In this document: one piece after another, positions 1 to 64,000 of the stretch | How the letters are laid out: each line of letters begins with the position of its first letter | How positions within the stretch are numbered: the stretch's first letter is position 1 | From: Anaspis maculata | Lineage: Eukaryota; Arthropoda; Insecta; Coleoptera; Scraptiidae | Length of the DNA: 64,000 nt | Reading direction: 5' to 3' | Assembly: GCA_949128115.1 (NCBI GenBank) | Contig: OX421966.1 | Location: forward strand, 49,783,416 to 49,847,415 | The notes under the pieces: generated by a model | Seen by the model: the letters and a program-made list of their open reading frames with translations, nothing else | What the model was told of the DNA's origin: nothing | The model's database searches: none | Translations under genes and position numbers: made by a program

Positions 1-510
1 TTACGGCCGGACTATATATTTCACGCGTTGAGCACAAGACTCGGTGTGATCATTCCGTAGTTTGGGATGCGGAGCCTTGATTTCTTCGAGGATTCACATA
101 GCAGGCCTAGCCACACTCAAAATGCGCGAAATTCGAGATTTACCCAGTACATAGTACCGTATGATACTTGATGGTCCATGCAGGAATCGACTGTACTGTT
201 ACGAACGGCGATTCTGGAGAACCAAGGTCTTTCTGGACTGTTCGCATGAGATCGCAGTGTACAAGTTCGGAGCTCTAGAAATATTCGAGAACATAGACGT
301 GTAGGCTTTGGCCCGTGGAACTAACCTAGAGACTTCAACATGAGAGTAGAACACATCTGTCCATTTGGCGAAAGTGCCGCTCTAGAGCACGCGGGAATCA
401 CACGCGAAAGGTGTAGGAGTTTCCGGGAATCGCTGCAAAACCGTATCCTTGGTCATTGTAGAATTTGCTGGAGGACCGGTGGAAGCTTCGAGAACACTTA
501 CTAGTCGAAG
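1..510. other. Unassigned flanking sequence
   Basis: No open frame of useful length, RNA gene or terminal repeat was recognised here. It is the genomic flank left of the retrotransposon and ends in the AT tract into which that element inserted. Confidence 0.5.
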
Positions 511-520
511 ATATATATAT
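511..520. repeat. (AT)5 tract, left target-site side of the retrotransposon
   Basis: Five AT dinucleotides lie directly before the 5' LTR, and a longer (AT)19 run follows the 3' LTR directly. A 4-bp ATAT duplication fits, but its length cannot be fixed inside a dinucleotide run; 5 bp does not fit. Confidence 0.6.
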
Positions 521-637
521 TGTGGCAATTGCTCATGTAATTAAGTAAGGTTAGTTATAGTTTCCGGGTACATGTGAATTCAATTTGGCGAGATAAGGCC
601 GAGAGTCGCTTGAAAGAAACCCAACGCTGAATCGAGT

Positions 638-645
638 TATATAAG
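638..645 (+). promoter_or_regulatory. LTR TATA box (TATATAAG)
   Basis: TATATAAG lies about 120 bp inside the LTR and would place transcription start near 668-675. The same box is at 12124-12131 in the 3' LTR. This is by motif and position only. Confidence 0.5.
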
Positions 646-1909
646 CAGGCTGTTAACAACGGGGAGCTATAGAAAAACCCGGCAGAGTCCTTGGGTAATA
701 GAGAAATTGCTTCGTTTTTGGCCGTGGGAAATAATAACTAACTTGTGGACACTGAAATGTTTATTTAAAAGTTTCGAAAATTCGGGGAACGCCCGGATGC
801 GACGCCATAAAACGCCCGCTGGTTTATGATATACTGAAATGCCGCAAAAAGGGCCGAAAAGGACCGCCGCCATATGGCCAGCACCTTGTCGAGTCGAGAA
901 TTTCGCTTACAAGAAAATTAAACGCGGTTAATTACCAGTTTCCAAATTGAAAACTCGTAGATGTGATTGTATGGTGGAAAGAGTAAGTTTACAGATTAGG
1001 GTGCGAAATGAGAGTCAAGTAGACACCAAACAAGAAAGGGTTTCATTCAAGCGATTCTGCCCAGTCCGGCCAGGTTGGATTACACTATTCGGGTAATTTC
1101 TTTATGTTTAGACATAAGCCCGGAAGTTATAAACGTAAGCTAAAATATCTTGATATGTCAGCAGTCAGATGGGAGTGTGGAGGTATCGATAAGATTGTAA
1201 TTATCCAAATTGGTGTGGAAAATGAGACGACTGGCGCCATCTGACGGTGAATGCTATAAGGAGTGCGGCCAGAAGGGCGATATTTGCAAGATCGAACGTG
1301 GTCGACAGAATCCAATACGCGATCGATATCAGGGGGTGGAAAATTTGTGATTGGACGAGACTAGGGTTGGTTAAATCTCATTGGTAGAGGTGAAGGACTT
1401 TCGGAAGTGGAAATGAGAGTGTAGCTCAGGGGATGTGGGCGAGCTCTCGAGGCTTTTTTGCTTGAGCTCTCATCGTGACAAGTTGCATTGAAAAACGTGA
1501 ATCCAAGTCCTCTGGGGATTTAAGATTTTGTTCTGTCAAGGCAGTTTTTGATAAGTACAAGCGTGAAGCTAAAATTTACTAATTTACTCACTGAGTTAAA
1601 TAACAGATTTCAGATCGTTGTTTGCATTTAAAGAATTCAAATTCCAAGTCAATTAAACAGATTAAAGTCAGTTCGGTGGTCGGAAATTTCCACAAAAGTC
1701 AAAAAGGAGTTTCAGTGAAAATTTCGTGGGTTCAGATTGCTAAATTAAATCAGGGTTAATTCGCGTGGTGGGTTTGGTGTAAATTCAATTAGAAAGAGGT
1801 GATATTGTGTGTGTGTTGGAGACAGCACAACAGGCAGCAGGCTTCAAGTCGAAATTCTGAGCATCGGGACCAAGGAATAGGAAAATCGCTGCTACTTCGC
1901 CGGTCGTCA

Positions 1910-1915
1910 AATAAA
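1910..1915 (+). terminator. Candidate LTR polyadenylation signal AATAAA
   Basis: An AATAAA hexamer downstream of the LTR TATA box; a second lies at 3608-3613. The equivalents in the 3' LTR (13396-13401 and 15094-15099) would be the functional ones. Which is used cannot be told from sequence. Confidence 0.3.
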
Positions 1916-2300
1916 GGTTGGTCTCGTTTTCTGCACTAATTGAGGTTTAAAATATTATTAATTACCGGCCGTGGAAACCAATGCTGCTGAAAAATTAAAT
2001 AAGGATTAGAAGTCCACAGAAAATTGTAGCTAAGTGTAATTCGAGGGTACCAGCCGAGAAATTTGGTATTGCCTTCCCGCCAATGGCTCAGCCGGCTCAC
2101 TGCCCCGAACACGTGAAAGTTCATCAAATGAATTAAATGCACCCTGATTGGCCACTAGGCGAGCGCCATTATTGTTCCATCTTGCAACAACAAAAATTAC
2201 TTCCGTCACAGGCTAAAGAATCGGCCGGACACCATCGGCAAGACGAATCTCCAAGCCTCATCATGCGAATGAAATTTCAAGCCTTTTTTCTTTCTCTCGA

Positions 2301-2780
2301 TCAAGCAGACGACCGCAATGGCAAAGAAAATTTACAGTTCAAGTCCACCAAAAGGGCGGCTGCAAATTGCCCACCTTTAAAGACATCACCTATAAACACC
2401 GCCAAAATGCGAAAGTCTCGCGCGAGATTCGATAAACGAAGGGTTGTGATCAGAAAGGGTTCAACATAACTCCGTGGGGGCGCGTCGCGAGAATCCGTTG
2501 GGTCATCGAAGACTTGAGCTGAGGCGCGACGCCCGAAGAGACCAATAGCGAGAGCGTCGTAATTACTTCCCTCCAAATATCTGTTGAAAAATTCTGTCCA
2601 AGGATTGTTATTTTCTGCCACCGGCAACTTCAGCCACGTCGAAATAAAATTATTCAAAGAAAGCCACCGTGATTCTCTTAGCAGTATCGAGGTTTCAGGT
2701 GAACTCGAGCCGTTTTGTGGTGAAAAACCATACCTGCACTTTCCTTCGGCGCCGTTAGCTAGGTGTAGTGTAGGAGACAT
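2301..2780 (-). other. Antisense 159-codon open frame in the 5' LTR
   Basis: An uninterrupted minus-strand frame in a locally GC-richer part of the LTR, repeated intact at 13787-14266. The predicted product has no domain I recognise, no clear signal peptide and no membrane segment. Several other short frames occur on both strands of the LTR, so it may be chance. Its identity in both LTRs reflects LTR homogenisation, not selection. Confidence 0.2.
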
Positions 2781-3962
2781 TTACTGTTGTTTTGAGAGCC
2801 ATTAAAATGGTATTTGAAGTGTGAATCCGGCAGTTATAATGCCATTAGATGATAAAGTTATTGAGATGGGAAAATATCCCATATCTCATTGTTTGAAGGC
2901 ATACGATCAAAGCTGAAGCTGTCGTACAAAGCCAACGAGTGAAAAATTATAATCAAAATTTGACGATTATCAAAGTCAAGTCAAAGCACGGCAAATTGTT
3001 GGTTTCCAGGACAGGTGGTTGATAAGGCGTAGGTGATTTGTAAGCCTGCGTCAAGCGACAGAATTGTGTGATAACATTAGTGTGATTACTGACATGGAAT
3101 TCAGTGTTTATTGTTGTTACTCTGGGCGTCATGTTTTGTAAAACGTCGCTACGTTCCGTATTTCGAGCAGTCAAGTGTTTAATTTGCGTTGCGGTTTAGG
3201 TAGAGTTTCTTCCCCTTTGGTTTAGCTCAAATTTGAATTGTTGTTAAATTTGGATAGGGTTTTCTTTCAGGTATCATGGCAACGTCCTCCGTGTTATTTC
3301 AATAAGTTAGGTCGTTTACAATAGGGATTTAATCTGCGGGTAGGCAGAGCTGTACCAACTGTAGCAAGTCCCTAAAATCACAGCACAAGACCATCCTGGT
3401 GGGTTTTCCGTGGTTTCCCCACCAGGTCAATAGGCGAATGCCATGGTTACATTTTCCACGAGGAGGTCAGTATGACTCCGATTACGCTAATTAATTAGAG
3501 GACTGTGATTTGATTTAAAATAGGATATTTAAAGAAATCTCCCACTGACTAGGGTAGGATTAAGGACCTGTGTATCAATTGTCTTCTCTCTATTATGACT
3601 TTGTTGTAATAAACAGGATTGTGGTTGACTTTCGTGTTATATCTCTCTGTTTAGTACCTGTTCTCTTGTGTCACTTATCAATGAAAGAACAAGCGGTTAT
3701 GAATTAATTTGACAACGTAGGGAAAAGTGGAATGGGACTCTATCAGCGGAGCTTCTCGTACTGTCACTTTCTTTGACAGAGCCAGTGAAAGGGTTAGTGA
3801 AAGAAAAGGGGTGGATCTATTAGCGGAGTCCACCTCAGTGTTTGTGAATCTACTGTAAGAGGCCAGACAGCAGTTAAGTATGGTTTACACTTTTGTTAGA
3901 CGATCACGCCGGAATATCAACTGACGGGTTAGGAGAAAGGGGTTGTACCGTTACAGATAAAA

Positions 3963-3981
3963 TGGTGCCGTGACCAGGATT
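3963..3981 (+). promoter_or_regulatory. Primer-binding site, tRNA-His type
   Basis: TGGTGCCGTGACCAGGATT begins 7 nt after the LTR end. It is complementary to the CCA-terminated 3' end of an insect tRNA-His as I recall that sequence: acceptor strand ending GTCACGGCA, preceded by the T-arm. TGG at the start and the position are diagnostic of a minus-strand primer site. Confidence 0.85.
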
Positions 3982-5799
3982 GATAAGTAATAGCATGCAA
4001 GAGATAGGGGGGTGAACAAGAGAGAGATAATACGAAAGGGTAAAGAGTAGAAGGGTTAAATTAGATGGGAAGAACGAAAGATACATAAGACAAGACGGTG
4101 TTGTGAAAGTAAAACTTGGACACAATGCCAGAATTGTTGGTGGAAATGCATACGAAATCGAAGCGTAGAAGGTAAACAAAGGAATGGCATACTTTGGAAA
4201 ATTGAAAGAAACGGCGCCAAAATGTATAAGGCGGAATCGTCAACAATGACTGGTGATGAGCTATTAGATGCAAAGATAATTAGGTCAAAACGAATATAAT
4301 TAATGACAGTGCGACGAGTCAATTGTTTGCGCTCTGCAATAAAGTTGAATTTATACAGGCCACCTATTGTGGCTAAGAAGCCAAACCCTCAGCGTAGCAT
4401 CTATTTTGAATAATTTCTGGTTCGTGAGTTAGGAAAAGGGGTGAGAAGATGGGATCAATCCATATTTCGTCCAAACTTATGGAGCAAAACCTTCTTTGTT
4501 TCGTTTCTCGTTTTATTTTGTTGTGATCACATTCGGGTTTATTTATTTATATAATGCTAAGCGCGTGAATGGTGCTTATTTAAATTTCATTTAAACCTGA
4601 CTCTTGTTAAGAGGATGTGTAATTCTGCTAAACAATTAATTAAGTGATTGAATTAAATTGAAAATATTATCAAGTCAAATTTGCTGAAAGAGTAATTCTA
4701 GCTTTCACAACACTGGTCGAGTGTATGTAGTTGATAGAGAGAGACAAATTGAAACAACAGGAGATAGGGTTAGCTGAGATCGCGACGGGTAGGTCATGCG
4801 AACGAGCCCTGCGGATGTATTATTTATAGATGAGGAGTTTACTTCAATGGAGACAGTAGTACCTATAAGGTGATAACTGTCGAAGGCCGCAGAAGGGGTT
4901 ACGCCAGCCGAGGTGAGTGGCCACTTGAGTGGTGCACGAGGTGAGAAATTCACAGGTGGTGTACGAGCAAACCCAAGGCCACCGTAACAGAAATATTAAT
5001 TGAGCTAGTGGACTAATGAAGTGTGATTAGATAGTGTAAAAGTTGAGTAGAGGAGTCAGAATATGTAGAAAATTACAGCGCCTAGGTGGAATGCAGCAGC
5101 GAGTTGTACGAGGCATGATGAGGACCATCCTGTATGGGGTAATGAGTAATGAGTAGTGGATAGCTAATATTCCAGCTGGTGCGACCAAGAGGAGGTGCGG
5201 AGCTGAGCTCGCCGACACTGCGAAAGATTAGAGTGGTTATTGTGGGGGTGACGATCTACAGGCAATGCAGCGTCCATGCGGTCGGACCATAGGCCACCGA
5301 GCAATATGATGTGTGTTAGTTGAATTGCCGGAGTAGCGTAGACCTTTGCAATTGATTACGAGTTGCGGGAAATTTCTAGCGCCGCTACTTGGACTCAAAA
5401 GGAGTGAGAGCCTTTGGACCGGACCAGGAGTAACGGAATCGAGAGCAGGGCTGTCGGCCACGTAGTGCCTGTTAGTAGAATTATTGCGTTTTAGCTTGAA
5501 GGTTAGCAGCCAGCCAAGATGGACTGCCACTCGGACTTCAGTGAGCGCGAGCGGACTCTGAATGAATTAGACAAGCTAGTGGGTGTGTCTACTAATCGAG
5601 TGGTAGAGTGACTGAAATTATAGCGAGCTACCGGACATCGCTATGATTAATGAAATTGCTAGAATAACAATAGTGTAGTTAGTCTCTAGGGCCAATACAC
5701 AGGTGATATATGCGTATCTGTAGAGGCCATGCACGTCCACGCGATCGAATCTGCATATTCTAAAGTCGGTCCTAATTTATCCAAAGGGATCGACCTAAA
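3982..5799 (+). other. Long untranslated leader of the retrotransposon
   Basis: About 1.8 kb between the primer site and the gag start without a sustained sense frame. It presumably carries packaging and dimerisation signals, and the many short upstream ATGs suggest non-canonical translation initiation. Small minus-strand frames here (for example 3904-4322, 4705-4953, 5237-5530) look like chance. Confidence 0.6.
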
Positions 5800-7128
5800 A
5801 TGGCTGGAGGTAGAAAAGGGACTCGGGCTACCGCACGACAGGAAACTGTGCGTCCGGTGGCGCGCAATCGAACTGCTGCCGAAGAGACTCGCGTGGAGGA
5901 ACCGATTATTCCGAGATGGTTCTTCGAGTATCAGGAAATCCAGGACCGGCGTCAGGAGGAATTGGATCGGAGGGCTGCAGAGCGAGAGGAGCGTCTGACG
6001 AATATGATGCTGAGAACGATGGAGACGGTGGCGTCCGCCGTTGGGAATGGAAGAGTGGCTGCGACCTTGGCTATCGGCGAGGCTACCGACGCGGCGACGG
6101 GTGCCAGTCGGAGCACCCCATCGGCGTCAACTACCGAAGAGCCAGGAGCTGGGGCTGAGCCCAACGAGCTGAGTCCGCAAGACTTGGGGGGACAGCTGAA
6201 AGCGCTGATTGAGCAGGCAGCACCGCTGCCAGCCAGACCAGTGTTTGAGAGCACGGACGGGCCGAATAACCCGATGATGTTCCTGGAGCAGGTGGATAGC
6301 TATGCGGAAGGGGCACAGCTCGACGACCGGAAGAAGAGGAAATTTGTGGTGGAGTGTCTACGAGGAAAGGCCAAGCGCTGGGCGGCGGTCCACATGGCTG
6401 AGTGGCAGGACTATGCTGAGTTTCGACGGCGCTTCCTGCACTTTTTCTGGTCGGAGGACCAACAGGCAGGAGTGCTCCGACAACTTCAAGATGGCAGGTT
6501 TGACGTGGAGGGACGATTCTCCATGTCAGATCATTTTAACTATCATCTGGGTCGAGCAAAGATGCTGACAGAGCCACCGATTGAGAGTAAACTCGTGAAG
6601 ATGATTATCAGGCACTATCCTTGCGATATCCAGCGGTTTTGGAAAAGCAAGGGGTGCAAGAACATTCGGCAGACGAGTGCCTTCCTCGAGGACATGGAGG
6701 ATGAAGCCACAAATAAGCCGAGCACCCGCCTGCAGAAAGAACGGAACGCCGGACCCAAAGAGCGGCGAGCGGATACGTGGCGGCGGAGAGATAATCGTCG
6801 AGATGATCGCCGAGACGACCGCAGATTCGGGCAACAACCCTACGTGCGACATCAGCAGCGAGAGGGCCCCCGAGCTATCGAGGCGCCTCCTTCAGTGCCC
6901 CAAATTACTTTCCCCGACACGCCAGCGCCAGCACCAGCGCCGCGATTTGAACCAGCTCGACCGTTTGAGCGTCGCGGGAATAACGATACGCGACCGCGTC
7001 CGTGGCAACAGCGTCCGAACCAACCACAGGCCGGGTGGAGTCGGTGGCAGCAACCGAATACGCGTCGCGACGCTCCGGCGACACAGACATCGGGAAACGG
7101 ACCGAGGGCGGAGAACAAGCGCCGCTGA
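5800..7128 (+). CDS. gag: Gag polyprotein of Ty3/gypsy element
   Basis: A 442-residue structural protein that would form the virus-like particle. The start ATG has a favourable context (AAAATGG). Residues about 140-300 look like a retrotransposon Gag capsid domain: MMFLEQ near 153, then KAKRWA and a WQDYAEFRRRF helix typical of this family. The N-terminal third is Glu/Arg-rich with a probable helical region (residues 40-75), followed by an Ala/Thr/Ser linker. The C-terminal 130 residues are Arg-, Asp-, Pro- and Gln-rich. No CCHC zinc knuckle is visible, so nucleic-acid binding probably depends on the basic tail. The stop overlaps the pol frame, and the slippery site lies about nine codons before it. 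Confidence 0.9.
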   Translation: MAGGRKGTRATARQETVRPVARNRTAAEETRVEEPIIPRWFFEYQEIQDRRQEELDRRAAEREERLTNMMLRTMETVASAVGNGRVAATLAIGEATDAATGASRSTPSASTTEEPGAGAEPNELSPQDLGGQLKALIEQAAPLPARPVFESTDGPNNPMMFLEQVDSYAEGAQLDDRKKRKFVVECLRGKAKRWAAVHMAEWQDYAEFRRRFLHFFWSEDQQAGVLRQLQDGRFDVEGRFSMSDHFNYHLGRAKMLTEPPIESKLVKMIIRHYPCDIQRFWKSKGCKNIRQTSAFLEDMEDEATNKPSTRLQKERNAGPKERRADTWRRRDNRRDDRRDDRRFGQQPYVRHQQREGPRAIEAPPSVPQITFPDTPAPAPAPRFEPARPFERRGNNDTRPRPWQQRPNQPQAGWSRWQQPNTRRDAPATQTSGNGPRAENKRR

Positions 7129-8417
7129 TCTCTGCCCATCTAATCGGACCGGAGGCCTGCGCATCGCCCAGCACCGCGGCGTCCGCGACCAGCATCGCGA
7201 CGCCCGCGACCAGCCCCGCGACGTCCGCGACCAGCCCCGCGACCAGCACCGCGACGTCCGCGACCAGCACCGCGACGCCCGCGACCAGCACTGCGACGCC
7301 CGCGAACAACACCGCGACGTCCGCGACCAGCACCGCGACGCCCGCGAACAACACCGCGACGTCCGCGACCAGCACCGCGACGTCCGCGACCAGCACCGCG
7401 ACGCCCGCGACCAGCACTGCGACGCCCGCGAACAACACCGCGACGCCCGCGACCAGCACCGCGACGTCCGCTGACAGCACCGCTACGCCCGCGACCAGCA
7501 CTACGACGGCCTGGGACGTTGGCCGGCGGCAACGCGGAACTCGCGTGCGAGCTACTGAAGAACAGGCGCGAAAGCCCGCCACTACGACGGTACCACGCTC
7601 AGTTACTTCGGCTGCGGCAACAACACTTGCAGCACCGACAACCAACGCGACAAATTCAACGTTATCCGCCACAGCAGGGATATCAGCGCCCACAACGATA
7701 GCCCAGTCTGCGTCTGTCACTGTTGCGACCTCAGTTCCGGTAGTAGCCGACCGAGTGGCCGAGAACATAGTAGTGCTGAAAGGGGATATGTTCAAAGCCG
7801 ATAGTGAATTTGCCTTTGTCCACTGCTGTTCACGCGACTTGAAGATGTCTAGAGGAATAGCCGCGGAAATCAAACGGCGTTTCCAAGGAGAGGAAGAGCT
7901 CCGGCGCCAGCAGAAGAAAGTGGGACAGGTGGCGCAGCTGTATAGTGCTGGGCGCACGATCCTGTACCTGATTACCAAGGAGCGGGCGTGGGGAAAGCCC
8001 ACCTATGAATCACTCTGGGAATGTCTGGGGACGCTCAAACATGAATGTGAGGAGGCCGGAATCTTCAAACTGGCGATGCCCAAGATCAGCTGTGGCCTCG
8101 ATAGACACAACTGGTCGATTGTGAGGGACTACATTAGAGAAAAGTTCCAAGGCACACGCTTCGTGATCCAAATCTACGACTATACGATGGAGCCGGAAGC
8201 GAGGTGTGACCAGTTACACGGGAGTAACAAGTCTTCTGATCGTCGGGTGAACATGCCCATGGAGGAGAAGGTCTCCCTGTCTGGGACCATTCCCAAGAGA
8301 AGGCATCCGTATAGCCCGCCACGTGCACACAAAAGGGCGAGAACCTCGCCTGCAATAACCGCGGCACTGCGAGTTACGGGAGGAGTGCACAGTGCCCCCT
8401 CACACGCGTCAATAACC

Positions 8418-8481
<64 letters not shown>

Positions 8482-11400
8482 AGATGTCGGCGGCGAGAAC
8501 TACAACTCCGACACTGACCACAACAGTAGCCAACAACTCAGCAAATGATGTTGAGAATACCTGCCTGACCTACGACACGGAGATTACCGAGGAAGGTCTC
8601 ACTTACCGCATACTTTCGCTGCATCGTGGCCTACAAGATGCGGTGGAGGATCATAATGTCCGCCCACACCGAGTGACACCAGAGATAGTATGTGTCGTGG
8701 AGGGAATCACCACAACCGCTCTCGTCGACACTGGAAGCGAGGTGAGCTGTATCTCCGAAGATTTGTGGGAAACGATTCTGGCGGCTGAACGCCGACCTCC
8801 TACGCTCCCTGTGACTGCGATTCAACTCCAAGGGGCCGTAGGGCAAAAGAGCTGCCGCGTAGTGCTACAAAGTGACCTGGAGGTGACACTTGGTGGGCGG
8901 AACTATCAAGTGGCCTGCCTGGTTGTGAAGAGTCTGATTAAACCGGTGATTCTGGGTGCTGATTGGCTACTACAGGTAGCAGGAATTGTGGACCTTGGTC
9001 GACGAATTATTACGTTGAAACAAGGGGGAGTCCAATCGGAGGTGGAGTTTAAACCAGGACATCAAGTCTGTGAAGATGATGCCCAACATGAGTACAACAC
9101 TATATGCCACCTGCAAACGACAGCGAAGCCATCGAAATCGCGTCCGATACTTACTGTGCAACAAGAGCTGGTGAATAAAGTGGACCAGCTGAGCTGTCCA
9201 CCTACCCAGAAAGCCGACCTGTTGAGAGTCCTTCGGCAGTACGAGAGCATCTTCAGAGAAGAGCCTGGCATGACCCATCTCTATGAGCACCGGATTGAAT
9301 TATATGATGAGACGCCGTTTATACAGCGACCATACCCGGTGCCATTTGCCTTGAGGCCGGCCGTTGAGGAAACCATCAGCGAGATGCTTCGCCTAGGCGT
9401 TATTCGAAGGGAAGCATCTGCATTTGCTAGCCCGATGACGGTAACGAAGAAAAAGGATGGGACCGTGCGTATCTGCCTGGATGCACGAGGAATTAATGCT
9501 AAGATGGTAGCGGATTCGGAGACACCGCCGAGCCCTGAGGAACTTCTGAGATACTTCCGAAATGTACGAGTGATGTCGACTATTGACCTACGGGCGTCGT
9601 ATTGGCAAATACCACTACATCCGGAAAGTCGCAAGTACACCGCATTTCTCTATAATGGACGCTCGTACACCTATACGCGACTGCCATTTGGACTTAAGAC
9701 TTCCACGGGGAGTTTCAGCCGAGCCATGGACATTGTGCTCGGACCTGAAGTAAGGGAATTCGCCGTCAACTATATCGACGATTTATTGGTTGCCTCTGGA
9801 ACGTGGGAAGAGCACTTGGATCACTTGGGACAAGTGTTAGAGAAGCTGAAGCTGGCCAGGATGACCGTGAACTTGGAGAAGTCCTCCTTTGTTCAAACGG
9901 AAGTGAAATTTCTCGGTCATGTACTGACGACAACGGGGATTCGAGCTGATCCGGAAAAGGTCATGGCCATTCGCAAATTTCCAGTACCACAGAAAACGAA
10001 GCATCTGCGGGCGTTTCTTGGATTGTGCAACTACTACAGAAAGTTCTCCGTGCACTATAGCGAAGCCACCAGGTCGCTAACACATCTGCTGCGTAAGGAT
10101 ACTACCTGGAGATGGGGCCCGCGAGAGCAGATGGCCTTCGACCATATCAAGGATCTGTTTCTTGACACCGTGCTGCTGGAGCACCCGGACAGTCGTCGAA
10201 CCTTTTACGTCCAAACTGACAGCTCGGGCTATGGACTGGGAGCAGAGCTGTATCAGTTACATGAAGATGGTGACCGGGGGGTGATTGCTTTTGCGAGTCG
10301 CTCATTGCGAGGAGCGGAGCTCAACTATACGACTACTGAGAAGGAGCTGTTGGGGGTGATCTTCGCCCTCGACAAGTTCCGAATGTACATCCAGGGGGCC
10401 CAGATAATTGTTCGCACCGATCACCAGGCACTGAAGTTCCTGGGCCGGTGCCGACTGCTGAACGAGAGACTGACCAGGTGGACCTTGTTCCTGAGCCAGT
10501 TCAATTATGCCATTGAACACGTCAAGGGAAGGGAGAATGTGATACCGGATACACTGTCACGATTCCCGATGGACGGGGACGGTACTGCCGAGTATCCACG
10601 TGACCAACCGGTAATTGCGCTCTTTGAGGTCGAAGAGTCTCCCGAAGTTATCGCGATCCTACGAGACCTCAAGGTGCAACAACAAGAAGATGAGTACTTG
10701 GGGGCGATCTGGGAGCACCAACGCGCTCCGGACGCTCCCTGCGAGCCAGCAATACAGCGAGTGAGCAGTCGATATTCTGTGCATAGTAATGTTTTGGTTT
10801 ACCGAGCTGCTAATGATGATCGAGCCCGCCTTGCTATACCGGGGCGATGCACCGACCGGCTCACTTGGTACCATCATCAGCTCCTGGGACATTTTGGGGC
10901 CACCAAAGTCCACCAGGCTATGAAGCAGGTGTACTATTGGCCTGACATGTCACGCTCTATCCGCCGGGTCATACGATCCTGTGACCTGTGCCAGAAGACG
11001 AAACATCCAAATCGTCATACCCAGGGACCAATGACACCCATCATTGCCAAGGGCATGGGTGATCTCGTCTGCGTGGATTTCTACGGACCCCTGCCTGCCA
11101 GCAAGGGGTTCCAATACATCTTTGTGGTTATCGACGCCTTCTCCAAGTTCCTCAAGCTGTATCCCTTGAGAACTGCGACATCCAAAGCTGCCGTCAAGAA
11201 GCTGCTTCAAGACTACGTCAACTACATCAAGCCGAAGTGTGTGCTGAGCGACCATGGCACACAATTCACTTCCCGGAATTGGCAAACCCAACTCAAGGCT
11301 GCCAATATCTTACCCACAATGAGTTCGGTTCGCCATCCTGCGAGCAACCCCAGCGAACGCGTAATGAGAGAATTAGGCCGTATCTTCCGAGCCTACTGCC

Positions 11401-11897
11401 AGGGCGAGCATCACCGCTGGGCAATCCAACTGCCCAAAATTGAGGAGTGCCTCAATCACGTCCCGCATGAGAGTACGGGGTACTCCCCGTATCATATACT
11501 CTACGGTCGAGAGCCTCCAACGCCTCTGGATGCTCTCACGACCAAGCTGCTGCCCAGGAGAAAAGCAGAGACCGTAGAGGAGATACGCCGAAACGTGTTG
11601 CAGAACCTACGCCATCATGCCGAATTGAGATGCAAGCACCAGAAGGGCATTACGATGAAGCTCCGTGTCGGTGACTGGGTACTACTGCGTACAAATCCGA
11701 GCTCTGCTACCGCCTCAGGAACTTATGCCAAGTTCCTGCCGCTCTACACCGGTCCGTACGTGGTTCTGGAGATACCACATAACAACACGTATGCCATTGC
11801 TGACGTGTCCACACAAGAGCGCAAGGGCGTCTACAACATGACGAACCTGAGACTCTACTACCGCCGAGAAGCTCCGGGGGTCGTCACCACCCCGTGA
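7002..11897 (+). CDS. pol: Pol polyprotein: macro domain, protease, RT, RNase H, integrase
   Basis: Open for 1631 codons; probably expressed as Gag-Pol after the -1 shift at 7092-7098, so the first pol codon used is 7098. Positions below count from 7002. An Ala/Thr/Ser-rich repeat linker covers about 60-170, and a TARG1-like macro domain 255-397. A poly-Thr stretch near 475-495 leads to the retropepsin, with ALVDTGSE (active Asp 576) and ILGADW. The reverse transcriptase covers about 777-970 (YIDD 924-927). RNase H begins near YVQTDSSGYG (Asp 1073). The integrase has an HHCC zinc finger from ~1291 and a catalytic core with Asp 1359, Asp 1417 and Glu 1452, a D-D-35-E spacing. A GPY/F-like module (YTGPYVV) follows; there is no chromodomain. 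All catalytic motifs are intact. Confidence 0.95.
7092..7098 (+). promoter_or_regulatory. -1 ribosomal frameshift heptamer GGGAAAC
   Basis: G GGA AAC fits X XXY YYZ exactly in the gag frame (GGA at 7093-7095, AAC at 7096-7098). Slipping back one base enters the pol frame at 7098, which is open for 1600 codons. GC-rich sequence after it (7107-7125) can form a short GGCG/CGCC stem. The heptamer matches the form used by some lentiviruses. Confidence 0.75.
7180..7505 (+). repeat. GC-rich coding minisatellite (21-bp unit) in pol
   Basis: Repeats of about 21 bp (GCGACGTCCGCGACCAGCAC and variants) encode an Ala-Thr-Ser/Pro linker between the frameshift site and the macro domain. The repeat makes several frames open on the other strand; those are by-products. 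Confidence 0.9.
7764..8190 (+). other. TARG1/OARD1-type macro domain inside pol
   Basis: Residues 255-397 of pol read as a complete macro domain of the OARD1 (C6orf130/TARG1) class, which binds ADP-ribose and removes it from modified proteins. Visible landmarks are VVLKGDMF at the start, MSRGIAAEIKRRF (the glycine-containing loop and helix), QQKKVGQVA, LYLITKERAWGKPTYESL and ISCGLDRHNW. The TARG1 catalytic residues have counterparts in Lys 326 (codon 7977-7979) and Asp 367 (codon 8100-8102), 41 residues apart. This is the same spacing as I recall between Lys84 and Asp125 of the human enzyme. The ligand Asp 262 (codon 7785-7787) lies 64 before the Lys, again as in the human protein. Low-complexity linkers flank it on both sides. 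Activity is inferred; domain identity is strong. Confidence 0.88.
8416..8480 (+). repeat. (ACA)n microsatellite encoding poly-Thr in pol
   Basis: About 21 ACA triplets in frame produce a threonine tract between macro domain and protease. It is likely a flexible, length-variable linker. Confidence 0.95.
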
Positions 11898-11996
11898 GGA
11901 AGCACCTGGTGTGCTGTGAATCGAGTACATCCCTCCAGCACCTATCAAGGGACGCGAGATGACTTTCCTGTACTCATGCTGTGTAGCAGCAAAGCC

Positions 11997-12002
11997 AGGG
12001 GG
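11997..12002 (+). promoter_or_regulatory. Weak candidate polypurine tract
   Basis: AGGGGG ends four bases before the 3' LTR (TGTA between). It is the only purine run there and is shorter than usual. Confidence 0.3.
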
Positions 12003-12006
12003 TGTA

Positions 12007-15000
12007 TGTGGCAATTGCTCATGTAATTAAGTAAGGTTAGTTATAGTTTCCGGGTACATGTGAATTCAATTTGGCGAGATAAGGCCGAGAGTCGCTTGAA
12101 AGAAACCCAACGCTGAATCGAGTTATATAAGCAGGCTGTTAACAACGGGGAGCTATAGAAAAACCCGGCAGAGTCCTTGGGTAATAAAGAAATTGCTTCG
12201 TTTTTGGCCGTGGGAAATAATAACTAACTTGTGGACACTGAAATGTTTATTTAAAAGTTTCGAAAATTCGGGGAACGCCCGGATGCGACGCCATAAAACG
12301 CCCGCTGGTTTATGATATACTGAAATGCCGCAAAAAGGGCCGAAAAGGACCGCCGCCATATGGCCAGCACCTTGTCGAGTCGAGAATTTCGCTTACAAGA
12401 AAATTAAACGCGGTTAATTACCAGTTTCCAAATTGAAAACTCGTAGATGTGATTGTATGGTGGAAAGAGTAAGTTTACAGATTAGGGTGCGAAATGAGAG
12501 TCAAGTAGACACCAAACAAGAAAGGGTTTCATTCAAGCGATTCTGCCCAGTCCGGCCAGGTTGGATTACACTATTCGGGTAATTTCTTTATGTTTAGACA
12601 TAAGCCCGGAAGTTATAAACGTAAGCTAAAATATCTTGATATGTCAGCAGTCAGATGGGAGTGTGGAGGTATCGATAAGATTGTAATTATCCAAATTGGT
12701 GTGGAAAATGAGACGACTGGCGCCATCTGACGGTGAATGCTATAAGGAGTGCGGCCAGAAGGGCGATATTTGCAAGATCGAACGTGGTCGACAGAATCCA
12801 ATACGCGATCGATATCAGGGGGTGGAAAATTTGTGATTGGACGAGACTAGGGTTGGTTAAATCTCATTGGTAGAGGTGAAGGACTTTCGGAAGTGGAAAT
12901 GAGAGTGTAGCTCAGGGGATGTGGGCGAGCTCTCGAGGCTTTTTTGCTTGAGCTCTCATCGTGACAAGTTGCATTGAAAAACGTGAATCCAAGTCCTCTG
13001 GGGATTTAAGATTTTGTTCTGTCAAGGCAGTTTTTGATAAGTACAAGCGTGAAGCTAAAATTTACTAATTTACTCACTGAGTTAAATAACAGATTTCAGA
13101 TCGTTGTTTGCATTTAAAGAATTCAAATTCCAAGTCAATTAAACAGATTAAAGTCAGTTCGGTGGTCGGAAATTTCCACAAAAGTCAAAAAGGAGTTTCA
13201 GTGAAAATTTCGTGGGTTCAGATTGCTAAATTAAATCAGGGTTAATTCGCGTGGTGGGTTTGGTGTAAATTCAATTAGAAAGAGGTGATATTGTGTGTGT
13301 GTTGGAGACAGCACAACAGGCAGCAGGCTTCAAGTCGAAATTCTGAGCATCGGGACCAAGGAATAGGAAAATCGCTGCTACTTCGCCGGTCGTCAAATAA
13401 AGGTTGGTCTCGTTTTCTGCACTAATTGAGGTTTAAAATATTATTAATTACCGGCCGTGGAAACCAATGCTGCTGAAAAATTAAATAAGGATTAGAAGTC
13501 CACAGAAAATTGTAGCTAAGTGTAATTCGAGGGTACCAGCCGAGAAATTTGGTATTGCCTTCCCGCCAATGGCTCAGCCGGCTCACTGCCCCGAACACGT
13601 GAAAGTTCATCAAATGAATTAAATGCACCCTGATTGGCCACTAGGCGAGCGCCATTATTGTTCCATCTTGCAACAACAAAAATTACTTCCGTCACAGGCT
13701 AAAGAATCGGCCGGACACCATCGGCAAGACGAATCTCCAAGCCTCATCATGCGAATGAAATTTCAAGCCTTTTTTCTTTCTCTCGATCAAGCAGACGACC
13801 GCAATGGCAAAGAAAATTTACAGTTCAAGTCCACCAAAAGGGCGGCTGCAAATTGCCCACCTTTAAAGACATCACCTATAAACACCGCCAAAATGCGAAA
13901 GTCTCGCGCGAGATTCGATAAACGAAGGGTTGTGATCAGAAAGGGTTCAACATAACTCCGTGGGGGCGCGTCGCGAGAATCCGTTGGGTCATCGAAGACT
14001 TGAGCTGAGGCGCGACGCCCGAAGAGACCAATAGCGAGAGCGTCGTAATTACTTCCCTCCAAATATCTGTTGAAAAATTCTGTCCAAGGATTGTTATTTT
14101 CTGCCACCGGCAACTTCAGCCACGTCGAAATAAAATTATTCAAAGAAAGCCACCGTGATTCTCTTAGCAGTATCGAGGTTTCAGGTGAGCTCGAGCCGTT
14201 TTGTGGTGAAAAACCATACCTGCACTTTCCTTCGGCGCCGTTAGCTAGGTGTAGTGTAGGAGACATTTACTGTTGTTTTGAGAGCCATTAAAATGGTATT
14301 TGAAGTGTGAATCCGGCAGTTATAATGCCATTAGATGATAAAGTTATTGAGATGGGAAAATATCCCATATCTCATTGTTTGAAGGCATACGATCAAAGCT
14401 GAAGCTGTCGTACAAAGCCAACGAGTGAAAAATTATAATCAAAATTTGACGATTATCAAAGTCAAGTCAAAGCACGGCAAATTGTTGGTTTCCAGGACAG
14501 GTGGTTGATAAGGCGTAGGTGATTTGTAAGCCTGCGTCAAGCGACAGAATTGTGTGATAACATTAGTGTGATTACTGACATGGAATTCAGTGTTTATTGT
14601 TGTTACTCTGGGCGTCATGTTTTGTAAAACGTCGCTACGTTCCGTATTTCGAGCAGTCAAGTGTTTAATTTGCGTTGCGGTTTAGGTAGAGTTTCTTCCC
14701 CTTTGGTTTAGCTCAAATTTGAATTGTTGTTAAATTTGGATAGGGTTTTCTTTCAGGTATCATGGCAACGTCCTCCGTGTTATTTCAATAAGTTAGGTCG
14801 TTTACAATAGGGATTTAATCTGCGGGTAGGCAGAGCTGTACCAACTGTAGCAAGTCCCTAAAATCACAGCACAAGACCATCCTGGTGGGTTTTCCGTGGT
14901 TTCCCCACCAGGTCAATAGGCGAATGCCATGGTTACATTTTCCACGAGGAGGTCAGTATGACTCCGATTACGCTAATTAATTAGAGGACTGTGATTTGAT

Positions 15001-15438
15001 TTAAAATAGGATATTTAAAGAAATCTCCCACTGACTAGGGTAGGATTAAGGACCTGTGTATCAATTGTCTTCTCTCTATTATGACTTTGTTGTAATAAAC
15101 AGGATTGTGGTTGACTTTCGTGTTATATCTCTCTGTTTAGTACCTGTTCTCTTGTGTCACTTATCAATGAAAGAACAAGCGGTTATGAATTAATTTGACA
15201 ACGTAGGGAAAAGTGGAATGGGACTCTATCAGCGGAGCTTCTCGTACTGTCACTTTCTTTGACAGAGCCAGTGAAAGGGTTAGTGAAAGAAAAGGGGTGG
15301 ATCTATTAGCGGAGTCCACCTCAGTGTTTGTGAATCTACTGTAAGAGGCCAGACAGCAGTTAAGTATGGTTTACACTTTTGTTAGACGATCACGCCGGAA
15401 TATCAACTGACGGGTTAGGAGAAAGGGGTTGTACCGTT

Positions 15439-15441
<3 letters not shown>
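12007..15441 (+). repeat. 3' long terminal repeat (3435 bp)
   Basis: Same length as, and nearly identical to, 521-3955. It is followed immediately by (AT)19. The TATA box copy is at 12124-12131. Confidence 0.95.
13787..14266 (-). other. Antisense 159-codon open frame in the 3' LTR
   Basis: LTR duplicate of the frame at 2301-2780. It is included only because it is the longest open frame in the LTR. No recognisable domain. Confidence 0.2.

Positions 15442-15479
<38 letters not shown>
15442..15479. repeat. (AT)19 microsatellite
   Basis: Pure AT dinucleotides between the 3' LTR and the left end of the satellite-bearing element. With 511-520 it is the tract split by the retrotransposon. Confidence 0.95.
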
Positions 15480-15481
<2 letters not shown>

Positions 15482-18400
15482 TGATGGATGATGTATTTCG
15501 GGCTCGCGGCATATTTTGTGACAAACAATGTAAAAAAAAATATTTTCTACACAGATTCACATTGTTGGACGTCTCATGACATTTTAGGACGTAATTTTCA
15601 GGTAATCCCATCGCCAATGTTGGTTTTCAAATATATATATTTGAATTATATTTCTAAATGTACATGATGTATTTTGAGCTCCCGGCATAATTTGAAAAGA
15701 AAATGCATTTGTTCACGTATTTATATTATTTGTCACCTTCCAATGTACTTCCTTTTGAGATTTGTCGTCTGGATTATTCCACTCTACATTTTTTCTCGAA
15801 AATGTTTCGAGAGACTGATTTACGTCATACACGGTCATGATCAAAAAGTTCATAATGTATTTCGGACTCACATGGGCTCATCGAGAATGTGAATTGGGCT
15901 CTATACAACAATTTGCGAAATTACGCCCATTGTTTATGAATTTATGTTCTCAGATGTCTCTTAACCTCATAGAACGTGATTCTCAAGTTAATTTGTTACG
16001 ATTTGACTGTTAAAGCACTCGTATCATTTATATTTCGGGTGAACAACTACGAAAATTGTCGAAAAAACGAGTTCCTGTCGTAAAGTGCACAGTAGCTTTT
16101 ATTTCGAGTTTGGGACGTTTCCATTTTTCTATAGTTGAATAACTTCAAATTTCTCGGTTAATCAGGTCCTACGTCACCATTTCTACAATGTGCGCGTCCG
16201 TTCTTGTCCATACTGTCTTTTCAAAAAAATCTCCGGGAGCCCAAACTACGTCATACACGAGCACGACCAAAACGTTCAGAACGTATTTTGGGCTCACATG
16301 TTCATAAAAAATGTGAAATGGGCTCGCGACAGCTTTCAATCCAATTCAAATTCCTCTCCTTATTACATTCTTTCTTTTGTACATGAATAACAATTTGATC
16401 AATTCTTATTTTGTTAGATGCCTCCCAACAAATACCACTTTCTTGATGCTGCCATCCGAGTTTTTCTACCTCATTTTCGCCCACAATTTCTTCGGGAGCC
16501 CGGTGAACGTCATGCACGGGCATAATAGAAGAATTTATGATGTATTTTGGGCTCACATGGGCTTATCAAGAATGTGAATGAGCGCTCCACAATATTTTTT
16601 AACGCTGAGTTCTCCCTGTAAAGTGCACAATAGGTTCGATTTCGAAGTTGGGATGTTTTCAGTAATCCATTCTTGAATAATTTTGAGTTTCTGGGTCGAA
16701 CAGGTCTCACGTTGCTATTTCTAAAATGTTATGTACCGTTTTTGTCCACTTTTGACTTATTTCCACAAAATCCTTCGGGAGCCCAATCCACATTAAGCAC
16801 GAACATGATTGAAAAGTTCAAGACGTATTTCGGGCTCACATGCTTATCCAAAATGTGGAATGAGCTCTCTACATATTTTGTACATAAATGCCATTTCTTT
16901 GATAATTATTTTGTTAGATGGTCCTCAACAAATACTACATTCTTGAAGTTACCATCCAGGTTTTTCCACCTCATTTCTGCCAAAGAAAAATTTTGGGAGC
17001 CTTGATTACGTCATGCGCGGGATGGATGAAAGAATTCATGATGTATTTCGGGCTCACATGGACTCATCGAGAATGTGAATTGAGCTCTTTGCAATATTTT
17101 ATGGAAAAATGACATTTATTTACATAATTTGTATCCAAACACCTCTCAATTTCCTTTGACGTGATTTGCAACTTATTTTGTCACATTTTCAAAATTTATC
17201 ATAGATTCGTTTTGAACAGCTGCAAAAATTTTAGAAAAAATAGGTTCCCGTTGCAAAGTACAGAATAGGTTTTATTTCAAGTTTTAGATGTTTTCAGAAA
17301 TCCATTCTTGAATAATTTTGAGTTTTTGGGTCAGAGAGGTCTCACTGTGCCATTTCTGCAATGATATAGTCCGTTTCTGGCCACTTTTGACTTTCTTCCA
17401 CGAAAACCCTCGAGAGTCCAATCTACATTCTGCACGAACACGATTGAAAAGTTCAAGACGTATTTTGGACTCTCATGCTAATCCAAAATGTGGAATGGGC
17501 TCTTGACATATTTTGTACGTGAATGTAATTTTTTGATTTATTATTCTGTCAGATGCTTCCCAACAAATATTACATTTTTGAAGGACTATCCGGGTTTTTC
17601 CACCTCATTTCTGCCCAAAAAAATTCGGGAGCCCTGATTACATATTGCGCGAGCTGGATGAAAGAGTTCATGATGTATTTCAGGCTCACATGGACTCATC
17701 GAGAATGTGAATTGAGCTCTCTACAATGTTTTGTGGAAAAATGCCATTTGTTTACATAATTTGTTTTCAAACACCTCTCAATCTTCTATAACGTGATAAG
17801 CAACTTATTTCGTCACAGTCTCAAAATTTATCATAGATGTGTTTTGAACAGCTGCAAAAATTGTAGAAAAAATAGGTTCCCAGTTGTAAAGTGCAAAATA
17901 GGGTTTATTTCAAGTTTTGATTGTTTTCAGAAATCCATTTTTGAATAATTTTGAGTTTTGGTGTCAAACAGGTCTCACGGTGCTATTTCTGTAATGATAT
18001 AGTCGTTTTCTGGCCACTCTTGACTTTTTTTCACAAAAACCTTCGGGAGCCCAATTTACGTTATACACGAGCACTATTGAAGTGTTCAAGACCTATTTCG
18101 GGCTCACATGATCATCCAAAATATGAAATGGGCTCTCGACATATTTTGCACATAACTGTCATTCTGGTAAATTATTATTGTGTTAGACGCCTACCAACAA
18201 ATACTACTTTCGTGATGTTGTCATTCCGGTTTTTCAACTTATTCTCCGCCCAAAAATTTTTCGGGAGCCTGAATAACGTCATGCACAGGCTCGACAAAAA
18301 AATTCATGATGTATTTTGGGCTCACATGGACTCACCGAGAATGTAAATTTGGCTCTCTATGATATTTTGTGAAAAAATGCCATTTGTTTATAACTATTTG

Positions 18401-21400
18401 TTTTCGAACACCTCTCAATCTTCTAGAACGTTAGTCCCAAGTTGTTCCGTCACATTTCACAAAATTTGTCCTAAATTTGGTTTGAACAGCTGCAAAAATT
18501 CTTAAAAAAGATAGGTTCTTATTGTAAAGTGCAGAATGGGTTTTATTTCAAGTTTTGGATGTTTTCAGAAATCCATATTCTTGAATAATTTCAAGTTTTT
18601 GTGTCAAACAGGTCTCACGGTGCTATTTTTCCAATGAAATAGTCCGTTTTTATCCCCTACAGACTTTTGTCATGAAAACTTCCCGCAGTCCAATCCACAT
18701 CATGCACGAGCACGATTGAAGTGTACAAGACGTATTTCGGGCTCACATGCTCATTCAAAATGTGGAATGGACTCTCGACATATTTTGTACATGAATGTCA
18801 TTTTTTCAATAACTATTTTGTCAGATACTTCCCAACAAATATCATATTGTTGAAGTTACCATTCAGGTTTTTCCACGTCATTTCCGCCCAAAAAAAATAA
18901 AAATTGGGAGCCCTAATCACGTATTGCGCGGGCTGGATGAAAGAATTCATGATGTATTTCGGGCTCACATCGAGAATGTGAATTGAGCTCTGTGGAAAAA
19001 TGCCATTGGTTTACATAATTTGTTTTCGAACACCTCTCAATCTTCTATAACGTGATAGGCAAGTTATTTCGTCACATTTTCAAAATCTATCATAGATGTG
19101 TTTTAAACTGCTGCAAAAATTGTAGAAAAAATAGGTTCCCGTTGTAAAGTGCAGAATAGGGTTTATTTCAAGTTTTGGATGTTTTCAGAAATCCATTTTT
19201 GAATAATTTTGAGTTTTTGGGTCAAACAGGTCTCACGGTGCTATTTCTACAATGATATAGTCGGTTTCTGACAGTTTGTGTCCACTTTTGACTTTTTTTT
19301 CACAAAAACCCTCACGAGCCCAATCGTCGTATTTCGGGCTCACATGCTCATTCAAAATATGAAATGGGCTCTCGACATATTTTGCACATAACTGCCATTC
19401 TGGTGGATTAGAGGGTAAGCTATTATCGTGTTAGACGCCTACCACCAAATACTACTTTCGTGATGTTGTCATTCTGGCTTTTTCACTAATTCTCCGCCCA
19501 AAATTTTTTTGGGAGACTGATTTACGTCATGCACGGGCTCGACAAAAAAATTCATGATGTATTTCGGGCTCACATGGACTCGCCGAGAATGTGAATTGGG
19601 CTATCTGCAATATTTTGTGGAAAAATGCCATTTGTTTACATAATTTGTTTTCAAATACCTCTCAATCTTCTATGACGTGATAAGCAAGTTATTTCGTCAC
19701 AGTTTGAAAATTTATCATTGATTGGTTTTGAACCGCTGCAAAAATTGTAGAAAAAATAGGTTCCCCGTTGTAAAGTGCAGAACAGGGTTTATTTCAAGTT
19801 TTGGATGTTTCAAAAAATCCATTTTTGAATAATTTTGAGTTTTTGTGTCAAACTGGTCTCACGGTGCTATTTCTACAATGATATAGTGCTTTTCTGGCAA
19901 CTTTTGACTTTTTTTCACAGAAACCTTTGGGAGCCCAATCTACGTTATACACGAGCACAATTGAAGTGTTCAAGATGTATTTTATGCTCACATGCTTATC
20001 CAAACTATGGAATGGGCTTTCGACATATGCACAGAACAGCCATTCTGGCAAATTATTATTGTGTTAGAGGCCTACCAACAAATACCACTTTCGGGATGTT
20101 GTCATTCCGGTTTTGCAACTTGTTCTCCGGCCAACATTTTTTCGGGAGCCTGATTAACGCCATGCACGGGCCCAACAGAAAAATTCATGATGTATTTTGG
20201 ACTCACTAGGACTCACCGAGAATGTGAATTGGGCTCTCTTTAATATTTTGTGGAAAAATGCCATTTGTTCATAAATATTTGGTTTCAAACACCTCTCAAT
20301 CTTCTAGAACGTGAGTCCCAAGTTATTCTGTCACATTTTTCAAAATTTGTCCTCAATTTGGTTTGAACAACTGCAAAAAATTTGAAAAAGATAGGTTCCC
20401 GTTGTAAAGTGCAGAATGGGTTTTATTTGAAGTTTCTGATGTTTTCAGAAATCCATTCTTGAATAATTTTATGTTTTTGATTCAAACAAGTCTCACGGTG
20501 CTATTTTTCCAACAAAATAGTCCGTTTTTGTTCTCTTAAGACTTTTTTTCATGAAAACCTTCGGCAGCCGAATCTAAATCATGCACGAGCACGCTTGAAG
20601 TGTACAAGACGTATTTCGGGCTCACATGCTCATCCAAAATGAGGAATGGGCTGTCAACATATTTTGCACATACCTGCCATTTTGGTAAATTATGATTGTG
20701 TTAGATTTTTCCCAACAAATACCTACTACATTCTTGAAGTTGCCATACAGGCTCTTCCACCTCATTTTCGCCAAAAAAATCTCAGGAGTCTGATTTACGT
20801 CACGCATGGGCATGATGTAAAAATTCATGATGTATTTCGGACTCACATGGACTCATCGAGAATTCAATTTGTGATGTTTACAATATTTTTGTGGGAAATG
20901 CCATTTGTTTACTTATGTATGTTCTAAGACGTCTTTCAATCTTAGAGAATAAAGTTCCCAAGTTATCCATTTTTGAATGATTTCGAGTTTTTGGGTCGAA
21001 CAGGTCCCACGGTGCTATTTTTTATAATGATAAAGACCGTTTTTTGTCCACTTCCGACTTTTTTTACAAAAACCTTCGGGAGCCTAATCTACATTATGCA
21101 CGAGCACGATTGAGATATTCAAGACGTATTTCGGGCTCACATGCTTATGCAAAATGAGGAATGGGCTCTCAACATATTTTGCACATACCTGCCATTTTGT
21201 AAATTAATAGTCTGTTAGACACCTACCAATAAAAATACTACTTTCGTGATGTTGTCATTCCAATTTTTTCAACTTATTTTCCGCCCAAATTTTTTTTCGG
21301 GAGCCTGATAAACGTCATGCACGGGCTCGACGAAAGAATCCATAATGTATTTCGGGCTCACATGGATTCATCGAGAATGTGAATTTGGCTCTCTACAATA

Positions 21401-23185
21401 TTTTGTAAAAAAATGCCATTTGTTTACAAATATTTGTTTTCAAACACCTTTCAATCTTCTAGAACGTGATTCCCAAGTTATTGAGTCACATTTTCAAAAA
21501 TGTATCCTAGATTTGGTTTGAACAGCTGCAAAAATTTCAGAAAAGATAGGTTATCGTGTGTAAGTGCAGAATAAGTTTTATTTCAAGTTTTGGATGTTTT
21601 CAGAAATCCATTCTTGAATAATCCCAAGTTTTTTAGTTGGACAGGTCCCATGGTGCTATTTTTACAATGATATAGTCAGTTTTTGTCCACTTCTGACTTT
21701 TCTCACAAGAACCTTCGGGAGCCCAATCTACATTATGTACGAGTACGATTGAAATATTCAAGACGTATTTGGAGCTCACATGCTTATCCAAAATAAGGAA
21801 TGGGCTATCAACATATTTTGCACATACCTGCCATTTTGTAAATTATTATTGTGTGAGACACCTACCAATAAAAATACTACTTTCGTGATGTTGTCATTCC
21901 AATTTTTTCAACTTATTTTCCGCCCAAATTTTTTTTCGGGAGCCTGATGAACGTCATGCACGGGCTCGACGAAAGAATCCATAATGTATTTCGGGCTCAC
22001 ATGGATTCATCGAGAATGTGAATTTGGCTCTCTACAATATTTTGTAAAAAAATGCCATTTGTTTACAAATATTTGTTTTCAAACACCTTTCAATCTTCTA
22101 GAACGTGATTCCCAAGTTATTGAGTCACATTTTCAAAAATGTATCCTAGATTTGGTTTAAACAGCTGCAAAAATTTCAGAAAAGATAGGTTATCGTGTGT
22201 AAGTGCAGAATAAGTTTTATTTCAAGTTTTGGATGTTTTCAGAAATCCATTCTTGAATAATTCCAAGTTTTTTAGTTGGACAGGTCCCATGGTGCTATTT
22301 TTACAATGATATAGTCCGTTTTTGTCCACTTCTGACTTTTCTCACAAGAACCTTCGGGAGCCCAATCTACATTATGTACGAGTACGATTGAAATATTCAA
22401 GACGTATTTGGAGCTCACATGCTTATCCAAAATAAGGAATGGGCTCTCAACATATTTTGCACATACCTGCCATTTTGTTAAATTATTATTGTGTTAGACG
22501 CCTACCAACAAATACTACTTTCGTGACGTTGTCATTCTGATAATTTCGACTTATTTTTCGCTCAAAATTTTCTAGGGAGCCTAATTTACGTCATGCACGG
22601 GCTCGACGAAAGAATTCATGATGTATTTCGGGCTCGCATGGACTTGAAAAGAATGTGAATTGGGCTGTCTACAATATTTTGTAGAAAAATGTCATTTGGT
22701 GTCATATTTTGTTTTCAAAGACCTCTCAATCTTATGAAACGTGATTCCAAAGTTATTTAGTCTCTTTTTTCAAAATTTGTTCTAGATTTGATTTGAACAG
22801 CTGCGAAAATTCCAGAAAAGATAGGTTCCCATGGTAATAAACAGTGCAGAATAGGTATTATTTCAAGTTTTGGATGTCTTCAGAAATTCATTCTTGAATA
22901 ATTTCTAGTTTTTGGGTTGAACCGGTCCCACGGTGCCATTTTTACAAATTTATAGGCCGTCTTTTGTCCACTTCTGATTTTTTCTACGAAAATCTTCGGG
23001 AGCCCAATCTACATTATGCACGAGCACGTTTAAAATGTTCAAGACGTATTTCGGGCTCACATGCTTATCCAAAGTGAAGAATGGGCTCTCAACATATCAT
23101 TTTGTACGAAAATGCCATACGCCTCCCAACAAATACCACTTTTTTCGCCCAAACTTTTTTCAAGGGCTTGATTCACGTCATGATT
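15480..23185 (+). repeat. Tandem array of ~635-bp satellite units
   Basis: The marker GTATTTCGGGCTCACATGG recurs near 16537, 17040, 17672, 18308, 18951, 19556, 20190, 20830, 21347, 21987 and 22622, a spacing of mostly 605-643 bp (two short units near 505-517). A related marker with CACATGCTTATCC recurs between them, about 415 bp after each. Each unit is thus two diverged half-modules sharing CGGGAGCC...GTATTTCGGGCTC. The leftmost part (15480-16500) is the most diverged. Open frames of 60-130 codons here change from unit to unit and are not genes. Confidence 0.9.
21181..22459 (+). repeat. Two nearly identical adjacent satellite units
   Basis: 21181-21820 and 21821-22459 differ at only a handful of positions over 640 bp, while other units are clearly more diverged. 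This marks the most recent duplication in the array. Confidence 0.85.
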
Positions 23186-23574
23186 GACTTTTAGATACAT
23201 AAGTATCAGATTTCAAAAAAATTTCCTGTTGAAAGTGCAAAATAATTCAGACGCATGCGCATGTGAGCAAGTTCTTGGACTAGAGTTGACATTGGTTGTG
23301 ATGTTGGGCGTCTGCGTAGGGCGTGGCTTCCCGCACTAAGCGATTGTATACAGTTTCTCCTTTCTCCCTTCAACTGGTATAATAAGCAGCGACAGCCTAG
23401 TGTTTCGGCTGAAGATTCAAAATAACCGGAATTCACAATTAACAGTTGAAAAGATCCGCCGTTAAATGATGCCGTCTCCCTTGCACTCAAAGTCTTTAAT
23501 TGGGAGCTTTGCGTAAGAGGCAGCAGGAGATGAGCTGTTTGCGGTCACATTGCTATCAGAGTACTATTTACTTA

Positions 23575-23739
23575 AGGTGCGTTCAGTCAGCTTATTTAGC
23601 CGCAAGTTTTAATTTTAGTCGCAAGCGCAGCGACGCCCATTGGCTCTTATGAACCAGCCTCCTCGGAACAGCCAATAAGCGATGCAGCGCTTACGGCTAA
23701 AACTAAAATTGCGGCTGAATAAGCTGACTGAACGCACCT
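23575..23739. mobile_element. 165-bp PIF/Harbinger-like MITE
   Basis: Terminal inverted repeats of about 54 bp start AGGTGCGTTCAGTCAGCTTA, with the complement ending at 23739. TTA flanks both sides (23572-23574 and 23740-23742), the 3-bp TWA duplication typical of PIF/Harbinger. There is no coding capacity. Confidence 0.75.
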
Positions 23740-24166
23740 TTAGGCCGTACGAAACTATTTCATGCATCAGAGACCCACTACAGGTCCTACTTAACAAATC
23801 ATACCTATCAAAGTACTTGACAATCATGCACAGTGCAGTGCAGTCACCAATGGTCTTATCTCAAGTGCGCACTTGCGACTAGAGCGTTAGACAGCTATAA
23901 GAGCCCGATTCCGGTCAAATATGAGGATGAACAAAAACTCAGGATCAACTAGCCTGATTTCAAAATATCAGACTGTGGTATGTTGTATTTGTGGCAACGG
24001 AGCACAATAATTGGTTTTTATTGAAAAGCCAGAGGTGTAACTACTGACGAGCTCAAAATACTTTATAAATATGTCCAGTTTTTGGACTCATGAGCCCAAT
24101 ATATAATTTTGAGCTCAAAGTAATATATGGACGTAGAAAAATGAGCCCGAAATACATCATTCATCA

Positions 24167-24168
<2 letters not shown>

Positions 24169-24219
<51 letters not shown>

Positions 24220-24241
24220 CTTATATATATATATATATAAG
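24169..24241. repeat. (AT)n microsatellite with AAGCTT interruption
   Basis: A long AT dinucleotide tract, interrupted once by AAGCTT, borders the right end of the satellite-bearing element. Confidence 0.9.
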
Positions 24242-25551
24242 CATCACTGTCACCCACATATTCAGTATCTAATTCACAGCGATAGTGAGCGGATAGAAAG
24301 CTAGTAGTAATCAGCGATATCCGCAAATAGTAATTGTGGGCGTGTATTTATTGTAGTACTCAGTAATTAACAGAGTGTATTTTAAAGCGATCATCTCAAT
24401 TATGAACGAACCTGAAGGCGAAAGACGTAACGATACATAGCTCCATATATCCTCACGAAGATGCACACGGCAGAGCTTTTTTTGACCCTATGCCACCGGA
24501 ATTTACAGAATCACTCCCGATTTAATTTTTCAGCTGTTTTTGGAACTCGGAATTTTCTGGAACAACATAATATTTTGTTATCTTTAATTTCAGTTGTAGC
24601 TGTATAGTAGAGTACCTACGTAGTTGTTGATGAGAGTGAAAATAAGATAGATTCTTCTCGAGAAATTCCAGTTAATCCATTAGGGAAACGGCAATCCAGC
24701 GTGAAGCGAGAAAATTTAACTACCCACACGTTTTACGAGGAGTCCTCCAGCCAACCTCCGAAAATCCTCCCCGATTAAATCCGGCCAACATCAAGAAGAG
24801 TGTGTGGCTGAGGCGGCGCGGCGGCGTGCTCGTGCTAGCTGGCATCGGGATTTTCTATATCTCGCAGGGATGATCGCATTGTCCGTGGGTTTTACGGCGT
24901 TTTGATGGTCGGCCCGTGGTTGTTCCATCAACAATAACCACCAGAGAACAGACGAGTAGTGAACAAATTCCGGGCCATCCCGTCTCCTCTATGCGCGACT
25001 CTGCGGGCTCCGGCTGAGCCTCGTCGCCGTCATAATAATAAAGTTCCGCCGGTGGTGGTATAAGAAGCCGGGACATCAGCAAGGAGATGGTGGAGATGAT
25101 GAGATGCAGAACGACCGACTTATATGTCGGTGATGGCAGGGATCCTGCCAGAAGCAGGGAGGCACGAGAGTAAATACCTTTTTGCAACGTCGATGTCAGA
25201 ATCTTCAAGATGAATAAAAAAACATATTTTGATCGATGTTTCAAGATTTGGTAGATTCCATCACGTGCAAAAAATTCAGTAGGTATACAATCATTTTCAA
25301 GTCGATTGAATCTGGCTCTGATTTATTGACGGGATCAAAATACTTTTGCTACAGGCACGGTCTTACGGTCTACATAAAAACCACTTAATAAACCTGTACT
25401 TAACCTATTTTTTCCCAAATGCCAATATTACTTTGAAGCAACGTATGAGGAATTTGTTTTTTTTTCTACATAATTGTTACCATCCCCAATGTTTTATTCT
25501 GCCTGAGACTCTCTTTGGACGTGAAGGCAAGCGGCTGGCATATCAAATATC
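24242..25551. other. Unassigned sequence with a GC-richer island
   Basis: No gene recognised. About 24780-25130 is clearly more GC-rich than its surroundings and has a 129-codon minus-strand frame (24855-25244). Its product has a hydrophobic central stretch, an acidic Pro/Glu segment and a basic patch near the C-terminus, but no known domain. It could be a host promoter or exon fragment; I cannot support a gene. Confidence 0.35.
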
Positions 25552-25563
25552 CAGGTCGTGGTT

Positions 25564-25757
25564 AGTAAAAGTTTGTCTTCTCATTGTCTCCAGCCGTTTT
25601 GAGGCTATAGGAGCTCGCCTTTATCACTGGTACATTTTATAATAGTGAAAAATTGCAATGTGAGACAAACGCAACACCCAGACTACAGCGGGAATCGAGC
25701 CCGCAAACCTCCGCATCACAGGCAGATACTGACTACCTGTGCTACGGGGCCGTCTCA
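25564..25757 (-). mobile_element. tRNA-derived SINE (194 bp)
   Basis: Read on the minus strand, the first ~75 bases resemble a tRNA: an A box (GTAGCACAGGTAGTCAG) and a B box (GGGCTCGATTCCC) in the right order and spacing, followed by an unrelated tail. A 12-bp direct repeat CAGGTCGTGGTT flanks it exactly (25552-25563 and 25758-25769), the mark of LINE-type retroposition. Confidence 0.8.
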
Positions 25758-25769
25758 CAGGTCGTGGTT

Positions 25770-26599
25770 GGTATTTCGGAGACTTTATAAAATTAAACAC
25801 TGGAAGTAAACAAGATAAGATGTTTAACAAGTGATCGAGTAAATTTCTCCTCAAGTCGCCTTTGATTCCTGGAAATCGGGCAAAAAAACATGGCCAGCAA
25901 GGAGATTAAGGCCTATACCTTGAGAAGAAATTTAGATATTCGATCACTCCGTATAATTATTCATAGGAGAAGTTTTATGTAGATCATGATTTCTAGAAAC
26001 TGATGATGACTCTGATACAGTGCAAGAGAACAGTCAAACAAATTAAAGCAAACGTTGAGCTCCCATCCAGAAAACCAAGAAGGAAACAGATCCGGAACAT
26101 GCAAGGATAACCCACGAGCAGTAAGGAAGGCCGTGCAAGAAGGAAAGGGGTGGTGTACCCTAGCTAACCCAACCACCTAGCACCACTTACCCTAGCACCT
26201 ATAGTCATTGTCCATCAAAAACGTGTAGAGCTGTTGACGCGAAGTGTACTGTTTTTTGGATTTTTTGGCTAGGTGTGACAATTCATAATGACAGAGTATG
26301 TGACGGCATTCCATTCCGCAAAGGTTAACCTTACTCCCAAAACCTGCATCTAGAGGGTCCTTCTGAAATCTGAGTTTAGTCCGTAACACACCCCCCCACT
26401 CCAAAAAGATCTTGGCCGGTAGAGAGAAATACTCAATTATACCCGAGGAACTAGAGGTAAGGGAACAAGAGAACAGAATTAATAAGACTTGAGAGAAGAA
26501 AATGAGATCAAAGTTAGACCGTAGATCCATCATCGACACTATCGTTGCTCTATCGAGAAGGCACGTCATATTCAAGGCCCTCTGTAAAGTAGACTTCCT
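25770..26599. other. Unassigned sequence
   Basis: No gene or repeat boundary recognised. A 139-codon minus-strand frame (26192-26611) adjoins the decayed integrase on its 3' side, but its product is not recognisable. Confidence 0.35.
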
Positions 26600-27650
26600 T
26601 CCGGCAAGCATTCAAGTCAGACAACTCACATGTCTACGGAGACACCTTAGATGTAACAAAAGGGTCGACGAACGTTGGCGCCAGCTTGGCCGAAAAGTAA
26701 CGGACGGCATCTGATTTAACAAAACTTCGATGTCACACCTTATCTCCGACAGAAAATGGTTCAGCTTTGCTGTTGAGTCGAGAACGAACTCTTTCGTAGA
26801 TGGTCTTTAATAACCTTTCTTACGGCACCGGTGTACTCCTTGATCCGACAAGGCTAGAATGACCCCATGGTCGTCCCCGTGCTCACAAATTTGTCGACCG
26901 AAGTTGACGAACTACAGGGTTAGACCTGTTGCTTCGCTCTTTGATGCTCTAATTGCGCACGCCGCTTTCTGCAAGTGGGATTCCCACGTCCGGTGATTGT
27001 TTTCGACGTAGGAAGCGAGAATCACCTTCAACTTCCGATAATATCGCTCTACCGCATTAGCTTGTGGGTGGTAGATTGCGGTATGCGAGATTTCAACACC
27101 GTACATCTCTGCAAAGGTCGTGAACTCACGACTGACAAATTTTTGCCACTATCGCAAACCAGTGTCTTCGGGATACCAATCATCGTTAACACATAGTCTT
27201 CGAGGCGTTGGAAAATGGTTTTAGCGAGAGCAGCAGGAAAGGCATGAAAACGCAAAAACCACTGAAGTTGTCTAGACGGATAGTATAATTATGTAGGCGT
27301 TTCTTGCCTGAGATCTGGGCAGCGCCAGCGGTCTAACAACGGTCTAATAAACTCTCATGGTCCGAAGACGTCACGCCTGCCGCCCATCAACCCCATAGGC
27401 ACCTTCTGCTCGGGTTTCTGTGTCATACATACCTGACATCGCTGAACCATAAATAGCTGAACGTATGATGTGACGTCACGACGCATGCGAGGCCAATAGT
27501 ACTTTTCCGCCAATCGGAAAAACGTCCTACTGCTACGAGTTGACCCAACGTATGCAGCGGCCGATGAGAGACGACCCCTATCGCCAGCTGGAAGATTAGT
27601 CGAACGTTTGACCTGAAGGTGTCGCGTATTTGCCAGGTGAACTTGCAAAA
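26600..27650 (-). pseudogene. Decayed Ty3/gypsy integrase fragment
   Basis: Three overlapping minus-strand pieces read in order as integrase. 27355-27648 has YYWPRMRRDV and a CX2C half of the zinc finger. 27049-27255 has the catalytic-core motif LVCDSG. 26912-27106 has AIYHPQANAVERYYRKLK with the catalytic Glu. A remnant of the C-terminal GPY/F-like module follows near 26640-26720. Frames change between the pieces (one shift near 27140-27150) and stops interrupt them, so it is dead. No LTRs were found. It is only distantly related to the intact element at 521-15441. Confidence 0.8.
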
Positions 27651-27651
27651 A

Positions 27652-27724
27652 CTGGACTCAGCTGGGAATAGAACTCAGAACCTCTCACGCTCAAAGCGAG
27701 AATTATATCACTGGACCACCAAGT
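27652..27724 (-). pseudogene. tRNA-Pro-like pseudogene or SINE head
   Basis: On the minus strand this resembles a tRNA-Pro: D-arm GGTCCAGTGATATAATT, anticodon stem CTCGC/GTGAG, and T-arm-like GTTCTATTCCCAG. The anticodon loop TTTGAGC no longer reads proline and the acceptor stem pairs poorly, so a working tRNA is unlikely. Confidence 0.55.
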
Positions 27725-28035
27725 CAATCTTCAAAGTTAGTCATATCATGATTCTTAGCTGGGGTATGTTTGACAGCTGTGAGGTGCCCAAGCTGCTATT
27801 TAGGATTCCACAGTTGTGGCAATTACAGCTAGCAGGTTTGTCAACCGTATGGTTCATAGATGGCGCATATGTGATTGCCGATAGGTAGCAGGCCGCCAAC
27901 GTGAATTCCAAACTGACAGCTCTGACAGTCGGCCATCTTAAATCACGAGTTTCCCAACTCGCCCCTGCATACCCCGGGTCAGGACAGGCTAGCCCAACTC
28001 TACCCTACTCAGGTTAGTCCATATCAGTTCTACTC
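27725..28035. other. Unassigned sequence
   Basis: About 310 bp between the tRNA-like pseudogene and the hAT-like end at 28036. Nothing recognised. Confidence 0.4.
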
Positions 28036-29050
28036 AGTGCCGGATTAACGTATTCGCCGCCCCTAGGCCTGCCTCAAGCCCCCCCCCCTCAATAGTAAGG
28101 TAAGCAAGTCATACCAACGCATGTTTACCGATCACAACAAGCTTCTTATTCTTTTAACGAAAACTTTTATTATACTTACAAATAGTTACACAAAAATGTA
28201 TCACAAAGATTAAATATCAAGGCAAGAAACTGAAACTCACAGAAATAGAAAACAAAAGAAAATGCTGAATCATCAACAATACATGGCAATGCAAAATGTC
28301 ACAATGAAATTTTTATTAAATAAAGATTGCCTCGATTTTGCCGCCCCCAAAATTTTGTCGCCCTAGGCCCGGGCCTTGTTGGCTCAGGCGTTATAGTCCG
28401 GCGGCAAGCTGTAACAATTGTGCACAATGGGCTAAAAGCAATTTTATTTTTTTAAGGTAATATTTGGACCCTAAAGAATATTTCCAGATAGAGACCCCAA
28501 CCGATTAGGCCTTATTTAGCCCCCCTCAGCAACGCCAACTTCGACCATTATTTCATCCATTTTTGTACACTACTTTTATGATAATTGACGTATACCATCT
28601 ACCAGGGTGTCGATTCTAATGTTTTTAAAGACGAGGAACTCAAATATGATGGTCTTGAAGCTTTTGAAGTTGAAGTTGCGAACCTGATGGATGGTTACTG
28701 GTACCTCATTGGTTAAAATATTCTAAAAAGTTGACTGACAATCTTCAAGAATAATTGAAATGGGAAGTCTATAATGAGAGATCTAGGGTCATGATTTGAC
28801 GCTCTACAACTTACCTTCGACCTTACCTTAGTTCATCGAGAATACGTGCTTGGGTTTTTTCTTTGCGAGATCGAAATCAAAGCAGTCGCAATTTTCCAAA
28901 TAGTCACTATTCGCTACGATTATTCCAAAAATTTCTGTTTTTGATTTCAAGTAAAACAATGCGATCATCTTTATCAATATGCAAAGCACCAGTAACCCAA
29001 TAGTATAGTAAAAAAAACACGTGATTGCATTCACTCGCCATGCCACCTTA
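28036..29050 (+). mobile_element. Diverged copy of the fold-back family, with internal insertion
   Basis: Starts CAGTGCCGGATTAA, a hAT-like terminus, which also occurs inverted at 31892-31905 inside the large palindrome. From about 28395 the sequence aligns to the complement of 31750-31890 and then to 31970-32400. The ~340 bp at 28054-28394 are absent from the palindrome copy and look like a nested insertion, bounded by GCCGCCCCTAGG and its near complement. A 72-codon minus frame at 28828-29046 is not recognisable. Confidence 0.6.
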
Positions 29051-29692
29051 ATTTTTTATTGGTATTAACAATAACTAATATGTAAGGTAGGTAGGCACAA
29101 TGGTGGACTTTAAAATGGGATCATCCTTACTCACTTTCTTATCGGGCTTAAGGCCAGTTTCACAATAGCGGTATGCGCTATTCCAAGTTTATGTTCCAGG
29201 ATGAACATCATGCCGACAAAAGTGATACAGGAGAATATACCAAAAATAGTTCATACAGCTACTGTAAAATTAGCTTAGTTATCCAAAATTAGGGATTTTT
29301 CAGCTTGTTCAGTGATTATTTCCAAAGGATAAATCGAGACTAAATAATGTAAGCAGACTTTGACCATCTTTCCATCTTGTTCCCACCTCAAACAATAACT
29401 TACTTCCCTTTTTTCAGCGCTTCGAAGTTGAAACAAACATTCGGTGTGGTGCGTTTTTCAAGTCCGTCGCCGCTGGACCAACCTTTCTTACCAATCAATG
29501 CGAATGCAGTTCCGCTGAGGTCTTGCAACTGCATGAAATGATTTCGTGCCAAGCTTTCTTTGGTGATGGCCCATCAGCTAGTTCACTGGATTTAAGATAA
29601 AAAAATCCATTTCTTGATAAGAAAAAGCTTCACATGTTACGTAGCAGGGAGTTTTCTTACCTACCATCGGGACTCACTGTCATTTGCCGTCC
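29051..29692. other. Unassigned sequence
   Basis: No gene, terminal repeat or RNA recognised between the diverged repeat copy and the palindrome. Confidence 0.4.
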
Positions 29693-32600
29693 AAAATTAG
29701 AAAGATCTGGTGGAGTGCAGTTTTAAACTAAAACTCTGAGCCGAGCTCATATATGCCCTGCTTGAAGATCGTGGAGGCGTGAAGCATTTTGAGTGAGAGG
29801 AATAATTTCTATATCTCGTCCCTTCTGAGAGAAAAAGACGGAAACGACGGAAACGGAAACTCACACAGACAACTTCTTTCTCTTTTGAGCATCTGTCATA
29901 CATGAGGTCATGAGGATAACAAATTTCTTAAGCGCAGACATAGCCTGATCTACCTCTTCTACTGTTAATGTATTTTACAAATTGTGAAAAACTCCATTGA
30001 CAAAAGGCTTTTCCCCAAGCACTAAAGGTCGTACGTTTGCCTTTGGTCCTGAAACCCAAAGTTATATAGCTCCAAGTAACTCCATGGAAAGACAGGTCGA
30101 AGCATTTATCTCATCCTACAGCTTGCTGAATCCAAGCTACATCAAGCACACGATAGGGTTTTTTCATCACCAAAGCAATCCTCAGACTTTACACCCTCGT
30201 AGAGTCCAAAAAAGCTGTTGCCAGAACGACCACGTTCATATATCTACTGTGCGGATGATGATTAGCTCCAAGTCTTCAGCAGAGCACATCCACCTACGCA
30301 TGAAGTATCATGCCATTACCATAATCTGCTTCCTCGTGATTACAGGGCATAAAGTTATTCCGATTCGCTGGAATAAAACAGAGTAGGTACCTGGGTACTG
30401 CATCATTTTGTGTAACAACAACTTTTTCTGGATAGGTATCTGGTGCCAATTAGATCACTCAGGGATCGGAACATCTCCCGTTTATTGTCATCGTCCATCT
30501 CGGAGAACTCCAGAAGATAACTGAAGATTGCTGGATTTTTCACCAAAACAAAGTTCACCAATACTTATCTGATAGAGCTGGTGAGAAAGGCTGGTTCTTG
30601 TGACGGAGAAAATTTCCCTAATCACCTTTACGCACTTGATCAGAGACATTCAACTTCAAAAGCAAGTTTCCTTCTTTACGCCTTCAAAGACGCAACTTGA
30701 AGCTTCTGGTGGTATTTGAGGCATTTGACGACTCGATACCAAACGGAATAAATTTTTTTCTTCAAAAAAAGACTAAATTATTACCGGGAAAGGATTTATC
30801 CCACTTCGTTAATAGTCTCAATTGGGAACTATAGGCAAGGTGGCCAGAATATTGGTCAAATAACACAGTTTTCTTGCGGTTCCAGTAACCTTATTCTCTG
30901 GAAGAATATTATCATTCAGGTCTCTTTTGAAAGCTACAAGAATGGTGTTCAACTTGACAATCTCGAATTTAAAATTTTTGGGAAAAAACATTTGAAAATT
31001 ATTCTTTAAAAATTCAAAATTTGAGCTCGTTAAGTTGAAGACCTTTTTTCTAGCTTTCAAAAGATTCGAAAGAATTTTCTTCTAGAGAAAAAGGTTACTG
31101 GAACTGAAAGAAAACTGTATTATTTGATCAATATTCCGGCCAACTTGCGGGGCAAAAAAAGTCTCAACGAGTCAAGCCATTTTATGTCTCGCTACCTGAA
31201 AAGCGCTGGGGGACCTTCGGTCAGGGTAATTGCGCTACAATCACCTTTTATCGTTTCATTATTGTGTTCAATGGCCTTTATAGATCGGCATTCTTGAAAT
31301 TGATCGACTCGTTGGTTATTGTTACTGCAATATTGCCAAAGGTCGCATTGTGTTAGTCAAGTTGACTCAAAAGCAATGAGTGACTATTTGGAAAACTTCT
31401 TGGATTTTGAACTCGCGAAGAGAAAAACTCGAGCACGTATTTATGATAAACTAATCAGTTGTAGAACGTCAGATTATGACCCTAGATCACTCATTAGACT
31501 TCCAATCTGAATTATTTTTGAAGATTGTCAGGCACTCAGGCAGCTTTTTCAATCTTCTTAAACCAATAATGTACCAGTGACAATCTAAAAGCTCACTCTC
31601 ACTGATCACTTTAAAAGCTTCAGTGATGCTTGATGAATTCCTTGTCATCAAAAACATGGGAATCGACATCTCAACAGCTATAATACGTCAATTATCATAA
31701 AACCGGTGTACAAAAATGGATCAGATATTGGTCCAAGTTGGCGTCGCCTTGGGGGGCCAAATAAGGTCTAATCGGTTGGGGTCTCTATCTAGAAATACTC
31801 TTTAGGGTCAAAATAACAACTTAAAGAAATAAAATTGCTTTTAGCCCATTTTGTACAATTGTTTTAGAATTCTACATTAAGCCGCCGGACTATTAATCCG
31901 GCACTGGTTCTACTCCCACTACCATTACAATTGTGGTAGGAGTTGAATCAGCATTTAGTTCTGATTCAAGGCCCCAAGGCGACGCCAACTTGGACCAATA
32001 TCTGATCCATTTTTGTACACCGGTTTTATGATAATTGACGTATTATAGCTGTTGAGATGTCGATTCCCATGTTTTTGATGACAAGGAATTCATCAAGCAT
32101 CACTGAAGCTTTTAAAGTGATCAGTGAGAGTGAGCTTTTAGATTGTCACTGGTACATTATTGGTTTAAGAAGATTGAAAAAGCTGCCTGAGTGCCTGACA
32201 ATCTTCAAAAATAATTCAGATTGGAAGTCTAATGAGTGATCTAGGGTCATAATCTGACGTTCTACAACTGATTAGTTCATCATAAATACGTGCTCGAGTT
32301 TTTCTCTTCGCGAGTTCAAAATCCAAGAAGTTTTCCAAATAGTCACTCATTGCTTTTGAGTCAACTTGACTAACACAATGCGACCTTTGGCAATATTGCA
32401 GTAACAATAACCAACGAGTCGATCAATTTCAAGAATGCCGATCTATAAAGGCCATTGAACACAATAATGAAACGATAAAAGGTGATTGTAGCGCAATTAC
32501 CCTGACCGAAGGTCCCCCAGCGCTTTTCAGGTAGCGAGACATAAAATGGCTTGACTCGTTGAGACTTTTTTTGCCCCGCAAGTTGGCCGGAATATTGATC

Positions 32601-34033
32601 AAATAATACAGTTTTCTTTCAGTTCCAGTAACCTTTTTCTCTAGAAGAAAATTCTTTCGAATCTTTTGAAAGCTAGAAAAAAGGTCTTCAACTTAACGAG
32701 CTCAAATTTTGAATTTTTAAAGAATAATTTTCAAATGTTTTTTCCCAAAAATTTTAAATTCGAGATTGTCAAGTTGAACACCATTCTTGTAGCTTTCAAA
32801 AGAGACCTGAATGATAATATTCTTCCAGAGAATAAGGTTACTGGAACCGCAAGAAAACTGTGTTATTTGACCAATATTCTGGCCACCTTGCCCATAGTTC
32901 CCAATTGAGACTATTAACGAAGTGGGATAAATCCTTTCCCGGTAATAATTTAGTCTTTTTTTGAAGAAAAAAATTTATTCCGTTTGGTATCGAGTCGTCA
33001 AATGCCTCAAATACCACCAGAAGCTTCAAGTTGCGTCTTTGAAGGCGTAAAGAAGGAAACTTGCTTTTGAAGTTGAATGTCTCTGATCAAGTGCGTAAAG
33101 GTGATTAGGGAAATTTTCTCCGTCACAAGAACCAGCCTTTCTCACCAGCTCTATCAGATAAGTATTGGTGAACTTTGTTTTGGTGAAAAATCCAGCAATC
33201 TTCAGTTATCTTCTGGAGTTCTCCGAGATGGACGATGACAATAAACGGGAGATGTTCCGATCCCTGAGTGATCTAATTGGCACCAGATACCTATCCAGAA
33301 AAAGTTGTTGTTACACAAAATGATGCAGTACCCAGGTACCTACTCTGTTTTATTCCAGCGAATCGGAATAACTTTATGCCCTGTAATCACGAGGAAGCAG
33401 ATTATGGTAATGGCATGATACTTCATGCGTAGGTGGATGTGCTCTGCTGAAGACTTGGAGCTAATCATCATCCGCACAGTAGATATATGAACGTGGTCGT
33501 TCTGGCAACAGCTTTTTTGGACTCTACGAGGGTGTAAAGTCTGAGGATTGCTTTGGTGATGAAAAAACCCTATCGTGTGCTTGATGTAGCTTGGATTCAG
33601 CAAGCTGTAGGATGAGATAAATGCTTCGACCTGTCTTTCCATGGAGTTACTTGGAGCTATATAACTTTGGGTTTCAGGACCAAAGGCAAACGTACGACCT
33701 TTAGTGCTTGGGAAAAAGCCTTTTGTCAATGGAGTTTTTCACAATTTGTAAAATACATTAACAGTAGAAGAGGTAGATCAGGCTATGTCTGCGCTTAAGA
33801 AATTTGTTATCCTCATGACCTCATGTATGACAGATGCTCAAAAGAGAAAGAAGTTGTCTGTGTGAGTTTCCGTTTCCGTCGTTTCCGTCTTTTTCTCTCA
33901 GAAGGGACGAGATATAGAAATTATTCCTCTCACTCAAAATGCTTCACGCCTCCACGATCTTCAAGCAGGGCATATATGAGCTCGGCTCAGAGTTTTAGTT
34001 TAAAACTGCACTCCACCAGATCTTTCTAATTTT
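29693..34033. repeat. 4.3-kb near-perfect palindrome (fold-back)
   Basis: Left arm 29693-31757 and right arm about 31970-34033 are inverted copies of ~2.06 kb, symmetric about 31863, with only a few substitutions. Four open frames in one arm recur in the other with one or no amino-acid change, for example 29997-30386 and 33340-33729. The spacer (31758-31969) holds a CAGTGCCGGATTA terminus. Each arm contains an older, smaller inverted repeat (about 30810-31170 and its mirror 32560-32915), so palindromes are nested. No transposase seen. Confidence 0.92.
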
Positions 34034-34794
34034 GATCAATATGGATCAACTTTTTGCAACACATAACATGTTACAGTCGTAGAAACTTATTTTAACTTAT
34101 CAAGAAACAATTTATTTCTAATAGGGGAGAGCAGAAGTTAATAATTTAGTAGAGGGTGAACGTCAGATTTCAGGGGTTGGTTCGCAAAAAATAATGGATC
34201 AGCATCACTTTGAACATGTCCGTGTCAGAAATTCAAAAAAATTCCCCGTTTATTTTTGTCGTTATTCAGCTTTGAATTTTCAGTCATTTTTCGAAAGGCT
34301 AGGGGTGGTTCTAAGAATAGGGGTCTATGAGATATTTTGACCAGCTCAAATTTATGGCAAGTATAACCCTAGAACCACCTCGTGGTGTCAAAATAGATCC
34401 ACCTTTTGCTCATTGAAGCCCATAATTGCAATAAATCAGTTCTGTGACTACCGGCATTCCACCCCCTCTAGAGGGTGAACCGTTGAGTTTAGAGGATTTG
34501 CGCAATGATAAAGTTTGATCACCTCAACAAGTGCTACAACATATCAAAGTTTGAGCCAAATCCCACGGGAAGCCCAATCCCATAAGGAATGTGCGGGGTC
34601 CTTTGTCGAGTCTTGGATTAAAACAGCCGGCTTCTTTGGGAAACACGATTTAAATTGTTGCTCATGTAATATTGGTTGTAATTCAGTTTTGTAGTAGGTA
34701 GTTAGGTGAACGGTTATAAATCAATTAATTAGCGGCATTGGTGGTAGTGGCAGTTCTCGTGGGTAATTCACATTGGAGCTACATAGAGCTATTA
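34034..34794. other. Unassigned sequence with a possible diverged duplication
   Basis: Segments starting GAGGGTGAAC near 34145 and near 34470 show patchy similarity over ~90 bp. No gene recognised. The last 8 bases (34787-34794, AGCTATTA) are the target duplication of the MITEs that follow. Confidence 0.35.
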
Positions 34795-35080
34795 GGCGTG
34801 TTCCTTTTACAACAATCTCACTTTGTCTCATCTGAGTTTAAGAAAGAATGTGAGGAGTTCCTAAGAAGCAAGTGGGACGACAACCAACTGAGCTAAGAAT
34901 ATTTGAGATCGATGGCAAACGGAATGCAGCTAATGGCCGCGTTCCTTTTATCATCTGAACTGAGAATTCTCACTTCAATTGCTACATTGCTAGTTGTGTC
35001 TCTCTCCTTCTCATGCAATTCTCGCTTTTTCTCTCTCTAACTGAGGTGAGATTATCTGAGATTTCGTGTAAAAGGAATGC
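34795..35080. mobile_element. Two abutting hAT-like MITEs sharing 8-bp flanks
   Basis: AGCTATTA at 34787-34794 and again at 35081-35088 forms an 8-bp duplication, as in hAT elements. Inside, 34795-34927 and 34936-35080 each start with a G/C triplet plus GTTCCTTTTA and end with GGAATGC (reverse of GCATTCC). They are separated by the related octamer AGCTAATG (34928-34935). This fits two small elements of one family inserted side by side. Confidence 0.6.
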
Positions 35081-35088
35081 AGCTATTA

Positions 35089-37250
35089 TCACCTTGCCAT
35101 ATGACAGAGAGATGACAGGTTTCAAAGCGAAGGACACTTCTAAAATTTGCTTCAAATGAGGCAAAAACGTGGTTCAGTTGACGAAAATGATTATAGCGAG
35201 AACCTCAAGCTATAATGCTAGTTTTTCATTCATAATCAAATTAGCAAAATAACTATAGGAAGTTTAGGAGGCTTCAACTAGTTCCAGGTCTCAAAAAATA
35301 TTCCAATGTCTAGTTTATAGTCTCTAACAAGGAATGATTCAGCAACTGCCACCTTTAGTTGATTTGATAATTGTTACACAGCTCAACATATTCCACTGAC
35401 GTACATACCTACTTCCTAATCCGCCTCTTGCCTTGCACGTTGCACGATCCATTCTCTGGTATAGAGAGTTTGTAATTACATTTTAATTCGCAACAACTTC
35501 GTGGTCTCGTCTGATAGCAGCTGTCTCATCCAGAAATTCGAATTTTGCTGAATATTACGTAATATAGGTACGTATAGTTGAACCTCTCACGTACGGCAGC
35601 ACCAGGAGGCGATATTCACCTGTTTTATTCGATTTGGACCGGTGAATTTGAAACAGTTTGATTAAAACGACCGGGAAAGTTCGATATGCGAGATCATCCG
35701 GGACTGATACGCTCCACACGTGAGGAGCTCATAGGAAATGTCGGGCTCGATTTCCCACGAAATGTCTTTGGCAAAAGTTTGAATTTTTTTGCGGCCGTGC
35801 ATGTGTCTATTCAAACTGGCGATTCCATTATAAAGTCGAGAAGAACTTCAATTCAAACTTTATCGCGTATAGTGGAGAGCATAGAGTGACTCCCACTGCT
35901 TTTCCCCCAAAAAAAATGGCGATAGAATACCAAAAATTAGTTCCTTGGGATTTCCGTCTAAGAGCAGCCCCGTCCGGGTCCTCTTGACTAGCTCAAAGTT
36001 TAGCGAACTCACCCTTTCTTTCCTTCTCTAGTTCTCCCAATTTCCTCTCACGCGTATGTGCATTTGTATGAGGTTATTAGCCGTGGCAAAGCGTTCCATT
36101 CCAGAATTTACGCAACATTCGAATTGAGTTATTGTAAATACAAAACAAAGTTCGTTTCACTCCTGTTCCTTGTAAATGAGCCCTAGCTACCTACCTCTGC
36201 ATCCCTACACAAACAATATTGAATGTGATTTCAACAATATGCCCAGGAAGATGTAACACGAGTGGCATAGTATTATTATTATTGTCCTGCGTATTTCGTG
36301 CGTGAAACTTTCTCGTTTTCGAATTGAGCAACAAAAAGCTCCAAGTCTTTTAGCGATATTGAATTAACGACGACATAAAGGGTGCCAACCGGTACACATG
36401 GTGGAGTTATGTATGTCCTCGGGGGGTTTAATTAAAACATTAAGCCGGCCAGTTTTGCGCTTTCTCTGCACGGCCCGGGCAGAGGTTAGATAATAAAATA
36501 TACATTCGTTGAAATTCGGAAAATCAACAAGGCAAGGTAAACATTCGTGGCGTGGAAAAGTGGAAAACTCAAATAAAAGGGACACGTGTGTTGTGTATGT
36601 GAGGTAGAAAAGTGGAATTCTACAATTTGAAAACACGTGGGTGTGAACGGGACGTGATCTTGCCTGGAAAAATGGATTGGGTAGGTACGAAAGTACGTAG
36701 GCCTTATTGTTTTCTACAAGTGTTCGAAATCTTACCCATATCATTCCCATATCTTGATGGATGATAAACGTACTGCTACTTGGCAGCCTGCTGCCTGTTG
36801 TAATGTTTGTTAAAAACTGGTAGTAAATTATATACCTATAGTCCGGGTTGGTACGGGGTCAAAAAAGCACTGCCGTGTGCAGCTTCCTGGAGATATATGG
36901 AGCTGTATCTCGGTCGATTTCTGGACCATCAAAAGCTCATGCATTGATCCGTCATTTAAATATCATGTTGGTACCCGAGTTTGGATTTGCTAATTTGTCG
37001 ATAGTTTTGTGCTTTGTGTGTTGTAGAATTATAATGGTACAAAATTCAAGTACCAAAACTTCAGTAAGTAGTGAAAATTTAAAGTTCTATTTACATCGTA
37101 GAGCAAACAGGTTTTAAAAAATATTTGGAACCATATCGCCACTAGAAGACCATGAATGAGTTTCCAAAGTTCCTGAATCGATGTCTGAATCCAATAACAA
37201 CTAAAATGAAATAAGATGGTGTGAAGAGATTTCGGAGCCATAACACATAA
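35089..37250. other. Intergenic sequence without recognised gene
   Basis: Open frames of 60-130 codons occur (for example 36364-36750 minus and 36848-37117 plus), but none shows a known domain or coding-like structure. Short AT- and ATT-rich stretches are present. Nothing else can be supported. Confidence 0.4.
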
Positions 37251-40200
37251 ATAAACTGCTGGACAACGAAGTTGTCGGTATCAGAAAAATGGTTCGAATT
37301 TGAAGACCAATAACTTCCGATTGCCGAATGCGATTTCCATTTCGTTTATTTTGTTGATCAGCCTAAAGTTTTCGTAATCTATTTTGTAAAGATGAATATT
37401 GAGAAACTCCATGTAAAATTTCTACAGGGTGATACGTAAAATGCTGCAAAATTGCAGCAACTTGATATTTTTCATGTATTTCGATACAAAAATCATGAAG
37501 TGTGATGAATTGTCTCGAAATGATTTTAGAATCGCCCAGATCGGAAGTCTAACATTGAAGATATAAATTTTTATGTTGAATGTTACAGATTTGTCTTGTT
37601 GGCACGCGAGATTGAGTCAAATTTGATCACCTTCTGCTGAATGGATGTTGACATTGTAGTACAGGAAAAATAGTAAAAAAAACAGCAAAACCTCGGAATA
37701 AATATGGACGTCATGAAAATTTGATATTCTGTTCAGAATTGAGTGCTCTACAACATATCCAAAATCGCCAAAAATCGCATCAGGGGGTTTTGAGTTATTG
37801 GAGGGGGAGTAAAAAATTGCATGTAAAAATGGAGGGGATGGAACCCGTCAATCCATTGGTTGCGAATACGTTATAGTTCGATGTATCATATCCCCTTGAT
37901 ATCATTTTGGCACAAAAAGTGTCCATCATTGTTGAAGGGAAGTGGTGGGGGGGCGAAGCTCTGCAAGGTAGTCCATTTTGTTTTTCTGGCCATGTAGAAC
38001 CGATCACGACAAGTTTGGTATCTTTTCCGACTAAATCCAATCTCCTGAACTCGTATCCGATGTGTAAATTCGAATGAAAACAAGTTTGAACAAGTTAATT
38101 TGAGAAAACTTGTTTTTTCTTTGACAATGTTGACTATTTTTTTTGTTATTGTTTGAGGTGTTCATTTCTAGAAAATTTTCAGTAACCATTGAATTGAAGT
38201 GTGTTCTCCACATAAATCATCCACTCGATGTATAATTTTGTTTCTCGAGTTGATAAAATCGATTTGAACTTGAGCCGGCACGGCGCGTCGTCTACTACTG
38301 ACCAGAACACTACAGCATGCACCTTTAAATGAAAACACCTCAAACTATTGAAGAAATAACAACTCATCTTTGAAAATTGGAGGATCTGTGAAGAATTGAA
38401 TTTCCTATAACATAAATAAAATCGCCATGAATCACACTGCAGGGTTTGGAGTTATTTAAGTGGAGAAGTAACAGTTCATAGAGTATGAATCCTGTCAAAG
38501 TGTTATCCTCCTCCTCGAATAACTTAAAATTCTGCATTGCGATTCATGACGATTTTGTTCATGTTATAGGGAATTCAGTTCTGCACAAATCCCTCAATTT
38601 TCAAAAGTGAGTTGTTATTTCTTCAATAGTTTGAGGTGTTTTAATTTAAAGGTGCATGCTGTAGTGTTCTGGTCAGTAGTAGACGACGCGTCGTGCCGGC
38701 TCAAGTTCAAATCGACTTTTTAAACTCGAGAAACAAAATTATACATCGGGTGGATGATTTTTGTGGAGAATACACTTCAATTCAATGGTCCCTGAAAATT
38801 TTCTGAAAATGAACGCCTCCAACAGTAAAACAAAAAATCGTCAAAATTGTCAAAGAAAAAACAAGTTTTCTCAAGTTAACTTGTTCAAACTTGTTTTCAT
38901 CCAAATTTACACATCGAATATGAGTTCAGAAGATTGAATTTAGTCGGAAAAGATACCAAACTTGTCGTGGTCGGTTCTACATGGCCAAAAAAACAAAATG
39001 GACCACCTAGCAGAGCTTGGCCCCCCCACTACTCCCCTTCAACAATGATGGACACTTTTTGTGCCAAAATAGTATCAATGGGATATGATACGTCGAACTA
39101 TAATGTATTCGCATCCAATGGATTGACGGGTTCCATCCCCTCCATTTTTACCTGCAATTTTTTACCCCCCCTCCAATAACTCAAAACCCCCGGGTGCGAT
39201 TTTTGGCGATTTTGGATATGTTGTAGAGCACTTAATTCTGAACAAAATATCAAATTTTCAGGACGTCCATATTTTTTCCGAGGTTGAAATCTATCTTTCT
39301 TGTACTATTGAGCAAAATTGTTCGCACAACAGTCCAGAACAATGTCACTCTCAACACAACCCAAATATTTGGTGTGGGGCCAAGCAAGGGGCACTTTTTT
39401 AAGTGGTTGTCACTGCCTGTTTTTTGTACGTTGAATTTCGTCAAAATTTCATCAGAATATTAGATGTGAAACATGTTCTATTTGCAAGTTTGAGCCCCTG
39501 AACATGATATTGATGTAAAACTCCCGTTTCCGAGTGAAGTAAAGCCCCCCTGGACGTTAGACTTTTTGTGCTTGTGCTATGCCTGAGTTTCGTAAATCTG
39601 CAACATTCAACATAAAAATGTATATCTTCAATGCTAGACTTCCAATCCGGGAAATTTCAAAACCGTTTTGAGATAAGACACCACACTTCATAAATTTTGT
39701 ATTAGAATACAAAAAAAATCTGACAAATGGGGGTACGATGAAGTCGTTGCAATTTTGCATCATTTTACGTATTACCCTGTAGAAAAATTACATGAAATTT
39801 CTCAACATTCACTGTTATAGGATGGGCTACAAAAAGATTAAGCTAGTTCGCGCAACAAACAAAATGGAAATCGCAATCAGCAATCGAGAGATATTGACCT
39901 CCAAAGTCGGGCCATTTTTCCGATACCGACAACTTCGTTGTCCAGCAGTTTAAAACATAAAAATTTGTATCTCAAATGTTCGACTTCCAATCTGGGTGAT
40001 TCCAAAACTGTTTCGAGCTAAGACACCACACTTCATGATTTTTGTATTAGAATTTAAAAAAATATATTTTTGAAAAATGGGGGTACGATGAAGTCGTGGC
40101 AATTCTGCATCATTTTACGTATCACCCTGAAGAACATTTACATTTTCGACATCCACTATTATACGGTGAGTTACGGAAAGATTAAGCTAGTTACCGCAAC

Positions 40201-40297
40201 AAACTAAATGGAAATCGCAATCGGCAATCAGGAGATATTGGCATCCAAAGCCGAACCATTTTTCCGATACCGACAACTTTGTTGTCCAGCAGTTTAT
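37251..40297. repeat. 3-kb fold-back element with asymmetric arms
   Basis: The left end (AAACTGCTGGACAACGAAGT from 37254) recurs inverted at 39936-39955 and again at 40277-40296. The core is symmetric about 38487: 37795-38040 and 38934-39179 are inverted copies. The right arm has an extra tandem copy of the ~345-bp terminal unit (39609-39955 and 39956-40297) and extra sequence near 39280-39590. Arms are moderately diverged. A further partial copy of the terminal unit lies at 63629-64000. Confidence 0.85.
39609..40297. repeat. Tandem duplication of fold-back terminal unit
   Basis: Two direct copies of about 345 bp, each containing GGGGGTACGATGAAGTCGT and ending in CCGACAACTT..TTGTCCAGCAGTTTA. 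Divergence is around 15 percent by eye. Confidence 0.85.
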
Positions 40298-40882
40298 TTG
40301 ACAAATTATTCATTGTAATTATTTTTTGTACAGTGTCGAAATATAAACACTACTTTTGACGAGGTCTCTCGATGGCACTATAAATGAATGAATAAATAGA
40401 TTGTAGATTAGAGGTGGTCGTTTGGTCTTGGGGGATCCTTTCTCCACTGAAATCAATAAATAAGATGAAGTTTTCTGAAATTGTTTTTTTAGCGTTATTT
40501 TTAATATGGCAACAAGAAGGTCGGAGACGCAGTGGTTGATTTTCAGCCTCATCTCTTCGTTGGAGGATGTTCAGCTTTGTGACTTACCAAGTGCGAAGTC
40601 AATTTGATTTTTGGTCATTAACCTCTGGACTAAAAGGATAGAAAACAATGGTTCATGCTAAAATTAGATAGTTAGTGGGAACCTATTCTAATTTTGTTGG
40701 ACACTAGTTTAGCTATAAAATAGATTGCACATATAGGGACCTAAAGGAAAGGGTTCCCTAATTCAGCCTGCCTGCCTAAACAGGCTTTTATTTGGTCACA
40801 CGATAAGTATTATATCAGCAATTGCAACCGTCTGGGAGTAGTCTAACGAGCTGTAGCAGAGACCTCTGGACATGTTACGCAG
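40298..40882. other. Unassigned sequence before a primer-site-like remnant
   Basis: No coding region recognised. If the motif at 40883 is a real primer-binding site, the preceding few hundred bases could be the end of an old LTR, but no second copy was found. Confidence 0.3.
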
Positions 40883-40901
40883 TGGTGCCGTGACTGGGAT
40901 T
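40883..40901 (+). other. Primer-binding-site-like remnant, tRNA-His type
   Basis: TGGTGCCGTGACTGGGATT differs from the primer site of the intact element at two positions and also matches a tRNA-His 3' end. No gag or pol follows, so it may be a fragment of another retroelement or chance. Confidence 0.4.
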
Positions 40902-40975
40902 GCAAGTTTTCAAAAGTGACAGACAGAATGGCAAAAAAAAAAGGAATGATCGATGTTGTTTATTATGAAGCTCGC

Positions 40976-41351
40976 TAGAGACCACAACGCGCGATTAAGA
41001 CACACATCTGCATAATTGGCGGAGGCGCGGTGCATCGAGGCTGAAGAGCTTGTCGGAATGTTCGCAAAGCCAATAAATTTTTCAAAAGCTCTCGCGAATA
41101 ATGGACTAACAACAGCAACAGGTGATGGGATATGCCGGAATAATGATGAAAGCGATAAGAACCATCGAGGTCTTTCCAGAAGATATCTGGAGTGTTCTGA
41201 TAAAGAGCTGCTTAGCATTGGAGCAGGTGGATTTGAATTCAGAGCAACAGTGCGAACAGAGCGGAGCGAAATGCCACATCTAAGTGCGACATTTTATGTA
41301 ACTTGTGACTTAGTAGTACCTACACCGTACATCGTACTAAGAAATAAATAG
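40976..41351 (+). repeat. Diverged interspersed repeat with 111-codon frame
   Basis: The segment from about 40976 to 41040 (including ACAACGCGCGATTAAGAC) matches 46842-46878 joined to 47916-47940, the sequence that the large MITE interrupts. A 111-codon frame (41016-41351) runs through it, but the product is not recognised. Confidence 0.5.
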
Positions 41352-43445
41352 TGTGTTAAAACGTTATTCTCTCTGTTATCAAAGTGCCGAAAAAAACGGA
41401 GACAATGGAAAAATACTTTGAGGCCTTATTAGTTTTCGGACTTTTAGTTGTGTGATGATGATGTATGCACACTAGTGTTATCAATCAACATGGATGAATG
41501 CATCAACCTCACACAACTAGAAGTCCGGAAACTAAGGTCTCAAAATATTTCAGGTGTCTCCGTTTTTTTTTTGCGTACGATAGTACGTTGGCAAGTTTGT
41601 TCAGTTTCCTCGTCAGTATATCTCGTGATTTGACCATTTGCGAACAGCCCTTGTGTGTAATGCATTGAAGAATGCCCGACAGTAAAAGCCAGAAGGAAAG
41701 TTAGGAAATAACAGCATACGGCGGGAGTGGGTGGTGGCAGTGTGGGAACTGGAAAGAAGTATGTGAAGAGGCGACTCGAGGAGGCAATCTGAATGGCAAT
41801 TCTTTAAACGACTGGAACCCTCCCGGGCCTTGTAAGATTATTGCCGCTCTTATGAAGCAATTTTTTTCCTATTGCACGCCCTTTCTTCCACCGCGCGTCG
41901 AGATTAACTCGAGCAGCGACTTTTATATTTGTATAAGGTGATGCGGATGCGAGCTGTTGTAAAATGGGATTTTCTTTTCTCTTTCCTATATACCTATGTC
42001 GCTATATAATCGATTGTGCTTATCTTGTCCTGAATTCCCGTCCGTTCAGGTACCTATCTCGGAGTTTTTTTACACTTAACCACACTAGATGTTTGTCTCG
42101 TAACGTTATACTGAACTCGATGAAAAACCCAAGCGCCCACAAGTTGTGTTAACTGTTACCCATTTCCCGAGAGTTAAACACAGGCAATTAACTGTTCTCC
42201 TTTCTAAAACCCACCCCACGTTAGAAAGAGACTTCATTCGAGCGCGCAGTCCTTTCGCTGTACAAGAACTTGGGAGTTTGCCGATGATGTTCTTTGTCGG
42301 TGTGTGTACGGTGTCTCCGTCTTGCTCCATCTTCTGCACCACCCTCTCCGATGCCGGATGACCCGTGAACTCGCAGACATTTAACTTCTTTATCTGTACA
42401 GCACCGGATTCCTCGGCTTTTTGCCACTTAATAACATAAATTACCCTTGTTGCAGTGGCAAAAGGAGAGAGGGAGCGAGACGGTGCGGGTAATTTAAGTT
42501 AGTGCCGTGTTGTTTAGGGGCCGGCTAAATGAGTTATTACATACCTGGGGTACTTATACTGAAGGGGGGGGATGTTAATGACTGTTTCAAGGTGTGTTTA
42601 TGCCGGCGGAGATTAGAGGAAGCACAAGCACAAGAGGATGGAGGAAAAGAGAGCTGGCTTCCGCGCGTCCAAGTATTTAGGCAAATTTAGCGCCTGGCAG
42701 CCGTAAATAAAATTAATGGTGTATTTGCCAAAACTCCCGTGGATGTCGTGGGGAATTTGTAGCACGCAGAGAGTGCGGCTTATTTTATTCGCTGAGATAA
42801 GAAGGGCGCGGAACAATTCAAAAGTGTAAAGGAACGGCTGTATTCACAACTTTGCAGCAGCTGAGAATTTTGCAGTCAACAACTTTACAATGATTTCCAT
42901 CCCTATTTTCGTCAACCGCAACCGGCTACATATGAGAGAAAACATGTAGGTACAAAGCAAACTATAGAATGTCAAATTATCAATAACATTGTCCAGGATT
43001 GAAAAGTTATGTTAGTAAAATACCGAGTAAAATACCTAGTTACCTTCCATAGGAGAGCGCAATTCCAGGCCTGGCGGAGCCCTCTTTGTTAAGCATGAGG
43101 CGCAACCTAAAACTAGTGATAATATTGTTTTTACTGGTTGACAAAGCAGTTCCACAAAATGCTTTTTTTCGACACCACTTGCAGTACCGAGAAGTGTCAA
43201 GTACTATAAAATAGTTAAACCAAAGTAGATAGAAGACCTGAACACCTAGTCGTCGCTTACGGGGATCAGACTGGTGGGTGCCGGTGCAGAAAACTTCCCA
43301 ATAACCAAGGTTATCAAACATTGTGTATTTCTCGAGGGAAGTCAAGATTCTAGATCTGGTCCAGGTTCCAGGACTATGTTAAATGATGAACAAATTCACT
43401 CAGCATTGATGTGGCCAAAGCATTGAGAGCTTGATGAAACATATG
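41352..43445. other. Intergenic sequence without recognised gene
   Basis: Only short open frames on both strands (for example 42106-42342 minus, 43040-43345 minus), none with a known domain. The part around 42100-42500 is less AT-rich than its surroundings. Confidence 0.4.
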
Positions 43446-44236
43446 GAAGTTCACTCAGCGGTCCACAGCGAAATCAGCTCAAACGTCCCACCGGAAAAAA
43501 GTCCACCACGCTTTTATCCCCAAATTCTGACACCGCAAAGGTCCACCACACATTCATCCTCGAGTCTTCACACCGATAAATCATCCCACGGCTCAAATGT
43601 CTCTCCGGAAAAAGGTCCATCGCTCATTTAGCCACTATCATATGCCACCTACACCCATAGACATTTCAAAACTAGTAGATGGTCTGTTTGATGTATGCTT
43701 GGTTGCATAATTATATTAGCATGAAAAATAGCAGCAGTTTATTCGTTTTCCATGATATTACTCGACAAGTGCTCGTTTTCTAACAGTAATCTAACAGTGA
43801 TATTTGTAAAAGTGCCACAACTCTACAAGTCATTTTCAAATGGAATGCTCTCCAGGGACTAAATTATAAGGGGGTGGGAAGGGAGGCTACCGCCGACTAA
43901 ATTTCGACAGTTGACATTTCCAAGTTCCTAGTTTAGCAATGTCTATGGGCGAAGTCACCTGACAGTGGATGAATGATGCGTGGTTAAACTTTTTCCGGTG
44001 GATCGTTTTAGCAGTGGATGTTTTTGCGGTGGGAGAGCTCGGGGATAAATGAGTCGTGGACTTTTTTCCGGTTGAACGTTTGAATTGAACTCAGGGATAA
44101 ATGCGTGGCGTTTTATTGGTGGATCTTCCTAGCAGTGGATGTCTTCGCGGTAGCAGAACTCGGAGATAAATGAGTCGTGGACCTTCTTTCGGTGGGACGT
44201 TTGAGCTGTGGGCGGATTTCGCCGTGGACTGCTGAA
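43446..44236. repeat. 0.8-kb fold-back with internal subrepeats
   Basis: The left part (AGCGGTCCACAGCGAAATC) is the inverted copy of GATTTCGCCGTGGACTGCT at the right end; symmetry is about 43841. Each arm holds two or more direct subunits with CTCAAACGTCCCACCGGAAA-like and TTTATCC-like blocks about 130 bp apart. Non-coding. Confidence 0.8.
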
Positions 44237-45109
44237 TATGGACCCAAACATATTATATTTCGTTCAACGTTCAACATACTCAACATAACTTTTCAACATA
44301 GGTAATAATTAACTAAGGCGGAATGAGCTGAACTAGTTTTTCTACATTCTTGTGTGGCGGGCAGCTTGAAATTATAAAAAAGGGGAATTGAATGTTTGAG
44401 AATAAATTAGAATCACGGGCGATATCAGGCATTTCCATTGACGTTACAGCAGTGTTGCCAATAGTCCAGAATTGCCCGCCAAATTTGAACCAAATAATGT
44501 TAGGGGGACAACCCAACTACAGGGCGCTCACGGAGTTCCAGTTTCTGCATTTTTTTCCTCGGCTACCTTTTTGAGTTTGAGTTTGAAACTTTCGTATCAA
44601 GTTCAAAGCAATGTCCTCAATGCGCCTGCAAAATAAGTTCTCGTGGAAAAGTATGTTTTTTTGTAAAAAAGCAAGCCAAACATGTTAGGTTACCTGCACA
44701 GGGTAGTGGTGAAAATTCGTATTTTCCGACGAAATTGGGCATGAACTTTGCCACCAAACTTCACCTGAATGTTGAAGGTTCACATTCCCGGCATTGCTGA
44801 AGTGATATGCCTTGTGTGGGGCTAGGTATGTACCTCTTCGGTTTGTGCTTCCCAATCACCCAAATACTTGAGGCCCAGCTTTTACTGCTGGACGAAAGAT
44901 ACAAACAATAGTTTTTGTTTATATTTTATATTTTGAAAGTGCAGGAATGTCTTCAGTTCGGTTGTAGAATATGGACAGAGGCATAACATGAAAGTTTAAC
45001 TCGAACAGCTGTTCGGCCACCGAAGATGTATTCGGTCACCGGAGCCCTCCTTGACAGAAATTTTACACCTAATTTAACGAAATTGAATTTTCAAGTACAA
45101 CTTGATTGT
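44237..45109. other. Unassigned sequence
   Basis: No gene or mobile-element end recognised; only short open frames (44313-44516 minus, 44392-44574 plus). Confidence 0.4.
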
Positions 45110-46200
45110 TTCAAGATACATTTCTTGAAAATACAAATAATTTATTGTTCTATTGAGGATTCTAGACTCCAAATTGTGGTCGACGTAGCAATTCCTCAGT
45201 CCGTAGATTTTCCCATTTTTAGATTGCCGAAGACCACAATTTTCGATACAAGTACTTCCTGAAACTAGATAGGCTTAGCAACAGATAATTTTGTGGAAAC
45301 ATCATAACTGCATTACAGCAATTTAGTTACCCATCCTAATCGTTATCGGTACAACCTCCGTATATTTTTTCAAGTGTATTCCTTCCTTCCTCCTTTCCAT
45401 TTCTTGGCGCTTTGGGATACATTCAGTGATGCCTTGTACTTCCACGAGTCCAGCCTTTCGAGAAAACCATGAATTTCTCATTTCTCAACCCCAACCCAAC
45501 TTCCATGTGTATTGAGCCCTCTACATCTCTAGCCATGCTTTCTTCATTGCTTTCACAAGCCCAGATGTTTGAATTGACAATAGTTTCCATTGTCTACTTC
45601 ACTGTAGTTGTAATATTCGCTGTGACTGTGGTATAAGCACATGTGAACCAGATGGGATCGGCTCCAAGTATCTCCATTATTTCTGATGACCAAATCGTAC
45701 ACCTGACTTGACAATCTTGAATTTTCAGTTGATGGCTTCATCGTGTCAAGACACATTGCTTAAAAAATTCTGAAATTTCTTCTTGTTAGCAGGATTTGAG
45801 GTAAGCTTGTGGTCAACTTGGAAATTTCTGGTCGCTGGACTTTCTTATTTCGGGATCGCCACAGGTCACAGTTTTTGCCACAGCCATACTTTCTGAAATC
45901 AGAAGGGCGCTTAGTAATGGATAATTTGTAAAATCATATCACATTTATTCTGTATTCCAACAATTTAGTCAGCTTTTTACCTTATCGGCAGGATAATAAA
46001 CTGGCATATTCTCTCCTTCCCAGATGTCTTTGAGTCGCATTTCTCAGCACTTTGAGATACTTCCTGAGATGCTTTTTTCTTCCAGGAATCTAGTTTTCCG
46101 AAAAAGCCACGGATTTTTTTTTCGACGAGAATGATTTAAGCACTTCACCAAACTTTCTTGTTTATTGAGCTATTTGGGGCAGCACATCTCCAACTATCAG
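45110..46200 (+). repeat. Two diverged direct copies of a ~430-bp repeat
   Basis: 45110-45540 and 45745-46200 share blocks in the same order: TCAAGA(T/C)ACATT, GATAATTTTGT/GATAATTTGT, CAATTTAGT, TTATCGG, CTTTG(G/A)GATAC, CGAGAAAACCA/CGAAAAAGCCA. Roughly 65-70 percent similar by eye. Old duplication, non-coding. Confidence 0.6.
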
Positions 46201-46439
46201 TATTGATCGAATCTACGGCAACAAAAAATTAAAACACAACGTAGGGTCAATGAAGGTATCACAGCTGAGTAAATTAATTACAGGGAAGGCGGTTTTCTCA
46301 CACTTGTATTCTTCTTACACCAACTCTGAGGGAAGCCACGGTACTGACTGGCTTTGTCCTTATCGGGTCATTTCATACCCTCATCTGATTCTTTGACAGA
46401 GTTCAGAAGGTCTCGATCCTAGCCCTTGGATGGAAAAAC

Positions 46440-46916
46440 ATGGGGAGACAAAGAGGAATACTACACAAGAAACGGATACGAAACCGTGAAGAGGATGATA
46501 GAATGCCGAAGGATGAATATTGGATATACGAGTATACTGGCGGAGGAACTGAAGATGAGGATGTTGAGTTTCAAGAAAGAATAATGGAACGAATAAAGAA
46601 ATCAGAGAGATATCACAAGGATTACGAAAAGCTGGTGACCAGAGTTTGGAAGAACCGAGTTCTGGTTGCAGGAGAACGAGAGAAGACGAAATATGGCAAT
46701 TCGACATCTCTTCCCGCGAGCACATCCATCCCAAATGACCCTACCGGATACAAACGATCCCTAGAGCCAAGAAAGTGCCTAATATGCTCAAGACGAACAG
46801 GCTCAAGAGGGAAGGAGGCCGCCTGTTATGAAATCCTCGGAGACTACAACGCGCGAATAAGACAGACACCTGCACAATGGGGTACTTGCCTAATTTTTTT
46901 TTATTGGCTTAATTGA
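46440..46916 (+). CDS. Hypothetical 158-codon frame ending inside a MITE
   Basis: The product is strongly charged, with an acidic N-terminal third, a Lys/Glu-rich helix-like middle (residues 50-85) and a segment containing EILGDYNARI near residue 133. The last 13 codons come from the MITE that begins at 46879, so the original frame extended past the insertion into 47916 and beyond. No domain recognised; it may be a fragment of an unidentified repeat family, since part of it recurs at 40976-41040. Confidence 0.25.
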   Translation: MGRQRGILHKKRIRNREEDDRMPKDEYWIYEYTGGGTEDEDVEFQERIMERIKKSERYHKDYEKLVTRVWKNRVLVAGEREKTKYGNSTSLPASTSIPNDPTGYKRSLEPRKCLICSRRTGSRGKEAACYEILGDYNARIRQTPAQWGTCLIFFYWLN

Positions 46917-47913
46917 TAGTATGGTTAAAAATAATGTACCCGTATTTTTTCTTTTTCCTAAATTCCCAAAATTGCGGCCGCAATGCGTGTTTTAAAAATA
47001 TATTTGTGACGTCACAAATATATTAGATATAGAACATAGAAGGACTCTTTTTCCTCGTTGGGTTGGCAATGATATAACGTCGCCAAGGTGCCGTTTTCAA
47101 ACAACAAGATCTGAGTCTGACTGACAACGTCAAACCGCCGACCGTAATTTCTTCCTGCGCCCTTTTTTTGCCTTTGACTGCTTTGATCGAGGCTTTGATC
47201 TACGCGGTAAGTACCTACTCGTTTTGTTCATTCCTTGTTCAACCTAACTAGTCTCTTTCTTTAGTCTTCAGTGCTGTCCACCTAAAAGCCTTTCGCATGT
47301 TTGTCACCCGTGCTCTGACCTAGCTGACCCTCGGCTTCATTTCGGACATCAGTGTTCCTGCTCCCCACATTTTATTTGGAGATCCATCGCGTCCTCCCCA
47401 CATGGATCTCTTGTAGCTCTAAAGTATTACCTATCCGGAATTGTATGCTAATGATGAACCTGTACAAAAGCTCACTGTTCATTTTCAGCCTCTTATTTCT
47501 GTGCTATTGGTGATCCTCCAGATTTTCCCCCTGGAAATAAATTATCTCGACTGAGGCAGTGTTATAAGAGGTTTCTGGAGTCAGTTTCTTCAAAACCTTG
47601 TTCGACTTTATTGTCTAAATGCTCATGGTAAGAGAATTCGATAGGAAACCGGTTTTGCGATAGCATGTTCAAAATGACAGTGTCACAGTGACAGTCACCC
47701 TGACATTCTTGATTATTCCATTGTCACACAGTCAGACCAACCCCACTCAAAATCCCTGTCCTGGCGCGAAGCTTTTAGGAGGATTTTTCAAATTCGTTTT
47801 TTTTCTGTAGAAAACGACGGGATTTTTGTGAAATTCTCAGTAGAGTCCCCTTATCACTTATACTAGCAATCAAAAGTATTTCCAGCTAAATCTATTCTAT
47901 TGGCAAGTACCCC
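46879..47913. mobile_element. 1035-bp TIR element, ISL2EU-like (copy A)
   Basis: Ends are GGGGTACTTGCC and GGCAAGTACCCC. AT flanks both sides (46877-46878 and 47914-47915). The uninterrupted relative at 41007-41018 confirms a 2-bp AT duplication, the type reported for ISL2EU/PHIS elements. The outer 155 bp on the left and 50 bp on the right match copy B at 50261-50668. The interior (47040-47860) is unique and less AT-rich, with splice-like GTAAGT near 47210 and TTTCTTTAG near 47260. No transposase recognised. Confidence 0.75.
46998..47023. repeat. Short perfect palindrome in copy A
   Basis: ATATTTGTGACGTCACAAATAT, a symmetric block centred on GACGTC, is conserved (one base changed) in copy B near 50390-50410. 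It may be a transposase-binding subterminal site. Confidence 0.5.
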
Positions 47914-47915
47914 AT

Positions 47916-48905
47916 TGGCGGAAGAACCGTGCATCACGGTTTTAGGTAACAAAAGTTTCCACAAATCTCAAGCTGCATATCCACTACCACATTAAGCGGA
48001 ACAAAACAGAGTCATGGCTTGAGAAGAACATTATCTATTGTCAAGTAGGGACCTGGCTTTTTGAAAAGATATCCGATATCCACATAGGAGAACACCCCGA
48101 GGTCACCTTTTGATATACCAGCTTTGCAGCGGATCGGTTTTCAAATATAGATAGTACCTAAAGTTAAAAGACAAAAAACACGCAAATATAAATATTGCGC
48201 CTCTTTGGGCCATAAAGCGGGCACCTCGCATTTTTGATGAAACAAAGCTCTCCGACTACCACAACATCGAAGCGTTGTCGCAGGCTGGCTTTACGTGGAA
48301 TTGTGTTTAATTCCCTCGCCTGCCTGATGCCTTGAAATATAGCATCTGCGGAATGCCTTTGATAGATGGCGCCGCTTGGAGGACTCACATATCAGGAGTC
48401 CTCCTGGATGTACATTACCATGAGATCTCCGGGTGCTACAGCATTGGATGGTTTGACTGAATGCCTACGCATCGATGCGCCTCAATAGGGGCGAGACACG
48501 TGTCTGTGCAGTCTCGGTCCAACCGTTCGATGTTGTGGTCGTCGGAGAGGTCTGTCCCATTAGATAGTAAAGTACTGGAAGGGCTTTTTGGTGTCAGTTT
48601 GCCCTTTATTTCTGCAAAATAGTCAAAACCATTAGGTACCAATGTTAGAAATGTCACCTGTGGCGGCTCTTGATAATTTTTCTTTCAACTCTCTTAATTA
48701 CTTATAATGTACTGAATATCGGTGGTGTTGAAGGTATCAGTATCTATAAAAAAACCTCCGTATTATGATTTCTCCAGTTATATTTAGAACTCACGTTACC
48801 GCCTATAACCAGCAAATTCATAGTATCATGAGAAAATTACAGATAATAACTATCACAAAATGACAAAATTTAAAACCACAATGATTTCTGCTTTATGACA
48901 CATAC
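47916..48905. other. Region downstream of trehalase without recognised gene
   Basis: The left part continues the repeat interrupted by the MITE. 48200-48600 is more GC-rich and has short minus-strand frames (48164-48388, 48436-48657) of unknown nature. Confidence 0.35.
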
Positions 48906-48911
48906 TTTATT
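48906..48911 (-). terminator. Candidate trehalase polyadenylation signal
   Basis: AATAAA on the minus strand about 240 bp after the trehalase stop; another lies at 49030-49035. Either would give a short 3' UTR. Confidence 0.45.
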
Positions 48912-49149
48912 AATCATCACTCGTAATCTATACAAGCTTGCCTGCAATCATCGCACGCAATATTTACAATTTTAATCAATTATTACTACCGACCTATCAT
49001 TTAATAATACTAGACGTAAAGTGTAATAATTTATTATCATTACAATATCACAATTTGCGACAAATTTTGAAACACTGTAAGTACTTACAAGGAACTTTTC
49101 ACTTCACTGGTACGCGAATTCTCAAAATATTTGCCTAATAACTTTCTTA

Positions 49150-49683
49150 CTAACTTGTGTAGTAATAATCAATCAGCTGTAATGCGGCGCCGTTGGACCA
49201 TCCGAACCCGGACTGGACGGTGTACTCGCCGCCGGTGCCGTACTCTCCCGGGTTCACCGCGTCGTACTTTTCGAACATCTCGTTGAACTTGGTGTACCCC
49301 TTCTGGTTGGCTTGCACCCACCTCTGCGCGAACTCCTTGGCCAGCTCTTTGGCGTCCGGATCGCCCGTGCGTTCCAGGCCGAAGATGACGATCATCTGGA
49401 GGGGCGCCCAGGCGTTGGGGAAGTCCCACTGTTCGCCGTTGTGGAAGATCGAGGTCGGTATGCCGCCTTGGTAGTCGAGGATGCCTTGCGATCTGAGATA
49501 GGCCGCGGCACGCTTGCCCAAGACTTCGGCTTCGGCGGGGTCGTACGATTCGGTCCACAGCGGCGCGAAGTTGCTCGGGTAGAAATACTTGCGCGGCTGT
49601 TGCAGGTCATAGTTGAAGTCGTACCAGATGCCGTCCGTTTCGTCGTAGAAGACTTGGTGGATGGTTTTTTCCCATAGGCTGGC
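49150..49683 (-). CDS. Treh: Trehalase, second coding exon (C-terminal part)
   Basis: Residues 380-556 of a glycoside-hydrolase family 37 trehalase, which splits trehalose into two glucose units. The exon starts after the acceptor GTCCAAAG and continues in phase 0 from exon 1. It holds trehalase signature 2 (QWDFPNAWAP, residues 464-473), the catalytic base Glu 517 in MFEKYD, and a glycine motif EYGTGGEY where most insect enzymes have GGGGEY. The protein ends YYYTS with no membrane segment or GPI signal, so it is the soluble secreted form (Tre-1 type). The stop is TAG at 49152-49150. The exon is markedly more GC-rich than the flanks. Confidence 0.95.
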   Translation of the reverse strand, partial: ASLWEKTIHQVFYDETDGIWYDFNYDLQQPRKYFYPSNFAPLWTESYDPAEAEVLGKRAAAYLRSQGILDYQGGIPTSIFHNGEQWDFPNAWAPLQMIVIFGLERTGDPDAKELAKEFAQRWVQANQKGYTKFNEMFEKYDAVNPGEYGTGGEYTVQSGFGWSNGAALQLIDYYYTS

Positions 49684-50260
49684 CTTTGGACAAAAATATT
49701 TTTTTCAACAGGTGGCATTTTGTCTCAGCAGGATATTATTAGAATTGACTTATTGGTCAGATTTAGATACGTGAGCGTGGTGGAGGTGGAAGTTGAAAAA
49801 GTAGGAATGGGAGCATCTTTCACATCGGAATATACTTGCCTAGATATTGCAAATTTGAGTACAGACTTTATACAAGAAAACTAATTTGATGCTCATTACT
49901 CGGCACAAATCAGATAATGATATCAGTGCCAAAGAAGTAGGTAACTACCTATTTAAATCATGGATGAGAACATTTTATTGCTGTTACAAATTGAAACCTT
50001 CTATATAATTGAATCTACGTACACTGGAGGCTGAGATAAAGATTTGGAAACGCGAATGTGATCGTGATCTCCAGAAACTAAACTGGTACTGGTATGAAAC
50101 TTTATATATCTTGCAGGGTACAGAGTGTCTCAAAAAAAGTTTCAAATTTTTTTGGCATCCTGTATTTAAATATTGGAAATGATGCGGTTTATTTTTTTGA
50201 GTCCGAATAATATTATTTGATATTTGAGTATGGTCATTTTCAAAGCTCCTACCCCAGAAT

Positions 50261-50668
50261 GGAGTACTTGCCAAAAAGAAATTTATTAGCTCAATCGATA
50301 GTAAGTACATAGATATGGTTAACAATAATGTACTCGTATTTTTTCTTTTTCCTAAATTCCCAAAATTGCAGTCTTAAGTGTATTTCAAAAATATATTTGT
50401 GACGGCACAAATATACTAAAAACTAAACAAACAGCACTGTCAGATTGAAAACTCAAAACTGTCAGAGTTTTGCCCACTGAACCCCCCCCTGAAACCCCAC
50501 CAAAGTTTTCCTACTGCTACCAGCCCTTTGACAAAAAATATCGAAAAAAATCTTACTAACCAAAGGATATATTTTCGGAAAATTTCCAGGGAATAGTCTT
50601 TATCTTTAATACTCTCCTTGATGATTAAAAGTATTTTCAGTCAAAGCTATTTCATTGGCAAGTACCCC
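50261..50668. mobile_element. 408-bp TIR element, ISL2EU-like (copy B)
   Basis: Ends GGAGTACTTGCC and GGCAAGTACCCC with AT at both flanks (50259-50260 and 50669-50670). Same family and orientation as 46879-47913 but lacking most of its interior. It lies in the trehalase intron. Confidence 0.8.
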
Positions 50669-50672
50669 ATTC

Positions 50673-51585
50673 TTGCCACCGACTTCTTTCCCAGGAAAAC
50701 GCCGAAACAGGCAGATTTTGATCTTGAGGGCCCTAGGACGCGTATTGCCGCATTTTCATCTTCAATTTCTCCGCCCCTACCCCTTTGTGCTATATCAAAT
50801 TGAAGGTATTCTAATCCTCATTCTGATAAGCATATTTCAATTTTTTTCAGATCACTCCCCGAATCCTTCTCAACATTCTCCCATTGCTGTAAGAAAGCTT
50901 TCTCCCTAGGGTACTTCCCGATTGTTAGGAAAAGATGTTCTAGCGAAACAGGTCAATTTAAATTTTGAGGAGGGCCATCTAACGCACGTGTTGCCATATT
51001 TTTATCTTCATTCCCTTCGGCCCCACCTTACCTTACTCTAGAATTTCAACAGAACAGCATTAGCTTGAAAGATTTTTTTCATCTTGTACTTATCTGGTGA
51101 TACATCCAATTGAAAGTGATAAATTCTCTTTCTGTCAAACATATTTTTCACATTTCAAAGCCATCCCCCAGTACATTTGAAGTAGGGTAGGGTGGGAACA
51201 AAGGGGTTCAGATGAAAATGTGGCAATAAGTGTTCAAGATGTCTTTCTTGAATAAAAATCGACCTGCTTTTGCTAGAAAAATCTATTCTTATGAATCGGG
51301 CATTACTAGGGGAAACATTTTTCTTGAATTACCAATTAGATAATTTTTAGAAGGATTCGAAGAGTGCTCTGAAGAAATTGGAATATGTTTGTTCTAATGA
51401 CAATCTTAATACTTTCAATTTGATGTATCACAAGAAGATAGGTGATGTTATTTGAAATTTTAAAGTAGGGTTGGGTGGAGGCGAATGGGTTGAGGATAAA
51501 ACTTCGACAATACGTGTCCCAAAAGTTCCCCTTAAGATAAAAGTCGACCTGTTTCGGCATTTTCCTGGAAAAAATTTGGTGGCAA
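50673..51585. repeat. 0.9-kb fold-back in the trehalase intron
   Basis: TTGCCACC at the left and GGTGGCAA at the right bound inverted arms with CGCCGAAACAGG/CCTGTTTCGGC; symmetry is about 51129. Each arm consists of two diverged direct units about 250 bp apart. It directly abuts the MITE on its left. Confidence 0.8.
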
Positions 51586-52881
51586 AAAATCCGAGGTGGG
51601 AAGTTTAAAAATGAACAGCCTGATCATAATCAAATATCAGATAATATCATTTGAACTCGAAAGAAGAAACTGCATCATTTCTAATATTTAAAAGTCTACT
51701 AAGGTCTCGATTTCCTCCTGGGATTTTATCCAGTTAATATCGGGAATTCTTTTCCTTTGACTGGCAGTTATTTTCGAAATAAAACAATTTGATTGGAAAA
51801 CGTTAGGTTTTTAGAAGAACGTCCGGTTTGATCTCGCGAAACTAATAATTCTGTTCAAGCGTTCAGTCAAAGTTCATAGATGTAGCCTGCTCGATATATA
51901 AAATTAGGAATCTATTAGAAGCTGGGTTATGTTACTTGAATACTTAACGACACGACGTTTGGGAACTTTGTACAATGAATTGTTCGGGCTCTGGTTGACT
52001 CAACTGTGCGATATTTAATTATAGGGAGCTGTAATTATTTCGAAGCCTTGCTGCGTCATTTCGATGGCGAGTACCTGATAGATTAAGCAATGCTTGGTTT
52101 GCTCGAAACACGAAACAGATTCGTTCATACGAGGCGTGATCAAAAAGTTTTCACATGAGAACCTTGTATCTGACTTGAGTAATTGCTTCGCGTACACCAT
52201 TGGCTCAGAAGTTTTTGGAAGAGTGAAAATGGGCTTAACATTTCCGGTTATTATACACACTGGCGTTCGCGATATCCTTCTAAGAATTCAAGAACAATTC
52301 CCGGTTAAAAATAAGTTGACTTTCATAAAGACTGACAAAGACATTCATAAAATAATTGCATTGCGTCGTTTTCAAAAAAAGTGTCATTTTTAATTTAGGT
52401 AGGTATCCCTATTTCTGAAATAAACAATTTGAATTGTTGATTTTTTCTCACAACTCGTTCTTTCAACTTCAAAACAAAGTGTCCTGACACCCACCTCAAA
52501 ATGTTTCAAAAATTTGTAATTACATAACATGCGGTCAGACTGAATTTTTATCCGTAGATGGCAGTAAAATAATTTGCAATGTTTCAAAATATTGTGATTG
52601 ATAACTTTAGAATGAGTCAAAGTAGAAGGAAATGGCGAAAGATATAGGAATCAGATAAAAACTAGCGATCGAACAATATTGTAGAATATATAGGTTTCTG
52701 AGAAAAATATATTTCAAGTATCATGCCGCCCAGCGTCGGTGAAATAAGATTATTGAATGGTGATAATTTCCGAACAAGATCGAGATTTAAACTATGCCTA
52801 AGGTGCAAAAAATATATTTCCTTTTTCCTCTATGTGTCTTATCATTTGTTGAGTTTGATGAGTTTGAATGTGTCCATAGAT
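51586..52881. other. Unassigned intronic sequence
   Basis: AT-rich. A 99-codon plus frame (52094-52393) and its minus-strand shadow show no known domain. Nothing else recognised. Confidence 0.4.
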
Positions 52882-54468
52882 AGCCCAGGCGCCAGGGAAA
52901 ACAATAAGGAAATAATTGTTTCCTGGCTGGAAACTAGCTTGAAACGATCTGTGTAGCTCAGGTTTTGACATACTAGTTTCCCCCCTTTCGGAAATGTCGG
53001 CGTCATGTCGCCATCATCAACAAGAAGTGCACCAGCGTGATTTTTGTCGAATATCTTAATTTTGGGTCATCTGACAGCAAAAGATGTGAGGAGTCATTTT
53101 GAAGCCTATGAAATTCCCTACAGTTTGGTTTTTCAATCAATTCTCTGTGACCTATGGTCTTTGAGATAGAGCTTCTGGAAGCGAGAGTCATTGTCGTGAA
53201 AGCTCCATGGCCACTTGACTCGAAAAACTAAAATGTCGATGTGACAAAAAAAAATTCATAATGAGATTACTCGAGAATTATTCATGCTATAGTTGCGGTG
53301 ATGGTCTTAAACTCTTCCACTTGAACCGTAGATTACGAATATCAAAAAGTCAAAAACGTCACATTGTACATATACAGGGTGTACTACGGGAATCAAATCA
53401 AAACAGAAAAATTTGACATATTTCTTCGATATGGCCTATGCGAAACTTTAAGCACTTATTACGAGTCCAATATCAATATGCATTGCTCTGTAAGCTTCAC
53501 TTGATACACTTAAGAAGTGGTCAACTCACAGCCTTCCTGTAAAATGTTTTGAAGGCCCTCTGAAATCATCAAAATTTACAGTAGCAAGAAGTGTATGTAA
53601 CAGTATATTAAATACCAAGGAACCAAAGTGAATTTTTGATCCCTTGGGTGAAGTTTGTTGCTCGAGGGCCCTTTGGGCCCAAATCCCCAAATCAAAAATT
53701 TACTTTGGTCCCCTGGTATATAATATACTGTTATATACATTCCTTGGTACTGAATTTTCAGTATTTTGATGATTTCAGAGGGCCTTCAAAACATTTTACA
53801 GTAAAGCTGTGAGCTGATCACTTCTTTAGTGTATTAAGTGAAGCTCATAGAGCAAATCCATATTGATATTGGACTCGTGTTAGGTGCTTAGAGTGTCGCA
53901 TATAGGCTAAATCGAAGAAATATGTAAAATTTCTCTAATCTGATTTGATTCCCTCAGTACACCCTGTATATGTACAAAGTGACGTTTTTGACTTTTCTAT
54001 ATTCGTTATCAACGGTTCAAGAGTAATAGTTAAAGACCATCACCGCAACTATAGCATGAAGGATTCTCGAGAAATCTCATTTTGAAATTTTTTTGTCACA
54101 TCGACATTTTAGTTTTTTGAGTCAAGTGGCCATGGAGCTTTTATGACAATGCCTCTCGCGTCCAGAAGCTCTATCTCAAAAACCATAGGTCGCAGAAATG
54201 TCATTTAAAAACTATTCCATAGGGAATTTCATTGGTTTCAAAATGACTCCTCACATCTTTTGCTGTCAGATGGCCTAAAATCAAGATATTCGGCAAAAAC
54301 CACGCTGGTGCACTTCTTGTTGATGATGGCGACATGACGCCGACATTTCCGAAAGGGGGGAAATTAGTATGTCAAAACCTGAGCCACACAGATCGTTTTA
54401 AGCTAGTTTCCAGCCAGGAAACAATTATTTCCTTATTGAGCTGATTTTTGCTCCCTGGCGCCTGGGCT
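52882..54468. repeat. 1.6-kb fold-back in the trehalase intron
   Basis: AGCCCAGGCGCCAGGG at 52882-52897 is matched inverted at 54453-54468, and the arms stay paired to the centre near 53675. Arms of ~790 bp are about 85-90 percent identical by eye. Blocks such as TGTCGCCATCATCAACAAGA are conserved. No coding capacity. Confidence 0.9.
53375..53966. mobile_element. Inner TIR element with CAGGGTGTAC ends and TA flanks
   Basis: Inside the palindrome, TA|CAGGGTGTAC...GTACACCCTG|TA marks a 592-bp unit with the CAGGGTG ends and TA dinucleotides common in Tc1/mariner-like MITEs. Because the surrounding arms are also inverted, it may instead be an internal boundary of the larger palindrome. Confidence 0.45.
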
Positions 54469-55350
54469 AAGAGGCCAATAGATTAATGTTATATCCATCA
54501 ACCAGTGAAGGTGTCCTATCGCATTCAAATTCTGATTAAGGCGATTTCAACACTCTTAGGCGCTCCATCCTCGATTAATATGAAGAGGAGCACAAAGGAT
54601 GGAATCCTGATATTGGATACATCGAGGGATACATATTGAGCATGCGGTTCACAAGGCGGGAGAAGTGACTTAATTCAAATCAGTGAATTAAATTGAGATA
54701 TAATAAGTTGCCTGCCCATCCAGGGACTAACGCCAATAACTGGATAAATTTCAGTGTAAAAAAATACTCCGCTGCAAAGCTGGAATCGGAAACTGCTTTT
54801 ATAGATAGTGTGGTTTCATCTGACTGGCCGATGTCGAAAGATTGGGATGGCGTATATTTAAATGTTGACTCAATGCTTGAATCCGAAAATTGACAAGTTC
54901 ATGACAGGTGTTTCCCAACTTTTGGCCGCCACCATGAAATGAGTTCAATTGGCCTACACGAGGGAAATAAAACATATAAGTCCAGCATTTTTTTGCGGTG
55001 AGTGGGTATCCGTGTAGTCACTGGCAGTTCCTCCTTAGCGCCGCCTCAGTACTCTGAAAGCGGCGCCGGGTGATTTACACACCACCCACCATTCTATGGA
55101 CGCATCAACAGCGAGGTTATCAACACCCTTTCTTCTGTGTCCTTCTCGTTTCACCCTTTTCTCCTTAATATGACTGCACGGCAGTACACCCCAAGGTACT
55201 AGAGAGCGCATGATAATTTCCACCTGGACCGAGCCGGATTCGAAGCCACTATCTTTGGAATTGCTTCCAAAGACGGAGTCCCCGAGTTATCTAGTTCTCT
55301 CCCCTACAATTATGATGATCATTTTAAACTGAACCGTCTGAATTTCTCAC
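54469..55350. other. Unassigned intronic sequence next to exon 1
   Basis: No recognised element. Short frames (54693-54893 plus, 55035-55223 minus) have no known domain. Confidence 0.4.
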
Positions 55351-56487
55351 CTTTTCCGACCAGAAAATGGCCTTTTCGTAATTGTTGATCTGTACGTAAA
55401 ACTGAGACAGAATCCTGAAGTCCGCGCACAGGAACGAGTTCAGGTCCGCCGGAATAATCTTGCGGGTCTTCACGTGGGAAATGTTGGCCGAATTTCCACC
55501 CCGATCGTCCACGATCCAGCGCGACGAAAAGTCCCATCCGCTTTCGGCTCCGCTCTTCAAGTTGGCCCACAGGGTCTTCTTATCCTTGTCGGCCGCAAAA
55601 AACTCGGCGGTTTCCACGTCTTCTCTGTACGACTCGGGCCTGGGAGACCCGCTCTCGGAGTCGTAATGCGCCACGGTGTACGTCACGCCGTTCTTTTCTA
55701 CATCGATGGTTTTCTTGTCGAGCCAGTACTGCAATTCTTTGTCTATCAGCTCGATGTTAGCTTCGAGGAACTCGGTTGAGTTGGTGTAGTCGATGTAGGC
55801 TTTGACCATCATGGTCAGCAGCGGCGGTTGAGATCGGTTCAGGTAATAAACTCTGGCTCCGTTCGGGACGAACCCGTACCTGTCGACCAAAGACAGGAAG
55901 TTCTCCAGCATTCCCTTGACTGTTTCCGGCATTTCGCTCAAGAGCAACCCCTGGACGATCCAGTACGAATCCCAGTAGTAAAACTCGCGGAAGCGTCCGC
56001 CAGGCACGATAAACCCGTTCTTGACCGGGATCAACGAGTACTGGTCTTCGTTTTGGAACACGACATCTTTGACTATCCTGGCGAGCTGGGGCCAGATGTT
56101 GATGAGGTTGGTGGTGAACTCGCGGATCGTTTCGTCCTTGACTCTGGACGGCAGCCTGGGGTTTTGCGGGAAATCCGTCGGGACCCAGTCGTCCAGTTCG
56201 TCTCCGTCGGCGAAGTTTTCGCTGACGAACTTTTTGACTTGTGCCGGGGTGGGGTTGTTGTTGGTAGAGTTCATGAAGGCGTCGAAATTTGCGAGGGTTT
56301 TTTCAGGCGGGTTGAGTTGGCGTTGGTCGACGAAGGTTTTGGAATCGTTGAAGACGCGCGCCAGTTGGATGGTGTCCAAGAGTTGACCTTGGCAGTAGAC
56401 TTTGCTGTCGCATGATGGGAGGTCTTGACAGGTAGTGGCAGCGGTGATGGTCAAGATTGCCAAGGTGGTGAACACGAGACGCAGCAT
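55351..56487 (-). CDS. Treh: Trehalase, first coding exon (N-terminal part)
   Basis: Residues 1-379 of a 556-residue secreted trehalase. A hydrophobic signal peptide covers residues 1-20 (cleavage likely near TTCQD). Signature 1 (PGGRFREFYYWDSY) is at 162-175. The RPESYREDVETAEFFAADK region (284-302) and ESGWDFSSRW (315-324), with catalytic acid Asp 319, follow. Several N-glycosylation sequons are present (for example NDS 47, NST 73, NRS 217, NST 236). The exon ends ...WSEK at a GTGAGA donor and joins exon 2 in phase 0; reading on past the donor reaches a stop after eight codons. The ATG at 56487-56485 is the only start that gives a signal peptide. Length and motifs match insect Tre-1. Confidence 0.95.
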
Positions 56488-56506
56488 GATTCACCTGGAA
56501 AAAATT
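56488..56506 (-). promoter_or_regulatory. Possible 5'-UTR splice acceptor before the trehalase start
   Basis: AAGAATTTTTTCCAG|GTGAATCATG: a pyrimidine-rich run and AG end seven bases before the ATG. It suggests that the first exon(s) and promoter lie further upstream, possibly beyond the adjacent fold-back. Confidence 0.4.
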
Positions 56507-56587
56507 CTTGTTCAGTTTTGTTGGATTTGATAGAACATCTCTGCGTACAGGGCATCCCAAAATTCAGTTTTATATAATAACCCTCTA

Positions 56588-59194
56588 TAGTACGTATGAA
56601 TCCATAGTTGGGAGTTACCATGCCTGTAAAAGTTTGACCACCCTTTCAAATTTGTTCTTTGAGACCCTTGAAGACATTTAAGAAGGGTGGCCAAAGTGAG
56701 TCTCTGGGAAGTTTTCTGCAGGACACCAGAAAGAAGATGGCGGCTCAAAAATATTGGAAACAATTATAACTCGGCCTTTAGTTGACCTACGAATGAAATT
56801 TCAAGAGTTAGATTTATGTTTACCCTTTAGTTGAAAAGCATAATTATATAAAAAAAAAATGTAGGGTAACAGCACCAGTAAATGAGGTGACTACATTTTT
56901 TTCCAATATTTTGCAACGTTTTTTTCTCGACTGCACTGACTGCATCTTATGTAATGTACAATTGTTTTTCAAGGTCTTTGAAGGCAATTTAGACATTTAG
57001 ACAGGTGGCCAAAGTGAGTTACCGGAAAGTTTAACACAAGGCCCCGAAGACAAGATGGGCGACAAAAATATCGAAATTACATATTATAATTCGGCTAATA
57101 TTTTATATTCGACCTACAAATGAAATGGAAACGATCATGAATGTTTTATCTTTTGTTGATGAACATGATAATTACTTAAAACTCTCAATGTAGGGTAACA
57201 GCACCAGTGGGTAATGAATGATAAATTTCTAAAAAAAAGTCAAGTTTTTTGCAATTTTTTTTGAGCAATTTGAATCAGAGTAACTCGGGTCCTTTCGACT
57301 CTAAAATGAATACAGCTATTAGCCATTGCATCCACGGATTGCTGTATCTCTTCAGTAATGAATAGGGTAATGAATAAATCTCGGAATAGATATTGTCACG
57401 ATGTCTGAAATTAATTCGAAAGTGCAGGAAAGCCAAAAAACAATGGATTGAGGAGATGTGTAAAGAAGTGGAAGATAAGTGAGAAGTAGGGAAAACTGAC
57501 TTATATCAGGGATATCGAGCCAAGTAACACTGACATCAGAAACGAGGCGGAAGATATTTTGAGCGAAAATAAAGAAAAAGCAGAGCAGACAGGTGAAAGG
57601 GATACAACTTGCGATGGGAAAATTATATGGGGGACAAAAAGAGTTAGAAAATGCATTAGTAGGTACTGGAAAAAGTAAGAAAAAAGGAGTTTATGAAAAA
57701 CAGTGAAGAAAAGAAATAATGGAATAGTAGGATACCTTTTGGGACACAAAGGACTAGTTCAAGATGTACTTCAGGCGGGGGGGATGAAGAGGAACAGAGG
57801 TAGACCCAGGTAAGATCACTGCTCCTAGACAAGCAATTGGGGATGTAGGATACTTGATATTTGACCTTCAGGGGAATATGTAGGTTAGCACATGATAGGA
57901 AGGGATGGAGGTACGCATGCAACTAGTCTTAGAATGAGAACTTGGTGATTTTGATAATGATAATGATGTCTGTCTTGATCCCCTCGTGCTATAAAACGAG
58001 CGTTTAGTTTAGTTTCAATCATTTGTTATTTGGTTGAAGATTTTGTTCACTTGTAGCTGATAATAATAATAATTTCATTCTTGTTCACGTATGACAAGAA
58101 ATATCTGACTTGTGTGATTTCATAATTCTGTGTACATGGCGTATAAGCCGATAGTCTAGTTATTGTTATTTCCAATCCCGACATTTTTTATGCATGCATG
58201 CGGTCATTTCCGAGGGAAGAAGGAAGAACGCTCCAAGTATTGAGAAAAAATGCGGAATGCGATCATTTACTGGTGCTGTTACTCTACATGCAGATTTTGA
58301 AATTACCTTTATTCATAAGCAAGAGATAAAACAATAAATAATCAGACTAATTGCGATAAGTATATATCGTTTAATGGATAATCGTTTGAATTTTATTCGT
58401 AGGTCGAATATAAGCCGACTTAACTATAATCCGATAGTTTTGACCGCCATCTTGTTCTCGGGATTCTGCAGGGAACTTCCCCGAGACTCACTTTGGCCCT
58501 AGGCAGGACAGAGATACACTAGGTTCAATCAGTACATTGCAAAAAACTCGATTTATTTAGAATTTGATCATTTACTACTGGTGCTGTAACCCTACATTAA
58601 GAGTTTCAAGTAATTATTATGTTCATCAAGGAAAAGTAAAATACTGATGTAATCGTTTCCATTTTATTTGTAGGTCAAATATAAGATATAAGCCGAATTA
58701 TAATAATTAATTTCGATATTTTTGTCGGTCATTTTGTCTTCGGGGCCTTGTGTTAAACTTCCCGGTGGCTCAGTTTGGCCACCTGTCTAAATTACCTCCA
58801 AAGGCCCTAAAAAACAATTATATACATTACCTTAGGCGCAGTCAGTGCAGTCGAGAAAAAAGATACAAAATATCGGGAAAAAGTTCCCTCATTTACTGGT
58901 GCTGTTACCCTACATTATTTTTTTAATTATCTATGTTCTTCAACAAAAGGGTGAACATAAATAACCGTCGAAATTTCATTCGTAGGTCAACTAATGGCCG
59001 AGTTATAATTCTTTCCGATATTTTTGAGCCGCCATCTTGTTTCCGGTGTCCTGCAGGAAACTTCCCAGAGACTCACTTTGGCCACCCTTCTTAAATGTTT
59101 CTAAGGGTCTCAAAGAACAAATTTGAAAGGGTGGCCAAACTTTTACAGACATGGTAACTCCCAACTATAATAACACCAAGATTCATACGTACTA
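56588..59194. repeat. 2.6-kb fold-back directly upstream of trehalase
   Basis: TAGTACGTATGAAT at 56588-56601 is matched inverted at 59181-59194. The arms are made of ~310-bp direct units ending in the block TAGGGTAACAGCACCAGT: two units in the left arm (56588-56885, 56890-57195) and three in the right (58260-58575, 58580-58890, 58895-59194). A unique centre covers 57230-58255. Outer units are the best conserved. This matches the classical fold-back plan. Short frames in the centre (57501-57922 minus) are not recognised. Confidence 0.88.
56734..56744 (+). promoter_or_regulatory. YY1/PHO-like motif AAGATGGCGGC in fold-back arm
   Basis: AAGATGGCGGC is a full-length YY1-type site. Inverted copies lie at 59028-59038 (complete) and 58443-58453 (one change). 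Two other units carry degraded versions. It is about 250 bp upstream of the trehalase start codon. Confidence 0.35.
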
Positions 59195-59551
59195 CTAAAC
59201 TTTTTCACTCGAAATATGCACTCATTTCATTTTTTTTCCGTGAAATATCTCAACACTGGGTTGAAGGTATTGAGCTCTGATTTGGTTCTATTACATATCA
59301 TAATGTTCTGGACCATTTGACATTATTCACCTTCCAATTTGTTGGATTTCAACTAAATCAAATAAGCGGTTTTGAAGTTGAGGGGTGGAAAAAAACACGA
59401 AAAAAAAATCGGTTGTGTCACTCCAAAACTTTCCCGACGAGTAGCAAGGAATAGATTGAAATTTTATTAGGAGACGTCCCTTCGGGTGGGAAGTTAGAGA
59501 AAAAGATTGGAGAATTGAGATATTTTCTTTACCTATAATAATGGATTCATT
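59195..59551. other. Unassigned sequence
   Basis: Nothing recognised between the fold-back and the direct repeats that follow. Confidence 0.4.
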
Positions 59552-60136
59552 TTGAGCTCCAGCTTTGAGCCCGGTCTCCGGCTAGTTACTTAATTTTAAA
59601 GTGGAAAACTCTCGGAAAACTTGGAGAATTTCAAGAGAAATTGTCCGAAAATGTTCAAGAATCACTTACCCTTTGTTTAAAACAAGTTGATATAAATCTG
59701 TTCACAAGCCAAAAAGTTAGAAATTTGCAGTTTTTCTTTTGGAAACAATTAATGTAGAAAGAAAAGCGAGTGAGGCAGTCAGACGCATTGGTACATAGAT
59801 AAAGGTGAACGATCTGAATTTGGCACCACAGAAAGATTGAAAATATTTCACAGGAAATTGAAAAATTTGAAAATTCGAATTTCCCGGGAAAACCTCGAAT
59901 CTTTCTCCAAATCATCTTATTATGAAGATCATATATTACGGCTTCACTTTCAGCTCCATCATTCAAGTCTGGTTTCGATAACCCAGACCTGTTTTATATT
60001 TTCAAGAGGAAAATTCCCGGGAAATTAGAAAGAAAATTATTGGAAAATGTTCAAGACTCAGTTACCTCTTGTTTAAAGAAAATGGTGAAAATCTGTTCAC
60101 GGGATAAAAAGTTGCAAAAGTTGCAGTTTTTCCAGG
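59552..60136 (+). repeat. Diverged direct repeat pair (period ~396 bp)
   Basis: 59552-59740 and 59948-60136 share, in order, AGCTCCA, TTTCAAGAG/TTCAAGAGG, AAAATGTTCAAGA, TTACC, CTTGTTTAAA/TTTGTTTAAA, AATCTGTTCAC and GCAGTTTTTC. Probably part of an unidentified repeat. Confidence 0.55.
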
Positions 60137-61649
60137 GATGAAAATTCTCGGAAACCGTATGGGTCCGATTTCGAAAATTTTCCTACAAAAATTAATTCAA
60201 TCTTTTCTCCAGCTCTCATTCCCAGCATGTCTGCGCCTAAAATAAATATTTCGTGGGGCTCACGGCATGTCAAAGTTTGCATTGCAGTTTTTCCAAATTC
60301 ATGGAATGGGCTAATTTTATTAAAAAAAAAACAATACTGTCGGGAAACCTGAACCGTGCCGATTTTGAAAATTGGTCTTTACGACGCTCAATCCAATATA
60401 CTTTCGATATCAGTTTAAGTTTTTTAAATCAAATCGATCCCCGAGCAGAAATAAATTTTTTAGTGGAGTCCTGCATCAAAAGCGAGTCATCCTGGTCAAA
60501 ATACGCGCGAGAGGCCTTTCGGGTGACAACGGCCCGGAGAAATTTCGAAAATTCATAACACTCGACTGGAAAATGGTGAAGAATTGCAACTGCAGACTTA
60601 ATTTGACTCTTTTGTTTTGTTGCTTCCTGTCAAATTTGGTCCCAATCCATAGGATAGATTTTGAATAATTAAATAGTAAAGTTTTGAACTTTGACATTTT
60701 CTATTATTTGACAGATGACAAATAGGGCAATAACTTAAACTGTTCTGAATTCAGTTTCTTATGGGCTTTCAAACGGCATATTGCAAGTCAAGTTCCGTGA
60801 GATATAACTTCTGTCATTTTTTGATAGTGACACTTCCGTTTGACAGATGACAATCAAATACTCATGGGCTCATTTGACAATGAAACCATGTCCATATAGC
60901 CAATTTCGAGTCGGTCGAATGGACGTTGCGGCTGTTATCGTGGAAGGTTACAGACATACAGCCATACAGACAAAGATACACACAGACCAGAGATCATTCT
61001 GGAAATAGTCTTAATCGTCATAGGGGACCTCAAAACGGATATATCCGTCGAAATCTCGGAAAAAAAATTTGCGCGTTCACAATACTTCCCTCTCCTCGTT
61101 GGGTGGTGGATCGGGGAAGTAAAATCGATTTTTTTTTAAATGGAACAAACTTCAAGTAGATAGGGAGTGGGAATAATTTTTTGATACTGAATTCTAGCAC
61201 GAATTCTGATATTGTACAACGAGCAAAGAATGATAGATGGGTAAGCCATGTATTCCTTCACATGAGTAAAGTTTGTAACATGAGCCAAAGGCGAATCATT
61301 ATTCCCAAAAATGTTGAGATCTCTCGAGAGATGAGAGATTTTAAAATGAGATTTGATATCGACAGATGTTAAAATGTTAGAAATATTATTACTGCAGTAA
61401 TTTCCACTTCCTTTATGGTGCTTTTTGTGATAATTCTAAGTTGATATGCTGATAGACGATATACGGACATCTCAGAAGTATCATTCGATATTTCTGAGTC
61501 GTTCATGTTTGTTTTTACTCTGATCACCTTTTTTTATGAGATATTTTAATTTTTATGGTTTTCGATGATGTTTTGACAGTATATGTCGATAAAAAGACAT
61601 GAGAAGGTATACCTGTTCAATTTTGATATTCAAAAATGGACGGAGTTAT
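60137..61649. other. Unassigned sequence, part resembling a repeat tail
   Basis: 60940-61130 (ACAGACATACAGCCATACAGACA, then CGTCATAGGGGACC and GGGGAAGTAAAA) has the look of a LINE 3' tail found in many insect genomes, but I cannot assign it. Open frames at 60253-60668 are not recognised. Confidence 0.3.
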
Positions 61650-62280
61650 ACAGGTTTGCAAACTTGGGGTAGAAAATTGAACCGCAGTTAGAAAAATGCT
61701 TCAAAAGTGCCAGAAAAATGTTTTTTTTTTAAATATGGAGGCTTAAAAGGTGGTCCTTCGACCTCTTCTATTTTCGTTATCCTGAAAGATTTTAGTAAAC
61801 TCATTATCAGACTACAAAGCAATTCTTCTGAACTTTTGGATGTGTTTTGTGATCTTATTTAGTGTACAGAGTGAATCGTGAATCTTGAAAATCTATTTTC
61901 CCTTGAAAATGCCCGTGAAAGATTCTAGAGGTTATAAAACTGATGTAGAACAACAAATAGTTCTTATATCAAATTTTCTGCATGTATTTTTCAAGAAAAC
62001 TTACTTTTCAGGAATTGAGACTCACTCTGTATAGTGAATAAAATCACAAAACACATTTAAAGTTTCAAAAACATTGCTTTTTGGTCGGTTAAAAAGAGTT
62101 TACTAGAATATTTTCAAAATAACGAAAATTGGGATGTCGAAGGACCAGTTTTTGACTCTCCATATTTTCAAAATTGAAAACTCCTGAAACTGAAAGGTTC
62201 CTCCAACAATTTTTTTATACTTTCGAAGCATTCCCCTAACTGCTGTTCAATTTTCTACACAAGTTTGCAAGCACTCTGTA
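61650..62280. repeat. 0.63-kb fold-back
   Basis: ACAGGTTTGCAAACTT and TAGAAAATTGAAC on the left pair with GTTCAATTTTCTA and AAGTTTGCAAGC on the right; symmetry is about 61965. Central parts pair through CACTCTGTATAGTGAATAAA and its mirror near 61862-61880. Arms are about 80 percent identical by eye. Confidence 0.75.
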
Positions 62281-62977
62281 GACATAAGTACTTATTTATT
62301 TGATACAAAAATATTTTTTGTCCCAAACAAAATATTTTGGTTATTATTGTGCAGCTTATAGCTTCACATTGATGATACTTCGAGGAATTTCATAACGGAT
62401 TTTAGATAAGTGGAGTAATTGTCTCATATTTTCAGATTCTTTTTTTCGAAATGGTTTTTCTTTGGCGGAATATCTTCAACAAAAATTTTGATCTGCATTT
62501 CTGCTCGAAAAGAAATATACAGGTTCAGGATTAATCTGAAAAAATTCAGTGATCGATGAACCATGAAAGAACAATAAGAAGTAACTCAAAAACTATACAT
62601 CAAAAATGCATATTAACGGAGATATAGTCCGTTAAAGTTGAAAATAAGAACCAGAATTCCAAAAGCACGGAATAAGTTCATGAAACTCTTCATTTTCAAC
62701 ATATTATTATATTATTTTGAATCGGTAATTTGGTAATACGTCAGAAACAAACTATGATAAATTTTCAAAATGGATTTCTTTACCGTTCAGACACATTTGC
62801 CAGCTATTTTTCTGTCAAAAGTTCCAGTTTTTACCTGTAACTTTGACGAGATATATGACTAAAATCTCTGTTATTATTCATTGATATAATAGTTGATAGA
62901 TTTTTATCATTTTTCGACGTTTCTGATTATTCCTGGACCAACCTGTATATAATTATTAGTATTATGTATACCTACAT
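62281..62977. other. Unassigned AT-rich sequence
   Basis: No gene, RNA or element end recognised. Confidence 0.4.
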
Positions 62978-63345
62978 ACAAAGTGTCGCAAAATAACCTA
63001 TTCCGAGTCCATGCAACTAAATAGGTAAAACTTTTATTATCCCTCTTATTTTTGTTCAGAATCAGAATTGATTTCATCAAACTTTTCAGCGCAACTGATG
63101 AAAATGTATTCTATCAGCTATTCATTATTTTGTAAAATAATCACCATAGGTACATATAATAAGATAAGTTGAAAATATTAAAAATTTAGCTTCCTTATTG
63201 CTTCCTACTCCTTTTGAACTCCTTCCTATTATTTGACCTGCCATTTTGCCAAAATAAAACCAGACATCTTTTGAAGCTTTTCCAAATATTCCTTCAAAAA
63301 GTATGTTTGACTCGGAATGTGTTGATTTTGAGGCACTCTGTATAT
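62978..63345. mobile_element. Small element with ~38-bp inverted ends
   Basis: ACAAAGTGTCGCAAAATAAC...ATTCCGAGTC at 62978-63013 pairs with the inverted TGACTCGGAAT...GAGGCACTCTGTA at 63309-63343, about 75 percent matched. No clear target duplication. A 74-codon minus frame inside is not recognised. Confidence 0.45.
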
Positions 63346-63628
63346 TCAAGTTGATACTGAATTGTTATTTTGATCAGTGTTACCTGTAGCTTGAAATTAT
63401 CCAAAGGTACAATGGCAGAGTGGCAAACGTTACTCATAGTTTCAAATTCTAATTGTGACCGATTCTAGTCTGGTATTATTCCAGAATTATTAAAATAGAA
63501 AATTACTTACCTAGACCATAACATTATACAATACAAAAACCATACGAAAGCCTAGACAAAAACAAAAAGAATAATTGACAAGGAATGTCTTTCTGACTTT
63601 TCCTAACTACATAAACTGCGCAACAAAT

Positions 63629-64000
63629 ATGTTGTCGCAAAGGAAAAATGGGTCCAACTTTGGACCACAATAACTTTTGAATGACACAAACCATTCCGAT
63701 TTTGTTGTGACGGTTAGTGAGATCAATCTTTCCGTTATCCTTCTGCAGAAGGTGAAAAACAGGAAGCTTCGTGTAAAATATCTACAGGGTGAAATGTAAA
63801 ACAGTGCAAAATTTTAGCAAATTCAACGGACTCCTGTTTCCAGATATTTTTTTTCAAATGTAAATGGGAGGATCATAAAGTGTGTTGTTTTGGCTTGCGC
63901 CCAGTTTTGGAATTTGTGGAATCGGAACTCTGGTTCTGACTTTATGATTTTTTTTCTTTTGGAGAATGCCGATTTATCCTATTGCTACAAGCAGTACCGC
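63629..64000 (+). repeat. Partial copy of the 37.2-kb fold-back terminal unit
   Basis: GTTGTCG, GAAAAATGG, GTAAAATATCTACAGGGTGA and AAAGTGTG blocks follow the order seen at 37271-37530. The copy runs off the window end, so its full form cannot be judged. Confidence 0.6.

Follow-up and report, generated by a model that had tools for sequence, protein, structure and literature searches.

The locus described here raises the question of what a macro domain, of the kind that removes ADP-ribose, might do inside the Pol polyprotein of an insect retrotransposon. The window (the whole stretch of Anaspis maculata DNA analysed, 64,000 nucleotides) was examined for the element itself, and the domain was then compared with proteins, structures and further copies from the same genome.

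Architecture of the element

Positions 521-15441 of the window are occupied by a single LTR retrotransposon, 14.9 kb long, which lies in a tract of AT repeats. These flank the element on both sides and mask the extent of any target-site duplication. The features of the element, together with two trehalase pieces further along the window, are as follows.

521..3955, + strand: 5' LTR, 3435 bp, TG...CA, direct repeat of 12007-15441
3963..3975, + strand: candidate primer binding site TGGTGCCGTGACC, separated from the LTR end by 7 bases (by-eye reading)
5800..7128, + strand: gag, from the first in-frame ATG to the stop, within the open frame 5776-7128
6984..11897, + strand: uninterrupted pol frame, 1637 codons; presumed entry by frameshift at about 7098
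7092..7098, + strand: -1 slippery heptamer GGGAAAC, in the gag phase
7099..7150, + strand: predicted hairpin directly 3' of the slippery site (ViennaRNA)
7168..7508, + strand: 21-bp tandem repeat, Ala/Thr/Ser-rich linker
7761..8180, + strand: TARG1/OARD1-class macro domain (Pfam, PDB and model comparison)
8410..8481, + strand: (CAA)n, poly-Thr linker
8694..8969, + strand: aspartyl protease (PF13975, E 8e-8)
9447..9923, + strand: reverse transcriptase (PF00078, E 1e-26)
10188..10502, + strand: RNase H (PF17917, E 3.5e-33)
10848..11339, + strand: integrase zinc finger and core (PF17921, E 1.8e-15; PF00665, E 1.6e-14)
11997..12006, + strand: candidate polypurine tract preceding the 3' LTR (by-eye reading)
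12007..15441, + strand: 3' LTR, 3435 bp, TG...CA, with (AT)n right after
49150..49704, minus strand: trehalase piece (Pfam E 6.2e-57, profile positions 335-511)
55324..56490, minus strand: trehalase piece (Pfam E 3.1e-102, profile positions 2-342)

The two LTRs differ by 2 substitutions in total and by no gaps; at 3435 bp they seem to be well above the usual length in gypsy elements of animals. The Ala/Thr/Ser repeat array, the macro domain, the poly-Thr linker, the protease (PR), the reverse transcriptase (RT), the RNase H (RH) and the integrase (IN) follow each other in this order in one frame. The window copy has no env ORF downstream of pol, since the gap between the pol stop at 11897 and the 3' LTR at 12007 is only 109 bases long. 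The gag product gave only below-cut-off matches to Pfam Retrotrans_gag (E 0.016 and E 0.037), and a Pfam search of four ORFs of the LTRs and leader (two of them in the LTRs) returned no match. The RT was 81% identical over 434 columns of the RT tree alignment to that of database protein P0024, and it nested among Tribolium castaneum proteins whose names refer to the transposons 297 and 17.6. The element is a recent, env-less Ty3/gypsy LTR retrotransposon with very long LTRs.

The heptamer GGGAAAC at 7092-7098 is the sole in-phase XXXYYYZ heptamer (Y being A or T, and Z not G) across the gag frame, and it was present in all eight loci of the window family that were inspected, including the window's own locus, L002 (a ninth, L028, was left out of this count). 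The hairpin following it had predicted energies, computed by ViennaRNA without a shuffle control, of -19.7 kcal/mol for 7103-7150 and -25.0 kcal/mol for 7099-7160. The distance from the slippery site to the macro domain varies between copies of the family, and the longest ACA run of the poly-Thr linker comprised 11-21 units among the eight loci. The 21-bp array (7168-7508) and the ACA run (8410-8481) flank the macro domain, and their lengths vary among near-identical copies with the frame intact.

Elsewhere in the window, a diverged tandem array (period about 630 bp) lies directly downstream of the element, at about 15700-23100, and a 344-bp unit occurs in two tandem copies with 83% matches at 39609-40296. 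The two trehalase pieces are presumably exons of one gene or of neighbouring genes.

Identity and catalytic residues of the macro domain

The preliminary description of this DNA had placed a full-length macro domain between the frameshift site and the protease, with catalytic residues spaced as in human TARG1/OARD1, and had suggested a Pfam search of the region as a check. That search gave a significant match of the translation of 7740-8267 to Macro PF01661 (E 5e-6, 26.9 bits, with a curated cut-off of 22), and comparison with human TARG1/OARD1 (PDB 4j5r) gave E 9.6e-34 over 140 residues. At the level of sequence, the macro-domain match is far beyond chance. The ligand Asp (Asp20 in TARG1) is encoded at 7785-7787, the catalytic Lys at 7977-7979 and the catalytic Asp at 8100-8102, so that the predicted domain, the residues and their spacings of 64 and 41 codons, the same as in TARG1, were all confirmed. 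The alphavirus and rubella macro domains, which we take to belong to the MacroD type, were outranked by TARG1 and DarG as matches to the window domain; they, too, are macro folds within a polyprotein, in their case a viral one. Lys80 and Asp121 of the window domain (P0001 numbering) align with the catalytic dyad of human TARG1, Lys84/Asp125 (PMC9411070). The TARG1 motif MGAGIA reads MSRGIA in the window domain. On the basis of the sequence and model comparisons, the domain is a TARG1-class (ALC1-like) macro domain with an intact catalytic dyad.

Macro domains in other Ty3/gypsy elements

Further macro domains accompanied by an RT, for which the preliminary description had proposed searching insect genomes, were found both in the genome of the host and in three database Pol proteins. 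The latter (P0021, P0022 and P0023) were the Pol hits among 126 candidates obtained when long database proteins were searched with the macro region; P0023 is a Harmonia axyridis Pol whose cluster holds 8 sequences. In all three, the macro domain is located between RNase H and integrase and not ahead of the protease.

The host's own genome (758 Mb, 50 contigs) yielded 150 scored macro matches out of 461 candidates. Nine of the 150 had an internal stop, and the open frame reached at least 1000 aa in 87 and at least 500 aa in 137, with fewer than 300 aa in 5. The 68 loci examined (28 with flanks and 40 short; 58 distinct DNA sequences, 51 distinct proteins) were grouped by single linkage at 75% identity into eight families of 26, 12, 11, 9, 4, 4, 1 and 1 loci, which are 34-57% alike between each other. 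Families A (that of the window) and B have the order macro-PR-RT-RH-IN, with the short A loci revealing macro-PR-RT only. Families F, G and H have the order PR-macro-RT; the protease of family F was recognised by eye only, as a DSG motif in L024, and that of family G lies in another frame. Families C, D and E have the order RT-RH-macro-IN. Here, the protease match was weak in family D and none was detected in C; no integrase was detected in the fetched stretch of L026, and the integrase of L017 is 3.7 kb off in another frame. The macro domain is widespread across families and occupies three places in Pol.

In families G and H, a further stretch with weak similarity to a macro domain lies upstream of the intact domain (E 0.026 and 7.6e-4, respectively; L015 4490-4660, and L016 4337-4510 counted on its reverse strand). 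It may reflect a duplication of the domain with later decay of one copy.

Selection on the domain

The catalytic Lys80 was retained in 67 of the 68 loci (L036 has Glu instead) and Asp121 in all 67 readable loci (L066 is cut short there). The ligand Asp16 was variable, with Asp in 41 loci and Asn in 27. Within families, pN/pS of the macro domain was 0.46 (A), 0.26 (B), 0.11 (C), 0.33 (D), 0.22 (E) and 0.22 (F). When each variant was counted once, nonsynonymous variants were below the neutral expectation in five of the six families by a binomial test (D, p 7.7e-5; F, 1.2e-4; C, 5.4e-4; B, 1.3e-3; E, 1.7e-3). The window family A, with 8 nonsynonymous and 4 synonymous variants (n=12), gave p 0.24, i.e. 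no significant constraint. Restricting the test to variants common to at least two copies gave p 0.0073 (D), 0.0042 (E), 0.014 (F) and 0.04 (B); family A had one such variant and C none. The RT of the same families had pN/pS of 0.00-0.14 (small counts), below the 0.11-0.46 of the macro domain, hence the constraint on the latter is weaker.

The loci were chosen by similarity to the macro domain itself, from the 150 of 461 candidates that were scored, and this favours intact copies. Such a bias cannot account for the conservation between families, because in the four family pairs of more than 50% identity the synonymous sites are saturated (pS 0.79-0.87) and pN is 0.28-0.35.

Gain and loss of the domain

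Searching with a profile made for the domain revealed no macro domain among the 120 listed of 902 database RT relatives. P0024, the closest listed RT relative, begins downstream of where the macro domain would sit and is uninformative; P0025, a Tribolium castaneum gag-pol model, lacks the domain. In the host genome, L074, L075 and L076 (RT 89%, 82% and 67% alike) encode gag and PR-RT, and the sequence fetched for them, up to RT, contains no macro domain. L077 and L078, of a distant group, run from PR through integrase with none, so that all five fetched relatives are macro-less in these stretches. Their open pol frames measure 1156-1255 aa, thus they seem to manage without the domain. Relatives without the region, which the preliminary description had named as grounds for refuting its reading, therefore do exist (L074-L076), yet the macro-bearing copies keep the catalytic residues, which indicates that the difference reflects gain or loss and no artefact.

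The RT trees show at least two changes in the presence of the domain in Pol (a single change was found in 0% of 200 bootstrap trees, in three trees), a figure that is not a count of captures from a cellular source. Around the window, the branching of A, B and the macro-less L074 is weak, with one change in 25% of bootstrap trees, and the local history may have been one gain, one gain and one loss, or two gains. In a second RT group, the position of the macro domain shifts between C, F, P0023 and D/E (the tree has starred branches), hence relocation or renewed acquisition is likely. The three Pol positions and the changes on the RT trees speak for repeated recruitment. L016, whose frame is broken, was left out of the RT trees; as for the database relatives, one tree was built with 50 of the 120 listed, another with 33 of the 116 that are full-length, and two smaller trees with 14 and 9. 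Long-branch warnings were given for P0021, G (L015), L076 and P0032.

These results bear on the notion that the domain was captured by chance and is carried unused. The persistence of the macro-less relatives L074-L078 would fit such a passenger, as would the window family, alone without significant constraint, and a constraint weaker than that on RT. However, the dyad is retained between families whose synonymous sites are saturated, constraint is significant in the other five families, and the changes of presence (at least two) and the three positions in Pol also speak against a passenger. We regard this notion as very improbable, and it is already disfavoured.

Origin of the domain

The suggestion of the preliminary description that the element may have captured a host OARD1 gene received no clear support. 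The macro-domain tree supports A+B (100/95), D+E+P0022 (98/96) and G+H (100/98), and the rest is mostly weak; a single clade of all element-borne macro domains was not rejected (p-AU 0.408, and 0.427 on a smaller set). The partial stand-alone proteins P0012, P0014, P0015, P0017 and P0018 were left out of the domain trees. The host's own OARD1 gene did not stand out among the 150 scored matches.

Whatever its function, the domain might derive from a virus-type TARG1-like domain or from swapping between elements, and not from repeated capture of host OARD1; we consider this conceivable, with the odds somewhat against it. It would agree with the p-AU value for a single clade, with the sharing of ORFs among retroelements proposed for rotifers (PMC5408684) and with the match to Kadipiro virus VP8, the best among the viral models (E 1.9e-16, 38% identity, rmsd 7.6 A). 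Against it stand the similarity of 34-48% between representative element domains taken from different places in Pol, which does not exceed that of each to human OARD1 (37-51%), and the mostly weak domain trees.

Kadipiro virus is a seadornavirus, and its VP8 was the best of the viral BFVD models when compared with the window-domain model ma132e5465edc; judging by this model, a reovirus may carry a domain of the TARG1 class. In IMG/VR, a viral contig of 112.7 kb codes for a stretch that shares 53% identity with residues 28-57 of the domain (L001 5001-5090).

Possible function of the domain

Since the dyad is guarded, the simplest reading is that of an eraser delivered with Gag-Pol. The Gag-Pol polyprotein would presumably be produced by -1 frameshifting, and the macro domain would be made and packaged along with the other Pol enzymes. 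After proteolysis, it would be either released or left tethered, and its Lys/Asp dyad would take ADP-ribose off Glu/Asp residues of particle or host proteins or, as an alternative substrate, off phosphate ends of the element RNA or cDNA. While reverse transcription and integration take place, such an eraser would counter PARP-type restriction or marking by the host. That the window Gag-Pol carries, ahead of its protease, a TARG1-class hydrolase that erases ADP-ribose and so undoes host PARP-type restriction or marking is the reading we favour, with a probability of roughly 0.58. The substrates of TARG1 are esters of ADP-ribose with Glu/Asp, O-acyl-ADP-ribose and nucleic acids with ADP-ribose on their phosphate ends (PMC7050489); the same review raises the possibility that ADP-ribosylation of RNA serves to mark RNA of transposons or viruses.

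We infer that the domain may act against PARP-type modification. In Drosophila without PARP-1, five of the eight changed mobile elements were up and three down, and ten more, nine of them of the gypsy superfamily, were up but short of significance at the false-discovery limit (PMC7712786); the effect is possibly indirect according to the authors of that study. In mammals, SIRT6 is described as silencing L1 by mono-ADP-ribosylating KAP1 (PMC4695847). A broader proposal, which we put forward tentatively and rate at somewhat less than even, is that insects ADP-ribosylate retroelement particles, RNA or cDNA as a defence, and that separate lineages of Ty3/gypsy elements have repeatedly built a TARG1-type eraser into Pol, in three places, to counter it.

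Alternatively, the domain could be a reader or tether that binds ADP-ribose or PAR and directs the pre-integration complex towards chromatin that is damaged or rich in PAR, although we find this unlikely. Chromodomains serve as chromatin tethers for chromoviruses. The macro domain precedes the integrase in families C, D and E and in P0021-P0023; moreover, TARG1 interacts with PARP1 and relocates upon DNA damage (PMC7050489). However, the Lys/Asp dyad is nearly invariant although a reader could do without it, and families A, B, F, G and H have the macro domain far from the integrase. A housekeeping role seems less likely still: the domain would clear O-acetyl-ADP-ribose or repair ADP-ribosylated nucleic-acid ends in the particle, with no part in host defence. 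TARG1 does cleave O-acyl-ADP-ribose and ADP-ribose phosphoesters (PMC7050489), and dUTPase is a parallel accessory Pol enzyme (PMC4531489), but there is no evident reason why more such products should arise in these particles than in those of macro-less relatives.

Relation to known systems and implications

A literature search (open-access papers, with the best matches for looser terms) found no report of Ty3/gypsy elements, or of any other LTR retrotransposons, that encode such a domain. The preliminary description's remark that it knew of no such Ty3/gypsy element therefore stands within the scope of this search; among retroelements at large there is a precedent, as fish epsilon-like endogenous retroviruses carry macro-domain ORFs (Basta et al. 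2009, as cited in PMC4977317). Like the window element, these are retroelements that gained a macro domain; as described there, theirs are additional ORFs in a vertebrate host, whereas in the window element the domain is inside Pol. Human TARG1/OARD1/C6orf130 is a cellular protein of the ALC1-like class, in contrast to the window domain, a predicted hydrolase that is part of a retrotransposon Gag-Pol. KnitGypsy-Dnmt3 is also a gypsy Pol with a host-type enzyme, with key residues kept and purifying selection, but the enzyme is a DNA methyltransferase and the host a charophyte alga (PMC5890265). The closest parallel in layout is dUTPase, which adjoins the protease in beta-retroviruses, separates RNase H from integrase in lentiviruses (PMC4531489) and has its place between PR and RT in rotifer elements (PMC5408684); it is a small accessory Pol hydrolase at comparable positions, different from the macro domain in enzyme and fold. 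The capture of enzymes by LTR elements is thus already known, and what seems new is the repeated, differently placed and dyad-conserved macro domains in Ty3/gypsy Pol.

For annotation, insect 'OARD1-like' gene models may be pieces of retrotransposons. Macro-bearing and macro-less elements in one genome, with three positions and near-invariant catalytic residues, provide a natural and countable system. Insects are not known to have the interferon-linked PARP defences found in vertebrates. Activity of the domain, if confirmed, would point to ADP-ribosylation as a restriction on insect LTR retroelements, and the broader proposal given above, if true, would amount to an unrecognised ADP-ribosylation arms race that can be read from the elements themselves.
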